Assembly (NCBI RefSeq): GCF_003001815.1
Contig: NZ_PVMZ01000031.1
Location: forward strand, 1 to 64,000
Reading direction: 5' to 3'
Length of the DNA: 64,000 nucleotides
Origin: Actinoplanes italicus
GTDB taxonomy: Bacteria > Actinomycetota > Actinomycetes > Mycobacteriales > Micromonosporaceae
Shown here: positions 1-64,000 of the stretch, in pieces
How positions within the stretch are numbered: position 1 is the stretch's first letter
Layout of the letters: each line of letters opens with the position of its first letter
Notes under the pieces: model-generated
The model's input: only the letters and a program-made list of their open reading frames with translations
What the model was told of the DNA's origin: nothing
Database searches by the model: none
Translations under genes and position numbers: made by a program

Positions 1-2
1 CC

Positions 3-536
3 GCCCGGAGCCTCGCCGCGCGCAACCCCGGCTCCCGCTCGGCGGCCGGCGCCGCCGCGCACGCCGCCGGACTGCTCAGCGGCGACCTCAACGAGGTGCT
101 GCGAGCGATCACCGAGTTCCGTCAGACCCGCCGGCCGCTGGCGCTCGCGTCAGCGCTGGAGGACGCGGCGCTGATCGGGTATGCCACGTCGTCCGATGAC
201 GCGCTCACCCGGGCCCGCGAGGCGCTGTCCATCGTGTCGTCGGTCGGCGCCGTGCAGGCCCGGCTGCGCCTGACGGACCTGCTCGACCGGTGGGGCGCCA
301 CGGCTCCGGCCGAGGGCGGCCGGGCCGCTTCCTGCCTGCCGGAGCTGTCACCGGCCGAACGGAAGGTGGCCATGGAGGTCGCGGCCGGCAAGACGAACAT
401 CGAGGTCGCCGACACCCTGTACATCTCCCGGCACACCGTGGACGCGCATCTGCGCAACATCTTCGCCAAGCTCGGCGTGCGCCGCCGGGCCGAACTGGCG
501 GCCCGTGTCGCCCGGGAGTGCGGCCCAACCACGTGA
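3..536 (+). CDS. LuxR-family transcriptional regulator, C-terminal part (5' end outside window)
   Basis: The reading frame is open from the window edge, so only the last ~177 residues are visible. The C-terminal ~60 residues form a LuxR/GerE helix-turn-helix, seen as LSPAERKVAMEVAAGKTN followed by the recognition-helix pattern ISRHTVDAHLRNIF and KLGVRRRAELA. The Ala/Leu/Arg-rich helical segment before it resembles the TPR-like C-terminus of large LAL/MalT-type regulators, so the full protein is probably a big ATP-binding LuxR regulator; that is inference because the N-terminus is missing. The internal ATG at 96 is not the likely start, since homologous-looking coding sequence continues upstream. 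The flavin monooxygenase gene begins 80 bp downstream on the same strand and may be its target. Confidence 0.8.
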   Translation, partial: ARSLAARNPGSRSAAGAAAHAAGLLSGDLNEVLRAITEFRQTRRPLALASALEDAALIGYATSSDDALTRAREALSIVSSVGAVQARLRLTDLLDRWGATAPAEGGRAASCLPELSPAERKVAMEVAAGKTNIEVADTLYISRHTVDAHLRNIFAKLGVRRRAELAARVARECGPTT

Positions 537-615
537 ACACGGGATTCACGGACGACTCCTCGGCACCGAGCATGGCGATGTAGCCCGCCACACCACCTCC
601 TGCGAGGGGACACCG

Positions 616-2154
616 ATGCCGACACCCGCCTTGCGTACGCCGGTGCTTCTGGCCGGGGCCGGTGTCGCCGGCTCGCTGACCGCGCTGGAACTGGCCCATC
701 ACGGCGTGCCGAGCATCGTGGTCGAGCGGGCCGGTGGACCGCCCCGCTTCCCGGATCCGGTACTGATCAGCGGGCGTGGCATGGAGCTGCTGCGACGACT
801 CGGCCTGAGCCGGGAGCTGCGGGCCGACGGGGTCGATCCGAGCTGTCCGTTCGACATCCTGTGGGGGCGGGAGACGACCCGGCCGCCGGTGCTGGCATGG
901 CGGCTGCCGTCGGTCGTCGAGCTGCTCGACTCGTACGCCGTGGCCGATGACGGCACGGCGCCGGTGGAGCCGTACCTGATGATCTCCGGACCGGATCTGA
1001 TCATCAGGTTGCGCCGGGCGCTGCACGCACACCCGCTGATCGACCTGCGGACCCGGTGGACGCTGACCGATGTACGCGCCGACGCGGCCGGGGTCACGGC
1101 CACGGTGATCGACGGTGAGGCGGGTGCGCGGCACGTCATCGAGGCGGCGTTCCTGGCCGGGTGCGACGGCGCGGACAGCACCGTACGCCGATGCGCCGGT
1201 CTGGTGATGGACGAGCTGGCCCCGCCCGCACCGCATTTCACCGTGTTCTTCCGCAGCCCGGCCCTGGCCGCACTGTGGCCGAATCCGGCGGCGCTGATCA
1301 CCGCAGAGGCGACCGTGATGGCCGGGCACGACGGTGACATGTGCGTGGCGCATCTGCCGGTCGTCGCCGAGGAGCAGACCGGTCTCGGTGACCCGGCCGC
1401 GCTGCTGCGCCGCCGCCTGGGCCTGGCCGACGACCCGCCGGAGATCGTCGCCGTGGCGCAGCGGGCCGGCACCCAGTCCCTGGCCCCCGTCTACCGCCGC
1501 GGCCGGGTGTTCCTGGCCGGCCGGGCCGCGCACCAGATGGCGACCCCGGCCGACGACATGGACACCTGCATCGGCGACGCCGTGGACCTGGGCTGGCGGC
1601 TCGCCGCGGCGGTGCACGGCTGGGCCGGTGAGCAGCTGCTCGCCGGCTATCAGACCGAACGCCGGCAGCAGGCTCTGCTGGACCGGGAGATGGCCCGGCG
1701 GGCGAAGCAGACCCGCCGCCGGTTCCAGCGTCTGGTCGAGTCGGGCGCGAACCAGCAGGTGATGGCTGAGGCGCTGCGGCAGGAGGCGCCGCAGCTCGAC
1801 CCGGACCGGACCGGGCCGGCCGAATCGACGGGGACGCCGGGGTTCCGGCCGCCGGCGTTCCGGCTGGCCGGCGGCGACCACTTCTTCGACCGGCTGGGTC
1901 CACAGTTCACCCTCGCCGACCGGACCGCCGAGCAGGACGGCTGGCCGCTGGTGACGGCGGCGCGGGCCCGCGGCGTGCCGGTCCGGCACCTGACGATGGC
2001 GGGTGTCCCCGTGCCGGAGGCGTGGTCCGGCCGGCTCGTGCTGATCCGGCCCGACCAGCGAATCGCGTGGTGCGCCGACGAGCTGCCGGCCGACTGCGAC
2101 GCGGTGCTCGACGAGGTGACCGGGTCGCGGCAGCGGTTATACGAGAACACGTGA
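616..2154 (+). CDS. FAD-dependent aromatic-ring monooxygenase (PHBH/PheA fold)
   Basis: This 512-residue flavoprotein has an N-terminal Rossmann dinucleotide motif, LLAGAGVAGSLTALELAHHG, ending in the acidic residue of IVVER at about residue 37. A second FAD motif, GRVFLAGRAAHQMATPAD, aligns with the GD-motif region (GDAAH) of class A flavin hydroxylases, but the usual Asp is Arg here. The C-terminal ~100 residues resemble the thioredoxin-like domain of phenol/polyketide hydroxylases. Such enzymes use NAD(P)H and O2 to hydroxylate or oxidatively cleave aromatic rings; the substrate cannot be read from sequence. ATG 616 is preferred because AGGGG lies upstream and the FAD motif follows at the usual distance. 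A longer frame from 505 has no such support. Confidence 0.85.
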   Translation: MPTPALRTPVLLAGAGVAGSLTALELAHHGVPSIVVERAGGPPRFPDPVLISGRGMELLRRLGLSRELRADGVDPSCPFDILWGRETTRPPVLAWRLPSVVELLDSYAVADDGTAPVEPYLMISGPDLIIRLRRALHAHPLIDLRTRWTLTDVRADAAGVTATVIDGEAGARHVIEAAFLAGCDGADSTVRRCAGLVMDELAPPAPHFTVFFRSPALAALWPNPAALITAEATVMAGHDGDMCVAHLPVVAEEQTGLGDPAALLRRRLGLADDPPEIVAVAQRAGTQSLAPVYRRGRVFLAGRAAHQMATPADDMDTCIGDAVDLGWRLAAAVHGWAGEQLLAGYQTERRQQALLDREMARRAKQTRRRFQRLVESGANQQVMAEALRQEAPQLDPDRTGPAESTGTPGFRPPAFRLAGGDHFFDRLGPQFTLADRTAEQDGWPLVTAARARGVPVRHLTMAGVPVPEAWSGRLVLIRPDQRIAWCADELPADCDAVLDEVTGSRQRLYENT

Positions 2155-2221
2155 TGCCGCCGCCCGGACCGGCTGGGGAGACTCGACATCTCTCAGCCGA
2201 TCTGGATTGGACAGAGGAACG

Positions 2222-2833
2222 ATGTCGACGGAGATCAGCGAGGATCTGGCGCGTGCCGCCATCGCCGGCTGGTACGGCCGGCTCGCCGGGAACCCCTGTA
2301 CCCAGCGCAACCACTGGCAGACGAAGACCATGTACTACCAGGCTGTCGCCGAGCTGCTGGCGGCCCGCCCGGACCGTCCGCTCACCTGGAAGACGATCGT
2401 CGGCGCGGCCCGGCCGCGCGGCTGCCGCAGCACCTTCTACGAGGTGGCGGGGCAGCACGCGCGGCACGGGATGGTCGGCGACCTGATAGCCGACGGCAGC
2501 CTCCGGTCGTACGAGATAGCCATGCGCTACGGCCGGCCCGGGCCGGTCGAGCAGCTCATCGACGAGACGAAGGTGTGGTCGTTCTGGCCGTACCGTCAGA
2601 GGTTCGTCGAGTTGGTGACCGGCCGGGGCGGGTCACCCGATCCGGTGCCCGGAGAGCTGCGTGAGGCACTACTGGCCTGGGCGCGGTCGCATCCGGCCCT
2701 GGCCGCGGCGAACGCGTTCCGGCCGCCGGCCTGCGCCGTGGAGGACCTGGCGCTGCTGCACGGCGGGCGGCTCGCCGCCACACGGGCGGAGAGCCGCCTG
2801 ACCGACACGCTCCGGCACTCTCAGCCGGTCTGA
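2222..2833 (+). CDS. Hypothetical protein with TetR-like helix-turn-helix features
   Basis: The 203-residue product starts at ATG 2222 behind GAGGA. Residues ~50-75 (LTWKTIVGAARPRGCRSTFYEVAG) show spacing reminiscent of a TetR-type DNA-binding helix pair, in which the residues before 'TFY' form the recognition helix. The remainder is helical and Arg/Ala-rich with no recognised ligand-binding signature. It lies 67 bp downstream of the flavin monooxygenase and is probably cotranscribed, so it may regulate that gene. I do not recognise the family. The HTH reading is a weak inference from pattern, and a different helical role is possible. Confidence 0.6.
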   Translation: MSTEISEDLARAAIAGWYGRLAGNPCTQRNHWQTKTMYYQAVAELLAARPDRPLTWKTIVGAARPRGCRSTFYEVAGQHARHGMVGDLIADGSLRSYEIAMRYGRPGPVEQLIDETKVWSFWPYRQRFVELVTGRGGSPDPVPGELREALLAWARSHPALAAANAFRPPACAVEDLALLHGGRLAATRAESRLTDTLRHSQPV

Positions 2834-3044
2834 GTCACGGTGGCCGATACGCCGGTGATCCTCCCGCCCACGGGGGTGGGTGGCTCGCCGGCGGCGGCCG
2901 TACGATCGCCGGGCCGCCGGTTCGCTACGGGTGTTGCGGGCCTGATCGGTCCACTGCCGGAACGCCTCGTCCGGCGTCCAGGTCCGGGCCGTCCCCTTGG
3001 CCGTTGCCACACTATTCTCCGGGACATCACGGTAGGGGTGTGTC

Positions 3045-3740
3045 ATGGCGGAGAGAATCTCGCGGGCCAACGACTGGGCACCGGGCACATTCCTGGGCGG
3101 CCTCACCCCACGGGCCCGGGACGAACTGCTGCGATCGTGCGTCCGGCGCCGTTTTGCGTCCGGCGGCACGATTCTCCGCGAGGGTTCGATCGGGTCCCAC
3201 GTCGTCCTGCTGATCAGCGGCTTCGTCAAGGTGACCACGGCCGTCGAGGGCATGGCGACACTGCTCGGCATCCGGATGCCGGGTGAGCTGATCGGTGAGA
3301 TCGGTGCCCTCACCCGGGCGCCGCGCAACGCGACGGTGACCGCCTGCGGCGTCGTCCAGGTCGGCGTGGTGACGCGGCCCGCCTTCGAGGACTTCCTGCG
3401 CCGGAACCCGGACACGTCGAACCTGGTGATGGCGACGATCGCCCGGAAACTGACCTGGGCCAACCGGCGCCGCAGCGACTTCGCCGCCTTCCCGGCACAC
3501 ATCAGACTGGCCCGGCTGCTGGTGGAGATCGCCGAGGTGTGCGGGCGGCCGCTGCCCGACGGCCGGATCGAGATCGGGGTCGCTCTCAGCCAGCCGGAGC
3601 TGGCCGCCATGATCGCGATCGCCCGCGCGACGGTGCAGAAGGCGCTGCACGAGCTGCGCGAACGCGACCTCATCAGTACGGCGTACCGGCGCATCGTGAT
3701 CCTCGATCCGGACGGCCTGGCCGGGCTGACCGACGACTGA
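3045..3740 (+). CDS. Crp/Fnr-family transcriptional regulator
   Basis: A 231-residue protein with the two-domain Crp/Fnr layout. Residues ~20-130 form a cyclic-nucleotide-binding-type beta roll, recognisable in SGGTILREGSIGSHVVLLISGFVKV and in GELIGEIGAL followed by APRNATVTA, which corresponds to the phosphate-binding cassette. A long dimer helix and a C-terminal winged helix follow (LSQPELAAMIAIARATVQKAL). The PBC reads APRNATVTA rather than the RSATVRA of cAMP-binding members, so the effector is uncertain. No Fe-S cysteine cluster is visible. The start is supported by AGGGG 6-10 bases upstream. It is likely monocistronic, with the secreted protease following 120 bp later. Confidence 0.85.
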   Translation: MAERISRANDWAPGTFLGGLTPRARDELLRSCVRRRFASGGTILREGSIGSHVVLLISGFVKVTTAVEGMATLLGIRMPGELIGEIGALTRAPRNATVTACGVVQVGVVTRPAFEDFLRRNPDTSNLVMATIARKLTWANRRRSDFAAFPAHIRLARLLVEIAEVCGRPLPDGRIEIGVALSQPELAAMIAIARATVQKALHELRERDLISTAYRRIVILDPDGLAGLTDD

Positions 3741-3860
3741 CGCCCCTCATCACACCGAGGGGAGTCACCGCTCGGGATGTATCGATACTTGTCACTCTCT
3801 CGATACATTTGCCGCCGGGCACCCGCCCGTTCCCCCCGAAATGGCAGAAGGGACGTCCAG

Positions 3861-4598
3861 ATGCGCACCTGCGCCAAGATCCTCCTGGCCGCCGCAGTCG
3901 CCGTCACCGGCCTGATGGCACCCGCCGCGGCGATGGCCGCACCGCCCGACCCCACCCCGTCCACCCAGGTCGTGGGCGGTGAGCCGGCCACCCAGAACTA
4001 CTCGTTCATGGTGTACGTGTCAGGCTGCACCGGCTCCCTGATCAAGGCGAACTGGGCGGTCACCGCCAAACACTGCCCCACCCCGTCGTCGGTACGCGTC
4101 GGCAGCATCAACCGGTCCAGCGGCGGCACCGTCGTCGCGGTCCGCCGGGCCGTCAACCACCCGAGCATCGACGTCAAGCTGCTCGAACTCGCCTCCTCGG
4201 TGAGCCACGCCCCCGCGTCGATCCCCACCACGTCCGGCGCGGTCGGCACCGCCACGCGCATCATCGGCTGGGGCCAGACCTGCCCGACCCGCGGCTGCGG
4301 CTCGACCCCGCAGGTCGCCAACGAGCTCAACACCTCGATCGTCGCGGACAGCCGCTGCCTCGGCATCAACGGCCCGTACGAGATCTGCACCAACAACACC
4401 AACGGCAACGCCGGCGCCTGCTACGGCGACTCCGGCGGCCCGCAGGTCCGCTCGGTCAGCGGCCGCTGGGTGCTGATCGGCGTCACCAGCCGGGCCGGCA
4501 ACAACAGCTCGACCTGCGCCACCGCGCCGTCCATCTACGGCGACCTGCCGTCCATCCGCACCTGGGTGAACTCCCAGGTCGGCGGGCTTCCGGCCTGA
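3861..4598 (+). CDS. Secreted S1-family (chymotrypsin-fold) serine protease
   Basis: The 245-residue preproprotein has a Sec signal peptide (hydrophobic run to about residue 27, AMAA cleavage-like), a short propeptide, and a mature N-terminus near VVGGEP. The catalytic triad is visible as His71 in TAKHC, Asp104 in SIDVKLLEL and Ser191 in GDSGGP. The residue matching trypsin Asp189 is Gly185, so Arg/Lys specificity is not expected from sequence. ATG 3861 is chosen over a longer frame from 3777 because AGAAGGGA precedes it and the signal peptide begins directly after it. Six cysteines suggest disulfides. A hairpin at 4606-4629 follows the stop. Confidence 0.9.
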   Translation: MRTCAKILLAAAVAVTGLMAPAAAMAAPPDPTPSTQVVGGEPATQNYSFMVYVSGCTGSLIKANWAVTAKHCPTPSSVRVGSINRSSGGTVVAVRRAVNHPSIDVKLLELASSVSHAPASIPTTSGAVGTATRIIGWGQTCPTRGCGSTPQVANELNTSIVADSRCLGINGPYEICTNNTNGNAGACYGDSGGPQVRSVSGRWVLIGVTSRAGNNSSTCATAPSIYGDLPSIRTWVNSQVGGLPA

Positions 4599-4605
4599 CG
4601 ATTCG

Positions 4606-4629
4606 CCGGCCCACTCTAGGGTGGGCCGG
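4606..4629 (+). terminator. 9-bp GC hairpin after the protease, overlapping the next start codon
   Basis: Perfect arms CCGGCCCAC and GTGGGCCGG flank a 6-base loop. No U-tract follows. The 3' arm ends on the first base of the GTG start (4629) of the next gene and includes its ribosome-binding region, so it may act as a terminator, a translational gate, or both. Confidence 0.5.
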
Positions 4630-5879
4630 TGTCCGTCCTCCGTAAGGCGATCGCCGCGATCATCACCGTGCTCGCCCTGGTCGGCGCGGTCCGGCTGATC
4701 CTTCCGGCCACCGACGACCATGGCGTACGGCGACAGCTGGCCTTCCTGCGCACCGAGTTGGAGAGCGGCGCCGACACCGACGCACAGGCGCTGTTCCCGG
4801 AGGGCTACTACTTCCTCAACGTGCTGTACGGCCTCACCTGGGTGGAACTGGGCCGGCGCGGTGTGGAACCGGAGCGGGCCGCCGCCGAGGCCGCCTGGGC
4901 ACTGTCCCGGCTCGAGTCACCGGCCGGGCGGGCGCCGTTCGACGCGGCCGCCACCCCGCCGTACGGCGTCTTCTGGGCAGGCTGGACCAACTGGCTGCGC
5001 GGCGGCCTGCTCACGATCCGCGATGATCCCGCCCAGCGGACCCGCCTGGTCGCCGACTCGCGGGCGCTGGCCGCCGCGTTCGACGCCTCGGCCACGCCGT
5101 TCCTGCAGGCGTACCCCGGCCAGTCCTGGCCGTGCGACTCCACGGTCGCCGTGGCCTCGCTGCGGCTGGCCGACCGGGTGACCGGCACAGCCGAGTTCGC
5201 GCCGGCCGTGGACCGCTGGGTGAGCCGAGCCCGCGGACTGCTCGACCCCGCCACCGGCCTGCTCCCGCACCAGACCGACCCCGCCACCGGCCTGCTCCCC
5301 CACCAGACCGACCCCGCCACCGGCGCGGCCGTGACCGGGGCCCGCGGCACCTCCCAGGCGATCATCCAGCGGTTCCTGCCCGACGTGGATCCGGCGTTCG
5401 CCCGCGAGCAGTACCCGCTGTTCCGCGAACAGTTCCTGGCCCGCCCGCTGGGCCTCGGCCCGGCGATCCGGGAGTACCCGCACGGCACCGGCGGCGTGGC
5501 CGACGTCGACTCCGGCCCGCTGATCCTCGGCATCAGCCTCTCCACCACGGTGGCCGGTCTCGGCGCCGCCCGCACCAACGGGGACGCCTCGCTGGCCGCG
5601 GCGCTGGCGAACTTCGGTGAACTGGCCGGCCTGCCGCTGTCCACCTTCACCACCAAGCGGTACGCCTTCGGGCTGGTTCCGGTCGGCGACGCCTTCCTGG
5701 CCTGGTCGAAATCGGCCACCCCATGGACCACCGCCACCCCACCAGCACCACCTGCGGCGATCTCGGCATGGTGGCGGTTCCCGCTCCTGACGCTGCTGCT
5801 CCTTCTCGGCCTCTCCCCTTGGCTCCCGGCGCTGCGCCGCCGCCTGACCGGCGCCGCACCCCGCCCCGCCACCAAGTGA
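4629..5879 (+). CDS. Membrane-anchored extracytoplasmic protein of unknown function
   Basis: The 416-residue protein begins with a hydrophobic helix (residues ~7-25) and ends with another (residues ~378-400) followed by basic residues, which indicates a cell-surface protein anchored at both ends. The large middle region is rich in Trp, Ala and Leu, with a helical-barrel look (ELGRRGVEPERAAAEAAW, SWPCDSTVAVASLRLADR), but I recognise no catalytic family. A 33-base in-frame duplication at 5244-5324 repeats the peptide DPATGLLPHQT. The start is a GTG placed directly before the membrane helix; no better start is visible. The preceding protease is on the same strand. Confidence 0.7.
   Translation: MSVLRKAIAAIITVLALVGAVRLILPATDDHGVRRQLAFLRTELESGADTDAQALFPEGYYFLNVLYGLTWVELGRRGVEPERAAAEAAWALSRLESPAGRAPFDAAATPPYGVFWAGWTNWLRGGLLTIRDDPAQRTRLVADSRALAAAFDASATPFLQAYPGQSWPCDSTVAVASLRLADRVTGTAEFAPAVDRWVSRARGLLDPATGLLPHQTDPATGLLPHQTDPATGAAVTGARGTSQAIIQRFLPDVDPAFAREQYPLFREQFLARPLGLGPAIREYPHGTGGVADVDSGPLILGISLSTTVAGLGAARTNGDASLAAALANFGELAGLPLSTFTTKRYAFGLVPVGDAFLAWSKSATPWTTATPPAPPAAISAWWRFPLLTLLLLLGLSPWLPALRRRLTGAAPRPATK
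5244..5324 (+). repeat. 33-bp in-frame tandem duplication
   Basis: Two near-identical 33-base units start at 5244 and 5277, and a 15-base partial third unit starts at 5310. Each full unit encodes DPATGLLPHQT. The single visible difference is one third-position base, which suggests recent slippage or unequal crossover inside the coding region. Confidence 0.85.
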
Positions 5880-5940
5880 CCGCCCTCATCCCGCCACGAT
5901 CAACCCACACGCGCAGCCGCCCCACCACCTCCCGCCGACC

Positions 5941-6070
5941 TTGCGAAGTTGCGGTCACACAGACGGCCAAACTCTCCAAGATCGGCCTGCGGGCGCAGCT
6001 GTCTCGCCCGCCGGGGGCGGATCTTGTGGGGTTGCGGTCGGGATGGCGGCCAAAGCGCACAAGATCTGCC
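5941..6070. repeat. Two imperfect ~47-bp direct repeats in a non-coding gap
   Basis: The 350-base gap between the membrane protein and the protease-hydrolase fusion holds two imperfect copies (5941-5987 and 6023-6070). They share GTTGCGGTC, GGCCAAA and CAAGATC blocks in the same order. No convincing gene is seen in this gap, and the function is unknown. Confidence 0.55.
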
Positions 6071-6230
6071 GGCATGACCGTCCCGCCGACGCGTGACCCG
6101 CGAACCCGGCCACGGGCCGGGCAGGACGCCTGCCCGGGTGATATCGCCTCTGACCTGCGGAATTAACGGTCGCTCACGTCACCACGGGTGGCCCGCGGTC
6201 GTTTTTATCAAGATCAGAAAGAGGCGTGCC

Positions 6231-8369
6231 ATGACATTCGAACAACAGGTGGATGCGGCCACCCGGCGGTATCACGAGACCAGCGACGACCGTGCCGAAC
6301 TGGATCGGCGCCGTGCCCGGGAGGGGGTGGGCGTGACGGACACGGCGGAGCAGGTGCAGGCCCGCGTCGATCGGCTGAGCCGGGCCGGCGTGGTGGATGC
6401 CGACTCACTGCTGCGGGCGTCGGCTCCGGCGCCCGGCGGGGACCGGCTGGTGCTCCTGGAACGCATCATCGATCAGACCAGTGAGCTGCAGCCGGCGAAC
6501 TTCCTGGCCCGCGGTGCCCGGGCGGCGGCCACGGTGGGACGGATCGTGGCCGAGGGGCCCGAACCGCGGTCACCCTGGGGCACCGGGTTCCTGATCGCGC
6601 CGTCGCTGCTGCTGACCAACAACCACGTGCTGCCGGATGCCGGAGCCGCGTCGTCGGTGCTGCTCGAGATGAACTACGAGAACGACCTCGACAACCGGCC
6701 GGCCGCGGTGACCGCGTACCGCCTCGATCCGGAGACGCTGTTCGTGACCGACGAGCGGCTCGACTACACGGTGGTGGCCGTCGCGGCCGGGCCGGGTGGC
6801 GCCGCGCCGGGTGACGCGTTCGGCTGGAACCGGCTGGTCCGGGGGCAGGGCAAGATCGTTATCGGTGAACCGGTGAACGTTATCGGTCATCCGGATGGGC
6901 GACGTAAGGAGATCGCCGTCCGGGAGAACTCGCTGCTGTATCAGCTCGACGACTTCCTGCAGTACGGCGCCGACACCCAGCCGGGCAGTTCCGGGTCACC
7001 GGCCTTCAACGATCAGTGGGAGGTGGTGGCGTTGCATCACTCCGCCGTGCCGGCCACCGACGAGAACGGCAACTGGCTGTCGATCGACGGTGGCCCGGCC
7101 GACCCGGAGCGTCCCGATCGGATTCGGTGGCTGGCCAACGAGGGCGTACGGATCAGCGTGCTGCTACGGGATCTGCTGGACCGGGATCTGACCGATGAGC
7201 AGCAGCGGCTGATCACCACGATGGGCCCGCAGGCGTTGCCGTCACCGTCGGCGCCGGAGCGCGCCGGGTGGTTCGGCCCGGGGCTGCGCGCCTCCGGGGC
7301 GGCCGGGGCCTCGGGAGTGCACCTGGTGTTTCTGCATGGCCGGGCGCAGCAGGGCCGCGATCCGGTTCGGTTGCGTTCCGGCTGGCTGGCCGGTCTGGCG
7401 GCCGGTCTGAGCCGGGGCTCCTTCGCCCCGGTGGAGGCGGCCGACGTGTGGTTCCCGTACTACGGTGATGTGCTCGCCGCCGCGGTACCGGAGTCGCTGT
7501 CCGGCCTGACGCCCGCCGAGGTGGCGATCGGCCACAGCACCGCGGTACGCGCCACACCGGCCGAGATGGTTGCCGGCCATGGCTTGGCGGCATTCGCGAC
7601 ACCGGCCCAGTCGACCACCGGCCACACCACCGCGACGTTCGCGACACCGGCCGGCATGACCACCGGCCACGCCACCGCGGCATTCACCACACCGGGCGAC
7701 ATGACCATCGGCCAGGCCACCGCGGCGTTCGCGACACCGGTCGAGGAGTCCACCCGCGACCTGTATGCGTATCTGCTGGAGCAGGCCGCGGCTCGGGCCG
7801 GGATGCCGGTTCCGGTGACGGCCGGCGCGAGCAGGGAGGGTTTCGGTGATGATCTGGTACGGCGGGCCCGCCGGGCGCTGGGGTGGCTGGCCGCCCGCAG
7901 CCGGCTCGACGAGGCGGTCATCGCCACCGTGTTCCGGGACGTGGCGGCCTACCTCGATCTGCCGGCGGTCCGGGAGCGGGTGCTCGGTGCGGTGCTCGGC
8001 TGCCTGCCCGAGTCGGGCCGAATGGTGCTGGTCGGGCACAGCCTGGGTTCGGTGGTGGCGATGGACGTGATCTCCCGGTTGCCGTCCGCGCTGAATGTCG
8101 AGGTCCTGGTCACCGCCGGAAGCCCGCTGGGCTTGGACACCGTGTCGGACCGGCTGCTCACACCGGCACCGCGGCCGGCCCGGCCGGTCGGCAGCTGGGT
8201 GAACGCCTGGACCCCGGCGGACGCCGTCGCGATCGGCTGCCCGCTGTCCGACGACTGGCCGCAGGCCGTCGACGTGGTCACGGCGAACGCGGACGGCCGG
8301 GCCCACGACATCGCCGAGTACCTGAGTGACGCGCGGGTGGCGCAGGCGATCGGGACCGCGCTGCGCTGA
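6231..8369 (+). CDS. Trypsin-like protease / alpha-beta hydrolase fusion with tandem-repeat linker
   Basis: This 712-residue protein has no signal peptide or membrane helix and is probably cytoplasmic. Residues ~1-110 are helical. Residues ~115-320 form a trypsin-like peptidase with His in LLTNNHVLPD, Asp in ERLDYTVVAV and Ser in QPGSSGSPAF. Residues 434-508 are five 15-residue repeats of the type GHATAAFATPAxMTT. The C-terminal ~200 residues are an alpha/beta hydrolase with nucleophile elbow GHSLGS, a candidate Asp in TPADAVA and a candidate His in GRAHDIAEY. ATG 6231 is preferred over 6093 because AAAGAGG lies just upstream. The pairing of a cytoplasmic protease and a hydrolase resembles effector architectures in actinobacterial conflict-type proteins; that role is inference. 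Confidence 0.85.
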   Translation: MTFEQQVDAATRRYHETSDDRAELDRRRAREGVGVTDTAEQVQARVDRLSRAGVVDADSLLRASAPAPGGDRLVLLERIIDQTSELQPANFLARGARAAATVGRIVAEGPEPRSPWGTGFLIAPSLLLTNNHVLPDAGAASSVLLEMNYENDLDNRPAAVTAYRLDPETLFVTDERLDYTVVAVAAGPGGAAPGDAFGWNRLVRGQGKIVIGEPVNVIGHPDGRRKEIAVRENSLLYQLDDFLQYGADTQPGSSGSPAFNDQWEVVALHHSAVPATDENGNWLSIDGGPADPERPDRIRWLANEGVRISVLLRDLLDRDLTDEQQRLITTMGPQALPSPSAPERAGWFGPGLRASGAAGASGVHLVFLHGRAQQGRDPVRLRSGWLAGLAAGLSRGSFAPVEAADVWFPYYGDVLAAAVPESLSGLTPAEVAIGHSTAVRATPAEMVAGHGLAAFATPAQSTTGHTTATFATPAGMTTGHATAAFTTPGDMTIGQATAAFATPVEESTRDLYAYLLEQAAARAGMPVPVTAGASREGFGDDLVRRARRALGWLAARSRLDEAVIATVFRDVAAYLDLPAVRERVLGAVLGCLPESGRMVLVGHSLGSVVAMDVISRLPSALNVEVLVTAGSPLGLDTVSDRLLTPAPRPARPVGSWVNAWTPADAVAIGCPLSDDWPQAVDVVTANADGRAHDIAEYLSDARVAQAIGTALR
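7530..7754 (+). repeat. Five in-frame 45-bp repeats encoding 15-residue units
   Basis: Five contiguous units each begin with Gly-His (Gly-Gln in the last) and carry a central A-T-P. They are translated as a linker between the protease and hydrolase domains of the fusion protein. Units differ at several positions, so the array is not a very recent expansion. Confidence 0.85.
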
Positions 8370-8397
8370 CGTTCCGCACCGCCACCGGGCCACATCC

Positions 8398-8656
8398 CGG
8401 TGGCGGCATTCCCGCTGGCGGCATTCCCGCTGGCGGCAAGCCGACGACGCCAAGCCAGCGGCGCCAAACCGGCAGTGCCAACCCGGCAGCGCCAAACCGG
8501 CAGCGCCAAACCGGCAGCGCCGAGCCGGCAGCACCAAACCAGCAGCGCCGAGCCGGCAGCACCAAACCAGCAGCACCAAACCAGCAGCACCAAACCAGCA
8601 GCACCAAACCAGCAGCACCAAACCGGCAGCGCCAAGCCGGCAGCGCCGAGCCGGTG
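8398..8656. repeat. 14-bp minisatellite downstream of the fusion gene
   Basis: After two copies of a 15-base CTGGCGGCATTCCCG-type unit, about 15 units of period 14 follow (consensus AGCAGCACCAAACC / GGCAGCGCCAAACC). The period is not a multiple of three and the array begins after the stop codon, so it is non-coding. The open frames seen across it on both strands are artefacts of the repeat. Confidence 0.85.
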
Positions 8657-8706
8657 GCGCTGGCTCGACGTGATGGCCGTCCCGTGAGGGTGTCCCCGTG
8701 GTGGTG

Positions 8707-9615
8707 TCAGTCGTCGTCGGCGGCGGGGTCGGTGTCGGTGTCGGCGGCGGGGATGTCGAGCAGGTTGAGGAAGGCGGTCGCGGCGGGCGTACGCCCGTCG
8801 CGGCTCCAGATCACATACTCCACGCGTGCCGGGGCGTCGGTGACCTCGATGGTGGTCACACCGGTGAGCTGCGGCGCGTAGGCGGAGGGCAGCAGCGCGA
8901 CGCCGAGATTCTGGGCGACGAGCTGGGTCATCAGGTAGGCGCTGGTGACCTCGAAGGCGACGTCGCGGGTCAGCCCGGCGGCGGCGAACGCCTGGTCGGA
9001 CTGGACGCGCCCGGCGGTCTTGGCGGGCAGGTCGACGAACACCTCACCCGCGAGCCGGGCCAGGTCGACGGCGTTCTCGCCGGCCAGCGGATGGTCCGGT
9101 GCGACAGCGGCGACGAGCCGGTCGCGGGCCAGGACGCGCGCGTGCACACCCTCGGGCCGGGCGGTGGTCGGCAGGCCGAGAAAGGCGACCTCGATGGCGC
9201 CCTGTTTGACCTGCTCGACGAGCTCCTCGCTGGCACCGACGCGGAGGCTGATGCGCACGCCGGGGTAGCGCCGGCGGAAGTCGCGCAGGGCCTGCGGCAG
9301 GTCGACGGCAGCGACGGTGGGGATCAGGCCGACGGCGAGGCGGCCGCGGACCTCGCCGACGGCCGCGGCGACCTCGGCGGCCGCGCGTTCGGCGGCGTCG
9401 AGGCTCTGCCGGGCGGCCGGCAGGAAGGCGGCTCCGGCCGGGGTGAGCCGGACCCGGCGGCTGGTGCGTTCGAAGAGGCGGGCGCCGAGTTCGCGTTCCA
9501 GCCGGGCTATCTGATGGCTGAGGGCGGACTGGACGACCCTGCAGCGCTCCGCCGCCCGGGTGAAGCTGTTGGTCTCGGCGACGGCGATGACGTAACGCAT
9601 CTGCTGCAGCTCCAT
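8707..9615 (-). CDS. LysR-family transcriptional regulator
   Basis: The 302-residue regulator has the canonical N-terminal winged HTH (MELQQMRYVIAVAETNSFTRAAERC, then SALSHQIARLERELGARLFER) and a periplasmic-binding-like effector domain from ~residue 90. ATG 9615 is the family-typical start; a GTG at 9633 would add six residues. It is divergent from the DsbA-like gene and the two exporters, and the 126-base gap contains an inverted CATCTTTG/CAAAGATG pair. It therefore probably controls that operon in response to a small molecule. The effector cannot be inferred. Confidence 0.92.
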   Translation of the reverse strand: MELQQMRYVIAVAETNSFTRAAERCRVVQSALSHQIARLERELGARLFERTSRRVRLTPAGAAFLPAARQSLDAAERAAAEVAAAVGEVRGRLAVGLIPTVAAVDLPQALRDFRRRYPGVRISLRVGASEELVEQVKQGAIEVAFLGLPTTARPEGVHARVLARDRLVAAVAPDHPLAGENAVDLARLAGEVFVDLPAKTAGRVQSDQAFAAAGLTRDVAFEVTSAYLMTQLVAQNLGVALLPSAYAPQLTGVTTIEVTDAPARVEYVIWSRDGRTPAATAFLNLLDIPAADTDTDPAADDD

Positions 9616-9620
9616 GGATC

Positions 9621-9655
9621 CATCTTTGCTCACGATCGATCAGGTGACAAAGATG
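9621..9655. promoter_or_regulatory. Putative LysR operator between divergent genes
   Basis: An 8-bp perfect inverted repeat (CATCTTTG 9621-9628; CAAAGATG 9648-9655) sits between the LysR gene and the oxidoreductase. An ATGGATCC element also occurs on each side of it, at 9614 and 9666. LysR regulators usually bind such dyads in divergent promoters. Confidence 0.55.
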
Positions 9656-9741
9656 CGTTGGACTCATGGATCCCCACCGGGTGAGACTGCTTGAGCGACC
9701 GGTCCGGCCGCGCTCAGTGGTCTGCTCGAAAGGGATTCATC

Positions 9742-10368
9742 ATGGTTTCCACGCCCACCACCGTCGATGTCTGGGTCGACCCACGCTGCCCGTGGGCCTG
9801 GATCGCCTCCCAGTGGCTGCTGGAGGTCGAGAAGGCTCGCCCGGTCGAGGTGCGCTTCCACATCATGAGCCTGTCGGTGCTCAACGAAGGCCGCGAGGTT
9901 CCCGAGAAATACCGCCAGGGCATGATCGAGGGCTGGGGTTCGGTACGGGTGTGTGTCGCCGCCGAGCAGCAGCACGGCCCGGAGGCGCTGCGCCGGCTCT
10001 ACCTGGCGATGGCCACCCGGATCCACCACGGCAAAGAGGGCCTGCTGCGCGACATGGTGCTCGGCGCGCTCGCCGACGCCGGTCTGCCGGCCGAGCTGGC
10101 CGACGCGGCGGACACCACGGAGTACGACAAGCCGCTGCGCGAGAGCCACCACGCCGGCATGGACCCGGTCGGTGACGAGGTCGGCACGCCGGTGCTGCAC
10201 GTGCCGGGGCCGGACGGCGAGCTGATCGCGTTCTTCGGCCCGGTCATCTCCCCCGCTCCCCGGGGCGAGGCGGCGGCACGGCTGTTCGACGGGGTCCTCG
10301 CCGCCGCGAGTACGGATGGCTTCTTCGAGCTCAAGCGTGCCCGTACCCGCGATCCGATCTTTGGTTGA
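9742..10368 (+). CDS. DsbA-family thioredoxin-fold oxidoreductase (mycothiol-dependent nitroreductase-like)
   Basis: A 208-residue soluble protein with a DsbA-type thioredoxin fold. The active-site region reads VDPRCPWAWIASQW, a CPWA motif with only one redox Cys, as in the mycothiol-dependent Rv2466c-like oxidoreductases of actinobacteria rather than CxxC DsbA. The cis-Pro region is visible as GTPVLHV. Such enzymes reduce nitro or other electrophilic compounds using mycothiol. The start at 9742 follows AAAGGG; an upstream frame from 9691 lacks support. It is first in a likely operon with two exporters under the LysR gene, consistent with a detoxification and efflux module. Confidence 0.85.
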   Translation: MVSTPTTVDVWVDPRCPWAWIASQWLLEVEKARPVEVRFHIMSLSVLNEGREVPEKYRQGMIEGWGSVRVCVAAEQQHGPEALRRLYLAMATRIHHGKEGLLRDMVLGALADAGLPAELADAADTTEYDKPLRESHHAGMDPVGDEVGTPVLHVPGPDGELIAFFGPVISPAPRGEAAARLFDGVLAAASTDGFFELKRARTRDPIFG

Positions 10369-10379
10369 GGGGTTGCGGC

Positions 10380-11282
10380 ATGAGAAACGGCAGCTCTGTC
10401 GTGACCGCGGCGGTGACCGCCCTGGCACCGGCCATCTGGGGCAGCACGTATCTGCTGACCACCGAGCTGTTGCCGCCGGATCGCCCGCTGCTGGCCACCA
10501 CCGTCCGGGCGCTGCCCGGTGGTCTGATCATCCTGCTGTTCACCCGTGTGTTCCCGGCCGGGATCTGGCTGTGGCGGGCACTGGTGCTCGGCACGCTGAA
10601 CATCGGCGCCTTCAACTTCCTGCTGTTCGTGGCGGCCTATCGGCTGCCCGGCGGCGTGGCCGCGATGATCATGGCAGTGCAGCCGATGATCGTGCTGATT
10701 CTGGCGGCGCTGCTGATCGGCGACCGGATCAGACCGGTGCACGTGGCCGCCTGCCTGCTCGGTGCGGGCGGCGTGGTGCTGCTGGTGTTCCGCGGGAACG
10801 CGGTGATGGACACCGTAGGTGTGCTGGCCGCGCTGGCCGCCGCCGTGTGCATGGCGGTGGGGATCACCCTGACCAAGTTCTGGGGGCGGCCGGACGGTGT
10901 GGGGCTGCTGCCGTTCACCGGCTGGCAGCTGACCGCCGGCGGTCTCGTGGTGCTGCCGTTCACGCTGCTGCTCGAAGGTCTGCCCGGCTCGCTGACCGGC
11001 GAGAACCTGATCGGATTCACCTATCTGGTGGTGCTCGGCGCGGTCCTCAGCTACCTGCTGTGGTTCCGCGGGATCGAGCGGCTGCCCGCCCTGGCGGTGT
11101 CCTTCCTGGCGCTGGGCAGCCCGATCGTCGCCACCCTGCTCGGCTGGCTGGTCAAGGACCAGACGCTGTCGCTCGCGCAGGTCACCGGCACCTTGGTGAT
11201 CATCGCGGCGGTCGTGCTCGCCCAGCCACGCCCGGCCCGCACACCGGAACCGGCACCCGAGCCGGTGGCCGGCCGGCATTAG
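10380..11282 (+). CDS. DMT-superfamily (EamA) transporter
   Basis: The 300-residue integral membrane protein has about ten hydrophobic segments arranged as two EamA repeats, with the second repeat beginning around residue 145 (LAALAAAVCMAVGITLTKFW). The N-terminal motif APAIWGSTYLLTTELLPPDRP is characteristic of the family. Members export amino acids, metabolites or drugs, and the substrate is not evident here. ATG 10380 follows GAGGGG. It starts 11 bases after the oxidoreductase stop, indicating an operon. Confidence 0.88.
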   Translation: MRNGSSVVTAAVTALAPAIWGSTYLLTTELLPPDRPLLATTVRALPGGLIILLFTRVFPAGIWLWRALVLGTLNIGAFNFLLFVAAYRLPGGVAAMIMAVQPMIVLILAALLIGDRIRPVHVAACLLGAGGVVLLVFRGNAVMDTVGVLAALAAAVCMAVGITLTKFWGRPDGVGLLPFTGWQLTAGGLVVLPFTLLLEGLPGSLTGENLIGFTYLVVLGAVLSYLLWFRGIERLPALAVSFLALGSPIVATLLGWLVKDQTLSLAQVTGTLVIIAAVVLAQPRPARTPEPAPEPVAGRH

Positions 11283-11312
11283 AACGCGCACCCCCACAAA
11301 GAGAGAGACGAG

Positions 11313-12530
11313 ATGGTCACTCAGACTGAACACCCGCACTCGACCGCGAGGTCATGGCTGGGCGTCGCCGTCATCACCGCCAGCCTGTTCACCTTCGTCA
11401 CCACCGAACTGATGCCGGTCGGCCTGCTGACCGCGGTCAGCGGCGACCTGGACGTGTCGGTGGGCGCCGCCGGACTGATGGTCACCCTGTACGGCATCTC
11501 CGCCGGCCTCGGCGTGCCGTTCCTGGTGGCCTGGACCCGGCGGGTCAACCGGCGCGTGCTGCTGACCGTGCTCCTGGGCGTCCTCGCCGCCGGCAACCTG
11601 ATCACCGCGCTGGCGCCGAACTATCCGCTGGTCCTCGGCACCCGCCTGATCATGGGCTTCGCCAACGGCATGTTCTGGGCCATCGGCGTGAGCATGGCGA
11701 TGCGCATGGTCCCGGGACGGCTCGCCAGCAGGGCGTCCGCGGTGGCGCTGTCCGGCATCTCGATCGCCACGGTGGTCGGCATCCCGGTGGGCACCTTCCT
11801 GGAGGATCTCACCGACTGGCGGACCACGTTCATGATCTGGAGCGGGCTGAGCGTGGTGGTGCTGATCGCGGTCGCCGTGATCATCCCGTCGATGCCGTCG
11901 CAGAACGCGGTCCCGGTCCGCGAGGTCCTCGGCCTGCCGTTCGCCAACGTGGCGCTGCGCACGGTGATGTACGCGGTGACGCTGTACGTGCTGGGTCACT
12001 TCGCGGCGTACACGTTCATCCGCCCCTACGCCGAGCAGAACTCGTCGGCGACCCCGGCGCTGATAGCCGTGCTGCTGATCGTTTACGGCATCGGCGGCGC
12101 GGCCGGCAACTTCATCGCCGGTCACACGGTCACCAAGAATCTGCGCGGCAGCTTCATCGCCGCCTGTGTCGGCCTGGTCGTTGCCATGCTGCTGTTGCTC
12201 ACGATCGGGCACACCGTACCCGGATTGATCGTCGCCGTTGTTCTCTGGGGTGTCTCGTTCGGCGCCGCGAACCTGTGCCAGATCAACATGATGCTGGGCG
12301 CGGCCCCGGACAAGTTCGAGGCCGCCATGTCGATCAACACGCTCGGCTACAACACGTCGATCGCCCTGGGCGCGCTCTTCGGCGGGCTGTTCGCCGACCG
12401 GTTCGGCGTCCCGAGCGCCGTCTGGCTCGGCGTCGGCCTGGCCAGTGCCGCACTGCTGATCACCCTCGCCACGGGCCGGCGCTCCTCCGCCCAGCCGGCC
12501 GACGAGAAGGATCTGGTCCCGAGCAGCTGA
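11313..12530 (+). CDS. MFS efflux transporter (DHA1/AraJ type)
   Basis: The 405-residue protein has twelve predicted membrane segments. It shows the family's N-terminal TTELMPVGLL motif in helix 1 (compare AraJ/SotB/YdhP-type sugar and drug exporters) and the loop 2-3 motif near VAWTRRVNRRVLL. Export by proton antiport is expected. An AAAGAGAGAGACGAG purine tract precedes ATG 11313. It lies 30 bases after the DMT transporter, and a perfect 14-bp terminator follows. The module (LysR, oxidoreductase, two exporters) may serve resistance to an electrophilic metabolite, possibly the product of the adjacent cluster; this last link is speculative. Confidence 0.9.
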   Translation: MVTQTEHPHSTARSWLGVAVITASLFTFVTTELMPVGLLTAVSGDLDVSVGAAGLMVTLYGISAGLGVPFLVAWTRRVNRRVLLTVLLGVLAAGNLITALAPNYPLVLGTRLIMGFANGMFWAIGVSMAMRMVPGRLASRASAVALSGISIATVVGIPVGTFLEDLTDWRTTFMIWSGLSVVVLIAVAVIIPSMPSQNAVPVREVLGLPFANVALRTVMYAVTLYVLGHFAAYTFIRPYAEQNSSATPALIAVLLIVYGIGGAAGNFIAGHTVTKNLRGSFIAACVGLVVAMLLLLTIGHTVPGLIVAVVLWGVSFGAANLCQINMMLGAAPDKFEAAMSINTLGYNTSIALGALFGGLFADRFGVPSAVWLGVGLASAALLITLATGRRSSAQPADEKDLVPSS

Positions 12531-12540
12531 CGGCACGAAC

Positions 12541-12574
12541 GAAAGACCCCGGCCCGCCCAGGCCGGGGTCTTTC
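12541..12574. terminator. Strong bidirectional terminator
   Basis: A perfect 14-bp stem (GAAAGACCCCGGCC / GGCCGGGGTCTTTC) has a 6-base loop. A-rich and T-rich ends lie inside the stem, so it can function from both sides. It separates the convergent MFS gene and PRPP synthetase gene. Confidence 0.9.
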
Positions 12575-12590
12575 GCTGTCCGGTCACCTC

Positions 12591-13553
12591 TCAGGCGTGA
12601 CCGTCGAAGAGGCTGGTCACCGAGCCGACCTCGAACACCTCGTGCACCGCCCGGGCCAGCAGCGGGGCGATCGACAGTACGGTCAGGGCGGGGAACCGCT
12701 TCTGCGCCGGGATGGGCAGGGTGTCGGTGATGACCACCTCACGGGCGCCGGATCCGGCCAGCAGTTCGGCCGCCCGGTTGGAGAGCACCCCGTGGGTGGC
12801 GGCGACGACCACCTCACGGGCGCCCTCGCCGAGCAGCTGGCGGACCGCCTTGACGATGGTGCCGCCGGTGTCGACCAGGTCGTCGACCACCACGCAGGTA
12901 CGCCCGCGCACGTCACCGACGACCCGGTTGGCGACCACCTCGTTGGGCCGCAGCGGGTCGCGCGTCTTGTGGATGAACGCGAGCGGCCTGCCGCCGAGCT
13001 GGTCGGCCCACTTCTCGGCCAGTTTGGTACGGCCCGCGTCCGGCGACACCACGGCCAGGTCGGCATCGCCGTACCGGTCGCGGATGTGCCGGGCGAGCAG
13101 GCTCTGCGCGAACAGGTGGTCCACCGGGCCGTCGAAGAAGCCCTGGATCTGGGCGGTGTGCAGGTCGACGGTCATCAGCCGGTCGGCGCCGGCCGCGGTG
13201 AACAGGTCGGCGATCAGCCGGGCCGAGATCGGTTCCCGGCCGCGGTGCTTCTTGTCCTGGCGGGAGTACGGGTAGAACGGCATGATCGCGGTGATCTGCC
13301 GGGCACTGGCACGTTTCAGCGCGTCGACCATGATGAGCTGCTCCATCAGCCACGTGTTGATCGGGGCGCCGTGACTCTGCAGGACGAACGCGTCGCTGCC
13401 GCGGACCGACTCCTCGAACCGTACGAAGATCTCGCCGCTCGCGAAGTCGTAGATGTTCTGCGGGGTGAGCGGCACGTCCAGGCACGCGGCCACCCGGTCG
13501 GCGAGCTCCGGGTGGCTGCGGCCGGCGAACAGCATCAGGTTCTTCGTGTTCAT
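12591..13553 (-). CDS. prs: Ribose-phosphate pyrophosphokinase (PRPP synthetase)
   Basis: The 320-residue enzyme makes PRPP from ribose 5-phosphate and ATP. It shows the family signatures: N-terminal [18 protein letters not shown], the ATP flexible-loop region [19 protein letters not shown], the metal-binding [13 protein letters not shown] and the PRPP loop [12 protein letters not shown]. Length matches class I enzymes. It is the last gene of the PsuG-NRPS operon and its start overlaps the psuG stop (ATGA), showing translational coupling. A second, dedicated prs in a biosynthetic operon implies that PRPP or its ribose phosphate supply is limiting for the product. A terminator lies just downstream. 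Confidence 0.93.
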
Positions 13554-14479
13554 CGGCCTGCCTCACGAAGGTGGCGCGCGTGTGCCGCGGCGAGGCGGCC
13601 GCCGACCTCGGCGGTGCTGATCAGCACGGCCATGTTGGCCTGGGCGGAGCGGCCGCCGGTGGCCGCGTCGACGGCGCGCATCAGGTATTTGGTGATCGCC
13701 TGTCCGCGTACGCCGTCTCTCTCCGCTGCGGCGATCGCCCCGGCGATGGCCGCATCGACCTCGTCCGCGTCGATCGCCTCATCCTCGCGAACCGGCGTGG
13801 TGATCAGGAAGGAGCTGCGGTTGCCGAGCGCCCAGTGGTTCTCGACGGCCCGCGCGATCGTCTCGTCGTCGTCGAGCCGCATCGGGCTGCGATACCCGCT
13901 GGAAGTGCAATAGAAGGCCGGAAAATCATCGGATCGGTACGAGACGACGGGCACACACTGCGTCTCGAGGTATTCCAGCGTGAGCCCGAGGTCGAGGATC
14001 TTCTTGGCGCCGGCGCAGACCACGGCCACCGGGGAACGCGTGAACTGGATCAGGTCCGAGGAGATGTCCATGCTCCGCTCGGCGCCGCGGTGCACACCAC
14101 CGATGCCGGCCGACGAGAAGAACGTGATGCCGGCCAGTTCGGCGGCCACCAGCGACGACGCGACGGTGAGCGCACCCCGGCGGCCCTGTGCCAGCACGAC
14201 CGGCAGGTCCCGGCTGCTGACCTTGGGAATGCCCGGGGTGGAGGCGAACCGTTCGATGTCGTCGTCGGTCATCCCCACGACGATCACGCCGTCCTCGACG
14301 GCGATGGTGGCGGGCACGGCGCCGCCGGCCCGGACGGCCTGCTCGACCTTGCGGGCGGTGGCGGCGTTGTCCGGGTAGGGCAGGCCGTGGGTGATGACGT
14401 TGGACTCGAGGGCCACCACCGGCCGCCGCTCGTGCAGCGCGTCGGCGACCTCTCCGGTGAAACGCAGGGGCACGGGCAT
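13550..14479 (-). CDS. psuG: Pseudouridine-5'-phosphate glycosidase (PsuG/IndA family), candidate C-glycosynthase
   Basis: A 309-residue member of the indigoidine-synthase-A/PsuG family. Visible family features are [14 protein letters not shown] with Glu25, [13 protein letters not shown], the phosphate-binding [13 protein letters not shown] and the catalytic-lysine segment [19 protein letters not shown] (Lys159/160). The reversible family reaction joins or splits a C-C bond between C1 of ribose 5-phosphate and a uracil-like base. In minimycin, showdomycin and alnumycin pathways homologues build the C-glycosidic bond. Here it follows the NRPS by one base (TGACATG) and overlaps prs, so all three are coupled. 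A catabolic role is less likely because no PsuK kinase is adjacent. Confidence 0.9.
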
Positions 14480-14480
14480 G

Positions 14481-14720
14481 TCAGTTCGCCTCCGAGCCGT
14501 AGTTCGGGACCTTGCCGAGGATGTGCCGCCGGTTGACGATCTCCGGGATGTAGACCTGGTCGTTCCAGGCCTCCTTGTCGATCGGTTCGAGGGCGATCGA
14601 CACGACGTTCTCGTCGCAGCCGAACGCGTCGGTGATCGCGCTGGTCACGGCGGATACCAGCTGGGACTGCTGGTCCGCGCTGAGCGGGACCGGGAAGAAC
14701 TTGATGTTGATGTGCGGCAT
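14481..14720 (-). CDS. Possible internally initiated tautomerase (4-OT/PptA family), in frame with NRPS 3' end
   Basis: An ATG at 14720-14718 is preceded by GGAGGAGATC, a near-perfect ribosome-binding site with 5-base spacing, inside the NRPS frame. Translation from it gives a 79-residue protein beginning Met-Pro-His-Ile-Asn-Ile-Lys-Phe-Phe. 4-OT enzymes require a free N-terminal Pro1 (after Met removal) as general base, which only internal initiation, or cleavage, could supply. The NRPS without this part would be 1265 residues, close to free-standing BpsA-type enzymes. Either a recent gene fusion by stop-codon loss or dual expression explains it. Confidence 0.6.
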
Positions 14721-17700
14721 GATCTCCTCCGGGACGATGCGGGCGGGGTCGAGACGGCGGCCGATGGCGGCGGTCAGTTCGCCGAGGTCGGCGCGCAGCA
14801 GCGAGTAGTGGTCGGCGGCGAGGTCGACGACCGCCGGGGCGGCGCTCGCGTAGCCGCTGCTGTGTTCCAGGAACGAGTAGTCGTCACCGCGGGCCTTGAA
14901 GATCGTGATCGGGGCGGTGATCCGGCGCTCGCGCAGTTCCCGGAAGGTGTAGCTGAACTCGAACGTGGTCCGGGTGACCCGGATGATCCGCCGGATCAGC
15001 TCGGTGTCGAGTTCCGGCAGGTGGCGGTGGACGAAGGCGACGAGGCTGTCGTCGCCGGTCACCTCGGCGAGGCCGCGTTCGACCAGGGGCCCGCTGATGG
15101 TGCCGGTGAAGACCGACAGCAGGATCGTCACGAACGCCGGGTTGCCGTATCCGGCGCTGCGGTCGACGGCGGCGCCGCGGACCTCGGGTGCTCCGGGGGC
15201 GATCAGGAACAGGTGCTCGACCTTGTCGCCGAGCTGTTCGAGCTGGTAGGCGGTCTCGAAGGCGACCCGTGCGCCGAACGAATAACCCCACAGGGTGTAC
15301 GGCCCGTCGGGCTGGATCTGTTTGATGGCGCGGACGTCCTGCGCCGCCATCTCCCGGATCGTCGGGTACGGCTCCTCGCCCGCGTTGATGCCGTGTGCCT
15401 GCACCCCGTAGAACGGCCGGTCGGTGACCGCCCCGGCCAGCGGGCGCAGGTTCATGGTGTAGCCGCCGAGGCCGGGCCAGCAGAAGACCGGCGTGCCGGT
15501 CCCGTCGGCGCGCAGCGGCACGAGCCGGCTCGACGTCGTGTCGTCGCCGTCCACCCGCTGCGCGAGTTTCTCGATCGTCGGCGACTCGAACAGCACCTGC
15601 AGCGGCAGGTCCGTCGCGAACTCGCGGTTGATCCGGTTGATGAGCGCCACGGCGATGAGCGAGTTGCCGCCGGTGGCGAAGAAGTCGTCCTGCACCGAGG
15701 CGGTGTCACGCTTCATCGCCTTCTTCCACAGCTCGGCGATGCGGCGCTCGGTGCCGGTGCGCGGCGCTACGAACGGCCGGTCCGAACCGCCGGCGGTGAT
15801 GGTGTCGTCGGCGGACAGCGCCTTGACGTCGATCTTGCCGTTGGCGGTGGTCGGCAGCGCGTCGAGAACGATCACCTTGTTGGGGATCATGTAGTCGGGC
15901 AGGAAGTTGACCAGGTCGTCGCGGATCATCTCGGCGGGGCCGCGCATGTGCACGACATCCTCGTTCATGCCCTCGTGGCGGCGCTGGTCGTCGCTGACCC
16001 GGCCGCCGAGGAAGAAGTAGGACGGCCCGGTCGCCCGTCCCGCGTCACGCAGGATGCCGTCGACGACCCGTGCCGACGGCAGGTCGTCGCCACTGCGGGA
16101 GCTGTAGCCCGACGACATGAAGCCGAGGTTCAGGTCGTTCATCGAGAGCCTCTGGAGCGTACGGCCGAGGTCGATGTAGCGTCGCCAGCCGTGCGGGGTC
16201 CGGCTGATCACCGAGACGCCGAAGGCCGCCCGGTCGTAGACCGCCTGGTTGATGGCGATGACGTGGCGGCGCTGGATCAGTTCGGCCGAGACCGGTTCGA
16301 GGCGCTCGCCGTCGAACGCGTACTGCCCGGCCGGCAGGCCGTCGATCCGGCCCGGGTGGGCCTGCACGTAGAGGTCGACGGCGTCGTCCCACCGCCGTCC
16401 GGTGTGGGCGGTCAGCGCGAACGTGCCGAGGTACCAGTCCTCCGGCGCGATGTCGAGGCGGGCGTGTACGTCCGGGTCGAACGTCCCCTCGGTGAGGTCC
16501 AGGCCGTAGCCCGGGAGGATCTGCTGCAGCAGCCCGACCATGTGACCGGTCTCGATCTCCAGGACCTCGCGGATGTTGTTCTTGTACACCGGCTCGATGG
16601 CCCGTCGCTTGCCGGCGAAGTGCAGCAGCACGGTGGGTTCGGCGGTGTCCGGCAGGTAGGCCACCCGGACCAGCCGGTGCTGCGCCGGATGGTGGTACCA
16701 GATTCCCGGCGGCACCGCTTTCACGCCGCTGATCTGCAGGTACAGCTGGGTGGCGTACAGCGAGCCGGGTGACGCGTAGGCGTACTTGGGCAGGAGCCGT
16801 TCGGTGCTGGTGTGCGGTCCGAGCCAGCGCAGGATCTCGCCGAGATCGGCGAGGTCGATCTCGGCCGGGTTCCGCGGTCCGGTCGCGGCGGGTGGCTTTT
16901 CGGAGAGCAATTGTTGTACGTCCGCGCGCGTGACCGGTTCTGCACCGTCGTAGAAGCGGTACGTCTTGCGCGCGAACGCGAGCCGCCGCTGCCTGTCGGT
17001 GGCCTCGCGGCCGGGCAGGTCGACGGTGTCCCGGCCGGCCAGCTCGTGCGGCTCACGCAGCCCGGCGGCGGCCAGCTGTGCCTTGACCTGGAGCTTGCTC
17101 GCCTTCGACTGGTGGTGTGCGCCGTGGTTGCCCTGGTCCATCAGGGCCGCCTCTTTCGGGTTCAGCTCCACACAGGCGATGAGATTCTGGAAGCCGGTGC
17201 GGGTGTCGTTCTTGACCAGGACCGCGGCGTGCCGCACCCAGTCGTGGGTCTCGATGGCGAGCTTGATCTCGTCCAGCTCGACCCGGAACCCGCGGAGTTT
17301 GACCTGGTTGTCGCTGCGGCCGAGGAAGGCGACGGTGCCGTCGGGGTTCCAGTGGGCCAGGTCGCCGGTGCGGAACAGGATGCCGTCACCGGACGGGTGG
17401 GGCACGAACCGTTCGGCGGTGAGGTCCGGCCGGTGCAGATACCCCCGCGCTACCTGGATCCCGCCGATGTGGAGCTCGCCGACCTCACCGACGCCCAGCC
17501 GGTTGCCGCGCTCGTCGAGGACGAGGTAGTCGGTGGCGTGCACCGGGGTGCCGATCGAGACGGCGTTCGGGCCGTCGGTGATGATCTCGCGGCTGACGGT
17601 CAGCGCCGAGGTGTTGATCGTGCACTCGGTCGGCCCGTACAGGTTGATCAGCGCGCTGCCGGGCATGGTGTCGAGGAACTGCTGCGCCAGCGGCCGGGGC

Positions 17701-18515
17701 AGTGCCTCGCCGCCGGTGAACAGCTGGGTGAGCGAGGTGCATTCCGGCAGCCGCTCGGTGTCGAGCAGGGCCTGCAACAGCGTCGGCACGCACTGGAGCG
17801 TCGTGACGTCGTACGCCCGGATGGTGTCGATGAGCCGCTCGGCGTCGCGGTAGATGCCGGGCGTGCCCATCACGACGCGGGCGCCGCAGGCGGGTGCCAG
17901 GATCTCCCACTGGGCGGCGTCGAAGCTCATCGGGGTCTTCTGCAGCACGGTCCGGCCCGGTCCGAGCCGGTACACGCCGGCCAGCCACCGCATCTGGCTG
18001 ACGATGCTGCGGTGCTCGATCATCACGCCCTTCGGCGTGCCGGTGCTGCCGGAGGTGTAGATGACGTACGCCAGGTCGTGCGCCGCCGGGCCGGTGGACG
18101 GCGGGCCGGAACCCTCGGCGTCGGCGAGCGTCACGATCGACGTCCCGTGCGGCGCGAGGGCGACCAGACGGTCGGCGAGCTCCGGCATCGTGACGATGAC
18201 GTTCGTGCCGGAGTCCTCGATCATGTACCGCAGGCGTTCCTCCGGGTACTCCGGTGACAGCGGCAGGTAGGCGCCGCCGGCGAACAGCACGCCCCAGGCG
18301 CCGATCATCAGGTCCGGTGACGGTTCGACGAACAGGCCGACGCAGTCGTCCGGGCCGACACCGAGGTCCTGCAGGCAGCCGGCCAGCGCGGTGGACTGCC
18401 GCAGCAGCTGCCGGTAGGTGAGGTGGTCGTCGCCGTGGACGACGGCGATGTCGTCCGGCCGGGCATCGGCCTGCCGGGTCAGCAGGTCGGGAAGGCAGTC
18501 GTTGAGTGGGCTCAT
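14481..18515 (-). CDS. Indigoidine-synthetase-type NRPS (A-Ox-T-TE) with C-terminal PptA-like tautomerase domain
   Basis: The 1344-residue synthetase has an adenylation domain (A3 motif [11 protein letters not shown] at 153-163; A8 region ~400-420) that is interrupted by a nitroreductase-like oxidation domain (~510-845) before A10 (NGK, Lys894). A carrier domain (GGNSL, Ser952) and a thioesterase follow (GYSFG, Ser1079; His1236 in DHYSLL). This is the BpsA/IndC layout, which cyclises and oxidises L-glutamine; glutamine is inferred from architecture, not from the specificity code. From Met1266 onward 79 residues match the 4-oxalocrotonate tautomerase family, PptA type. The start is ATG 18515 behind GGGGAAT; a frame from 18554 is less likely. 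Confidence 0.92.
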
Positions 18516-18617
18516 TCGATTCCCCAAACGCCGGGCGCCCACGAGCCGCACCACGGGCGGCCGGGCGCGCGAATGCGGAAGCAGCTCATCGGCTGCTCCG
18601 CGGGTGTGAACAGAGCA

Positions 18618-18655
18618 CCGGCGCCGGCGGCAACGGGGGCTGCCGCCGGCGCCGG
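18618..18655 (-). terminator. 15-bp hairpin between wrbA-like gene and NRPS
   Basis: A perfect 15-bp stem (CCGGCGCCGGCGGCA / TGCCGCCGGCGCCGG) with an 8-base loop lies five bases after the flavodoxin stop codon. No U-tract follows on the transcribed strand. It could be an intra-operon attenuator, an mRNA-stability element or a partial terminator with a separate NRPS promoter at ~18520-18615. Confidence 0.6.
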
Positions 18656-18659
18656 AGGG

Positions 18660-19316
18660 TCAGCGGGGCGAGGTGGCCGTCAGGCCGTGCCGCAGTGCTG
18701 CGGCGATCTCGACCATCCGCTGGGCCTGGTAGCCGATGGCCGCCAGGTTGTCGTCGGTGACGTTCTCGGCGAGCCGTCCGGGTACGGCCTTCGGGCCGGA
18801 GACGGAGCTGACGCCGTACGGGTTGCCGTTGCTGGGGGCGAGCTGGACCGGGTCGGCGACGCCGGGCGGCACGATGATCGCGCCCCAGTGGTAGAAGACG
18901 TTGTTGAGCGACAGGATCGTGCTCTCCTGGCCGCCGTGTGCCGCACCGGTCGAGGTGAACGACGACATCACCTTGTTGAGCAGGCCGTTGCGGGCGTGCA
19001 GCGGCCACGCCTGTTCGATGAAGTGCTTCAGCGGTGCGGCGAGCAACCCGAACCGGCCCGGTGTTCCCCACAGCACCGCGTCGGCCCAGTCCAGGTCGTC
19101 GGGGCTCGCCAGTTCGACGTCGCCGATCGCGGCCGTGTTCTCCGACCACGCCTCGGTCCACTCCGTCATCGACGGCGCCGGGGAGCCGTCGACGAGCTCG
19201 GGAATGCGACGCAGGCGTACCGATGCCCCGGTCTTCTCCGCCGCCTCGGCGGCCGCCACGGCGAGCCGGTGCACGTTGCCGGTGCCCGAGTAGTAGACGA
19301 CGGCCAGGTTGGTCAT
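18660..19316 (-). CDS. WrbA-like NAD(P)H:quinone oxidoreductase (flavodoxin fold)
   Basis: The 218-residue protein has a flavodoxin fold with the FMN phosphate loop YYSGTGNVHRLA at residues ~8-19 and the WrbA-type segments WGTPGRFGLLAAPLKHFIEQ and FTSTGAAHGGQESTIL. WrbA proteins carry two-electron reduction of quinones with FMN and NAD(P)H. In this operon it may reduce the oxidised aminopyridone/quinone intermediate made by the NRPS, or protect against redox cycling of a blue-pigment-like product; this is inference. Its start overlaps the UPRT gene stop by four bases (ATGA), so the two are coupled. Confidence 0.87.
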   Translation of the reverse strand: MTNLAVVYYSGTGNVHRLAVAAAEAAEKTGASVRLRRIPELVDGSPAPSMTEWTEAWSENTAAIGDVELASPDDLDWADAVLWGTPGRFGLLAAPLKHFIEQAWPLHARNGLLNKVMSSFTSTGAAHGGQESTILSLNNVFYHWGAIIVPPGVADPVQLAPSNGNPYGVSSVSGPKAVPGRLAENVTDDNLAAIGYQAQRMVEIAAALRHGLTATSPR

Positions 19317-20014
19317 GGGGTTCCTCCCGCGGTGGGTACGAGGTCGGTGCCGAACCAGCGGTCGCCGAAGTCGCCGATGCCGGGCAGCATGTAGGCGTTG
19401 TCGTTGAGGCGCTCCTCGACGGACGAGGTGACCATCCGTACGCCCGGATTCCGCTCGCGGACGGCGGCGATGCCCTCCGGCGCGGACAGCAGGTTGATCA
19501 TGACGATCCGGTCCTCGGGGACACCCCGGCCGGTCAGCACACCGATCGCGGCCAGGGCGGTGCCGCCGGTGGCCAGCATCGGGTCGAGCAGCAGCACATG
19601 CCGTTCGGCGATGTCGGTGGGCAGTTTCGCGTAGTGGAGGTGCGGCTGCTTGGTCGCCGGGTCCCGCTGGATCAGGATCTTGCCGATCCGCACGGCCGGG
19701 ACGACCGAGCGCAGCCCGGCCTCCATGCTCTCGCCGGCGCGGGCGATGGCGACGCCGCAGAACGGGGGCCCGATCCGCAGCCCGTGGTACGTGCGCCCGA
19801 CCGGGGTCTGCACGTCGTACGGCTCGAACGGCAGCAGCTCCAGACCTGCCTCGACGAGCTGCCGGATGATCCGGCCCGACGTGCGCACGAACTGGTCGCG
19901 GTCGGCGTGCCGGTCCCGGATCACGGTGTGCAGGGCGCGGAGCTGATTGGTCTGCGGCAGCAGGTGCACCGCCTCGCGGACTCCGGTGGTGGTGTGTGCC
20001 ATCGCCGGGCTCAC
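19313..20014 (-). CDS. upp: Uracil phosphoribosyltransferase
   Basis: The 233-residue enzyme (229 if started at ATG 20002) has the complete UPRT signature set: IARAGESMEAGL, the RDPATKQPHLHYAKLP segment, the PRPP loop LLLDPMLATGGTA, and the uracil-binding C-terminus MLPGIGDFGDRWFGT. It normally converts uracil plus PRPP to UMP. Placement between a TrpF-like barrel and a flavodoxin, in one operon with a PRPP synthetase and PsuG, suggests that a uracil-like base is phosphoribosylated here, either as a biosynthetic step or to salvage/resist a pyrimidine analogue. The choice of GTG 20014 or ATG 20002 is unresolved; both overlap or abut the upstream stop. Confidence 0.88.
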   Translation of the reverse strand: MSPAMAHTTTGVREAVHLLPQTNQLRALHTVIRDRHADRDQFVRTSGRIIRQLVEAGLELLPFEPYDVQTPVGRTYHGLRIGPPFCGVAIARAGESMEAGLRSVVPAVRIGKILIQRDPATKQPHLHYAKLPTDIAERHVLLLDPMLATGGTALAAIGVLTGRGVPEDRIVMINLLSAPEGIAAVRERNPGVRMVTSSVEERLNDNAYMLPGIGDFGDRWFGTDLVPTAGGTP

Positions 20015-20703
20015 CCCTGCCGGGTGTCGGCGGCGATCGCGGCGAACGCCTTGCGGGCCTGCTCGACGAACCGGCGGACCTTGGCGCGGTCCTTGCGCCT
20101 CGTCGCGTTCTCCAGGCCGGTGTGCGCGTCGACGGCCGCCGGGCGGACCGCCTCGATCGCGGCCGCGACGTTGTCCGGGTTCAGGCCACCGGCCAGCATG
20201 AGCGGGCGCGGCGACAGGCGTACCAGCTCGGCACTGATGTCCCAGTCGTGCACCAGGCCGGTGGCACCCTTGGCGCCGGTCGCCGGGTTGAAGGTGTCGG
20301 TGATGAACATGTCGACGAACTCGGCCGCACCGTCGACCACGGCGGTCAGCTCGGCGATGTTGCCGGTCTTCACCACCAGGCTCTTGAGCAGGTAGAGGTC
20401 CGGCGCGATGCGACGCAGGCGGCGCAGTTCGGCCGGGGTGATGTCGCCGTGCAGCTGGATGGCGCCGACGCCCATGCCGGCGCAGAACGCGGCGATCTCG
20501 TCGGCGTCGGTCAGGTAGGTGATGATCACGCCCTTGTGCTCGGGCTGGATCCGCTTGATGATCGCGGCCGCGTCGGCCTCGGAGAGGTCCTCGTTCTTGG
20601 CGGGCAGCCGCAGCGCGAAGCCCAGCCAGTCCGCTCCCTCCTCGATGATCAGGTCGGCCTCGGCCTGGTCGATGATTCCGGCTACCTGGATCAAACCCTG
20701 CAT
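20011..20703 (-). CDS. TrpF-like (phosphoribosylanthranilate isomerase-family) barrel lacking the catalytic Cys
   Basis: A 230-residue (beta/alpha)8-barrel of the TrpF family. The C-terminal phosphate-binding signature LMLAGGLNPDNVAAAIEAV is intact, and the acid Asp is present in ITDTF before the KGATGLVHDWD segment. However, the N-terminal KICG motif that carries the general-base Cys of TrpF reads IQVAG, with Ala8 at the Cys position. Normal Amadori isomerisation of phosphoribosylanthranilate is therefore doubtful. In an operon full of ribose-phosphate enzymes it may act on another phosphoribosyl or C-ribosyl phosphate substrate. It overlaps upp and follows the DJ-1 gene by nine bases. Confidence 0.85.
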   Translation of the reverse strand: MQGLIQVAGIIDQAEADLIIEEGADWLGFALRLPAKNEDLSEADAAAIIKRIQPEHKGVIITYLTDADEIAAFCAGMGVGAIQLHGDITPAELRRLRRIAPDLYLLKSLVVKTGNIAELTAVVDGAAEFVDMFITDTFNPATGAKGATGLVHDWDISAELVRLSPRPLMLAGGLNPDNVAAAIEAVRPAAVDAHTGLENATRRKDRAKVRRFVEQARKAFAAIAADTRQG

Positions 20704-20712
20704 CTCGGTCTC

Positions 20713-21393
20713 CTAAAGGTGCTTGAGCTCGCTGACGACCTGCTCGGCGACCAGGGCGGCCGACGCCGGGTTCTGTCCGGTGATCACCCGCTGGTCGTTC
20801 TCGGTGTGCGCCACGTAGTTCGGCGACTTGGCGTGCCGGGCGCCCCGCTTGATCAGCTCGTCCTCGAGCAGGAACGGCATGACGCCGACGAGGCCGAGCG
20901 AGTGCTCCTCCTCGTTGGTGAAGGAGCTGATCCGCTTGCCGTCGATCAGGTACGAGCCGTCCGGCAGACGCAGGTTGAGCAGGCCGGCCGGGCCGTGGCA
21001 GACCGCCGAGACGACGCCGCCGCGCCCGTAGACACCGACGGCCAGCCGGGCCAGATCGGGCGAATCAGGGAAGTCCCACATGGCGCCGTGGCCGCCGACG
21101 TAGAAGATCGCCGCGTAGTCCTCGGCGCCGACCCGCGCGGCCGGCCGGGTGGCGGCCAGCTTGGCCTGCGCCGTCTTGTCGGTGAGGAAGGCGACCACCT
21201 CGGGTTCGTCCTCCTCGCCGTCGAAGACGACGGCCGGTGGTTCGCCGCCCTTCACCGACACGAAGTCGACCTCGTGCCCGGCCGCGGTGAACACGAAATA
21301 GGGGTGGGCTGCCTCGGACACGCTGTACCCCGTGCGGTCGCCGGTGTCGCCGAGAACGTCGTGACTACTGACCGCCAGAAGAATTCGAGCCAT
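20713..21393 (-). CDS. DJ-1/PfpI (Hsp31-like) class I glutamine-amidotransferase-fold protein
   Basis: The 226-residue protein has the DJ-1/PfpI nucleophile elbow VSAVCHGPAGLL with Cys near residue 128 and the YVGGHGAMWDF motif of the Hsp31/glyoxalase III branch. Family members act as glyoxalases, protein or nucleotide deglycases, or amidases. In this operon it could hydrolyse or hydrate a cyclic imide/dicarbonyl intermediate or scavenge reactive aldehydes; this is inference. The ATG at 21393 is preceded by GGAGGGAAACA on the coding strand. The upstream hydrolase gene is 65 bases away. Confidence 0.87.
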   Translation of the reverse strand: MARILLAVSSHDVLGDTGDRTGYSVSEAAHPYFVFTAAGHEVDFVSVKGGEPPAVVFDGEEDEPEVVAFLTDKTAQAKLAATRPAARVGAEDYAAIFYVGGHGAMWDFPDSPDLARLAVGVYGRGGVVSAVCHGPAGLLNLRLPDGSYLIDGKRISSFTNEEEHSLGLVGVMPFLLEDELIKRGARHAKSPNYVAHTENDQRVITGQNPASAALVAEQVVSELKHL

Positions 21394-21458
21394 TGTTTCC
21401 CTCCATTCACCTCAATGCGGGTGGGCGCTTTCCTCCAGCGCCCACCCGTTTTCTCCGG

Positions 21459-22238
21459 TCAGGCCTTTCCGAGGAATTCGCCGACCAGCTTCATGAAGTC
21501 CTGCGGCTGCTCGAACAGCACCATGTGGCCGCTGTCCATCTCGATGTAGCGGGAGTTCGCGATGCCGGCGTGCAGTTCCCGGGAGTGGTGGGTCGGGACG
21601 GCGGCGTCCGGGAAGGCGGCGACCACGAGGGTCTCGGCGCGCACCTTGGCGAGCAGGTCGCTGATGTCGACGCGGACCAGCAGCTCGAGCTGACGCAGAC
21701 GGCCCGACGACGGGCTGAGCTCGGCGCCCAGCGTGTCGATCTCCTCCAGGCTGTCCAGGCTGTTGAGGTACTGCGGGCTGAACGCGGTGCTGGTCAGCAC
21801 CCGCCCGAACGCGACCGGATCGTGGCGCTGGCTCAGCGTCAGGCCGATCAGGTTGCGCATGTACATGTCGGTCTTGACCAGGCCACCGATCGGGACGAGG
21901 CGGCGGATCTGGTCGGGGCGCAGGGCCGCGGCCGCCGCCACGACGGCGCCGCCGAGCGAGAAGCCGATCAGGTCGACCGGCGTGGTGCCGTAGTCGTCGA
22001 TCACCGCGTTGACCTGCTCAGCCAGCACCTCGACGGTCAGCGGGGCACCGTCGTCCTCGGCCGCCTCACTGCCGGACAGGTCGGGCAGGATCACCGTGTG
22101 GCGCTCGGCGAACTCCTCGACCAGGTGGCCGAAGGCGCTCTGCCCGCCCTTGCCGACTCCGTGCACCAGCACCACGACCGGCCCGGACCCGGTCACCGTG
22201 TACTTCACCCGTGCATTTCCCACGGACACCGTACGCAT
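21459..22238 (-). CDS. Alpha/beta hydrolase, first gene of the operon
   Basis: The 259-residue enzyme has the alpha/beta-hydrolase pattern: oxyanion segment VVVLVHGVGKGGQSAF, nucleophile elbow GFSLGG (Ser near 100), a candidate acid Asp in AAFPDAAVPTHHS, and His in DSGHMVLFEQP. No signal peptide is present, so it is cytoplasmic. ATG 22238 follows AAAGGAGATCC, which is better than the longer frame from 22277. It is the first of eight same-strand genes and its upstream region carries paired inverted repeats. Substrate unknown; ester, lactone or amide hydrolysis in the pathway is possible. Confidence 0.85.
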   Translation of the reverse strand: MRTVSVGNARVKYTVTGSGPVVVLVHGVGKGGQSAFGHLVEEFAERHTVILPDLSGSEAAEDDGAPLTVEVLAEQVNAVIDDYGTTPVDLIGFSLGGAVVAAAAALRPDQIRRLVPIGGLVKTDMYMRNLIGLTLSQRHDPVAFGRVLTSTAFSPQYLNSLDSLEEIDTLGAELSPSSGRLRQLELLVRVDISDLLAKVRAETLVVAAFPDAAVPTHHSRELHAGIANSRYIEMDSGHMVLFEQPQDFMKLVGEFLGKA

Positions 22239-22274
22239 GATGGATCTCCTTTTCTCGTTTCTCTGTATTGGCTC

Positions 22275-22328
22275 CATGCTGACACGGGAAAAGCTGACGC
22301 GAACCCCTCAGCATGTTGCATGGCAACA
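22275..22328. promoter_or_regulatory. Paired inverted repeats upstream of the biosynthetic operon
   Basis: CATGCTGA (22275-22282) and TCAGCATG (22308-22315) form a perfect 8-bp dyad. An adjoining TGTTGC-ATG-GCAACA (22314-22328) forms a second, 6-bp-arm dyad. Both lie between the hydrolase start and the LuxR-type regulator gene's 3' end, where the operon promoter is expected. Confidence 0.55.
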
Positions 22329-22393
22329 AGGGGAAACAAATGCTTTCTCCGGGCATGCGAAAGGCCCGGGCGAGCCCGGGTCGAATGTGGAGT

Positions 22394-23392
22394 TCAGAGG
22401 TCGAGAAGACCCTGTTTCGCGGCGAGATAACCGGCCTGGAAACGGCTCTGTGCACCCATTTGTTCCAGCACCTCGGCGATGTGCCGCCGACAGGTCCGCA
22501 CCGACACCCCGATGCGGCGGGCGATGCTCTCGTCACGCATGCCCTCGGCCAGGTAGTAGATGATCGCCCGGCGCACGTCGTCGCGCAGGACCCGCCCCTC
22601 GGAGCGGGAGGTGCTCTCGCCGTGGAAGGGTTTCGCCCGGCTCCAGATCTGCTCGAACAGGACGCCCACCGCGGCGGCGACCTCCGGCTGACTGACCAGG
22701 ACCGCTCCGCAGCGGTGCAGGACGAGGAGCATCTCCTGGTCGATGACGCAGAGGTTGGTCCAGAGCTTCTCGACCGTACGGATCTGCCCGCCGCCCGCCG
22801 TGACCGCGGCGGCCTGCTCCTGCACGTCACCGTGATGGCGGGCCGCGTGCTGATGCAGCACGCACAGCCGCACCCCGTCGTTCGCCGCGAAGGGCGACCA
22901 CTCGAACCGCCGGGCGGGCTCGGGGTCCGGGCCGCACATGACCAGGACCTCCTTGCGGGCGCCGGCGATCCGGTCGCGCACCAGCTGCCGGGCGGTGTCC
23001 GGGTCGGCGATCGCGTCGATCAGGCCGTCCTGCCGGTTGCGGTGCTCCATGGTGGCCTTGTAGACCGCCATGAGCCGGTCGAACTCGCCGGAGATCCGCC
23101 CGATCCGCTGCTGCGCCTCGCGGATGCCGGACTCCAGCGGCCGGATCAGCGTCGACGCCGCGACGTCCGGCCGTAACACCGCCAGGCCGCCGTCGCCCGG
23201 GACCGGCCGCACCAGGCGGGCCTCGGTCAGCGTACGGATGGCGCGGCGCGCACCGTCCGGGCCGAACTCGCGTTCCAGTGCCGCCAGGTCGAGCAGATCC
23301 CGTTCCAGGATCCGCCGGTAGACCGTCAGCAGTTCCTCGTCGACCACCGGCAGTGCCGGCGCATCATCATGGACCGTGTCGTGATCCCGCAT
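22394..23392 (-). CDS. LuxR-type response regulator-like transcription factor with TrmB-like N-terminus
   Basis: The 332-residue protein ends in a GerE-type HTH (AIIYYLAEGMRDESIARRIGVSVRTCRRHIAEVLEQMGAQSRFQAGYLA), preceded by a phospholipase-D/TrmB-like sensor region (~130-265). The N-terminus has a winged-helix-like segment (LERDLLDLAALEREFG, ARRAIRTLTEARLV). This arrangement is common among cluster-situated regulators in actinomycetes. It sits directly upstream of, and co-oriented with, the PsuG-NRPS operon and is the most likely pathway-specific regulator. Its own promoter region contains 22-bp-spaced CCGTACT repeats. Confidence 0.85.
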   Translation of the reverse strand: MRDHDTVHDDAPALPVVDEELLTVYRRILERDLLDLAALEREFGPDGARRAIRTLTEARLVRPVPGDGGLAVLRPDVAASTLIRPLESGIREAQQRIGRISGEFDRLMAVYKATMEHRNRQDGLIDAIADPDTARQLVRDRIAGARKEVLVMCGPDPEPARRFEWSPFAANDGVRLCVLHQHAARHHGDVQEQAAAVTAGGGQIRTVEKLWTNLCVIDQEMLLVLHRCGAVLVSQPEVAAAVGVLFEQIWSRAKPFHGESTSRSEGRVLRDDVRRAIIYYLAEGMRDESIARRIGVSVRTCRRHIAEVLEQMGAQSRFQAGYLAAKQGLLDL

Positions 23393-23402
23393 CCCGGAGC
23401 CC

Positions 23403-23477
23403 CCGTACTCCTCGGCCTACATGCACACGCGGTCCGGAGTGTCACGGCCCGTACTGAAGAACCGCTAGAGCCGTACT
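23403..23477. promoter_or_regulatory. CCGTACT direct repeats (22-bp spacing) upstream of the LuxR-type gene
   Basis: The heptamer CCGTACT occurs at 23403, 23449 and 23471; the last two are exactly 22 bases apart, each followed by a similar (G/A)(A/G)AGAACC context. SARP regulators bind heptameric direct repeats with 11- or 22-bp periodicity, and a SARP gene lies nearby, so this is a candidate SARP site. Confidence 0.5.
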
Positions 23478-23506
23478 AGAGAACCCACTCCTCCCGGCCG
23501 AAACGC

Positions 23507-23870
23507 CTCCCGTGCCGACCCGCGGCTTGCGGGCGGACACACCTCACCACGCAGCCCGGCAGAGTAGCTCGCGTGGTGACCTGCGGCTTGCAGGCGGGCA
23601 CACCTCACCACGCAGCCCGGCAGGGTAGTTCGCGTGGTGACCTGCGGCTTGCGGGCGGGCACACCTCACCACGCAGCCCGGCAGGGTAGTTCGCGTGGTG
23701 ACCTGCGGCTTGCGGGCGGGCACACCTCACCACGCAGCCCGGCAGAGTAGTTCGCGTGGTGACCTGCGGCTTGCAGGCGGGCACAGGTCACCACGCAGCC
23801 GACCGGAACGCCTCGCGTGGTGATGTGTGGTGCGGATCGGACCGCGGACCACCACGCGGCGCGGTGCGGG
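23507..23870. repeat. 61-bp tandem repeat array with 9-bp inverted arms
   Basis: About five units of period 61 (GCGTGGTGA at 23571, 23632, 23693, 23754, 23815) follow one degenerate leading unit. Each unit contains GCGTGGTGA and TCACCACGC as a 9-bp inverted repeat around a G/C-rich centre, then a conserved linker GCAGCCCGGCAGGGTAGTTC. The last two units diverge. The array fills the gap between the LuxR-type and SARP regulators. Linkers are near-identical, so this is not a CRISPR array. No gene is supported in the gap. Confidence 0.85.
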
Positions 23871-23985
23871 GTTGCGACGGTGGGAGCGCTCCGGGCGAGA
23901 AGGTGTCCGAGGAGGCACGGCGGGCCGACCGTCTAAAACCCGAGCCGATCGTTCAAAGCCATTCATTGTTGGCATCGGATTCCCA

Positions 23986-24001
23986 GATCAATCGATTGAT
24001 C
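23986..24001. promoter_or_regulatory. 16-bp perfect palindrome upstream of the SARP gene
   Basis: GATCAATCGATTGATC is a perfect 16-bp palindrome in locally AT-richer DNA, about 310 bases upstream of the SARP start. It has the form of a dimeric-regulator operator. The owner is not known. Confidence 0.5.
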
Positions 24002-24310
24002 CGGACAAATGACGGAGTGGTCTTCGCAATAGTTGCGGGACCGCCGTGACCGCAGACACCCAGAGCGATCCCGTGTAGACTCCGAGTGACTGAGGATATC
24101 GATGCTGCCCATTGGCATGCACCGCGATCGACATGCGGCCGATGGTATGGAACGGGGGCTCGCGCAACGTCATGTGACATCGTCTTCGCAGGTGAGACAC
24201 ATCAATGACGATGCGCTCCCCGGCTTCGCATCCATTTTTGATTGCCACTGCCGGGCGCGGATATCCAGGTCAGCAATTCACATCCGGAAAAGTAAGGATT
24301 GAGCTGCCGC

Positions 24311-25162
24311 ATGCATCCTACGGGAACCAGCACCCACAAGGAATCGGTTGACATCGGCGTTCTAGGCCCGATTCGGGTCGAAATCCGGGGCACGTCACTG
24401 GTGCCCTCCGCGGGAAAACAACGGCAACTGCTCGCATTACTTGCGCTGCGTTGCAAACAAATCGTGCCGGTGCCGGCTCTGATGGAGGAACTCTGGGGCG
24501 ACGCCATCCCGCGCACCGGCCCGACCACCCTGCAGACGTACATCATGCAGTTGCGCAGGCTCATCGCCACGAGCCTGCCCGCCGGTGGCCCGAACGCCAA
24601 GGACGTGCTCGCCACCGCCTTCAACGGGTACCAGCTCGACCTCGAACCCGGCGGCTTCGACCTGCACGAGTTCGAGCGGCTGGCCGAGGCCGGTGAGCGT
24701 GACCTGGACCGCGGCCACCCCGCCGAGGCGTCCGCCCACCTGAACGCGGCCCTCGCCCTCTGGCGCGGGCCCGCCCTGATCGACGTGCCCGTCGGCCGGG
24801 TCCTCTCCCTCGAGATCATCGGGATGGACGAGGCCCGCATGCGCGCCGAGGAGCAGCGCATCGTCAGCGATCTGGCGCTCGGCCGGCACGCCCAGCTGAT
24901 CCCCGACCTGCGCAGGCTGGTCGCCCAGCACCCGATGCACGAGAACCTCAGCGCCCTGCTGATGATCGCCTTCCAGCGCATCGGCGCCGAGTGGCGAGCG
25001 CTGGAGGTGTTCCGCACGCTGCGCGCCACCCTGCGCTCCGAGCTGGGCGTGGAACCCTCCAACCACCTGCAGCGACTCCACCAGGCGCTGCTGGCGAAGG
25101 CGCCCGAGCTGTCCGCGGTCGCCGGCCTGCACCTGGCCAGATCCCGGTCCCCCGCGTTCTGA
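24311..25162 (+). CDS. SARP/AfsR-family transcriptional activator (OmpR-like wHTH plus BTAD)
   Basis: The 283-residue protein has an N-terminal winged HTH (DIGVLGPIRVEIRG, then SAGKQRQLLALLALR, LMEELWGDAIPRTGPTTLQTYIMQLRRLI) and a bacterial transcriptional activation domain from ~95 onward (FDLHEFERLAEAGERDL, ALALWRGPALIDV). It has no ATPase domain, so it is the short SARP type that activates secondary-metabolite operons. It is transcribed away from the LuxR-type gene across the repeat array, and it marks the likely edge of the biosynthetic cluster. A TTG at 24299 is an alternative start; the ribosome-binding site (AAGG) is weak for both. Confidence 0.88.
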   Translation: MHPTGTSTHKESVDIGVLGPIRVEIRGTSLVPSAGKQRQLLALLALRCKQIVPVPALMEELWGDAIPRTGPTTLQTYIMQLRRLIATSLPAGGPNAKDVLATAFNGYQLDLEPGGFDLHEFERLAEAGERDLDRGHPAEASAHLNAALALWRGPALIDVPVGRVLSLEIIGMDEARMRAEEQRIVSDLALGRHAQLIPDLRRLVAQHPMHENLSALLMIAFQRIGAEWRALEVFRTLRATLRSELGVEPSNHLQRLHQALLAKAPELSAVAGLHLARSRSPAF

Positions 25163-25242
25163 ACGGGACTCCAGGGGTCGCGAGCACCGTCTCGCAACCC
25201 CTGGAGGCGGGTGATTCCTTCAAGTCGCGGGGCATACGGTCG

Positions 25243-28200
25243 ATGACTGGGCTCATGAGACCCCGCCGGTTGTTCGCCCAGAGCCTCGGTGGCGCGATCG
25301 TCACCTCCGCGATCGCGGCCACATCGCTCGTGCCGGGCACAGCGTTCGCGTCCTCGGGCACCGAGACTCTGTCGGTGACCGGGACGGTCCTGTCCGCCAT
25401 CGTCGACCCCGAACACGACGAGCACACCGACCACGTGACACAGGAAGTGGCGATGGTGCGGGTCGACGGGTTCCTGCTGCCGGTCCCGCCCGGCTCGCTG
25501 GCGGGTGCCGACACGGGCCAGAAGGCCACGATCAAGCTGCGCGTACGCCCCGGCACGAGCCGGGCGGCGGCGCTGGCGGCCGCGGCGAAGGTGCCCGCCT
25601 CGGGTCCGGTCCGCGCCCTCGGCCCGACTCCGGCGGCCGTCGTCGACGCGACGCTGGCCGACTCGGCGGCGTCGACCGGCCCGCAGGGGGTGACGCTCGG
25701 CGCGCACAAGCTGAAGGTGCTGCCGATCTTCTGGTCGGGCAAGGACGCCGAGACCCAGACGTCACTCACGGCGCTCGCGAACCAGGCGAAGAGCTACTGG
25801 GCCGAGCAGTCCGGCGGTGGCATCGACATCGGGCTCGAGGTCCGTGACTGGCGGCAGGTGATCGCGCCGTCCGGCAGCTGCAACTACACCGGCATCTACC
25901 AGGCCGCGCTCGCCGCGCACGGGGTCTCCGAGCCGGTGAATCCCAACGAGCACGTGGCGATCTACTTCCCGAAGCAGGCGGACTGCTCCTGGGCGGGCCT
26001 CGGTTCGGTGAACGGGTCGATCATCTGGATCAACGGCTACCCGCTGGAGGACGTGCTCACCCACGAGTTCGGCCACAACCTGGGCCTCGGGCACGCCAAC
26101 AAGGCGACCTGCACGGCGTCGGGCGCCCGCGTCACCCTGTCGGACACCTGCACGATCGCCCAGTACGAGGACGTCACCGACGTGATGGGCTTCGCGATGC
26201 GCGGGGTCCGGTCCGGGAACCTCAACGCGGCGTTCGGGGACTATCTGGGCCTGCAGAAGACCGTCACGGCCTCCACGTGGGAGAAGACCACGGTCGAGCT
26301 GTCGGCGCTGTCGGCGCACACCGGCACCAGCGGCCTGAAGATCCCGACGTCCGCCGGCACCGTGTTCGTCGACTTCCGCCCGGCGGCCGGCCGGGACACC
26401 CGCGCCCCGTCGTGGGCCGGTGTGCAGGCCCGTCTGCGGACCGCGACGAACCCGCCGACCACCCAGCTGCTGGATCTGCAGCCGGGCACCGCGACGGCGT
26501 TCTCGGCGGCGAACCTGCCGGTCGCCGGCAGCTGGCAGATCCCGGGCGGGATGACCCTGAAGGTCACCATGGTCAGCCCGGTCAATGCGACGGTCGAGGT
26601 CCTGCCCGCGGCGGCGGCGGACACCACGGCCCCGTCGGTCGCCCCGGTCATCGTGACGGCGGCGGCCGCAACGAAGGCGGCCGTGCAGACGATCACGTGG
26701 AGCGCGGCCGTGGACAAGGAGTCCGCGATCTCCGCCTACCGGGTGCTGGTGAACGGCGCCGTCGTCAAGGAGACCAAGGGCGACGCACTGACCGCCGACG
26801 TGCCGCTGGCCGAGGGCGAGAACACGGTCGCGGTGGTCGCGGTCAACGGTGTGGGCCTGACCAAGAGCAGCGCGCCGAAGGCCTTCCGGCGTGACTCGAC
26901 CGCACCGGCGGCGGTCACCGGCCTGAAGGTGAGCGTGGACGGCAAGTCGGTCACCTGGACCGCCCCCGCCGACACGGGCACGGCCGTGTCGTACGCGGTG
27001 AGCGTCGACGGCCTGCTCGTCACCACGGTGACCACCCCGACCGCCAAGGTCTCCATCCCGGCCGGTCAGCGGACCGTCTCGGTGAAGCCGTCGGACGCGG
27101 CCGGCAACGTCGGCCCCGCCACCGAGGTCAAGGTGTGGATCGACCCGTCCGCCCCGGTCGCACCGGTCATCACGGCCCCGGCGGCCGACACCTGGGTGAA
27201 GAGCCGTGACGTGAAGGTCGTCTGGAACGCCGCCTCCGCGCCGGGTTCCGGAATCGCCTCGTACACGGTGGCGCTGAAGGACAAGTCCACCACGGTGGCC
27301 GGGAACGTCACCACCGCGACCGTGACCGTACCGGCCGACGGCATCCACCCGATCACGGTCGCCGCGACGAACCTGGCCGGCGTGGTCTCGAAGACCGCCA
27401 CCGTCTCGGTGAAGGTCGACTCGGCCGCCCCGGACGCGGTCAACACCGTCAAGGTGTCGGCCGACCAGTCGAAGCTGACCTGGACCGCCCCCTCCGACAA
27501 GGGCTCTCCCGTGTCGTGGAAGGTGCAGACCGACGGCGGCGCCCCCGTCGTCGTCACCAAGCCCGAGGCGCTGATCACGGCCAACGACGGCGCTCACACG
27601 TGGACGATCACCGCCGTCGACGCGGCCGGCAACAGCGGCAAGGCCACCCCGTTCGCGGCGACGGTCGACCGCACCGCACCGTCACCGCCGGTCATCGTGT
27701 CGCCGGAGGCCGACAGCCTCACCCGTACCGGCCCGGTCACGGTCACCTGGAGGGCGTCCACGGACCCCGAGAGCGGCATCACGTCGTACCTGGTGTCGGC
27801 CGGCAACCAGAAGGCCACGCTGCCGGGGACCGCGACCAGCTGGTCGTTCAAGCCGACCGACGGCAAGCAGACGGTCACGGTCACCGCGGTCAGCGGCATC
27901 GGCGTGTCCTCGAACACCGCGACGACCGTCTTCACGCACGACCAGACCGCTCCGACCGCGGCCGCCCAGGTCACGGTCGGGAACAACGGGACCGTGCTGA
28001 CGTGGAAGGCGGCCACCGACCGTCTGAGCGGCCTCGCCGAGTATTTCGTGTCCCTGGACGGCACCAAGGTCACCACCGTCCCCGCGACCGCGACGTCGAC
28101 GGCCGTCACCACGCCGCCCGGCAAGCACGTCTGGTCGGTCACGGCCGTGGACAAGGCCGGCAACGTCAGCACGGCCGCGCTGTCCGCCCCGGTCTGGATC

Positions 28201-28770
28201 GACACGACCGCCCCGGTCGCGGCCCAGCCGGCGAAGCTGCCCGCCGCCCAGGCGGTCAAGGCGATCAAGGTGTCGTGGGCGGCCGCCGTGGACGCCGAGT
28301 CGGGCATCAAGGGCTACACGATCACCGCGGCCAACGGCACCAAGACGGTCAAGGCGAACGCCACCGCGACGGCGACGACGGCCACCGTGACGGTTCCCGA
28401 GGACGGGTCCTGGCAGGTCGTCGTCCAGGCCACCAACCAGGCCGGCCTGAGCACCGACGCGCCGGCCGGAACGGTCATGGTCGACTCGGCCAAGCTCGCG
28501 GCGCCGGTCATCACCAGCCCGGTCGCGAAGGGCACGACCGGCAAGTCGTTCACCGTCACGTGGACGGCGCCGGCCGCGGGCTCCTCCGGGATCAGCGCCT
28601 ACCTGGTGACCGTCAACGGCAAGGTGTTCGCCACCGTGGACGGGACCACCCTGCAGGCCCCGGTCACCGTGACCGCGGCCAAGGCGACGCCGGTCACGGT
28701 GCTGGTGACCGCGGTGAACGGGGCCGGTCTGGCCGGTAAGGCCGCCAGCGTGAGCTTCACGGCCGCCTGA
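25243..28770 (+). CDS. Secreted multi-domain metzincin-like metalloprotease with Ig/FnIII-like repeats
   Basis: The 1175-residue exoprotein has a signal peptide (to about residue 37, FASSG). Its peptidase domain carries the zinc motif HEFGHNLGLGH at residue 274, matching HExxHxxGxxH of metzincins. From ~450 to the end there are about seven Ig/FnIII-like beta-sandwich modules, most introduced by DTTAPVAAQP-like or DSAAPDAV-like linkers and a recurring SGI-aromatic-Y pattern. It probably degrades extracellular protein, with the modules as spacers or ligand-binding units. The start is ATG 25243 or ATG 25255, both just before the signal peptide; upstream frame is non-specific. Its 3' end overlaps the convergent VanX-like gene by 14 bases. 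Confidence 0.87.
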   Translation: MTGLMRPRRLFAQSLGGAIVTSAIAATSLVPGTAFASSGTETLSVTGTVLSAIVDPEHDEHTDHVTQEVAMVRVDGFLLPVPPGSLAGADTGQKATIKLRVRPGTSRAAALAAAAKVPASGPVRALGPTPAAVVDATLADSAASTGPQGVTLGAHKLKVLPIFWSGKDAETQTSLTALANQAKSYWAEQSGGGIDIGLEVRDWRQVIAPSGSCNYTGIYQAALAAHGVSEPVNPNEHVAIYFPKQADCSWAGLGSVNGSIIWINGYPLEDVLTHEFGHNLGLGHANKATCTASGARVTLSDTCTIAQYEDVTDVMGFAMRGVRSGNLNAAFGDYLGLQKTVTASTWEKTTVELSALSAHTGTSGLKIPTSAGTVFVDFRPAAGRDTRAPSWAGVQARLRTATNPPTTQLLDLQPGTATAFSAANLPVAGSWQIPGGMTLKVTMVSPVNATVEVLPAAAADTTAPSVAPVIVTAAAATKAAVQTITWSAAVDKESAISAYRVLVNGAVVKETKGDALTADVPLAEGENTVAVVAVNGVGLTKSSAPKAFRRDSTAPAAVTGLKVSVDGKSVTWTAPADTGTAVSYAVSVDGLLVTTVTTPTAKVSIPAGQRTVSVKPSDAAGNVGPATEVKVWIDPSAPVAPVITAPAADTWVKSRDVKVVWNAASAPGSGIASYTVALKDKSTTVAGNVTTATVTVPADGIHPITVAATNLAGVVSKTATVSVKVDSAAPDAVNTVKVSADQSKLTWTAPSDKGSPVSWKVQTDGGAPVVVTKPEALITANDGAHTWTITAVDAAGNSGKATPFAATVDRTAPSPPVIVSPEADSLTRTGPVTVTWRASTDPESGITSYLVSAGNQKATLPGTATSWSFKPTDGKQTVTVTAVSGIGVSSNTATTVFTHDQTAPTAAAQVTVGNNGTVLTWKAATDRLSGLAEYFVSLDGTKVTTVPATATSTAVTTPPGKHVWSVTAVDKAGNVSTAALSAPVWIDTTAPVAAQPAKLPAAQAVKAIKVSWAAAVDAESGIKGYTITAANGTKTVKANATATATTATVTVPEDGSWQVVVQATNQAGLSTDAPAGTVMVDSAKLAAPVITSPVAKGTTGKSFTVTWTAPAAGSSGISAYLVTVNGKVFATVDGTTLQAPVTVTAAKATPVTVLVTAVNGAGLAGKAASVSFTAA

Positions 28771-29488
28771 CCTCGGCCGCGATGGCCGGATCCGCCGCGG
28801 GGCGGGTCCGGCCATCGGCGTGTTTCGCCGGGTTCAGCCGGACGGGGGCGTAGCGGGCGCGGCTGTTGCCGGTCACATGGGCCCAGTACCGCTCGCCGTA
28901 CGACCAGTGCCACCACTCGGTCGGATAGTTCACCAGGCCCGCCGACGTGAGCGCCGCCGACATGGCCCGCCGGTTGCGCCGCGCCGGCTCTCCGATGTTG
29001 CCCGCCGCGGTGAAACAGGCGTTCGCGCTCTCGACGGGCGTCGCGTCGACCGGGGTGCCCATGTCGAGCTCGACGCCGTCGGAGGTGCACAGCGTCAGGT
29101 CGACCGCGCCGCCGGTGCTGTGCGGCGCCACGTGCACGGGCGAGACGTACTTGGTGGCCTCGACGTACACCCGGTCCTCCGGCCACTCGGGGTACCGGGC
29201 GCGAAGCTCGCCGAGGTAGCCGTCGAACAGCGACTGCTGCCGGTCCAGTGGGCGATACCCCTCGGTGATCAGGAACCGCAGGCCGCCGGGCAGCGCGGCC
29301 TGGGCGTCCAGCAGCCGTGACACCACGCCCTCACGCAGATGGCCGAACGCGCCGGCCTCGTCGGCGTAACGCCGGTCGAGCCGGAGCCCGGACACCGTAC
29401 GCAGATCGACGAGGGGCTCGCCCGAGTCCCCCGCCTCGATGGCGTCGATGCGGGGGTCGGAGAGCAGGACAAAGGAATCGGCCGTCAT
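28757..29488 (-). CDS. VanX-like D-Ala-D-Ala dipeptidase (M15D)
   Basis: The 243-residue metallopeptidase has the M15 zinc-binding motif SxHxxGxAxD as [13 protein letters not shown] and the catalytic/zinc motif [29 protein letters not shown] matches the substrate Arg-containing segment of VanX/DdpX. It would cleave D-Ala-D-Ala released from peptidoglycan. No VanH, VanA or VanR/S genes are adjacent, so a nutrient-recycling role as in E. coli DdpX is more likely than vancomycin resistance. It overlaps the ABC ATPase gene by four bases and is the last gene of that transporter operon, which suggests the transporter imports the products or related amino acids. Confidence 0.9.
28780..28817 (+). terminator. 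Terminator-like hairpin after the metalloprotease
   Basis: A 17-bp stem with one G-T wobble (CGATGGCCGGATCCGCC / GGCGGGTCCGGCCATCG) and a 4-base loop starts ten bases after the metalloprotease stop. It lies within the 3' end of the convergent dipeptidase gene. Confidence 0.65.
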
Positions 29489-30276
29489 GCCGACCCATCC
29501 TTGCGTACGCCGATCTCGGTCTCACTGACGCTCGCCGGTTCGAGGACGCGGTGCAGGAACTCGCGGGTGCGCTCCTCGCGGGGCCGGCCGAACACGTCCG
29601 CGGGCGGCCCCTGTTCCACGATCACGCCGCCGTCCATGAAGACGACGCGGTTGGCGACCTCGCGGGCGAACGCCATCTCGTGGGTGACCACGAGCATGGT
29701 CATACCCTCGGCGGCCAGCCCGCGCATCACCGCGAGCACCTCGCCCACGAGCTCCGGGTCGAGGGCGCTGGTCGGCTCGTCGAAGAGCATGAGCTGTGGG
29801 TCCATCGCCAGGGAACGGGCGATCGCGGCGCGCTGTTGCTGACCGCCGGAGAGCTGGGCCGGGTAAGCGGCGGCCTTGTCGAGCAGGCCGACGCGGGTCA
29901 GGTTCCCGGTCGCGATCCGCTCGGCCTCGGCGCGGCCGCGCTTGAGGACCCGCCGCTGGGCGATCGTCACGTTCTCCCGCACGGTGAGGTGCCCGAACAG
30001 GTTGAACTGCTGAAAGACCATACCGATCCCACGGCGTACGGCATCGATGTCGCAGTCCGGGTCGGTGACCTCGACGCCCGCCACCCGGATGGAACCGGCG
30101 GTCGGCTCCTCGAGCAGGTTCACGCAGCGCAGCAGCGTCGACTTGCCCGACCCGGACGGCCCGATGACGCAGACCACCTCGCCGGGCTCCACCTCCAGGT
30201 CGATGCCGCGCAGCACCTCCAGGGCGCCGAAGGACTTGTGCAGGCCGCTGATCTCGATCGTCGACATTCCACTCAC
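29485..30276 (-). CDS. Polar amino-acid ABC transporter, ATP-binding protein
   Basis: The 263-residue ATPase has Walker [10 protein letters not shown], the Q-loop [15 protein letters not shown] typical of the polar-amino-acid (GlnQ/HisP) family, ABC signature [15 protein letters not shown] and Walker [15 protein letters not shown], with the H-loop His in [12 protein letters not shown]. It energises uptake through the adjacent permease and lipoprotein. ATG 30267 (MSTIEI) is an alternative start nine bases in. It overlaps the permease and dipeptidase genes by four bases each. Confidence 0.95.
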
Positions 30277-31067
30277 CTCTCCCGTCCGGCGCGGCGCTCC
30301 AGACCGCGGACCAGCTGCGACAGCGGCAGCGTGATCACCAGGTAGAGCAACCCGGCCACCACCAGCGGCGTCGGGTTGACCCGGGTGTTGAGCGCGTCGC
30401 CGGCGAACTTGGTGAGCTCGATCGTCGTCGCGGTGACGCCCAGGACGTACACCAGGGACGTGTCCTTGGTCAGCAGGATGATCTCGTTGGTCAGTGGCGG
30501 GATCACGATGCGGAACGCCTGCGGCAGGATGATCGACACCATCGCGCGCGGGTGCGACATGCCGAGGGTCCGGGCCGCTTCGAGCTGCCCCTTCGGAACG
30601 GCCTGGATGCCGGCGCGGATGGTCTCGGCCATGTACGCGGCGGCGGTCAGGCCGAGGCCGACGGTCACCGAGCCGTACACGCCACCGGGGATCTCCCGGT
30701 CCGGGAACGCCAGTGGCACGCCGTACCCGACCATGAAGAGCACGAGCAGCGACGGCAGGCCCCGGAACAGCTCGATGTACGCGGTGGCGAACCAGCGGTA
30801 CGGCAGGATCGACGACAGCCGCATCAGCGCCAGGATCAGCCCGAGCGTCAGACCGAAGACGAAGGCAAGCAGGGTGTACGTGATGGTGTTGCGCAGAGCG
30901 ACGGTGATCGCCTCGGGGAACATCTCCCCGGCGATGTCGAGCCGGAAGAAGGCCTCGGACAGGCGCGCCCAGTCCGCGGCGCCGACGACGGCGAGGATCG
31001 CCAGGCCGAAGACGACGTAACCGGCGACACGGAAGACCTTCCTCCGGCGACGTGGACTCAGTTTCAT
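30273..31067 (-). CDS. Polar amino-acid ABC transporter, permease
   Basis: The 264-residue inner-membrane protein has five or more hydrophobic helices and the HisM/GlnP-type EAA loop ([33 protein letters not shown]). ATG 31067 overlaps the binding-protein stop (ATGA). A much longer open frame continues upstream but is a shadow of the binding-protein gene in another frame. As only one permease gene is present, the transporter probably uses a homodimeric channel. Confidence 0.94.
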
Positions 31068-31885
31068 GCGGCGGGTTTCTCGCCGATCCAGGTCGCGTAG
31101 ATCTTGTCGTACGTGCCGTCGGCGCGTGCCGCCGCGATCGCCTCGTTGACGGCCTTGAGCAGCTCGGCGTTGCCCTTCTTGACGGCGAAGCCGTACTGCT
31201 CGCCGGTGTCGAAGCCGGCCGCCACGGCGACCTTGCCGGGGTTGGCCTTGATGTACTCGTTCCAGACCGGCAGGTCGTTGACGGCCGCCTCGACCTGGTT
31301 GGTGGCCAGTGCCTGCTGGAGCGCGGCGAGGTCCTTGTAGGAGACCACCTCGATGTCGAGCTTCTTCTCCGCGACCTGCGCCTTGATGTAGTCCTCGCCG
31401 GTGGTGCCGCCCTGCACGCCGAGGCGCTTGCCGACCAGCTGGTCGAGGCCCTTGACCTGGCTGCCGGTGTTCACGGCGAGCGCCTGGGTGGCGTCGAAGT
31501 ACGGGTCGGAGAAGTCCAGGACCTTCTTGCGCTCGTCGGTGATCGTCATCCCGGCCGCGGCCACGTCGCACTTGCCGGAGTTGAGGTCGGCGCCGGACTT
31601 GATGCCCTCGAACGGCGTGTCGACGATCGCCTGCGTGACGCCCAGTTTCACGGCGACCAGGTCGATGAGCGCCACGTCGAAGCCGACGACCTTGCCGCTC
31701 GCGTCCTTGGACTGGAACGGTGCGTACGGAAGGTGCGTGCACGTGGTCAGCGAGCCGGTCTTGATCAGCGGGACCCCGCTCGCGGTGGTGCCGCCGGTGT
31801 CCTCCTTGGCGCACCCCGCCATGCCCATCGCCAGCACGGCGACCGCCAGTACAGCCGTCCTCGGAATGTGTCCGAGCATGCTCAT
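31064..31885 (-). CDS. Polar amino-acid ABC transporter, substrate-binding lipoprotein
   Basis: The 273-residue protein has a lipoprotein signal peptide ending in the lipobox MAGC (Cys ~24) and the SBP_bac_3 fold ([30 protein letters not shown], and the [23 protein letters not shown] hinge segment). It would capture amino acids or peptides outside the membrane. It is first in the operon with permease, ATPase and dipeptidase. ATG 31879 is a possible alternative start. Confidence 0.94.
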
Positions 31886-32003
31886 ATGTCTCTCCCGGCC
31901 CGATCAGAACCATAGTGGACCATGACAGACTAATCCAATGTGGCCTACCGGGCGGGTGGGCACTCCCCCGGCGCGGGCACGACCGCCGGAAGTCCGTTTG
32001 CGA

Positions 32004-32015
32004 TTAACCGGTTAA
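32004..32015. promoter_or_regulatory. 12-bp perfect palindrome
   Basis: TTAACCGGTTAA lies in the 160-base gap between the divergent ABC-transporter operon and a small Cys-containing protein, 32 bases before the latter's ATG. It is a candidate operator. Confidence 0.4.
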
Positions 32016-32046
32016 GACTCCACCCCGAGTGGGCACTCATACACAC

Positions 32047-32463
32047 ATGTCGATCGTCAGCGAAGATTTGAAGGTTTGCCCGGCCAGGATCACGCTCGAC
32101 GCCGCCCAGCTCGCTTTCTTCAACGAGCTGCCGGCCGACGCGCCGAGCGTGCAGTCGGCCCTGCGCTGCGAGCTCGAGCAGGGCCACGAGGGCTCGCACG
32201 CGGCACTGGGCCACCAGGGAGGCACGACGACGTGGTGGGTCCAGTGGACGCTGAGCGCCTCCGAGATCAATCCCTACACCTGGTGCTCGGCGGCGAGCAC
32301 GCCTCAGTCCGCCGAACCCGACGAGCACGACGAGCACGACGACCGGGACGACCGGGACGACCGGGACGACCGGGACGACCGCGACGACCGGGGCTGCGCG
32401 CTGTTCGACGGGCATCCCGGCACGTGCTCGCTCGGCGTGCGACCTCGCCCGGTCGAGGTCTGA
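32047..32463 (+). CDS. Small Cys/His protein with Asp-Asp-Arg tandem repeat
   Basis: The ~138-residue protein contains a CELEQGHEGSHAA motif, a Cys-GH-x-G-x-H pattern common in small actinobacterial proteins that may bind metal, and a related CALFDGHPGTC at the C-terminus. Between them a 9-base repeat encodes DEHDEHDDRDDRDDR-type acidic/basic sequence (32319-32390). No signal peptide is seen. Function is unknown. The start is uncertain: ATG 32047 has no clear ribosome-binding site and GTG 32029 is an alternative. Confidence 0.6.
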   Translation: MSIVSEDLKVCPARITLDAAQLAFFNELPADAPSVQSALRCELEQGHEGSHAALGHQGGTTTWWVQWTLSASEINPYTWCSAASTPQSAEPDEHDEHDDRDDRDDRDDRDDRDDRGCALFDGHPGTCSLGVRPRPVEV

Positions 32464-32483
32464 ATCGGTTCAGTACCCGCTGG

Positions 32484-34055
32484 TCAGGCGGCGGCGAGCT
32501 GGTTGCGGCCGGCCCGTTTGGCGACATAGAGGTGGGCGTCGGCCCGGTCGTACAGGTCGCGGCCCGCCTCGCCGGGGCGGCACGCGGCCAGGCCCATGCT
32601 CAGGGTGACCGTGAGGCCGGGCATGACGGCGTCCCAGTCGCGGGACTCGATCACGCGGCGGATGCGTTCGGCGACCTGCCGGGCCTCCTTCTCCGTGGTG
32701 GCCAGGAACAGCGCGAACTCGTCGCCGCCGAAGCGGATCGCCACCTCGTCGTGGCGGCAGTGCGCGCGCAGGACTCCGGCGATCTCGCCGAGCACCCGGT
32801 CGCCGACGCCGTGCGAGTAGCGGTCGTTGATGGCCTTGAAGTGGTCCACGTCGATGAGCAGCAGCGATCCGCCGGCCATGACGGCGCCGATCCGGCGGTC
32901 GAACATCCGCCGGTTGCCCAGGCCGGTGAGCGGGTCCGAGGTGGCGGCCATGTCGGCACTGGTCCGGGCCGCCTCGAGCTCGACACGCCGGTAGGCCTGC
33001 CGCAACATGGTGCGCCGGTCCATCCGCAGCTGCCACAGCGCCTGGACGTGGTCGTGCAGCGACTCCAGCATCGACTGGGTGGCCTCGCCGGGGAACTCGA
33101 GCGCGGCGGTGACCGCCAGTTCGTACTGGAAGAGCAGCCGCTCCGCCCGCAGGACGGCGTGCTCCAGGCCGGCCCGGAACTCGCGGCGGGCGGCCCGCCA
33201 TTCGCCGGTGGCGCGCAGCGCGAGCCCGTGCGCGAGGTGCAGCAGGCGCGACTCGTGCAGCTGGCCGGTCGCGCGCATGCGGGGCAGCAGGTCGCCGACG
33301 ATGGCGAACGCCTCCGCGATGCGGCCGGACTTGGCGTGGCAGACGGCGAGCAGCGCCGCGCCCAGTGGTGTGTCGATGCCCTGCTCCAGCCAGTACCGCA
33401 GGACCGGCTCGCATCGGGCGATCAGGCCCGCCGCCTCCTCGGTACGGCCGACCTGCTCCAGCCGCAGCGCCCACTCCAGCCACAGCTCGGCGTGGGTCAG
33501 TTCGGCGCCGGAGCGGTACAGGTCGTCCGGGGAGTCGAACGACTCCAGGCAGCGCTGCATCGCGTCGTCGGCGAGTTCGAACAGGTCGGCGCTGCGGGCC
33601 GCCTCGCCGAGTGACGACATGGCGGAGAAGTAGCGCGCCCCCTGTCGGGGTGCCACGTCGAGCAGGGTCATCGACCGGGCCACGTGGTGCAGGCCGTCGT
33701 CGATGCGGCCGAGGTGGATGAGGACCCGGGCGGCGTCGGCGAGGATCTTGGCGTCGGTGGCCTTGGGGCCGCCCAGCAGCGCCTGGTCGGCGATCAGCTC
33801 CTCGGCGATCTGCAGGGCCTCGTCGAGGCGGCCGAGCGCGTTCAGGGCGTACATCCGGCCGAGCCGGACGATCCGGTGGGTGCGCAGGTCGCCGAGCGTC
33901 AGCGCGATCGCCTCGGCCTCGTCGGCGGCGAGCAGCGTCTCGGTGTGGTGACCACGGATGGTCAGGTCATGCACACGCAACGCGAGGCCGGGGTGCGGCC
34001 CGTACGGTGACACCAGCACCGGCAGGCGGTTCTTCGGCAGGGCCCCGTTTCGCAT
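32484..34055 (-). CDS. TPR-like / GGDEF diguanylate cyclase
   Basis: The 523-residue protein has an N-terminal ~340-residue helical repeat region (for example GRMYALNALGRLDEALQIAEEL, characteristic of TPR-like hairpins) and a C-terminal GGDEF domain (DPLTGLGNRRMFDRRI, then RFGGDEFALFLATTEKEA). The intact GGDEF suggests synthesis of cyclic di-GMP. The inhibitory RxxD I-site is not clearly present (RHDE instead). It has no membrane helix, so it is cytoplasmic. The frame extends far upstream but homology stops at ATG 34055, so that start is preferred. Cyclic di-GMP controls development in actinomycetes; the input signal here is unknown. Confidence 0.88.
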   Translation of the reverse strand: MRNGALPKNRLPVLVSPYGPHPGLALRVHDLTIRGHHTETLLAADEAEAIALTLGDLRTHRIVRLGRMYALNALGRLDEALQIAEELIADQALLGGPKATDAKILADAARVLIHLGRIDDGLHHVARSMTLLDVAPRQGARYFSAMSSLGEAARSADLFELADDAMQRCLESFDSPDDLYRSGAELTHAELWLEWALRLEQVGRTEEAAGLIARCEPVLRYWLEQGIDTPLGAALLAVCHAKSGRIAEAFAIVGDLLPRMRATGQLHESRLLHLAHGLALRATGEWRAARREFRAGLEHAVLRAERLLFQYELAVTAALEFPGEATQSMLESLHDHVQALWQLRMDRRTMLRQAYRRVELEAARTSADMAATSDPLTGLGNRRMFDRRIGAVMAGGSLLLIDVDHFKAINDRYSHGVGDRVLGEIAGVLRAHCRHDEVAIRFGGDEFALFLATTEKEARQVAERIRRVIESRDWDAVMPGLTVTLSMGLAACRPGEAGRDLYDRADAHLYVAKRAGRNQLAAA

Positions 34056-34114
34056 GGTCCTATGGTCGGCCACGAGGACCCGGATGTGAGGTGTCCGCCG
34101 GCAGGCCCGGGCAC

Positions 34115-34636
34115 CTATCCCCCGCGACTGGTGAGGTGGCCCAGCACGACGGCGGTCCACCAGGCGCCCTGGGAGATCAGGGTCGCCAGACCGGATCGGA
34201 TCAACAACGGAGTGGGCGGTACGGTCCACCGGCTCAGCTCGCGCAACAGCGCTCCGGCGTACACCCCGTTGACGCCGACGACCAGGACCGCGATCGCCTT
34301 GGGCCCGGCCGGCAGGCCGAGGAGGGCACCTGACGCGAGCAGCCCGGCGAACCCGAGCCACGTCGGCACGTGCGCGCCGTGGGCGGTACGCAGCACGTCG
34401 GCGAACGTGCGCCGGCCGGCCAGCCAGAGCAGCCCGAACCAGTCGACCATCAGCACCGCGCCGAACCCGGCCACCACCGACCCGAGGTGCAGCAGCAGCG
34501 CGACGTCGTGCACCACCGGTGAGATCCGCTGGCGCCCGCTGACGGCCAGGACCGTCAGCCAGCACAGCACGACGGCCGCCAGCTGCCATGTGAGCGGGGC
34601 GGGGCGCCGGTGCCGGCCGGGTGCGACGACTTCCAC
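34115..34636 (-). CDS. Hypothetical integral membrane protein (four to five TM)
   Basis: The 173-residue protein has hydrophobic segments at about 18-34, 42-68, 92-108, 110-128 and 145-165, separated by short charged loops. I recognise no family signature. It lies between the GGDEF gene and the secreted esterase on the same strand but with gaps of 60 and 42 bases. Coding is supported by the membrane pattern and lack of competing frames. Confidence 0.65.
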   Translation of the reverse strand: MEVVAPGRHRRPAPLTWQLAAVVLCWLTVLAVSGRQRISPVVHDVALLLHLGSVVAGFGAVLMVDWFGLLWLAGRRTFADVLRTAHGAHVPTWLGFAGLLASGALLGLPAGPKAIAVLVVGVNGVYAGALLRELSRWTVPPTPLLIRSGLATLISQGAWWTAVVLGHLTSRGG

Positions 34637-34678
34637 GTACGGGAGACGGGCACCCGGCCGGCGGACAACAGAAATCCG

Positions 34679-35980
34679 TCAGGCGGTGCAGGCGGATCCG
34701 TTGAGGGTGTACTCGGTGGGCGCCCCGCTGTTCCCGGTGTGGGTGGCCTGGAACCCGAAGCTGGCCGACGCGCCCGGTGCCAGAACCCCGTTGTAGCCGA
34801 CGTTGGTCGCGGTGACCTGCCCGGAGTTCGGGCTGTAGCCGGCGTTCCAGCCGCCGGTGATGGTCTGGCCGGAGGGGAGACGGAACACGAGTCTCCAGCC
34901 GTTGACGGTCGTGGTTCCGGTGTTGGTGACGGTGATGTCGGCGGTCAGCCCGTTGTTCCAGGCGTTGACCTTGGCCGTGACCCGGCACGCGCCGGGGACG
35001 GGCGGGTTGCTGCTCGACACCGACGGGCCGGGGTTCGACGGGCCGGGGCTCGAGGGGCCGGGGTTCGACGGGGAGGGTGAGGTGGTGCTGCCGAACTGGG
35101 TGAAGAACTGCCACACCTCGCTGGACACCCAGGAGGTCGAGGCGTTGCGGTCGGTCGGCAGCGGCACGTGGTCGCCGTCGTGGGCGGCCCACCGGACCGG
35201 GTATCCGGCGCGGCATCCCGCGTAGTTGGTGCTGATGTGGGTCCCGCTGTTCTGTGCCGGCTCCGGCGGGTTCTGGGCGGTGCACCCGTTGAGGCGGACG
35301 AAGGTGTCACGGATCGAGCGGCCCTGCGAGATGTTCAGGACGCTGTCGCGGGTGCCGTGGATGCCGAAGTACGCGACCGGCTGGGACGCCGAGGAGCATC
35401 CGCTGAGATTGGCGCCGGCGATGGGCGCGACCGCGCGGAACACGGCGGGCCGGGCGCAGGCGAGGGCGTAACTCATCGCGCCGCCGTAGCTGAATCCGAG
35501 GGCGAACCTCTGTGACGTGTCGACGCAGAGGTCGTTCTCGACCGTACGCAGGATGTCGTCGACGAGGGTGACGTCGCGTCCGCCGGTGTTGGCCCAGCCC
35601 GCGTCGAGACCCTGCGGCGCCACGAAGATGGCGCTGTTGCCGGATCGCTGCTGCAGGCCGTAGAAGCCGTTGCCGACCACGTCGTTCGCACTGCCGTTGA
35701 GCCAGTGCAGGCCGACGACGAGCCGGTACGCCTGGTTGCTGTTGTAGTTGCCGGGCAGCCGCAGGATGTACGTACGGGCCCGGCCTCCGCTCTGGATCGT
35801 GTAGGTGCCGTCACGCAGCGTCGGGGCCTTCCCGCAGCCGGCGGTGGCCGCCATGACGCCGACCTGCCCGGCCGAGGCGATGCCGCCGGACACCACCGTT
35901 CCCACCGCGGCGATCAGCACCGCCACTGCGGCCGCCGACGCGGCCAGGAGCCTGCGGTTGCGCGCTCTTCGTTCCGCCAT
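34679..35980 (-). CDS. Secreted PHB-depolymerase/feruloyl-esterase-type hydrolase with CBM2
   Basis: The 433-residue exoenzyme has a signal peptide (~1-38) and an esterase-D/LpqC-type alpha/beta hydrolase domain with nucleophile elbow GFSYGGAMSYAL. A Pro/Ser-rich linker made of repeated NPGPS units follows, then a C-terminal CBM2 (CRVTAKVNAWNNGLTADITVTN, ending GSACTA) that binds cellulose or xylan. The domain order fits an acetylxylan or feruloyl esterase that works on plant cell wall. ATG 35980 follows GGGAGAG; the frame from 36016 is less likely. It is divergent from the GDSL esterase gene, sharing a 296-base promoter region. Confidence 0.88.
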   Translation of the reverse strand: MAERRARNRRLLAASAAAVAVLIAAVGTVVSGGIASAGQVGVMAATAGCGKAPTLRDGTYTIQSGGRARTYILRLPGNYNSNQAYRLVVGLHWLNGSANDVVGNGFYGLQQRSGNSAIFVAPQGLDAGWANTGGRDVTLVDDILRTVENDLCVDTSQRFALGFSYGGAMSYALACARPAVFRAVAPIAGANLSGCSSASQPVAYFGIHGTRDSVLNISQGRSIRDTFVRLNGCTAQNPPEPAQNSGTHISTNYAGCRAGYPVRWAAHDGDHVPLPTDRNASTSWVSSEVWQFFTQFGSTTSPSPSNPGPSSPGPSNPGPSVSSSNPPVPGACRVTAKVNAWNNGLTADITVTNTGTTTVNGWRLVFRLPSGQTITGGWNAGYSPNSGQVTATNVGYNGVLAPGASASFGFQATHTGNSGAPTEYTLNGSACTA

Positions 35981-36192
35981 CGGGCTCTCCCTCTCGTCGC
36001 GTCCGAATATCCGCATTCGTCAATGAGTAACAGAAATAGTCGGGCACGGAGGAATTACTGGCAATGCTTTCAGATGAAGGAGGGGCGCAAAAAATAACTC
36101 ACTGAAAAGTGTTACGGCCGAACGGAACACGAGGTCGCGACATCGGGCAGCTTGAATGTGGTGAAACATGGTGGCAACCTTCAGGCACCGCT

Positions 36193-36248
36193 GTTAGCGC
36201 TCCCATGGATCGCCGAAACTCAACGATCGCGAGCCTGTGAGCGATAAC
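36193..36248. promoter_or_regulatory. Inverted GTTAGCGCTC / GAGCGATAAC elements in the divergent promoter
   Basis: GTTAGCGCTC (36193-36202) and GAGCGATAAC (36239-36248) are inverted copies with one mismatch. They lie just before the GDSL esterase start and within the divergent region shared with the CBM2 esterase. They resemble half sites of LacI-type sugar-responsive repressors. Confidence 0.4.
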
Positions 36249-36276
36249 TAAACCCCATCCCCCAGGAGGAGTAACC

Positions 36277-37374
36277 ATGTCTAGAATAAGGCGCTGGTTA
36301 TCTACGGCAATTCTTATCACCGCGTTCGCCGCCGCTGGAGGCGTCGCGTTCCCCGGCGCGGCTTCGGCGGAGTCCAACGGTGGTGTCCGCGTCATGCCGC
36401 TGGGCGATTCCATCACCGAGGGAACGCAGGTTCCCGGCGGCTACCGGATCGGCCTCTGGCAGCGGATGGCCGCCGGTGGATACCGGGTCGACCTGGTCGG
36501 AAGCCAGTTCAACGGGCCGTCCTCGCTCGGCGATCACGACCACGAGGGCCACCCCGGATGGCGCATCGACCAGATCGACGCCAACATCGCCGGCTGGCTG
36601 CGCAACACCACCCCGCGGACCGTGCTGCTGCACATCGGCACCAACGACATCCTGCAGAACTACAACGTCGGCGGCGCGCCGGCCCGGCTGTCGAGCCTGG
36701 TCGACCGGATCACCAGCACGGCGCCCAACGCGGACGTGTTCGTCGCCTCGATCATCCCGCTGAGCAACTCCGGCCAGAACAACGCGGCCCGCACCTTCAA
36801 CGCCACCATCCCGGGCATGGTGCAGAGCAAGGTCAGCGCGGGCAAGCGGGTCCACTTCGTCGACATGTACAGCGCGCTGACCACCGGCGACCTGATCGAC
36901 GGCGTGCATCCCACCGCGGGTGGTTACGACAAGATGGCCGCGACCTGGTACGCGGCACTGCGATCGGTCCAGGGCTCCATCGGCGACCCGGTCACCGGCA
37001 CGGGTCAGTCGCTGGTCGGCATCGCCTCGGGCCGCTGCCTCGACGTGCCCGGCAGCAGCACCACGAACGGGACCCAGCCGATCATCTGGAGCTGCAGCGG
37101 CGCCACGAACCAGCGCTGGGCCTACGACGGCCAGACGCTGAAGGCGCTGGGCAAGTGTCTGGACTCACCGACCGGCGCGACGTCCGGCTCGAAGGCGCAG
37201 CTGTGGGATTGCAGTGGCGCCGCCAACCAGCGCTGGGCGTTCACGTCGGGCGGGACGATCCGCAACGCGCAGTCGGGACTGTGCGTGGAGGCCGGCGGCA
37301 CCGCGAACGGGACCGTCGTCACGCTCCGGACCTGCACGAACGCCGCCGGCCAACTTTGGAACCGCGGTTCGTAA
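36277..37374 (+). CDS. Secreted SGNH/GDSL esterase with C-terminal ricin-type lectin domain
   Basis: The 365-residue protein has a signal peptide (~1-31), an SGNH hydrolase domain with block I MPLGDSITEG, block III HIGTNDIL and block V DGVHPTAGGYDKM, and a C-terminal ricin B beta-trefoil (repeats ending in NQRWA / NQRWA / GQLWN). SGNH enzymes of this type deacetylate xylan or related polysaccharides, and the lectin domain targets the enzyme to the polymer. A strong AGGAGG site precedes ATG 36277. It heads a run of wall-degrading genes with the GH11 xylanase and the GH43 enzyme. Confidence 0.93.
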   Translation: MSRIRRWLSTAILITAFAAAGGVAFPGAASAESNGGVRVMPLGDSITEGTQVPGGYRIGLWQRMAAGGYRVDLVGSQFNGPSSLGDHDHEGHPGWRIDQIDANIAGWLRNTTPRTVLLHIGTNDILQNYNVGGAPARLSSLVDRITSTAPNADVFVASIIPLSNSGQNNAARTFNATIPGMVQSKVSAGKRVHFVDMYSALTTGDLIDGVHPTAGGYDKMAATWYAALRSVQGSIGDPVTGTGQSLVGIASGRCLDVPGSSTTNGTQPIIWSCSGATNQRWAYDGQTLKALGKCLDSPTGATSGSKAQLWDCSGAANQRWAFTSGGTIRNAQSGLCVEAGGTANGTVVTLRTCTNAAGQLWNRGS

Positions 37375-37380
37375 CTTTCG
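37370..37380. promoter_or_regulatory. CGTAACTTTCG near-palindrome resembling xylanase-gene operators
   Basis: The 11-mer overlaps the GDSL stop codon, about 295 bases upstream of the xylanase. It is one base off CGAAACTTTCG-type palindromes described upstream of Streptomyces xylanase genes. The rest of the 300-base gap shows no gene; a TTGACA hexamer occurs at ~37520. Confidence 0.3.
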
Positions 37381-37659
37381 GAGCTGCTGTCGGTCTTTTC
37401 GGTGCCAGTTTACGGCGCGCTGGCGTACCCACGTCTCGTTTGAAGCCTTTGAACTGGGTTTTTGTTCTCCAGAGCCCTTAAAGATCAAGTTCGGTATTTC
37501 CGCCTGATGTCCGGAAGTTGTTGACAAGATGACGGCGAGAGGGCCAGGATCTCGCAATGACGGGCCTCGATGGTCGTCATCCCCGCCACGAGCCACGACA
37601 CCGATCCCCCGGAGTGCTCAGTCGTGCCCGTGGGGCTGTTCCCCGCCAGCCATTCATGA

Positions 37660-38703
<1,044 letters not shown>

Positions 38704-38713
38704 TCCTTCGGAT

Positions 38714-38741
38714 GGCGCGGCGGTCCAGGGGCCGCCGCGCC
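38714..38741 (+). terminator. Hairpin between xylanase and GH43 genes
   Basis: A 10-bp perfect stem (GGCGCGGCGG / CCGCCGCGCC) with an 8-base loop lies in the 60-base intercistronic gap. No U-tract follows, so it may attenuate rather than stop transcription, or stabilise the upstream mRNA. Confidence 0.5.
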
Positions 38742-38763
38742 ACCTCCTGCGAGAGGTTGTTGC

Positions 38764-40392
38764 ATGACGATCGCCAAGGCCGCCGTCTCCACGATCCGGA
38801 ACCCGGTGCTGCCGGGTTTTCATCCGGATCCGTCGATCCTGCGGGTCGGCGCCGACTACTACATCGCCACGTCGACGTTCGAGTGGTACCCGGGTGTGCG
38901 GGTCCACCACTCCACCGACCTGGTCGAGTGGCGGCCGCTCGGTGGGGTGCTGACCGAGCGCCGGCTTCTCGACCTGGCCGGGACCGCCGACTCGTGCGGT
39001 GTCTGGGCGCCCAACCTGACCTACGCCCACGGGCTGTTCCACCTGCTCTACACCGATGTGGCCACGTTCGCGGGTGGCTACTGGGATCCGCAGAACTACC
39101 TGGTCACGGCGCCGACCATGGATGGGCCGTGGTCGGACCCGGTCGTCCTGCACGGCCGTGGCTTCGACGCGTCGCTGTTCCACGACGAGGACGGCACGAC
39201 CTGGATGCTGTCGATGCGCGCCGATTGGCGCCCCGGCCACAACCGCTTCGCGGGAATCTCCATCCAGCGGTACGACCATCGCGAACGCCGGCTCGACGGT
39301 CCCGAGCACCTGATCTTCGAGGGCACCGACGCCGGTCTGACCGAGGCGCCCCTCATCTACCGCAAGGACGGCTGGTACTACCTGATGACCGCGGAGGGCG
39401 GCACCACCTGGACGCACCAGATCACCGTGGCACGATCAAGAGACCTTCTCGGCGGGTACGAGGTGGACCCGGCCGGCCCGATGCTGACCTCGGCCGGCCA
39501 TCCCGATCTGACGTTGCAGAAGGCCGGCCACGGCAGCCTCGTGCAGACCCCGGACGGCGAGTGGTACCTGGCACATCTGGCCGCCCGGCCGTACACCCCG
39601 TCCGGCCGGTGCGTGCTCGGCCGCGAGACCGCCCTGCAGAAGGTGGAGTGGCCCGAGGGCGGATGGCCCGCGATTGCCGGCGGTGTGCCGGCCGAGCACG
39701 TCCCGGCGCCCTCCACGTCGTCCCGGCCGGTCCGCGCCGGCCGGACCGGTGACGACGACTTCGACGCCCCGGTGCTCGGTCCCGACTGGTCGACCCTGCG
39801 CCGCCCGGCCACACCGGACTGGCTCGACCTGTCGGCCCGCCGGTCGCACGTGCGCATCCACGGCGGCCAGTCGCCGATGGCCCGCCACCGCCCGAGCCTG
39901 GTGGCGCGCCGGGTGACGTCCCGCCGCTGCACCTTCGAGGCGGTCTGCGAGTTCGAGCCCCGCAACTACCGGCAGCTGGCGGGCATCACCGCGTACTACA
40001 ACTCGCGCAACTGGTACTACCTGCACGTGACCGCCGCCGACGACGGCCGGCCGGTGCTGGACGTGCTGTGCTGCGACAGCGGACGGGTCACCACGCCGCC
40101 GGGGCTGCGGATCCCGCTGCGCGACGTACGGCGGGTGGGCCTGCGCGCCCGGTTCGACGGCCCGGCCCTGACCTTCGCCTACACCACCGACCCGGACGCC
40201 GAGTCGGTCTGGCACCGCCTGGGCCGCACGTTCGACGCCACCACGCTGTCCGACGAGTACGCCGTCACAATCGTCCCCGGTGAACCCGAGGCGTGGGGTT
40301 TCACCGGCGCGTTCGTCGGCCTGTGGGTGCAGGACCTGGGCGCCGAGGGCGGTTACGCCGACTTCGACCGGGCCGTGTACCGCGCCGGCTGA
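38764..40392 (+). CDS. GH43-family beta-xylosidase / alpha-L-arabinofuranosidase
   Basis: The 542-residue glycosidase has the GH43 five-blade beta-propeller, with general base Asp in GFHPDPSIL, the pKa-modulating Asp in GFDASLFHDEDG and acid Glu in GLTEAPLIYRKDGWYYL. A C-terminal beta-sandwich (~320-540, with NYRQLAGITAYYNSRNWYYLHV) is typical of the GH43 subfamily that contains XynB-like beta-xylosidases. There is no signal peptide, so it probably acts inside the cell on imported xylo-oligosaccharides made by the GH11 xylanase upstream. The start follows GAGAGG. Confidence 0.92.
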   Translation: MTIAKAAVSTIRNPVLPGFHPDPSILRVGADYYIATSTFEWYPGVRVHHSTDLVEWRPLGGVLTERRLLDLAGTADSCGVWAPNLTYAHGLFHLLYTDVATFAGGYWDPQNYLVTAPTMDGPWSDPVVLHGRGFDASLFHDEDGTTWMLSMRADWRPGHNRFAGISIQRYDHRERRLDGPEHLIFEGTDAGLTEAPLIYRKDGWYYLMTAEGGTTWTHQITVARSRDLLGGYEVDPAGPMLTSAGHPDLTLQKAGHGSLVQTPDGEWYLAHLAARPYTPSGRCVLGRETALQKVEWPEGGWPAIAGGVPAEHVPAPSTSSRPVRAGRTGDDDFDAPVLGPDWSTLRRPATPDWLDLSARRSHVRIHGGQSPMARHRPSLVARRVTSRRCTFEAVCEFEPRNYRQLAGITAYYNSRNWYYLHVTAADDGRPVLDVLCCDSGRVTTPPGLRIPLRDVRRVGLRARFDGPALTFAYTTDPDAESVWHRLGRTFDATTLSDEYAVTIVPGEPEAWGFTGAFVGLWVQDLGAEGGYADFDRAVYRAG

Positions 40393-40396
40393 CGGC

Positions 40397-41107
40397 TCAG
40401 CACAGGGCGTACGCGTACCGCCCCGCGGCGGTGGTCCTCGTAACCTCCTTGCCGTCGACGGTGATGGTGCAGGTCACCGGGCCGTTGTCGCCGCCACTCT
40501 TGCGCTGCGCCTCGAGTACCAGCGGGTGGCGTTGCGTACCGACAGGGAAGGTCGTCCGCCACGGCAGCGGGATCCCGTTGCGGCGGATGATCTCGCCGTC
40601 CTCGTCGGTGTAGCTGATGCTGCCCGTGTTGCCGGAGCCGCTGGCCGTCACCTCGTAGACCACCGTCGTCGTCGGCGCCGCCGACGACGATGCCGGTGAC
40701 GGTGCCGGTGACGGTGCCGGTGCGGAGGTCTCCTCCGTGGTCTCCTCCGTGATGATGACGGTCGGCGTCGAACGCTGTGTGTCGTCGTCCGCCCGGAACC
40801 GGTCGATGATCAGCGGCAGGGCGAGGAGCAGCGCGCAGCCGATCAGGGTCGCGATCAGCACGGGCCGGGCCTTGCCACGGCGGCGCCGCTCGCTCTTCAC
40901 GGCGAAGACCGGATGGGTGTACGGCATCGTGTCCGGTGGCGGGGGCACGCTGAAATCGCGCATCGTCGCCGGGTCACCGATCGGGGACGTGGACGCCTCG
41001 GTCAGCCAGGGATCGGCGGGCGCGGCCAGGATCTCCGATTCGTCTCCGGCCGGTCGCCCGGCCGCCGCGTTGCTGTGGGTGGATCCGTCGCCATCGAGAC
41101 CGGTCAC
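40397..41107 (-). CDS. Single-pass membrane protein with MmpS-like extracytoplasmic domain
   Basis: The 236-residue protein has a hydrophilic N-terminus (~1-80), a transmembrane helix (~85-102, VLIATLIGCALLLALPLII), a Thr/Ser/Pro/Ala-rich stalk and a C-terminal ~85-residue beta domain (VVYEVTASGSGNTGSISYTDEDGE, ending CTITVDGKEV) like the MmpS family of actinobacterial envelope proteins. In mycobacteria MmpS proteins assist MmpL lipid export, but no MmpL gene is nearby. Its stop is four bases from the convergent GH43 stop. Confidence 0.75.
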   Translation of the reverse strand: MTGLDGDGSTHSNAAAGRPAGDESEILAAPADPWLTEASTSPIGDPATMRDFSVPPPPDTMPYTHPVFAVKSERRRRGKARPVLIATLIGCALLLALPLIIDRFRADDDTQRSTPTVIITEETTEETSAPAPSPAPSPASSSAAPTTTVVYEVTASGSGNTGSISYTDEDGEIIRRNGIPLPWRTTFPVGTQRHPLVLEAQRKSGGDNGPVTCTITVDGKEVTRTTAAGRYAYALC

Positions 41108-41195
41108 AGCGCCGAGGCTAAATCACCTGCGCAATCGCCGAGTTCCGGAACCGCGATCTGTTGACCGGGCCCCTCGGGGACGGTGAAGATCATGC

Positions 41196-41972
41196 ATGCG
41201 TCGTCACCGCCCCCTCGCACGGGCCGGGGCCGTCACCGGCCTCGCCGCGCTGCTGATCGCGACCATGGCCTCCCCGGCCTTCGCGGACCCGCCCCGCAAC
41301 CTCCCGCAGAACGCCGGCGGATGGGAGCAGTCCTTCTCCCCCGCGTTCGACTACGACACCGACGGCTGTTACGCCACGCCGGCCATCGGCCCGGACGGCA
41401 CGATCGCGGGCGGTCTCAAGACCACCGGCGCGGTCAACGGCAGCTGCCGCGACCAGTCCGATCTCGACAACTCTCAGACGTACGCCCGGTCGAAGTGCAA
41501 CAACGGCTGGTGCGCGATCGTCTACGCCGGCTACTTCGAGAAGGACCAGGCCGTCGCCGGCAGCGGCCTCGGCGGCCATCGGCACGACTGGGAGCACGTC
41601 ATCTCCTGGGTGAGCCAGGCGTCCAACCAGGTGGAATACGTCAGCACCACCCAGCACAGCTCACAGAAGACCTACCCCCGGTCACAGGTGCGGTTCGACG
41701 GCAGCCACCCCAAGGTCGTCTACCACAAGGACGGCCTGTCGACGCACTTCTACCGGCTGGCCAACAGCAACGACGAGCCGCCGGAGAACCACTACCACAA
41801 CTGGCGCTACCCGCCGCTGGTCGACTGGAACGGCTTCCCCAGCCTCGAACTGCGCGACAAACTGATGTCCGCGAACTTCGGCTCGGCGACCATCAAGATC
41901 AAAGACGGCTCCTTCGAGTATCTGCTCAACGCCGCCAAACCCGCCGGAATCCCCTTCGATCCGTACGCCTGA
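41196..41972 (+). CDS. NEP1-like protein (NPP1/NLP family), secreted
   Basis: The 258-residue secreted protein has a signal peptide (~1-30) and the diagnostic NLP heptapeptide GHRHDWE at residues 127-133, inside GGHRHDWEHVISWV. Paired cysteines occur in NGSCRDQSDL and KCNNGWCAIVYAGYF. NLPs of oomycetes, fungi and some bacteria bind plant sphingolipids and permeabilise dicot membranes, and the heptapeptide also carries the metal site. Its position next to xylan-degrading genes suggests interaction with plant tissue, though saprophytic carriers are known. ATG 41196 (not ATG 41192, another frame) begins the signal peptide. Confidence 0.92.
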   Translation: MRRHRPLARAGAVTGLAALLIATMASPAFADPPRNLPQNAGGWEQSFSPAFDYDTDGCYATPAIGPDGTIAGGLKTTGAVNGSCRDQSDLDNSQTYARSKCNNGWCAIVYAGYFEKDQAVAGSGLGGHRHDWEHVISWVSQASNQVEYVSTTQHSSQKTYPRSQVRFDGSHPKVVYHKDGLSTHFYRLANSNDEPPENHYHNWRYPPLVDWNGFPSLELRDKLMSANFGSATIKIKDGSFEYLLNAAKPAGIPFDPYA

Positions 41973-42540
41973 CGCGCGGCCCCGCACCACGGCGGTACAG
42001 CCACACGGCAACCGCCACCAGGACCAGCACGATGCCCACACCGGACAATCCCCGGACCACGGACGTACGACCGGAGCCGTCGCACTCCCGCACCGGGTGG
42101 TCGTGGGTGAGCGCGCACGTCATGGTGGCGGCCCGCCGTGGGCCGTACTCGCGCCGCAGTGATCTGGTGAAGTCCTGCCACTGGCGCCGTGTCTCGACCA
42201 CGGCACCGGTGACGGCCTTCTCGAAGTTGCGCCTGACCCGGCCGCGCGGTGTGGTCGGGTCGGTGGTGGTGCCGGTGACCGGGTCGATGAGACCGGTGTC
42301 CCCTTCTTGAGGGCGGCGCGGGTGACCCGCCGCCCGCGCGACCACCCGCCCCTTGCCCGTCGAGCAGGTCACCGGCCCGGCCCGGCCCACGGCTTCCTGG
42401 AACCGTCCGCGCTGGTGGTCGACGCAGCCGAGCAGGCGCACGGTCGCGTCGTCGCGGCTCTGCGGGTAGTCGCCGGTGACGAAGTCGGCGTCGGCTCGGT
42501 GAACCGGCCGGAGCTGCGGCTCGCAGCCCGATACCGCCAC
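41926..42540 (-). pseudogene. Possible 5'-truncated membrane protein gene abutting a repeat element
   Basis: The frame encodes an ~170-residue region with spaced cysteines (VRLLGCVDHQ, GPVTCSTGKG, TMTCALTHDHPVREC) followed by a clear transmembrane helix (GIVLVLVAVAVWLYRRG), which looks like real protein sequence of an unrecognised family. Its 5' portion runs into the dispersed repeat at 42490-42875, and no convincing start or ribosome-binding site is seen before that point (a GTG at 42540 is inside the repeat). The repeat may have replaced the original N-terminus. It overlaps the convergent NLP gene by 47 bases. An intact gene with an unrecognised start is the alternative. Confidence 0.4.
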
Positions 42541-42875
42541 GTTCCGGTGCTGGACGATCAACAACGGCCATTTCTCGGGCCGGGCTCCGGGATACGGCTG
42601 TCTCCGGCGCTGGGAAGGGGCCGCCGGCCACAGCCGGACGATCAACAGGCGCTGGGAAGGGGCCGCCAGCCACAGCCGGACGATCAAAGGTGCCGGGAAG
42701 GGGCCGCCAGCCACAGCCGGACGATCAAAGGTGCCGGGAAGGGGCCGCCAGCCACAGCCAGACGATCAAAGGTGCCGGGAAGGGGCCGCCAGCCACAGCC
42801 AGACGATCAACAGCCACCCGAACCCTGCGCTGCGACTGGCGGGCTGGACCCTGACTACGAAAGCTCGTTAGCTGG
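42490..42875 (+). repeat. Dispersed repeat element, copy A (with five 41-bp units)
   Basis: This segment matches 58829-59135 in inverted orientation along its length. It has a left flank containing GATACCGCCACGTTCCGGTGCTGG, about five internal units of period 41 (GGGAAGGGGCCGCCAGCCACAGCCAGACGATCAAAGGTGCC-like; unit starts near 42611, 42653, 42694, 42735, 42776), and a right flank CTGGCGGGCTGGACCCTGACTACGAA. No transposase frame is visible. Confidence 0.85.
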
Positions 42876-42928
42876 TCGATCGACCGCGGTTCGAAACAGT
42901 CGTCGGGGACGCCTTCGGCCTGCGAGAC

Positions 42929-43226
42929 AGAACGTTCTCTCGCGGACAAAACCCTGGACGAGACAGAACGTTCTTCCCCAGAGGAGAAATCCGGCGAGAC
43001 AGAACGTTCTCCCTCGGATAAGACCCCGGACGAGACAGAACGTTCTCCCCCAGACGAGAAATCCGGCGAGACAGAACGTTCTCCCTCGGATAAGACCCCG
43101 GACGAGACAGAACGTTCTCCCCCAGACGAGAAATCCGGCGAGACAGAACGTTCTCCCTCGGATAAGACCCCGGACGAGACAGAACGGTCTCCCCCATACG
43201 AGAAAGCCGACGAGACAGAACGTTCT
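42929..43226. repeat. 36-bp phased array of the palindrome AGAACGTTCT
   Basis: Nine palindromic decamers AGAACGTTCT start at 42929, 42965, 43001, 43037, 43073, 43109, 43145, 43181 (one mismatch) and 43217, at exactly 36-base intervals. From 43001 onward the 26-base spacers alternate between a CCCTCGGATAAGACCCCGGA type and a CCCCAGACGAGAAATCCGG type, giving a 72-bp higher-order unit. Open frames through it on both strands reflect the multiple-of-three period. No gene is supported here. Confidence 0.9.
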
Positions 43227-43389
43227 CCCCCGGGGCTGGGGACGGCAGGCGAGCGCGGCCCGGGTGATCCGCTCGTGCTCGCGATGCTGTCCCCCCGCCC
43301 TCGACCGTTCCGAACCCGGTGGCCGGGCCGGGAACACCACGACCGCGGCTCCGAGAACCAGGGGCGCGAGCAGCGCCGGCACCTTCACG

Positions 43390-43896
43390 TCAGGTGTCGC
43401 GGAAGGTGCGCATCGGGGTCGTCTCGTGCGGGAGGTTCCGGTGCAGGGTGTCGTCGCCGGGCAGCCCGGCGGTGGCGCTGATCCGTTCGTTCTGCTCGCG
43501 CAGCGCCTCGGCGGCCGGCGTCCAGCGGGCGGTGAGCGCGAAGAGGACGACCGTGTCGAGGGCGATCATCAGGATCGACCAGACCGGATACGCCCCGAGC
43601 GACACCACCTGGACGACGGCGTGCAGGCCGACGATGACGATCGCGACTATCCTCGCCCAGTTCATGCCGGAGAGCAGGAACCCTCCGACGCAGAGGACCG
43701 CCACCCCGAAGAACAGGAGCGTCCATCCCCAGGAGGTGGTGTCCACCAGGACGAACGCGTCGGGAGTGGCGACCACGTGCTCGTCGTCGAGCAGCGCGAT
43801 CAGCCCCTGACAGATATTGATCAAGCTGGTCACGATCATGATCGTGGCCGCGAAGGCGATCCATCCCGCCCACGCTCGGCTGCTTTCCTCGGCCAT
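43390..43896 (-). CDS. Four-TM membrane protein (DUF7144-like)
   Basis: The ~168-residue protein has four hydrophobic helices and the pattern WAGWIAFAATIMIVTSLINICQGLIALL at the N-terminus, then WGWTLLFFGVAVLCVGGFLL, ARIVAIVIVGLHAVVQ and a fourth helix followed by the charged tail ALREQNERIS. This resembles a small membrane-protein family widespread in actinomycetes and of unknown function. ATG 43896 is chosen because the conserved region begins there, although its GGAG is unusually close; ATG 43956 is an alternative. Confidence 0.75.
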   Translation of the reverse strand: MAEESSRAWAGWIAFAATIMIVTSLINICQGLIALLDDEHVVATPDAFVLVDTTSWGWTLLFFGVAVLCVGGFLLSGMNWARIVAIVIVGLHAVVQVVSLGAYPVWSILMIALDTVVLFALTARWTPAAEALREQNERISATAGLPGDDTLHRNLPHETTPMRTFRDT

Positions 43897-44017
43897 CTCC
43901 GCATGTCCCGTCTCGTGCCGGACTCTCGGCGCTTCGGGCACCCATGCTGGCCGCACAGAGATGCCCGGGACACCATCCCTGACGGATGAGTGTCCCGGGC
44001 ACCGGTGGTTCAGGGCG

Positions 44018-44494
44018 TCACTTGGCGCCGGCGGGCCAGTTGATCTTGAACCAGAGGCGCTCGCTCTTGGCGTTGCTGTTGGCCAGGCCCTGCACGTAGC
44101 CGACGTCGTAGCTGTCGTAGTCCGGCGTGCTCAGGATCGAGCGGACCTTGAGCGTGGTGGTGTGCGACTCGCCGGCTTCGAGGCGGGTACCCTCGCACAG
44201 CCACTGCGACAGGTTGTAGTCGTACAGCACGCACTGCTGGCCCGGCACGAGCCGCGCGGTCTGCGGCATGTGAACCAGGAAGCGGCCCTCGTCCTGGAAC
44301 TCGGTGGTGTTGGTGACCGTCACCTTCAGCTTGCCGACCTGCTTGTCGTCGCCCTTGAGCTGGACGTCCTGGGCGACCGCGGTGATCGGGCCGTCGTCGG
44401 CGGCCGAGGCCGACGCCGCCATCGAACCGGCCAGGGTCGCCGCCACCGCCGCGACCGCCACCGACGCCACACCGTAAGCCAGACGCTTGTACAT
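44018..44494 (-). CDS. Secreted protein of unknown function
   Basis: The 158-residue protein has a clear signal peptide (~1-32, ending ASASA) and a beta-rich mature part with two cysteines (GQQCVLYDYN, QWLCEGTRL). The mature part, with segments such as KVTVTNTTEFQDEGRFLV and GESHTTTLKVRSIL, resembles a small immunoglobulin-like fold. I do not recognise the family. ATG 44494 is preceded by GGGGGAAAG. Confidence 0.75.
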   Translation of the reverse strand: MYKRLAYGVASVAVAAVAATLAGSMAASASAADDGPITAVAQDVQLKGDDKQVGKLKVTVTNTTEFQDEGRFLVHMPQTARLVPGQQCVLYDYNLSQWLCEGTRLEAGESHTTTLKVRSILSTPDYDSYDVGYVQGLANSNAKSERLWFKINWPAGAK

Positions 44495-44718
44495 CGCTTT
44501 CCCCCGTATCCGAGCGGCCGTGTGCCGCTCTGTCATCAAGTGCGATGCGGCCTTGGGGAGGTTGGTTCGGAGATATTGATAACGGTGAGGTAACGAAGAA
44601 TTCGGTCACGTGGGGGCCGTGCGTAACGTCGATTCCGCGTCCGGTTCAGCATCCAGTGTGTCCAGCGCCGGCAGGCGGCGCCGGCACCGGCGGTCACCAC
44701 CTGCGGCGGCGGCATCCT

Positions 44719-45894
44719 TCAGCTGTCGCGAATGGCGGTGATGAGGGCTTCCCGGACCGCGGCGAGACCGGCGTCGAGGGCGCCGACCAGGACCGCGTCG
44801 TCCTCGATGGTGGTGACGGCGAACGAGCTCTCCAGCGGGGCGGCCCGCCGGAACGCGGTGTTCACCGCGGTGAGCAGGGTGACGCCGCCGGCCTGGGCGA
44901 TCGGGCCGGCGAGGACCACGAGGTAGGGGTCGAGGATCGCGGTGACGGCCGCGAGACCCACCACGATGCGGTCGGCGAGGGTGCCGAGGAAGTCCTCGGC
45001 ACCGGTCGCGGCGGCGGTGGCGACCACGGCGGCCGGGGTGGCGCCGGTGAGGCCGTTGTCCCGGGCGAGGTCCATGATGGCCGCGCCGCCGAAGAGGTGC
45101 TGCAGGTCGAGCTTGCGGTGCGGGGAGTCGGGCGAGTACAGCGGCACGTAGCCGATCTCGCCGGCGCCACCGCGGGTGCCGCGCAGCAGGGTGCCGTTGA
45201 TGTCGATGGCCAGGCCGAGGCCGTCCTGGCCGATCCAGAGCAGGGCGAAGTTCTCGGCATCCTGTCCGGCGCCGCGCCGCCGCTCGGCGACGGCGGCCAG
45301 GTTGACGTCGTTGTCGGCGCCGACCGGCGCGCCGAGCCGGGCGGCGATCCGTGGCACCAGGCCCGGGCGGTCGAAGCCGGGCACGTCGACCATGCGGATG
45401 GTCTCGGTGCGCGGGTCGTAGGAACCGGCCACACCCAGTTGCACGTGCCGGATCCGCCCGGCTTCGACACCGGCCCGCTCACGCAGGTCCTCGACCACCC
45501 CGGCGACGGCCGTCACCGGATCCGTGCCGAGGAAGTCGATGCGCGACTCGAAGCGTGCGCGGACCGCGCCGGTCAGGTCGCAGAGCGCGGCCGCGACCGA
45601 CGGGGTGCCGCTGGTCCCGACGTCGCGGACCGAGATGGCCGCCGCGTAGGCGGCGTCCGGGTTCGCGGCGTAGATCTCGGCGTTCGGCCCGGGACGCCCG
45701 CTGGCGTGCCCGACGACGTCGACGAGCCCGGCCTCGGTCAGACGGCGGAGCACCTCGGAGATCGTCGGGGTGGACAGTGCGGTGAGCTTGCGGAGATCGG
45801 CCCGGGTGAGGTTGCCCGGGTCGAGCAGGTGCTCGAGCGCGGCGCTCTCGTTCATGGCCCGCAGCAGTTTGGACGAGCCGGCCAGCCGCGCCAT
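44719..45894 (-). CDS. ROK-family transcriptional repressor, divergent from chitosanase (CsnR-like by context)
   Basis: The 391-residue regulator has an N-terminal winged HTH (LTRADLRKLTALSTPTISEVLRRLTEAGLV) and a C-terminal ROK sugar-kinase-like domain (VGADNDVNLAAVAE, and GGAGEIGYVPL in place of the usual GEIGH). The Cys-rich zinc motif found in many ROK proteins is not visible. ATG 45894 is strongly favoured by GGAGGT six bases upstream. Streptomyces CsnR, also a ROK protein, represses a GH46 chitosanase gene and responds to chitosan oligosaccharides; the divergent GH46 gene here supports the same role by inference. Confidence 0.9.
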   Translation of the reverse strand: MARLAGSSKLLRAMNESAALEHLLDPGNLTRADLRKLTALSTPTISEVLRRLTEAGLVDVVGHASGRPGPNAEIYAANPDAAYAAAISVRDVGTSGTPSVAAALCDLTGAVRARFESRIDFLGTDPVTAVAGVVEDLRERAGVEAGRIRHVQLGVAGSYDPRTETIRMVDVPGFDRPGLVPRIAARLGAPVGADNDVNLAAVAERRRGAGQDAENFALLWIGQDGLGLAIDINGTLLRGTRGGAGEIGYVPLYSPDSPHRKLDLQHLFGGAAIMDLARDNGLTGATPAAVVATAAATGAEDFLGTLADRIVVGLAAVTAILDPYLVVLAGPIAQAGGVTLLTAVNTAFRRAAPLESSFAVTTIEDDAVLVGALDAGLAAVREALITAIRDS

Positions 45895-46061
45895 CGGACC
45901 TCCGCTAATAGGCAAAGTGTTTAAAAGTTCGCTCATCGTGCGCCACCGGAGGACCGCCGTCAAGCTTCATCGGTCGATATTGATAAAGCTAATTAACAGT
46001 CGTAGAGTCCGTCCCCAGCGCGCGCCACCACCCCCATCATTCCCCATCCCACAGGAGCGCC

Positions 46062-47267
46062 ATGATTCGCGTGAGGACAGTCGCCTACGTTACGTCAGGC
46101 CTGGTCATCGCCGGTACCGCCGTGATCTACGGACTGCTGCCGGCCAGCGCCGCCACGGCCGGTCCGATCAAGGGACTGGGCGGCAGGTGCATCGACGTCG
46201 CCGGCGCGGCCACCGCCAACGGCACCGCCGTCCAGCTCTACGACTGCAACAACAGCGCGGCCCAGCAGTGGACGGTGGGCAACACCGACTCCTCGATCCG
46301 TGCTTTCGGCAAGTGCCTGGACGTCACGGCGGCCTCGACCGCCAACGGCGCCAAGATCCAGCTGTACGACTGCAACGCCACCGCGGCTCAGAAGTGGACC
46401 GCCAGCGGCGCGACGCTGGTCAACTCCGGGTCGGGCAAGTGCCTCGACGTCACCGGCAACAGCAGCGCCAACGGCACCCGGCTGCAGATCTGGACGTGCG
46501 CCGCCACGGCGAACCAGACCTGGACCCTGCCGGGTGGCACCACCACTCCCCCGACGACGGCACCCGCCGGCAGGAACCTCGACGATCCGGCGAAGAAGGA
46601 CGTCGCCATGCAGATCGTCTCGGCGGCCGAGAACTCGTCGCTGAACTGGCGCGGGCAATTCGCCTACATCGAGGACATCAAGGACGGCCGGGGCTACACC
46701 GCGGGCATCATCGGCTTCTGCTCGGGTACCGGCGACATGCTGGAACTCGTCGAGACCTACACCGCCACCAAGCCGTCGAACGTGCTGGCCAAGTACCTCC
46801 CGGCGCTGCGCAGCGTGAACGGCACCTCGTCGCACGCCGGCCTCGACCCGAACTTCACCAGGGACTGGAAGACGGCTGCCGCCGACCCGGTGTTCCAGGC
46901 CGCGCAGGAGGCCGAACGCGACCGGGTGTACTTCAACCCGTCGGTGCGGGACGGCAAGTCCGACGGCGTACGGGCTCTCGGGCAGTTCGCCTACTACGAC
47001 GCCTCGGTGGTGCACGGCTACGAGGGGATGCGTTCGATCCGTACCCGCGCCCTGAAGAAGGCGAAGCCACCCGCGCAGGGCGGTGACGAGCGCACCTGGC
47101 TCCACGCGTTCTTGGACGAGCGGGTCGTCGAGATGAAGAAGGAGGCCGCACACGACGATGTCACGCGCATCGACACCGCCCAGCGGGTCTTCCTGAACAA
47201 CGGCAACTTCGACCTGAACACGCCGCTGGACTTCCACGTCTACGGCGACGCGTTCCACATCGGCTGA
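46062..47267 (+). CDS. Secreted GH46 chitosanase with N-terminal ricin-type lectin domain
   Basis: The 401-residue enzyme has a signal peptide (~1-32), a ricin B beta-trefoil (three QxW repeats, ~33-157), a Thr/Pro linker and a GH46 domain. The catalytic acid is Glu190 in VSAAENSSLNW and the nucleophile-activating Asp is Asp208 in IEDIKDGRGYTAG, matching Glu22/Asp40 of Streptomyces N174 chitosanase. It hydrolyses chitosan, for example from fungal walls. The N-terminal lectin may bind the polymer. A hairpin terminator follows, and the divergent ROK gene is the probable repressor. Confidence 0.95.
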   Translation: MIRVRTVAYVTSGLVIAGTAVIYGLLPASAATAGPIKGLGGRCIDVAGAATANGTAVQLYDCNNSAAQQWTVGNTDSSIRAFGKCLDVTAASTANGAKIQLYDCNATAAQKWTASGATLVNSGSGKCLDVTGNSSANGTRLQIWTCAATANQTWTLPGGTTTPPTTAPAGRNLDDPAKKDVAMQIVSAAENSSLNWRGQFAYIEDIKDGRGYTAGIIGFCSGTGDMLELVETYTATKPSNVLAKYLPALRSVNGTSSHAGLDPNFTRDWKTAAADPVFQAAQEAERDRVYFNPSVRDGKSDGVRALGQFAYYDASVVHGYEGMRSIRTRALKKAKPPAQGGDERTWLHAFLDERVVEMKKEAAHDDVTRIDTAQRVFLNNGNFDLNTPLDFHVYGDAFHIG

Positions 47268-47276
47268 ACCGGGCCC

Positions 47277-47303
47277 GGCGTCCGTGACCCGGTCACGGAC
47301 GCC
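47277..47303 (+). terminator. Terminator after chitosanase gene
   Basis: A perfect 10-bp stem (GGCGTCCGTG / CACGGACGCC), extendable inward to 13 bp, lies ten bases after the chitosanase stop and is followed by GAAAACC. It probably ends that transcript. Confidence 0.7.
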
Positions 47304-47487
47304 GAAAACCGAGATGGACCCCGGATGCCGGTACGCGCGGACTGTTCCGCGCGGGCGACCCGCGGCCAGAGCAGCCCGGCACCGGGCGGGGCGGGAATCG
47401 ACGCCGAAGCCGAGGAGTGACACCCGCGACGCGGCGGTGCGAGCGATCGGTCCTTCCCGGGGTGGAGAAGGACCGGGCGGCTCGGGG

Positions 47488-47808
47488 TCAGACGGTGCCG
47501 GTCCGCTCCCGGCACTCGTGGTCTCGCTGGTACTGCAGGGCTTCTTCGAGCTGGTCCTCGAGAATGATGATCCGGCAGGCCGCTTCGAGGGCGGTACCCT
47601 GGTCGACCATCTCGCGGGCTCGGACGGCCAGGCGCAGCTGGTACCGGGAGTAGCGGCGGTGCCCGCCCGCGGAGCGGAACGGGATGAACAGTTTCGCCTC
47701 GTCGAGGCGGCGCAAGAAGTCCTGCGAGGCGCCGACGATCTCTGCGGCGCGGCCCATGGTGTAGGCGGGGAAGTCGTCGTCGTCGAACATGTCTTCGGAT
47801 GGGGCCAT
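47488..47808 (-). CDS. MerR-family transcriptional regulator
   Basis: The 106-residue protein has an N-terminal MerR-type winged HTH (YTMGRAAEIVGASQDFLRRLDEAKLF, then RSAGGHRRYSRYQLRLAVRAREMVDQGT) and a coiled-coil tail (IIILEDQLEEALQYQRDH). It is short, with no C-terminal effector domain, like the HspR/BldC-type small MerR proteins. The start at 47808 has weak upstream purines. A long gene-poor stretch lies on its promoter side. Confidence 0.88.
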   Translation of the reverse strand: MAPSEDMFDDDDFPAYTMGRAAEIVGASQDFLRRLDEAKLFIPFRSAGGHRRYSRYQLRLAVRAREMVDQGTALEAACRIIILEDQLEEALQYQRDHECRERTGTV

Positions 47809-48514
47809 GCATACCTCTACTTCGGGGGCTTAATCACGAACGAGGGTCCCGGCGCATGTTGCGCCGGGACCCAGGGTTACGGGTTAGATACACCATCTAC
47901 CGACAGGTTCGTCGGGTTCTCGTTTCCGCACCGTGCCGCTATCGGCGATATCGGGTGCGAGGATCGCATAAGCGTGACCGGAGACCACCTCACGTTCGAT
48001 GTGACTGCGGTGTCCACCTCAGAACCTGAACCGCGTTCTGATGGTGGGCGATCCAACGGCGTCCATCCCTCCCTTTCCTCTGCTTGCAATACCTGTCGTG
48101 TTGCCAACCGCCGGCGCCGGAGCTCCACGCAACTTCTCAGCCCCGTCCACGTGCGGCGGATCCTGCTGCATCAGGCGGAGCCCTGAACCTGCATCAGCCC
48201 CACCTGCGTCGCCCTGACCTGGAATTACGTCAAGGTCTTGTCCTGCACTTACTTCACTTCCACTTGCTTCACTTGCATTCACTGCACTGGCCGAGCGAGC
48301 CACGAAAACTTCCGGGCCCTGCTTGACGCTCGGTCCATTTCGTCGGCGTCTTCATCCGATCTCTGTCTACGAGAGAGACCTTACCCAGCCCTGCCGAGAA
48401 AATCTAGTCCCAACACGCAAGGTTTTCTCGGCCGAATTCCGAGGCTTCGTCCGGCGGGCACAGCCCGGCCCACGATGCGCTCGCTGAACGTGGAGAGGCC
48501 GACCGACGGCGACG
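47809..48514. other. Gene-poor 700-bp intergenic region
   Basis: No gene is convincing here. Base composition is less GC-rich than its surroundings, particularly from 48060 to 48440, with CACTTACTTCACTTCC-like pyrimidine-rich runs. A 10-bp inverted repeat (48393-48432) lies near the right end. It may hold a non-coding RNA or decayed DNA; nothing specific can be claimed. Confidence 0.5.
48393..48432. promoter_or_regulatory. GCCGAGAAAA / TTTTCTCGGC inverted repeat
   Basis: Perfect 10-bp arms (48393-48402 and 48423-48432) are separated by 20 bases, in AT-richer intergenic DNA close to the end of the MEDS-HATPase gene. It could be a terminator for that gene (it ends with T-rich sequence on either strand) or an operator. 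Confidence 0.45.
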
Positions 48515-49471
48515 TCAGTCGAGACGGCCCGCGATGAGGCGGAGGGTGAAGGCGCCGGGAGCCCGATCCAGACCGACGAACGCGCAGACCTGATGACTGA
48601 TCCAGAGCCCGAGGCCGCCGTCGCCCACCGGCCGCTCGGCGGGGATCAGTCCCGCGTAGGGATCGGCAGGGCCGTCACCGGCGTCGGTGACCGTGACCAC
48701 GACACGCCCCGCGGCCGGCCACGCTCTCACCACCACCGGCGGCAGTCCGTGCAGGAGCCCGTTCGCGACCGCCTCACTGACCGCCAGCCGCAGGGCGTTG
48801 CGGTCGTCAGGGGTCAGACCGGCCGCCGCGGCGACCGCGTCGACGGCGGAACGTGCCTGCCCGGGGGCCGGGTTGAGGAGCTCCAGCGCCGGCGGGCTCT
48901 GCTCGACCGGGTCGTACCAGGTGTCCGTCCGCGCGCGGAGGAAGTCGGCGGGGTCCTCGAAGGCGGGGTTGCCGGCGTGGGTGCGGCCCTGGGCGATGTG
49001 CGGATGGGTGCGGCGCACCTCGGCCATGACGTGCGCGGGTGTGGTGCGGACGTCGTACGGGCAGATGCCCCACACCGGGAACGAGTCGTAGGCCCGGTTG
49101 ACGGCCGCCTCGTATCGGGCCCACCAGTCCCACGGGGCACCGGCGCCGGGATGGGGAACGTCCCCGGCGACACGGATCTGATGTGCTCCCCTCGCCGCGT
49201 ACTCGCCGAACAGCTCACGGTACCGGCGGATCGCCCCGGCCGGCCGCGCGTACTGCGAGTCGCCGTCCACGAACCGGATCCCGCTGCCGGCGCCGAAGGC
49301 GTCCCGCACCAGACTCTGATTGGCGGCGGCGAAAGCCGAGATCACCGGCTCGCCCGCTTCCAGGCCGTCGGTGAAGAACGGCACGATCAAGGCGAGGAAC
49401 TCCTCGCCGGAGTCGTAGAAAGCCGTCTCGTGGAAGTATCCGGAGCGGTCGGCGGCTGCGCCGGATCTCAT
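48515..49471 (-). CDS. MEDS-domain anti-sigma regulatory protein (HATPase)
   Basis: The 318-residue protein has an N-terminal MEDS sensory domain (YFHETAFYDSGEEFLALIVPFFTDGLEAGEPVI, residues ~10-170) and a C-terminal RsbW-type HATPase domain with N-box DRNALRLAVSEAVANGLLHG, G1 VTDAGDGPADP and G2 GGLGLWISHQVC. Such proteins bind or phosphorylate anti-sigma antagonists in actinobacterial stress pathways. Its start overlaps the upstream MEDS-STAS gene by four bases, so the pair is coupled and probably interacts. Confidence 0.88.
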   Translation of the reverse strand: MRSGAAADRSGYFHETAFYDSGEEFLALIVPFFTDGLEAGEPVISAFAAANQSLVRDAFGAGSGIRFVDGDSQYARPAGAIRRYRELFGEYAARGAHQIRVAGDVPHPGAGAPWDWWARYEAAVNRAYDSFPVWGICPYDVRTTPAHVMAEVRRTHPHIAQGRTHAGNPAFEDPADFLRARTDTWYDPVEQSPPALELLNPAPGQARSAVDAVAAAAGLTPDDRNALRLAVSEAVANGLLHGLPPVVVRAWPAAGRVVVTVTDAGDGPADPYAGLIPAERPVGDGGLGLWISHQVCAFVGLDRAPGAFTLRLIAGRLD

Positions 49472-50316
49472 GGTGACACCACTCGCACTTCAAGTCCGGA
49501 CATCGGTACCAGCCGGGCGATCATACGAGCCGCGCTGCTCTCGGCGGTGTGCAGGACCACGGTCGCGCCGCAGGCGGCGGCGTAGTCGGCGAACGCGGTC
49601 AGGCCGTGGTGGTCGATGAACGTCAGCGCGGTGGCGTCGATGGCGAGCCGGCCCGCCTCCGGCGCCGGGCGGGCGTGCCGCAGAGCGGCGGCGAGAACCT
49701 GCCGGTTGCCCCGATCGACCTCACCCGCAAGCGTCAGCCCGAGTCCGGTGCCGGCCGTGGTGTGGAGCCGGAACCCGCTGGCCGCGGGGTTCAGCACCGG
49801 ATGCAGGCAGAGCGCCTCGGCCAGCGTGTCGCGGGGTACGACCGCCCGGTCGAATCCACACATACCCGCGACCGGGTGCCCCGCCATGAACCTGTCGGCC
49901 AGGTGCTCGTAGCGGATCCAGGCCTCACGCTGCCGCTCCCCGGCGACGAGCGAGGTGACGTCCGCCGCGACGCGCAAGCCGGTCCAGCCGTCGGTCAGGG
50001 CCTGCTCGGCCGCCGCCGCGAAGACCTCGACCTGCCGCTCGGGTTCGACCGGTTCATCACGGCCGTACATGACCGACACCGACGTGACCTGCGCCTGGCC
50101 ACGAGCCACGGCGGCGTCCAGACCGTCGATGCCGGCCGGGGCGGCCGTCTCGTCGCCGCCGATGTACATGACCCGCTGGCGTGCCCGGAGACCTTCGGCG
50201 AGGAAGTCGCCGGCCTGTGACCGGAACTGCCCGGGTTCGTCGAAGGCCCAGCCCACATGGTCGTGCAGGCCCAGGCCCTGAGCCCTCTCGAGAACCGTCG
50301 AAAGCCGCACCGGCAC
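49468..50316 (-). CDS. MEDS-domain STAS (anti-sigma antagonist-like) protein
   Basis: The 282-residue protein has an N-terminal MEDS domain (LHDHVGWAFDEPGQFRSQAGDFLAEGLRARQRVMYIGG) and a C-terminal STAS domain (~190-280; LTLAGEVDRGNRQVLAAAL, AIDATALTFIDHHGLTAFADYA). In classical SpoIIAA/RsbV proteins the segment reads DSSG with a phosphorylated Ser; here it is DHHG, so phospho-control is probably absent or different. Together with the overlapping HATPase partner it forms a two-gene sensory switch, and both carry MEDS domains that may sense the same input, possibly small ligands or redox. Confidence 0.87.
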   Translation of the reverse strand: MPVRLSTVLERAQGLGLHDHVGWAFDEPGQFRSQAGDFLAEGLRARQRVMYIGGDETAAPAGIDGLDAAVARGQAQVTSVSVMYGRDEPVEPERQVEVFAAAAEQALTDGWTGLRVAADVTSLVAGERQREAWIRYEHLADRFMAGHPVAGMCGFDRAVVPRDTLAEALCLHPVLNPAASGFRLHTTAGTGLGLTLAGEVDRGNRQVLAAALRHARPAPEAGRLAIDATALTFIDHHGLTAFADYAAACGATVVLHTAESSAARMIARLVPMSGLEVRVVSP

Positions 50317-50385
50317 AGATTACCTGTGATCGGGGTGGATGCTTCCGGGCGAACACCGATGCCACCCGGTCGGAGTTCCCGCCCG

Positions 50386-51522
50386 TCACGTCGCCGGTGG
50401 CGCCTGGTCGTCGTCCGCGGTGAGGGCCAGGGCCGCCTGGACCGCGCGCAACCGTCGCTGGGCCCGGCGGTACGGGCGACGATCCCCTCGGCGACCGCTT
50501 CGAGGTACATCACCTCGCGCGCCGTGAGCACGACGAAGTTGCTCCCCCGCCGGCCGACCACCGGCCGGATGCCGCCGGCCTGCTCGCGAACGCCCGCCAC
50601 GAGCAGCCGGACCACGTCCATGTGGTCGAGCGCGTCGAACACGATCACCGGGCAGGATCATCCGGAGGCCGACGAGTTCCTCGATCGCCTTCTCGCCGAA
50701 CTCCAGCGACCCGTAGTTGGCCACGAAGATCCTGTCTCCCGCCGGATCGTAGAGGGCGAACGTCCCGGTCGCGCCGACAGCGCCGTACGCGTCCGGCATG
50801 CTGAACAGCAGGGGCGACAATTCGCGGAAACGGAACTGCATGACGCCCATGCCGTAGTGGATGCCCTTCTCGTACTCGTGCTCGAAATCGGTGAGCCGCG
50901 CGAGTGTCCCGGCGGAGACGATCTCGGCGGAGGTGAACGCGCGGATGAAGGTGACCAGATCGGACGTCGCCGTCACGACGCCACCGCCGGCCCAGTCGAC
51001 CGACATCGCGTTCCGATCGCTCAGATCCACGCCACGGGCGGTCACGGCCAGGACGTCGCCGTCCTTGCCGTACGGTCGGCGCTCGATCCTTTCGAGGGCG
51101 AGCCCGAGCAGGATGTAGCCGGTGTCGGAGTTCCGGCGACGAAGAGCCCGTCCAGAACCGTGGCGCCGAGCCATCTGCCGACCGGATCGTCGAAGGTGAC
51201 GCGCCCCTCGTCGACCAGTTGCCCGTGGACCGCGGCGAGCATGGTCTTCCCGACGCTCGCCGAGTGGAACCGGCTGTCCACCCGCGCCGCACCGGCCGCG
51301 TAACGGTGCAGCGCCCCGGTCCGCCCCGAATAGGTGGCGAAGAGCGCGCCCGTCACGGATTCGTTCCCGGTCACGGTGTCCTGAAGCCGCTGCTGGATCG
51401 CCGCGTCGACGCCGGCCTGCGACAGCGGCCGGTGGAGGTAGGCGAGCAGCCCCCACGCAGGCCACGATGACCACGGCCAGTCCCGCCACGATCGACAGTG
51501 CGATCCGAGTTCCCTTACGCAT
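50386..51522 (-). pseudogene. Decayed class C beta-lactamase-type serine hydrolase
   Basis: Recognisable pieces of a serine hydrolase (PF00144 type) lie in consecutive but different reading frames. They are a signal/anchor start at ATG 51522 (MRKGTRIALSIVAGLAVVIV), then in another frame the SxxK region (FHSASVGKTMLAAVHGQLVDEGRVTFDDPVG, ~51160-51290), then in the first frame DTGYILLGLALERIE to AIEELVGLRMILP (~50650-51125), then a further shift near 50645. The stretch between SxxK and the Y-x-N-like segment is shorter than in intact family members, indicating a deletion. Several independent lesions in one gene argue for decay rather than a single sequencing error. Confidence 0.75.
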
Positions 51523-51622
51523 GCCCACGCCTTCCGTAGTCGTGGGCACGACCGTAGGAAGACCCGCGGGTCACGGGGAACGACCTGAGCCCGAGCGGCC
51601 GGATCGCGGGGCCGAGTGGTCG

Positions 51623-52111
51623 TCAGGAGCCGGTGAACTTCGGGTACTGGAACCACGCGTAGTCGATGGGCTGCGGCGCGTTCCACTCCGCTGCCAGGGC
51701 GGCGTCGACGGGCTTGAAGCCGGCCCGCTCGTACGTGCGGATCGCCGGTGTGTTGTCGGGGCGGACCCGCAGGAAGATGTTCGCGTGGTCGTGCTTCGAC
51801 GCTTCGGACAGGAGTGCCCGCACCAGCCGGAGGCCATGGCCCTTCCCCCGGTGCTCCGGCGCCACGATGATGCGCGCCAGCTCGATCTCGTCCTCCTCGT
51901 CGTCCAGCCACAGTTCGCCGTACCCGATCGGGGTCTCGCCGTCGAGGAGCAGGAATTGCACGATGTCGTCGGCGGTCTTCGGCCAGCTGCCGAGCAGTTC
52001 GGCGGGGAACGGGAACTCCTCCCGGCCGCACAGCAGGGCCACCTCGTGCGCCGACGTGGCCCAGCCGGCGACCGATGCGGCATGCCTGACCTCGAACGAA
52101 CTCAGACCCAT
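51623..52111 (-). CDS. GNAT-family N-acetyltransferase
   Basis: The 162-residue enzyme has the GNAT acetyl-CoA motif A as IELARIIVAPEHRGKGHGLRLVRALLSEA (Q/RxxGxG/A as HRGKGHG) and motif B as IFLRVRPDNTPAIRTYERAGFKPV. It transfers an acetyl group to an amine; the substrate is not evident. It lies between the decayed hydrolase and the sortase gene, same strand, with 20 bases to the sortase stop. Confidence 0.9.
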   Translation of the reverse strand: MGLSSFEVRHAASVAGWATSAHEVALLCGREEFPFPAELLGSWPKTADDIVQFLLLDGETPIGYGELWLDDEEDEIELARIIVAPEHRGKGHGLRLVRALLSEASKHDHANIFLRVRPDNTPAIRTYERAGFKPVDAALAAEWNAPQPIDYAWFQYPKFTGS

Positions 52112-52131
52112 CGGTTCTCCCCGTGTTCAGC

Positions 52132-52800
52132 TCACCGGCGCAGCGCCGCCGTCACCACGACATTGTCGCGGTAGTGCCGGGTCTCGGGGTCGAAGGGGCC
52201 GCCGCAGGTGATCAGGGTGAGCCGGACCGCGCCGTCGCGGGCGAAGTACTCCTGCAGCGGGATGGCCGTCTTCTGGTAGCGCTTGCGGGCGACCACCTCG
52301 AACTCGCGCGCCTTGCCGCCGGGCCCGGTGAGGGTCACCGTGTCCCCGGCGTCGAGGGAGCCGAGCTTGAAGAACGCGCCGTCGCCCTCGGCCGCGCTGT
52401 CGACGTGCCCGGCGATGACGATGGAGCCCGCGCCGGCTGCGAAGCCGGGTCCGTACCGGTACCAGCCGACCCGGTCGACGCTCGGCGGTACGGCGAAGTC
52501 ACCGGTCGCCGGTTCGATGCCGACGGCGTCGACGACGGCGTCCAGGTCGAGGGCCGGAATGCGCAGCCGGGTGGGCGCCGCCGTGCCGTCGGCGGCCGGG
52601 ATCGTGCCGTCGGCTATCGGCACGCGAGCGGTAGGCGCAGACGCCGATGCGGTGACCACCGGAGCACCGAAGTCCTCCGCCGGCTGCGACCGGCAGGCAG
52701 CGGCACCGGCCCCGGTGGCCAGCGCGACGCCGGCTGCGACGAGGAGCAGGGCACGCCCCGGCGACTGCCGGGGCGTGCCGTCGCGGCGGACGACGCTCAT
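52132..52800 (-). CDS. Class F sortase
   Basis: The 222-residue membrane-anchored enzyme has an N-terminal hydrophobic segment (~17-36) and a sortase beta-barrel: TRLRIPALDLDAVVDAVGI, catalytic His in IVIAGHVDS, catalytic Cys in LTLITCGGPFD and Arg in ETRHYRDNVVV. Class F sortases are typical of actinobacteria. It overlaps by four bases the DUF4397 surface-protein gene, a pairing often seen, so the DUF4397 protein may be a partner. A classic LPxTG motif is not evident in that partner. Confidence 0.92.
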   Translation of the reverse strand: MSVVRRDGTPRQSPGRALLLVAAGVALATGAGAAACRSQPAEDFGAPVVTASASAPTARVPIADGTIPAADGTAAPTRLRIPALDLDAVVDAVGIEPATGDFAVPPSVDRVGWYRYGPGFAAGAGSIVIAGHVDSAAEGDGAFFKLGSLDAGDTVTLTGPGGKAREFEVVARKRYQKTAIPLQEYFARDGAVRLTLITCGGPFDPETRHYRDNVVVTAALRR

Positions 52801-53621
52801 CGGCGGGCGGTGGCCAGCCGGGTCAGGCCGAACGCGGCCAGCAGGACGCCGAAGATACCGACGCCGTACCAGGGCAGCGAGCCGTTGCCGTCGGCGCGGC
52901 CGCCGTCGCCGCTGGGCACGCCGCCCGGAGCCGAGTGCAGGTTGTCGATGCTCTGCGAGACGATGTCGAGCGTCTTGTCGTCGGCCGAGCCGACCGCGTA
53001 CACGATGGTCGCGGTGCCCTCACCGAGGTTCAGGTCGGCCGGGCCGAGGACGCGGGTGTCGGTGCCGGCCAGCACCACGTCGGCCGAGACGCTGCCGGCG
53101 TCCAGATCGATCTTGCCTTCCTTGCCGTTGGTCACACCCTCGAAGACGGGCTTGCCACCGGCGCGGATGTCCACGGCGGGCGCGGCCGCGGTGTGCCGCA
53201 CGATGAGCCGGGTCTTGCCGGCCGCCAGCTTGCCGACGTCGTTGACGAACGGGGTCAGCGTCGGCTGGCCCTCCGCGTTCAGGTGCGCGACCAGGCTGAT
53301 GTTGGCGTCACCGGGCACCTCGGCGTCGTCGACCTTGAGCAGCGCGCTGCCGATCGCGTCGCCGGGCTTGGTGAGGGCGATGTCGTACTGGCCGGCCGGC
53401 AGGCTCAGCGGTCCGGCGACCTTGCCGGGCTGGAAGTCCGGGATGGTCTTCTCGCCGTTGACGTAGACGTCCACCGCCTGGCCGGGGATGCCGTGCACGA
53501 CCGACACCTGCGAGTCGGCCGCGGCGTACGCGGGTGACGAGGCCAGCCCCGCGACACCGCCGAGAGCGAGCATGGACACCGCACCGACGGCTACGACACG
53601 GCCGAGAGGCAGAATGCGCAT
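52797..53621 (-). CDS. DUF4397-domain surface protein
   Basis: The 274-residue protein has a signal peptide (~1-34), two DUF4397-type beta repeats (SVVHGIPGQAVDVYVNGEKTI, and TRLIVRHTAAAPAVDIRAGGKPVF), a Gly/Asp-rich linker and a C-terminal membrane helix followed by Arg (ATARR). The function of DUF4397 is unknown. Its four-base overlap with the class F sortase suggests a shared role at the cell surface. The divergent SigK-like operon starts 152 bases upstream. Confidence 0.9.
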   Translation of the reverse strand: MRILPLGRVVAVGAVSMLALGGVAGLASSPAYAAADSQVSVVHGIPGQAVDVYVNGEKTIPDFQPGKVAGPLSLPAGQYDIALTKPGDAIGSALLKVDDAEVPGDANISLVAHLNAEGQPTLTPFVNDVGKLAAGKTRLIVRHTAAAPAVDIRAGGKPVFEGVTNGKEGKIDLDAGSVSADVVLAGTDTRVLGPADLNLGEGTATIVYAVGSADDKTLDIVSQSIDNLHSAPGGVPSGDGGRADGNGSLPWYGVGIFGVLLAAFGLTRLATARR

Positions 53622-53772
53622 CGGATCTCCTTGAGGTGATCGTCGTTGATTGCGTACGCCCTGTCCTTCGCCACGGCGGCACTGTTTGGATGCAGGTGAG
53701 AGAAAAAAGCTGCAACCGGCGGCGGTACGGGGAACGAACTGTCAGTGAGTGCGAGGACCGGGAAGGAGGTCG

Positions 53773-54351
53773 ATGAGTTCCGACGACGAACTCGCCGAGC
53801 GGCTACGCGCCGGCGACGAGACAGCGTTACGCGAGGTGTACGACCGGCACGGCGCGGCCGTGCTCTACCTGGCCCAGCGCCTGCTGGGCGACCGCGCCGA
53901 AGCCGAGGACGTCACACAGGTCACGTTCGTGGCGGCCTGGACGGGCCGGGACGGGTTCGACCCGGAGCGCGGCACGATGCTGGGCTGGCTGCTGGGCATC
54001 GCCCGGCGCAAGGTCGTGGACCGGGTCCGGTCGTCGGCCCGTGAGCAGCGCGCCACCCGGACCGTGCAGGAGCGGCAGCCGGCGTCCCCGGCCGAGGAGT
54101 CACCGGAGCACATCGTCGACCGGCTCGTGGTCGCCGACGAGCTGAAGCGGCTGCCCGACGAACAGCGACGCACACTGGAGTTGGCGTTCTTCGACGATCT
54201 GACCCATCCGCAGATAGCGGAGGCCACCGGGCTGCCGCTCGGCACGGTCAAGAGCCATCTCCGCCGGGGGATGGCGAACCTGCGACGCCGTTGGGAGGTG
54301 GACGGTGCAACATCTGGATCCCGATCGGCTGGTCCTTCTCGCGCTCTCTGA
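53773..54351 (+). CDS. ECF sigma factor (SigK-like by context)
   Basis: The 192-residue sigma factor has region 2 (LYLAQRLLGDRAEAEDVTQVTFVAAW, GTMLGWLLGIARRKVVDRVR) and region 4 (RLPDEQRRTLELAFFDDLTHPQIAEATGLPLGTVKSHLRRGMANLRR). ATG 53773 has an excellent AAGGAGG site; an upstream frame from 53749 is not needed. It overlaps the anti-sigma gene by 47 bases, and a fasciclin-domain gene follows. This matches the mycobacterial sigK-rskA locus, which controls MPT70/MPT83 fasciclin proteins, so a similar circuit is likely. Confidence 0.92.
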   Translation: MSSDDELAERLRAGDETALREVYDRHGAAVLYLAQRLLGDRAEAEDVTQVTFVAAWTGRDGFDPERGTMLGWLLGIARRKVVDRVRSSAREQRATRTVQERQPASPAEESPEHIVDRLVVADELKRLPDEQRRTLELAFFDDLTHPQIAEATGLPLGTVKSHLRRGMANLRRRWEVDGATSGSRSAGPSRAL

Positions 54352-55000
54352 AGAACTCGAGGAACTGACCGAACTCGATCACCTGGAAAGCTGCGCCGCC
54401 TGCCGGGGCGAGATGCAGGCGCTGCGGGACGTCGCCGAGATCGGTTCGCAGACCGCTGAGCTGCGTGACCTGCCCGCTCCCCCGGAGCATCTGTGGCAGG
54501 CGATCTCCGCTGACATCACCGCTCCGCGGGCGCCCGTCGTCCACCTGGCGGAACGCCGTTCACGGCCGCGCTGGCTCGTGCCGGCCCTCACCGCGGCGGC
54601 CGCAGCCGTGCTCGCGGTGGCGGGCACGGTCGGCATCGGACGGCTCATCGACCGGACGCCGGCCGACCAGTTCACGGCGCGGGCGACACTGTCCCCACTG
54701 GAGACGGTTCCGCCGGGCGCGGGCGGCGACGTGCGGGTGTCGTCCGACGGGCGACTGCGCATCGGCGTACACGATCTTCCGTTGACCTCGGGTTTTCATG
54801 AGGTGTGGCTGCTGGACCCCGACACCCCCGGCAAGATGGTGGCCGTCGGCAATCTGCCCCCTGGGCCGGAGGCCGTGCTGACCGTGCCGCGGGGCACCGA
54901 CCTGAACCGGTATCGGCTGGTCGACGTCAGCGACGAACCGCACGACGGGGACGCCACCCACTCAGGGAAGAGTCTGCTCCGCGGAACTCTCACGAAATAA
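54305..55000 (+). CDS. Anti-sigma factor (RskA-like)
   Basis: The 231-residue protein has an N-terminal cytoplasmic zinc-binding-type anti-sigma motif (ELDHLESCAACRGEMQALRDVAE, H-x3-C-x2-C), a single transmembrane helix (~97-118) and an extracytoplasmic RskA-type C-terminus (FHEVWLLDPDTPGKMVAVGNLPPG). It would sequester the upstream ECF sigma factor until an envelope signal triggers release. The start is GTG 54305 behind GGGAGG, inside the sigma-factor gene, giving translational coupling. Confidence 0.9.
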   Translation: MQHLDPDRLVLLALSEELEELTELDHLESCAACRGEMQALRDVAEIGSQTAELRDLPAPPEHLWQAISADITAPRAPVVHLAERRSRPRWLVPALTAAAAAVLAVAGTVGIGRLIDRTPADQFTARATLSPLETVPPGAGGDVRVSSDGRLRIGVHDLPLTSGFHEVWLLDPDTPGKMVAVGNLPPGPEAVLTVPRGTDLNRYRLVDVSDEPHDGDATHSGKSLLRGTLTK

Positions 55001-55085
55001 CTGCATCCATCCGCCGGGGTCCGAGCGAAGTACGGGTGGTGGCTGTCGGAGCCACCACCCGTACCGATCGGAAAGAGGCTCGAAG

Positions 55086-55739
55086 ATGAGGTTCACCCGT
55101 CTCGGCAAGCAGGCCGCCGCCGTCGTCACCGCCGCGCTCGTCGCCTCCGCCCTGGGGGCCGCCCCCGCGCAGGCCACCGGCAAGAAGCCGCTGAAGACCA
55201 AGTCCCTGGCAGCGGTACTGACCGCGGACAAGAGCGGCTTCGACCGCAACGGGCACGACTACGACATCCTGGCCGCCGCGGTGGGCGCCGTGCTCAAGGC
55301 CAAGCCCGGCAGCCCCGTCAAGGTCCTCGCCGACGGCAAGACCGCGCTGACCGCGTTCCTGCCCAACGACCGCGCGTTCCAGCTGCTCGTCGCCGACATC
55401 ACCAAGTCGCGCAAGCTGCCCAGCGAGAAGAAGGCGTTCACCGCGGTCGCCGGCCTCGGCATCGACACCGTCGAGTCGGTCCTGCTCTACCACGTCGTCC
55501 CCGGCGCCACCGTCACCAAGAAGGCCGCGCTCAAGTCCGACAACGCCAAGCTCGCCACCGCGGCCGGCGCTCCGATCAAGGTCAACGTGTACGGCCCGCG
55601 CTGGCACAAGCGCATCTCCCTGATCGACGCGGACCGCAGCGACCGCAACCCGCGCATCAACCGCTTCGACATCAACAAGGGCAACCGGCAGATCGCCCAC
55701 GGCATCGACCGGGTCCTGCGCCCGATCAACCTCCCCTGA
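55086..55739 (+). CDS. Secreted fasciclin-domain protein
   Basis: The 217-residue protein has a signal peptide (~1-30, AQA) and one fasciclin domain (LTAFLPNDRAFQLLVADI for the H1 block, VESVLLYHVVPGATVTKKAA for the H2 YH motif). Such proteins mediate surface adhesion. It lies 85 bases after the anti-sigma gene and is probably the regulated output of the sigma factor. A wobble-containing 15-bp terminator follows. Confidence 0.92.
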   Translation: MRFTRLGKQAAAVVTAALVASALGAAPAQATGKKPLKTKSLAAVLTADKSGFDRNGHDYDILAAAVGAVLKAKPGSPVKVLADGKTALTAFLPNDRAFQLLVADITKSRKLPSEKKAFTAVAGLGIDTVESVLLYHVVPGATVTKKAALKSDNAKLATAAGAPIKVNVYGPRWHKRISLIDADRSDRNPRINRFDINKGNRQIAHGIDRVLRPINLP

Positions 55740-55754
55740 TCCATATCCCTCAGC

Positions 55755-55792
55755 ACGGCCCGGGCGTGAGGCGCAGCTCATGCCCGGGCCGT
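55755..55792 (+). terminator. Terminator after the fasciclin gene
   Basis: A 15-bp stem with one G-T wobble (ACGGCCCGGGCGTGA / TCATGCCCGGGCCGT) and an 8-base loop is followed by TCCCGTTCCCC. It ends the sigma/anti-sigma/fasciclin operon. Confidence 0.75.
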
Positions 55793-55971
55793 TCCCGTTC
55801 CCCTCGGGCGCCTGATCCTCCGGCGAGGTTCCCGTAGAACTCACTGACTGCAACTGATCACCAAGATCGATCTCCTGCCGCCGCACCGTACCGCGTTTTC
55901 GCAGCTCGATGATCATTTCTGATCGACGCTGCTGAACCTGACGGACGTCGTTGTGGTACACCTCGGTCGTG

Positions 55972-57084
55972 ATGAGAAAACACGTCGCCGCCCTCGCGGT
56001 TCTCACCGTGTCGGCGCTCGCGTCATCGGCACCGGCCCTCGCGAGTGCCGAAGCGACCGCACCGACCCTGGTGGCCGGGGTGGGGCGGGCGGCGTTCAGC
56101 GGCGACGGCGGCGCGGCCGTCCAGGCGAGCCTGAACAGGCCGCTGGGCGCCGCGGTGGCCGCTGACGGAACGGTATACGTGGCCGATACCCTCAACCATC
56201 GGGTGCGGGCCGTGGGAACCGACGGCGTCATCCGTACTGTCGCCGGCAACGGTGAGCAGAACGCGCAGGCCGAACCCGTTCCGGTCGGGACCAAGGGCAC
56301 CGGCATCGCCCTCGGCTCACCCAACGCGGTGGCCGTCGGTGCGGACGGAACCGTTTTCATCGCCGACAGTTCGGTGTCCCAGGTGTACGCGCTGGCCGCC
56401 GACGGCACCATCACCAGCCGGGTCACCGGAGATCTGCTCGGCGGGCCCATCGCGACGATCAATTCTCTGGCGGTCACCTCCGCCGGCACCCTGTACCTCG
56501 CCGACAGGGAGAACAGCCGCATCGTCGAGATCGCGGCGGGTGACCGCGCACGTCCGGTGTCGACGCCGGTACCCCTGCCGACCGGGCTCGCCGCCGATGC
56601 GACCGGCGCCGTCTGGATCTCCAGCGCGACGTCTCAGCTGAGCCGTCTGCAGGACGGGAAAGTGGCGACGATCGTCGGCTCCCCGAACGATGGCTGGACA
56701 GCCGACGAGAAGCGGCCGGTCGCGTCACCGTTCGGCGCCACCGCGGTGACCGCGGGCAAGGACGGCGTCTACATCATCGACAACGCGCAGCGGACGGTGC
56801 GGCGGCTCGGCGCGGACGGCACCGTGAGCACGGCAACCGCGCTGCCCGCGGATCCTTTCGGCGCACGGGATCCGGTGGTGCTGGCCATGAGTGTCACCAC
56901 CACGGGTCCGCTCTATCTGGTCGACACGGTGGGCAGCCGGATCTTCTCGACAGCGGTGGCGGCACCGGACAGTGGCGACACCGCAGACCCTGGCGCGGTA
57001 CCGGCCTGGCCCTGGATCGCGGCCGGCGTGGTGGCCGTGCTTCTTGCAGTGTTGTTCATGGTGGCCCGCCGCCGGCGGGCTTGA
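55972..57084 (+). CDS. NHL/SMP-30-like beta-propeller surface protein
   Basis: The 370-residue protein has a signal peptide (~1-26), six or so NHL-type blades (GAAVAADGTVYVADTLNHRVRAV, AVAVGADGTVFIADSSVSQVYAL, SLAVTSAGTLYLADRENSRIVEI) and a C-terminal membrane helix (PWIAAGVVAVLLAVLFMV) followed by Arg residues, so it is displayed on the outside of the membrane. NHL propellers bind proteins or glycans. It is followed closely (19 bases) by two WXG100-like genes, with which it may be cotranscribed. ATG 55972 is chosen because the signal peptide begins there. Confidence 0.85.
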   Translation: MRKHVAALAVLTVSALASSAPALASAEATAPTLVAGVGRAAFSGDGGAAVQASLNRPLGAAVAADGTVYVADTLNHRVRAVGTDGVIRTVAGNGEQNAQAEPVPVGTKGTGIALGSPNAVAVGADGTVFIADSSVSQVYALAADGTITSRVTGDLLGGPIATINSLAVTSAGTLYLADRENSRIVEIAAGDRARPVSTPVPLPTGLAADATGAVWISSATSQLSRLQDGKVATIVGSPNDGWTADEKRPVASPFGATAVTAGKDGVYIIDNAQRTVRRLGADGTVSTATALPADPFGARDPVVLAMSVTTTGPLYLVDTVGSRIFSTAVAAPDSGDTADPGAVPAWPWIAAGVVAVLLAVLFMVARRRRA

Positions 57085-57103
57085 GTCGGGGGGAGTTCGC
57101 GAC

Positions 57104-57538
57104 ATGGCTGGCGAAGTGACCGGCGGTGATCTGTTCCATCTCTGGCGGGTGTCCGAAGTACTCCTGCCCCGTGTCGCGGACGTCTTCTACGACGCGAACC
57201 GCTTGCTCGGCGGATCGACGGGCGGGGGTACGTCGTTCCGGGCCAACGCGCCGGCCTACCCGGGTTCCAGCGTCATGACCAGCGCGATCGGCACCGCGTG
57301 GGAAGACCTGCGAGCCGAGATGCAGGCCATGATGGAACAGGTCGGCACCACCGTGCTGGACGCGGGACAGGGCGTCCGCAACGCCACCGAGGCCTACCTC
57401 GAGGCGGACATCGCGAACGCGAACCTGCTGCGCGACTACCTGGCCGACCAGAACAACCTCGACGTGACCGACACCCCCTCGAACCCACCGGCACCCGGGT
57501 CGGACGAGGACCCCGGCCGGCCCTATCCGGCCGCCTGA
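57104..57538 (+). CDS. Small WXG100/ESX-like helical protein
   Basis: The 144-residue protein has no signal peptide and is predicted as helix-turn-helix: about 1-40 (FHLWRVSEVLLPRVADVFYDANRLL) and about 65-115 (IGTAWEDLRAEMQAMMEQVGTTVLDAGQGVRNATEAYLEADIANANLL), with a Gly/Pro-rich tail. Length and helical pattern suit the WXG100-like partners or substrates of type VII secretion, but the classical WxG turn is not evident. It is translated from ATG 57104 behind GGGGGGAG and precedes the larger ESX-like gene by 21 bases. Confidence 0.7.
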   Translation: MAGEVTGGDLFHLWRVSEVLLPRVADVFYDANRLLGGSTGGGTSFRANAPAYPGSSVMTSAIGTAWEDLRAEMQAMMEQVGTTVLDAGQGVRNATEAYLEADIANANLLRDYLADQNNLDVTDTPSNPPAPGSDEDPGRPYPAA

Positions 57539-57559
57539 GCCGGACCGGCTGAAGGAGGC

Positions 57560-58612
57560 ATGGTGGCGGACACCGATCTGACGACACCGGCGGATCTCGC
57601 CGGGCAGACATACGAGACTGCCGTGCGCGAGAAAGCCCTCAAACTCAAGCAGGAGCTGATCCGGCAGACCATCCAGGACTCCACGTCCTGGACGAGAGCG
57701 GTCAACGACAGGTGGGCCAACGATCACCCCGGCGAGTGGGACGGCGTTCCCATCCCGCCCGAGGAGACCGAAAGGTACCGGGAGCAGGTGCGGACAGAGG
57801 ACTACGAATGGGTCGTGCCGTCGTTCGAGCGGTTCCTCGAACCCGACCCAGACGCCCTCAATCCGATCATCGCGTCCTTGGCGAGCATCGAGGGAATGCT
57901 GGAGGGCCGGGCGAACGCCGACGGCACCTGGGTCGGTGCGGCTGCCGCCCTGGGTCGGATCAACGACGTACGCACCGAGCTGGCGTTCTGGCAGGGCAGT
58001 TTCAAGGACAACTTCATCGATCGCTTCGTCACGCCGCTGGAGGCGGTGGTGCCGAACCAGCGGGAGCTGATCAGGTACTCGCGGAACGCCGTCGAGGGAG
58101 CGAAGATCATCCACATCCGCTTCCGCAGGTCGGTGCTCACCATGCTCGACAACGGGATAAAGGCCACCCAGCAGCTCAGCAACAGTGCCTGTACCGGGGC
58201 CGACGCCTTGAAGTGGGGAAGTATCGCGCTCTGTGCGCTCGGTACCGTCGGCGGCGCGCTGACGGCCGGCGCCGGCGTGCTCGTCACCGCCGTAGTCATC
58301 GACGTGGCCGGGACGATCGGGGGCGGCCTGGTGCCGCCGGACCGGGAGCAGACGAAGCTCGACCTCGCCGCCGACACGGCGACCGAGGTGGCCGCCAACA
58401 TCCTGAACGCGCAGAGCGTTCTCGGTAACGACACCTTCCGGGCGGAGGAAGACGTGGCGAAGTCGCTGCGCGACCTGAACCGAGGCCTCGCCGCCGAGCG
58501 CCTGAAGACGCTCTCGTCGAACACCTCAGGCCCGTTCGGGGTGGCCACACCCGCGCTTGCCGATGCGAGGGCGGACCAGATCATCGCCGGCGCGTTCCGC
58601 CCCCGGCGCTGA
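57560..58612 (+). CDS. ESX/type VII-associated-like protein with central hydrophobic region
   Basis: The 350-residue protein has no N-terminal signal, a long helical N-terminal half (for example DSTSWTRAVNDRWANDHPGEWDGVPIPPEE, YEWVVPSFERFLEPD), a hydrophobic stretch around 215-255 (WGSIALCALGTVGGALTAGAGVLVTAVVIDVAGTIGGGLV) and a helical C-terminus. This layout resembles large type VII secretion substrates or PPE/EspB-like proteins; the assignment is inference. It begins 21 bases after the small helical protein with a strong GAAGGAGG site. No EccC/EccD core genes lie in the window. Confidence 0.7.
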   Translation: MVADTDLTTPADLAGQTYETAVREKALKLKQELIRQTIQDSTSWTRAVNDRWANDHPGEWDGVPIPPEETERYREQVRTEDYEWVVPSFERFLEPDPDALNPIIASLASIEGMLEGRANADGTWVGAAAALGRINDVRTELAFWQGSFKDNFIDRFVTPLEAVVPNQRELIRYSRNAVEGAKIIHIRFRRSVLTMLDNGIKATQQLSNSACTGADALKWGSIALCALGTVGGALTAGAGVLVTAVVIDVAGTIGGGLVPPDREQTKLDLAADTATEVAANILNAQSVLGNDTFRAEEDVAKSLRDLNRGLAAERLKTLSSNTSGPFGVATPALADARADQIIAGAFRPRR

Positions 58613-58658
58613 CCCGCGTCACGGACGTGCCGGGCCGGGTTCTGGCGGGCCCGGCCCA

Positions 58659-58758
58659 GCGGACGCCCGGCTTCACCGGGACCTCGAAGGCTCGCTCGTT
58701 CACGACCGGCGGGTTGACGTTGAAGTGGGCGTACGAACCGAGACCCCACGCCTGGTGG
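58659..58758 (-). pseudogene. Remnant duplicating part of the ricin/beta-helix gene
   Basis: These 100 bases match 59415-59514, inside the 3' end of the downstream gene on the same strand, with only three visible mismatches. The rest of the gene is absent, so this is a recent tandem-duplication remnant. It lies 70 bases from the inverted dispersed-repeat copy B. No independent product is expected. Confidence 0.85.
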
Positions 58759-58828
58759 TGCGGGCGTCCTGCTGCTCTTCCTCGTGCTGGGATTCGGTGT
58801 CGGCTGGGCCCGCCACGTCATCGGGTGA

Positions 58829-59135
58829 CCCTAGAGCCTTCGTAGTCAGGGGCCAGCCCGCCAGCCGCGGCGCCGGGTTCGGGGGCTGTTGATCGTCCAG
58901 CTGTGGCCGGCGAACCCTTCCCCAGCGCCTCTTGATCGCCCGGCCGTGGCCGGCGAACCCTTCCCAGCGCCTCTTGATCGCCCGGCTGTGGCCGGCGAAC
59001 CCTTCCCCGCGCCGGAAGCAGCCGTAACCCGGAGCCCGACCCGAAAAACGGCCGTAGCCGATCATCCAGCACCGGAACGTGGCGGTATCGGTCCGCGAGC
59101 CGTAGCCCAGGCCGGCATCACCGAGCCGGCCGCAG
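58829..59135 (-). repeat. Dispersed repeat element, copy B (three 41-bp-type units)
   Basis: It is the inverted counterpart of 42490-42875, with matching flanks (CCTTCGTAGTCAGGGGCCAGCCCGCCAG on the left; GCACCGGAACGTGGCGGTATCGG on the right) and three internal units of ~42 bp (GATCGCCCGGCTGTGGCCGGCGAACCCTTCCCC-like). No coding sequence or terminal transposase is visible. Confidence 0.85.
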
Positions 59136-59294
59136 GCCGAACACCGCCGACGACCCGGCCACAATCCGTCCCCGGGAGCCCGCGCGCCGTACCCGAAACC
59201 CCGAAGCGGCTCGCCGGTTCCGCACCCCGATCATGAAGGCTCTCCAGACGACCGCGGCCGGCGACGATTCGTCACCGGCCGCGGTCGTTTCAGA

Positions 59295-61511
59295 TCAGGG
59301 GCCGGTGACCAGGTAGGCGACCTGGCTGCCGCTGTTCACGGTTGCGCCGCTGTTGTTGATGACTCGGTTGATCGTGCCGGTGCCGCCCAGGGACACCGTC
59401 ACCATGCTGTTGAAGCGGACGCCCGGCTTCACCGGCACCTCGAAGGCTCGCTCGTTCACGACCGACGGGTTGACGTTGAAGTAGGCGTACGAACCGAGAC
59501 CCCACGCCTGGTGGTTGTTGACCGCGTTGTTGACCTTGTAGGCCGCATAGCCGCGGGTGGAGCCGTTCATGTAGGCGGCCTGGTTCGGCGGGTCGTACGG
59601 CATCTCGTTCTGGTAGAAGTACGTGCGGCCGTTCTCGCCGTTCCAGATGGTCTGGTACTTCTGGTAGTGCTCGACGAACAGGCCGTAGAAGGTCATGTCG
59701 TCGCCGTTCACGATCAGGCCCGTGTCGGCCGTGTTGATGTTCCAGCCGACGGTTCCGCCGTTGCCGTGGTCGGCACGCCAGATCCAGGTGTGGTCGCCGA
59801 TCACGTCGTCGCTGTTGACCTGCAGGCTCACGGTGGCCTTGCCGGCGATCGAGCCGCCGATGCGGAAGAACACGTCGTGCAGCGAGGTCGGGTTGGCCGA
59901 GTGGTCCGTGGCCGAGCCGTTCGGGCCGACCTCCATGAGGACCGGCGAGTTGGTGGTTCCGGCGTCGAACATGATGCCGGCGACCTTCACGCCGTCGACG
60001 TCGGCGACGCGCATCGGCACGATGCCGTTCTGGGGCACGAACGTGGCCAGGCCCAGGCCGAGCACCACGGTGTTCGCCCGGTTGATGTTGATGGTCTGGT
60101 TGATGTTGTACGTGCCGGGCGTCACCAGCAGGTGCCGGCCGCTGGCGAGGGCGGCGTTGATGTTGGCGGCGTTGTCACCGGGCCGGACGATGTAGAACTG
60201 GCTCAGCGAGATCGACTCGCCGGCGGGGCTGCCGTTGGCCCAGGTGATGCCGCTGGTGTTGCGCCGCAGCGCGGGGACGAAGACGCGGTAGGCGCCGGCG
60301 GCGTCGACATACAGATACGGCTTCTCCCGTACGACCGGAGATTGTCCGACGTTGGTGTAGGGAGGATTGGGGAAGCTGGTGGCCGGGGCGCCCTGCACAC
60401 CGACGAACACCTGGTTCCAGTTCCGCCCGGTCCACGAGCCGATCTGCGAGTTGCGGGTGATCCACTGCTGCTGAGAGCCGGAGTCGATCTGCCCGTCGAT
60501 CTTGGTGTCGCTGATCCAGCCACCCGACGACCAGCCGCCGTCGGACAGGGCCAGATTCCCACGGACATGCATGCGGCGGTACGGAGCCGCCTGCGACACC
60601 GACCAGCGGTCGAGCCCACCGGTCGGGTTGACGGCCAGGCCCTCGGCCGCGCGCCAGAAGTTCTGCGTCGCGTTCTGGGAGCCGTCCGGCCACCAGTCCG
60701 CCTCGACGTGCACCCGGCCGTTGATCGTGGTCTGGCCGGGCACGAGGCCGAGTCCGGCGACCTGGGTGAAGAAGCCGACGTTCGCGTCGACGTTGTAGCT
60801 GCCGGGCTTGAACAGCAGCGCGAACCGCTGGGTGCCGAACTGGTTGGTGACCTGCTGGTTGAAGACCGTGTTCAGGCGGTTCTGGATGGTCGACGCCGCC
60901 ATCGACGGGTCGAAGACGGACACGTTCGGGCCCAGGTCGGGGTTGGTGACCGGGGTGTCGTTCGGCGGGGTCGTGGGCGGGGTCGTCGGCGGCGTGGTGG
61001 GGCCACCGGACAGCGTCCAGCGCTGGTTGGCGGATCCGGCGCACGCCCAGATCTGCAGGCGGGAGCCGTCGGCGGTGCCGTTGCTCTGCACGTCGAGGCA
61101 CTTGCCGCTGGCCTGGTTGACGAGCGTGCCCGAGGCGCTGAGCGTCCACTTCTGGGTGGCCACGCTGTCGTAGCAGGTCCACAGGTGGGTCAGCGAGCCG
61201 TCGGCGGTGCCGTTGTTGGCGACGTCCAGGCACTTGCCCTGGCTCTGCACCTGACCGTTGTCGGCCAGCGTCCACTGCTGGCTGGCCACCGTGCTGTAAC
61301 AGGTCCAGATGTGGATCGCGGCGCCGTCGGCGGTGGAGCCGTTCGCAACGTCGAGACACTTGCCGCTACCGGCGCCGACCAGCGATCCGGCACTGGCGGC
61401 GAAGGCGTTCGTGACACCGAGGACACCGAGACCGGTGACCACGGCGGTGGAGGTGAGGACAGCGAGCAGGCGGCGCCGGCCGGGACGCCGGCGATCAGAG
61501 GCTGGGGGCAT
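59295..61511 (-). CDS. Secreted ricin-lectin / right-handed beta-helix protein
   Basis: The 738-residue protein has a signal peptide (~1-35), a ricin B beta-trefoil (three QxW-type repeats: ASQQW, ATQKW, ANQRW, ~36-170), a Thr/Pro linker and a ~560-residue C-terminal domain. That domain (FDPSMAASTIQNRLNTVFNQQ, FALLFKPGSYNVDANVGFFTQVAGLGLVPG, HGNGGTVGWNINTADTGLIVNG) has stacked beta-helix features. Related Streptomyces proteins are often annotated as 'adenylyl cyclase' or 'coagulation factor 5/8', which the sequence does not support. A polysaccharide-active role is likely by domain context only. It is divergent from a LacI regulator. Confidence 0.85.
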   Translation of the reverse strand: MPPASDRRRPGRRRLLAVLTSTAVVTGLGVLGVTNAFAASAGSLVGAGSGKCLDVANGSTADGAAIHIWTCYSTVASQQWTLADNGQVQSQGKCLDVANNGTADGSLTHLWTCYDSVATQKWTLSASGTLVNQASGKCLDVQSNGTADGSRLQIWACAGSANQRWTLSGGPTTPPTTPPTTPPNDTPVTNPDLGPNVSVFDPSMAASTIQNRLNTVFNQQVTNQFGTQRFALLFKPGSYNVDANVGFFTQVAGLGLVPGQTTINGRVHVEADWWPDGSQNATQNFWRAAEGLAVNPTGGLDRWSVSQAAPYRRMHVRGNLALSDGGWSSGGWISDTKIDGQIDSGSQQQWITRNSQIGSWTGRNWNQVFVGVQGAPATSFPNPPYTNVGQSPVVREKPYLYVDAAGAYRVFVPALRRNTSGITWANGSPAGESISLSQFYIVRPGDNAANINAALASGRHLLVTPGTYNINQTININRANTVVLGLGLATFVPQNGIVPMRVADVDGVKVAGIMFDAGTTNSPVLMEVGPNGSATDHSANPTSLHDVFFRIGGSIAGKATVSLQVNSDDVIGDHTWIWRADHGNGGTVGWNINTADTGLIVNGDDMTFYGLFVEHYQKYQTIWNGENGRTYFYQNEMPYDPPNQAAYMNGSTRGYAAYKVNNAVNNHQAWGLGSYAYFNVNPSVVNERAFEVPVKPGVRFNSMVTVSLGGTGTINRVINNSGATVNSGSQVAYLVTGP

Positions 61512-61638
61512 GGGGGACTCCAGGTGGGGACAACGGAACGTGGCGGACTTCCTGCCCAGCCGACGTAACGCAGATGGAACACTTGCGGCTTATACATGTC
61601 AATGCGGCTCCCGCAGTGCCGACATATATGCGCTGGTC

Positions 61639-61671
61639 GAAACCGGTTCCGGATCTGTTACATTGTTACAT
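61639..61671. promoter_or_regulatory. GAAACCGGTTCC near-palindrome and tandem TGTTACAT
   Basis: In the 188-base divergent region, GAAACCGGTTCC (61639-61650, five of six pairs, central CG as in LacI operators) is followed by a perfect tandem octamer TGTTACAT-TGTTACAT (61656-61671). They lie 30-60 bases before the LacI gene start and are candidate operators for autoregulation and control of the beta-helix gene. Confidence 0.5.
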
Positions 61672-61699
61672 TCAGACATGGAACGCCGGATGGGGAACG

Positions 61700-62752
61700 A
61701 TGTTGAAGAAGCGCGCGACGGTACGCCAGATCGCCGCCGAGACCGGTCTGTCCATCGCCACGGTTTCCCGTGTCCTCAACGGTCAGGACAACGTCGCGCC
61801 GCGGACCCGTGAGCTGGTTCTGCATGCCGCCGGGCGGCTCGGTCACGACGGGCCCGCCCGGCGGGCCGCAACGACCGGCGGCGTGTTCGTGCGTTGCCCG
61901 TACCTGCTGGATGATTATTTCGGTCCGATGGTCTCGTCGATCATCGAGACCGTGGAGCTGCACGGCCTGACCGCCGTCGTCAACGCGGGCACCGCGGCTC
62001 GGCGGCCGGGCATGCTGACCGGCCTGCCGAAGACGGCCGGGCTGGCGGGCGGGGTGCTGATCCTGCCGCCGGAGGAGCCGGAGGAACTGGCCCGGCTGCG
62101 TGACCAGAGGTTCCCGTTCGTCGTGCTGGACCCGCGGACCAGCCCGCCGCGCGACATCGTGGCCGTGTCGAGCGCGCACGTGACCGGGGCCCGGCTGGTG
62201 ATGGCGCATCTCGTGGAGCTGGGTCATCGGCAGGTCGGCATCATCGCGGGGCCGAAGGAGTGGCTGGTCACGACGTCGCGGATGGCCGGGCACGTGGCGG
62301 CGCTCGCCGACGCCGGGGTGCTGCCGTCGCCGGAGCGGATCCGGTTCGTCAACGAGCCGAGCGTGGAGAACGGTTATCGCGCCGCCTGCGAGTTGCTCGA
62401 CCGGCCGCAGCGGCCCACCGCGCTGGCGTGCTTCAACGACAAGACCGCGGTGGGCGCGTTGCGGGCGGCCCGTGAGCGGGGCTTGCGTGTCCCTGACGAC
62501 CTGTCGATCGCGGGTTTCGACGACGCCGACATCGGACAGGCCACGCACCCGATGCTCACCACGGTCCACCAGCCGCTGGCCGAGATGGGCCGGATGGCGG
62601 TGACCATGCTGGTCCGCATGCTGAAGGGCCACGATCTGGACGCCCGCCACGTCGAACTCGGCACCGACCTGGTCATTCGCACCTCAACCGGCCCGGTGGC
62701 ACCGATCATTCAACGGGAACTCGGGCCCGGAGGCAGCGGCTCGACGTGCTGA
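61700..62752 (+). CDS. LacI-family transcriptional regulator
   Basis: The 350-residue regulator has a LacI-type HTH (ATVRQIAAETGLSIATVSRVLNGQDNVAPRTRELV) with hinge, and a periplasmic-binding-protein-like sugar-sensing domain (HLVELGHRQVGIIAGP; ALACFNDKTAVGALRAARERGLRVPDDLSIAGFDD; LTTVHQPLAEMG). ATG 61700 follows GGGG; the longer frame from 61574 is not supported. It probably represses the divergent ricin/beta-helix gene until a sugar inducer is present. Its 3' end overlaps the convergent MFS gene by 43 bases. Confidence 0.92.
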   Translation: MLKKRATVRQIAAETGLSIATVSRVLNGQDNVAPRTRELVLHAAGRLGHDGPARRAATTGGVFVRCPYLLDDYFGPMVSSIIETVELHGLTAVVNAGTAARRPGMLTGLPKTAGLAGGVLILPPEEPEELARLRDQRFPFVVLDPRTSPPRDIVAVSSAHVTGARLVMAHLVELGHRQVGIIAGPKEWLVTTSRMAGHVAALADAGVLPSPERIRFVNEPSVENGYRAACELLDRPQRPTALACFNDKTAVGALRAARERGLRVPDDLSIAGFDDADIGQATHPMLTTVHQPLAEMGRMAVTMLVRMLKGHDLDARHVELGTDLVIRTSTGPVAPIIQRELGPGGSGSTC

Positions 62753-63897
62753 TCACCAACGCCGGCCTTCGCCGCCGGTGCGAGAACCGGCCGCGCCAGA
62801 ACCAACGGCACCGTGAGCCAGGCGGTGACCGCTACCGCGCCCAGACCCCAGGTCAGGCTGGTCGCCTCCGCGAGGAAGCCGATCGCGGGTGGCCCGACCA
62901 GCAGCCCGGTCGTGCTCATCGTCGCCGCCGCCGTGAGCGCCGCCGCGCCGTGCCGCGCGGCGGCCACGTAGAGGCACGGGCTCACCGCGGCCATGCCCAG
63001 CCCCACGCAGGCGAACCCGGCGAGCGCCGGAACGGCCCCTCCCACCAGCAGCGCCGTGAGCAGTCCCGCACCGGCCAGACCGCTGCCCGCGACGACGACC
63101 GCACGGTCACCCCAGCGATCACGCCAGCCGTCGGCGAAGAGCCTGGCCAGCAGCATCATGCCCGAGGTGACCGCGATCCCGAGCGGCAGCAGATGCTCGG
63201 CGGCGCCGACGCTCTCGAGATACAGCGCCGACCAGTCGGTGACCGCGCCCTCGGTGATCGTGGCGAGCAGCATGGCCGCGCCGAGACAGACGACGACCAC
63301 GGACGGGCGGGCCCATCGGCGGCCGACGGGCTCCTTCGAGGACGGCTCGTCGCTGAGCAGTCCGGCCGCCGCCGCCACCACGGCTGTGACCAGCACCGCG
63401 CCGGCCACCGCGAAGTGCGCCGCCACCGCGTCCGTCATCGACGTGATCGCCGAGGCCAGCAGTGCGGCGCCGAAGATCCCACCGCTGAACGTGGCGTGCA
63501 GCCTGGCCATCGTGGTCCGGCCCGACCGGCTCTCCAGCGCGGCGCCCTGGGCGTTCATGGCGACGTTCAGACAACCCACCGCAACGCCGTCGATCAGCAG
63601 TACGGCGAGCAGCCACCCGTAGGCGGGCGCGGTCGCGAGACCGGCCAGTGCGGCGGCCAGCACCATCACGGCCGACAACGCGAGACGACGCGAGCCGAGG
63701 GCCGCCATCAGCTTCGGCACCAGCGGGGCGGAGATCACCGCCCCGGCACCGGCGGCCAGCAGCAGCATGCCGACCTCGGCGGTCGACAGGTGCAGGCGGT
63801 CGCTGATCGCGGGAATGCGCGACGCCCACGTCGAGTACTGGAAGCCGAGGGCTCCGAACAGGGCGGCGATCGACAATTGTGAACGGCGGAACGACAT
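62710..63897 (-). CDS. MFS transporter
   Basis: The 395-residue protein has about twelve membrane helices. The N-terminus FGALGFQYSTWASRIPAISDRLHLSTAEVGMLLLAAGAGA and the VPKLMAALGSRRLAL loop are typical of the YbjJ-like MFS subfamily of unknown substrate. It starts seven bases after a GNAT gene on the same strand, suggesting an operon. Export of an acetylated or related small molecule is conceivable but not shown. Confidence 0.9.
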   Translation of the reverse strand: MSFRRSQLSIAALFGALGFQYSTWASRIPAISDRLHLSTAEVGMLLLAAGAGAVISAPLVPKLMAALGSRRLALSAVMVLAAALAGLATAPAYGWLLAVLLIDGVAVGCLNVAMNAQGAALESRSGRTTMARLHATFSGGIFGAALLASAITSMTDAVAAHFAVAGAVLVTAVVAAAAGLLSDEPSSKEPVGRRWARPSVVVVCLGAAMLLATITEGAVTDWSALYLESVGAAEHLLPLGIAVTSGMMLLARLFADGWRDRWGDRAVVVAGSGLAGAGLLTALLVGGAVPALAGFACVGLGMAAVSPCLYVAAARHGAAALTAAATMSTTGLLVGPPAIGFLAEATSLTWGLGAVAVTAWLTVPLVLARPVLAPAAKAGVGDQHVEPLPPGPSSR

Positions 63898-63904
63898 GCC
63901 TGCC

Positions 63905-64000
63905 CTATCCGATCTCGCGGGTCATGTAGACGGCTCCCGGCCCGTACGACTCGGGCGGGGTGACGCGCCAGTGGGGGTGGAACCCGCACGCGGCCCAGAA
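63905..64000 (-). CDS. GNAT-family acetyltransferase, C-terminal fragment (continues beyond window)
   Basis: Only the last 31 residues are visible, reading in the minus strand from the window edge to TAG at 63905. The sequence FWAACGFHPHWRVTPPESYGP ending with a VYMTREIG tail matches the 'F-x-x-x-GF' and 'Y-M-T-R' pattern at the end of many GNAT proteins. It lies seven bases upstream of the MFS gene and is probably cotranscribed. Confidence 0.6.
   Translation of the reverse strand, partial: FWAACGFHPHWRVTPPESYGPGAVYMTREIG

Follow-up and report, generated by a model that had tools for sequence, protein, structure and literature searches.

The window analysed here is a stretch of 64,000 nucleotides of Actinoplanes italicus (contig NZ_PVMZ01000031.1), in which the following genes and features were identified:

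9742..10368, + strand, Rv2466c-like (DsbA-type) protein, probable cluster edge (PF22234, 8.3e-84)
10401..11282, + strand, EamA/DMT exporter, probable cluster transporter (PF00892)
11313..12530, + strand, MFS exporter, probable cluster transporter (PF07690)
12591-13553, - strand, PRPP synthetase, second genomic copy (NF002844, above cut-off)
13550-14479, - strand, PsuG/IndA-type C-glycosynthase (PF04227, 2e-112)
14481-18554, - strand, single-module nonribosomal peptide synthetase (NRPS) A-Ox-T-TE-Tau, one protein of 1357 aa
14481..14720, - strand, predicted nested in-frame tautomerase with its own start codon (79 aa, MPHINIKFF...; PF01361)
14724..14730, - strand, internal Shine-Dalgarno (SD) sequence GGAGGAG before the predicted nested tautomerase
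18660..19316, - strand, WrbA-like NAD(P)H:quinone oxidoreductase (NF002999, 4.2e-38, slightly below cut-off)
19313-20014, - strand, uracil phosphoribosyltransferase, UPRT (PF14681, 9.9e-73)
20011..20703, - strand, TrpF-like barrel, catalytic Cys absent (Ala8), Asp136 retained
20713..21393, - strand, DJ-1/HchA-type protein with CHGP motif (PF01965)
21459..22277, - strand, alpha/beta hydrolase, enol-lactonase/RutD-like (PF00561; TIGR02427 and TIGR03611 below cut-off)
22394..23392, - strand, LuxR-type regulator (PF00196)
24299..25162, + strand, SARP regulator (PF03704, 3.4e-42)

The eight packed genes and the LuxR and SARP regulators that a sequence-only reading had named at this locus all have family matches, and GC content per codon position agrees with coding on the assigned strands. 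The tight packing is borne out by three gene junctions with a 4-nt overlap. The genes placed within 12591-23392 by that reading are indeed there, but these limits are too narrow, as the EamA, MFS and Rv2466c-like genes (9742-12530) were omitted. The order of these three genes is identical in Dactylosporangium roseum (L026), and the Rv2466c-like gene adjoins the EamA gene there and also in L042, L043 and L046. Among 47 loci with a TrpF-like gene (described below), an EamA homologue was found in 26 and an MFS homologue in 16, with an identity of merely 33-35% in about ten of the latter; the LuxR-type gene occurs in five, including the window. Once the conserved neighbours are included, the cluster would extend from about 9.7 to 25.2 kb. 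No sigma-70-like promoter and no terminator were found between 22200 and 24400.

The Ox domain of the NRPS was assigned by similarity to other such synthetases, having no Pfam match of its own. The A-domain code, read by eye from the translation, is DAWQFGLINK (L-Gln), as is also given for the Streptomyces albus homologue in a passage of PMC3992020. The PRPP synthetase is 64% identical to a frame of 339 aa elsewhere in the same genome (L065). In alignments to the PsuG chains 4gij and 4gim, the PsuG protein has a lysine at the position occupied by Ala in PDB 4gim. The substrate of PsuG is ribose 5-phosphate, not PRPP, and hence the "PRPP-handling set" that had been seen in this locus fits only the PRPP synthetase and the UPRT. 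The latter is 65-70% identical to the UPRTs of five minimycin-type loci (L112-L115, L120), only 34% identical to the other UPRT of its own genome, and retains the GIGDFGDR stretch of solved UPRTs, which is involved in uracil binding; a strict PRPP-motif pattern missed 10 of 51 UPRT rows. It appears more likely that these two enzymes feed UMP for self-protection. Relatives of the DJ-1 protein include ThiJ/PfpI, glyoxalase III and Hsp31.

The TrpF-like protein is a beta/alpha barrel with the fold of phosphoribosylanthranilate isomerase (TrpF), in which a Cys and an Asp are the catalytic residues. It has the fold, the phosphate-loop motifs and the catalytic Asp in common with TrpF, but Ala stands in place of the catalytic Cys. 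This replacement (Ala8) is found in all 43 family rows covering that position, and Asp136 is retained in 46 of 46, whereas other TrpF relatives taken for comparison have the Cys in 19 and the Asp in 20 of 20 cases. The family column nearest to Arg36 of T. maritima TrpF holds Glu or Asp. The protein may have lost catalysis. This barrel is the truly additional core element relative to known sets. In the open-licence literature no link of phosphoribosylanthranilate isomerase with a C-nucleoside was found, which is weak evidence.

The 47 tabulated loci with a TrpF-like gene represent 46 distinct ones, L017 and L049 being one record as judged from length and position on the contig; L019, which on the same grounds is one record with L059, lies outside the table, and L055 and L061 (30% identical) were left out. 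The complete eight-gene set was called in eight loci, including the window, and seven of the eight genes (PRPP synthetase optional) in 15; these loci span several actinobacterial families, although the counts overstate independence because many loci are close relatives. UPRT and NRPS were each called in 46 loci and PsuG in 45. The remaining UPRT (L039) and NRPS (L139) were unseen by the ORF caller and recovered by tblastn, and where PsuG is missing, in two loci, the available sequence stops inside or just past the NRPS gene. In the short L055 the ORF caller gave no genes, and tblastn recovered UPRT and TrpF-like. Given its recurrence across these loci, the gene combination exceeds chance. Among 392 Streptomyces genomes the TrpF-like family was found in 13 at E<1e-120, the next match being at 4e-16; in 12 of these an Ox-NRPS gene lies at most 7 kb from the TrpF-like gene, and in the thirteenth the two halves are on two contigs. 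The 65 NRPS places of the Streptomyces sample comprise 13 of the TrpF type versus five of the minimycin kind.

The minimycin (oxazinomycin) cluster (minA-D, minT) has in common with the present one an A-Ox-T-TE-Tau synthetase, a PsuG-type C-glycosynthase and a UPRT, and the EamA and MFS proteins may correspond to its exporter MinT; the relevant part of a review (PMC8724604) gives MinA as A-Ox-T-TE-Tau and MinD as a UPRT for self-resistance. The earlier view that the further phosphoribosyl enzymes and the tautomerase belong to no known pathway therefore holds for the TrpF-like protein and the PRPP synthetase, but not for the UPRT and the tautomerase, which are minimycin parts. Also beyond minimycin are the WrbA, DJ-1 and hydrolase genes. 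Conversely, the minimycin cluster has a HAD phosphatase and a DUF4243 oxygenase (MinC domains), and the cluster described here has neither. Both are present in all five minimycin-type loci, none of which has a TrpF-like gene, and both were absent from all 47 TrpF-like loci as searched by BLASTP rather than by profiles over every frame; no HAD phosphatase was found among the window's cluster genes. The DUF4243 model (PF14027), which recognises genes of the minimycin type (3.7e-42 and 9e-33), gave no match in the A. italicus genome or in the 14 control genomes of that search. In 15 other cluster-bearing genomes it gave partial matches in nine; there were 10 rows, with a coverage of 72-112 out of 340 positions and a best value of 1.3e-8. 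The shared NRPS-Tau, PsuG and UPRT could mean that the cluster makes minimycin itself, with the oxygenase encoded elsewhere in the genome. This reading was rejected, and is extremely improbable, because the genome is without a PF14027 match where the same search was positive in other genomes.

The showdomycin cluster (sdm) likewise has a PsuG-type enzyme, and a trpF homologue near it is mentioned in a passage of PMC13055916. As summarized in part of PMC8724604, the showdomycin NRPS functions reside on separate proteins, in contrast to the single protein found here, and a phosphatase, SdmB, takes part in the pathway. The showdomycin locus was not found, since no PsuG match turned up around any of seven weaker TrpF relatives from Streptomyces, for one of which the neighbourhood spanned only 8 kb.

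The tautomerase previously counted as an operon member is present, but not as a separate frame: its 79 codons make up the 3' end of the NRPS frame. Of 38 fused synthetase genes, 33 have an in-frame ATG, GTG or TTG codon followed by Pro at the start of the tautomerase part. An SD sequence of at least 5 nt precedes 28 of these 33 internal starts; for in-frame ATG/GTG/TTG codons of these genes the figure is 4.2%. Where the start codes for Val the codon is GTG in 7/7 cases (background 35%), and where it codes for Leu it is TTG in 2/3 (background 3%). Columns -11 to -8 vary least of 60 columns while the encoded residues differ (K/E/Q/P and E/D/A/V), and the NRPSs showing this conservation share 53-72% identity with the one in the window. 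A further four fused genes, which look alike, all carry GTG, and AGG occupies -11 to -9, with an SD of 4 nt. The internal start codon is absent in five of the 38 genes, in four of which the tautomerase is truncated; in the fifth (L050) it is lost (CTG) though the tautomerase is full-length. A Pfam match and a Pro, here right after the predicted start codon, are shared with the 4-oxalocrotonate tautomerase superfamily, but the coding sequence lies in frame within a larger NRPS gene. Because the catalytic proline of this superfamily is N-terminal, its amine being used for catalysis (PMC5818174, in part), we infer a nested gene that yields a separate tautomerase. The review describes Tau, in the part concerned, as a domain of MinA (PMC8724604), and no nonribosomal peptide synthetase with internal translation initiation was found in the open-licence literature, again weak evidence. 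In minimycin- and indigoidine-type synthetases, the part known as the "tautomerase domain" is predicted to be a nested gene, with the catalytic proline only in the short product; if true, the design of MinA-type constructs would change.

Alternatively, the internal start could be a relic of a free tautomerase gene that was fused to the NRPS gene, the old SD and start persisting and only the fused domain being at work. Free tautomerase genes, most of them with an SD, do adjoin related NRPSs, and the five losses of the start codon would also suit this explanation. We consider it possible but rather unlikely, as the SD columns of the linker are the least variable while amino acids change, start loss mostly coincides with truncation, and an internal proline cannot give the N-terminal amine used by the superfamily (same part of PMC5818174).

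We propose, with moderate confidence in the pathway as a whole including the internal start, that the genes form a C-nucleoside cluster of the TrpF type, a kind that is sister to the minimycin clusters. The NRPS would convert L-glutamine to an aminopyridinedione that otherwise dimerises to indigoidine, and the tautomerase, mainly as a separate protein from the NRPS-internal start, would aromatise it. PsuG would then link the aromatised ring to ribose 5-phosphate via a C-C bond. The Cys-less TrpF-like barrel, replacing HAD phosphatase and DUF4243 oxygenase, would work on the 5'-phosphorylated intermediate, which WrbA, DJ-1 and hydrolase may tailor or protect. PRPP synthetase and UPRT would increase the UMP pool as self-resistance, and EamA and MFS would export the product. 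To our knowledge, no product has been assigned to any TrpF-type cluster. With at least 46 distinct loci, mostly in actinobacteria and in dozens of soil bacteria, and a TrpF-derived protein in place of phosphatase and oxygenase, this family of antibiotic-like clusters suggests that a class of ribosylated heterocycles awaits exploration. Of the new C- or N-nucleoside suggested from the sequence alone, the C-nucleoside is the best reading and the N-route is disfavoured; the whole set is not described in the literature passages found.

The genes could instead serve indigoidine or indochrome formation, the NRPS making indigoidine, PsuG ribosylating pigment or monomer, and the rest giving stress protection. 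Indigoidine clusters with IndA, such as S. albus J1074 cluster 9, have a Gln-specific NRPS, IndA, tautomerase, transporter and phosphoribosyltransferase in common with the present one, as listed for the S. albus "indigoidine" cluster in part of PMC3992020; its reported IndB-like gene sets it apart, as the IndB HAD phosphatase was not found here. According to the same part of that paper, this cluster, with IndA- and IndB-like genes and a free tautomerase, gave blue colour with the NRPS gene under ermE*p, and 46 of the 65 Streptomyces NRPS places have no PsuG in the stretch examined. Blue colour from an over-expressed NRPS alone, however, tells little about the remaining genes, and a pigment would presumably not need conserved TrpF-like, UPRT and PRPP synthetase genes, which makes this explanation unlikely. 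An N-nucleoside route, with UPRT adding the phosphoribose of PRPP to the pyridone, an Amadori shift by the TrpF-like protein and a secondary role for PsuG, is prompted by PRPP synthetase, UPRT and TrpF-like together, which recall the TrpD-TrpF order, and by the position of UPRT after TrpF-like in locus maps. We regard it as quite doubtful, since the UPRT retains GIGDFGDR and closely resembles UPRTs of loci without TrpF-like, and the TrpF-like protein is without the Cys base.

Highly tentative, too, is a variant in which the TrpF-like protein opens the C-ribosyl furanose of the aminohydroxypyridine (quinone-methide type) and isomerises it; the resulting 1-aryl-1-deoxyribulose 5-phosphate would be a carbon counterpart of the Amadori product of the tryptophan pathway. 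Ring closure onto the neighbouring OH or NH2 would give a fused furo- or pyrrolopyridine, and the NRPS gene would be a two-enzyme gene. The TrpF-like protein would replace the phosphatase here because it needs the 5'-phosphate, and the family would, if this were true, make a new scaffold instead of a plain C-nucleoside.

A TrpF/PsuG pair in Micromonospora (L023) adjoins transketolase-like, RpiR, ABC and PfkB genes and is therefore more likely catabolic.

The packed set of PsuG, NRPS, PRPP synthetase, UPRT, TrpF-like, WrbA, DJ-1 and hydrolase genes with LuxR-type and SARP regulators, as described in the sequence-only reading, is present in full:

Genes of the window cluster
9742-12530: EamA, MFS and Rv2466c-like genes
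12591-13553, minus strand: PRPP synthetase
13550-14479, minus strand: PsuG/IndA
14481-18554, minus strand: NRPS (1357 aa; AMP-binding, PP-binding, thioesterase and tautomerase model matches)
18660-19316, minus strand: WrbA-like flavoprotein
19313-20014, minus strand: UPRT
20011-20703, minus strand: TrpF-like barrel
20713-21393, minus strand: DJ-1 protein
21459-22277, minus strand: alpha/beta hydrolase
22394-23392, minus strand: LuxR-type regulator
24299-25162, plus strand: SARP

The proposed span of 12591-23392 holds the eight packed genes, but is too narrow: the order of the EamA, MFS and Rv2466c-like genes (9742-12530) is matched in Dactylosporangium roseum, so the cluster is wider than first stated. 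A tandem array (23517-23800; 61 bp x 4.7 copies, 95% matches) with inverted arms GCGTGGTGA/TCACCACGC lies between the LuxR and SARP genes, and the SARP gene adjoins a large protein (25375-28770) that carries fibronectin III and Ig-like repeats and weakly matches a metallopeptidase.

Lying between the two parts of the A domain, the NRPS oxidase stretch is matched by no Pfam model, but 61 of 392 Streptomyces genomes contain relatives. The A-domain code, read by eye at the usual positions, is DAWQFGLINK. Passages of PMC3992020 report this code for L-glutamine in a S. albus homologue, and describe a S. albus cluster with IndA, IndB-like, tautomerase, transporter and phosphoribosyltransferase genes that turned blue upon promoter insertion. 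Minimycin, according to passages of a review (PMC8724604), needs MinA (A-Ox-T-TE-Tau), MinB (C-glycosynthase), MinC (HAD phosphatase plus DUF4243), MinD (UPRT, self-resistance via the UMP pool) and MinT. Since tautomerase and UPRT are common to this set and the window cluster, they are ordinary components here. For showdomycin, a trpF homologue is mentioned nearby in passages of PMC13055916.

Both the UPRT and the PRPP synthetase are second genomic copies (34% and 64% identical to the other copy, respectively), and the UPRT shares 65-70% identity with its counterparts in minimycin-type loci. A uracil-loop pattern fits each of the 51 clustered UPRT rows, and ten miss the strict PRPP-motif pattern. 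The simplest reading, by analogy with the review (PMC8724604), is that the UPRT would confer self-resistance via UMP, with extra PRPP being supplied.

A TrpF-like search (four-row alignment against genome_contigs, 84,980 species) yielded 38 loci, all but one at 62-88% identity. Together with order relatives L017 and L018 and 40 Streptomyces NRPS neighbourhoods as sources, 47 TrpF-like loci (46 distinct) were tabulated. UPRT and NRPS were each called in 46 and PsuG in 45; the uncalled UPRT and NRPS were recovered by tblastn, and in the two loci lacking PsuG the available sequence stops in, or just past, the NRPS. One kind of accessory set, that of the window, consists of hydrolase, DJ-1 and WrbA: all eight genes occur in 8/47 loci, and seven (PRPP synthetase not demanded) in 15/47. 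The other consists of OYE (12/47) and/or nitroreductase (9/47). Neither is found in, for instance, most Microbispora and the Micromonospora loci; PRPP synthetase (18/47) accompanies either kind. The window locus belongs to a known kind, the NRPS-PsuG C-nucleoside clusters, as a widespread and apparently uncharacterised variant.

Microbispora corallina carries two TrpF-type clusters (L037, L042), one with all eight genes, the other without DJ-1, WrbA and hydrolase on a contig beginning 1.9 kb upstream of its TrpF-like gene. The two non-actinobacterial records, L055 (Oceanospirillales MAG) and L058 (Oxalobacteraceae), have TrpF-like and UPRT at about 56-64% identity, which suggests inter-phylum transfer. 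Genes for a methyltransferase (11/47), S-adenosylmethionine synthetase (5/47) and PfkB kinase (6/47), noted in loci L024, L029, L039, L040, L044, L045, L107 and L109, suggest methylated variants; the synthetase and kinase genes are also seen next to NRPSs that lack PsuG.

The TrpF-like model matched 13 of 392 Streptomyces genomes at E<1e-120 (next match 4e-16), with an oxidising NRPS at most 7 kb away in 12 and the halves on two contigs in the 13th. UPRT was found in 13/13 short loci of these genomes, and in 0/10 around weaker TrpF relatives. In Micromonospora, a distant TrpF relative with Tyr at the Cys column adjoins transketolase-like, RpiR, ABC transporter, PsuG and PfkB genes (L023:7326-17843). 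The NRPS search of the 392 Streptomyces genomes gave 67 rows at 65 places, all inspected (40 + 24 + L029): 13 TrpF-type, five minimycin-type, one of another PsuG kind, and 46 without PsuG within the fetched stretch, some stretches being ended by contig ends. The single other kind (L183, Streptomyces G620) reads UPRT-EamA-NRPS-tautomerase-PsuG-HAD, without TrpF-like or DUF4243.

HAD or DUF4243 was found in 0/47 TrpF-like loci (BLASTP, 1e-5), PF14027 had no match in the genome of the window, and none of the six loci with a DUF4243 homologue (L111-L115, L120) has a TrpF-like gene. Five of the six are of the minimycin kind (PsuG, UPRT and HAD present); L120 encodes a HAD-DUF4243 fusion, as MinC, and L115 a protein of 613 aa that shares 90% identity with this fusion. 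The NRPS of L111 (Streptomyces G656) has a fused tautomerase beside a DUF4243 gene, and PsuG and UPRT are absent from the 20 kb fetched.

An unexpected prediction on top of this cluster variant is that the tautomerase is a nested gene within the NRPS gene. Its putative start reads ...GGAGGAG-ATC-ATG-CCG, Met-Pro being at NRPS residue 1279; enzymes of the tautomerase superfamily work with an N-terminal proline (passages of PMC5818174). Among 77 NRPS genes, the tautomerase is in frame in 38, in a separate frame in 24 and unmatched in 15. The codon preceding Pro is start-type in 33 of the 38 fused genes (ATG 24, GTG 7, TTG 2), with an SD match of at least 5 nt upstream of 28 and at least 4 nt of all 33; the background, before in-frame ATG/GTG/TTG codons of the same genes, is 4.2% for at least 5 nt. 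The binomial value computed for this excess takes no account of kinship between the genes. Of 60 upstream columns, -11 to -8 (AGGA) vary least, and still do with eight close Microbispora-type rows taken out, although the residues encoded there vary (K/E/Q/P and E/D/A/V). Of the five fused genes lacking a start codon (three Micromonospora, L039 and L050), four have a tautomerase shortened to 50-55 residues; that of L050 (CTG) is full length. The 25 loci fetched once the start rule was known contained four fused genes, all with GTG and AGG at -11 to -9, the SD match being 4 nt only. A quick-method NRPS tree places all 38 fused genes on the same side of a branch (SH-aLRT 98), along with four free and two absent tautomerase cases, so the internal start signal is old. 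Passages of PMC5818174 describe a tautomerase motif appended to indigoidine synthetase and those of PMC12766979 discuss fused versus discrete forms; an internal start is mentioned in neither set of passages.
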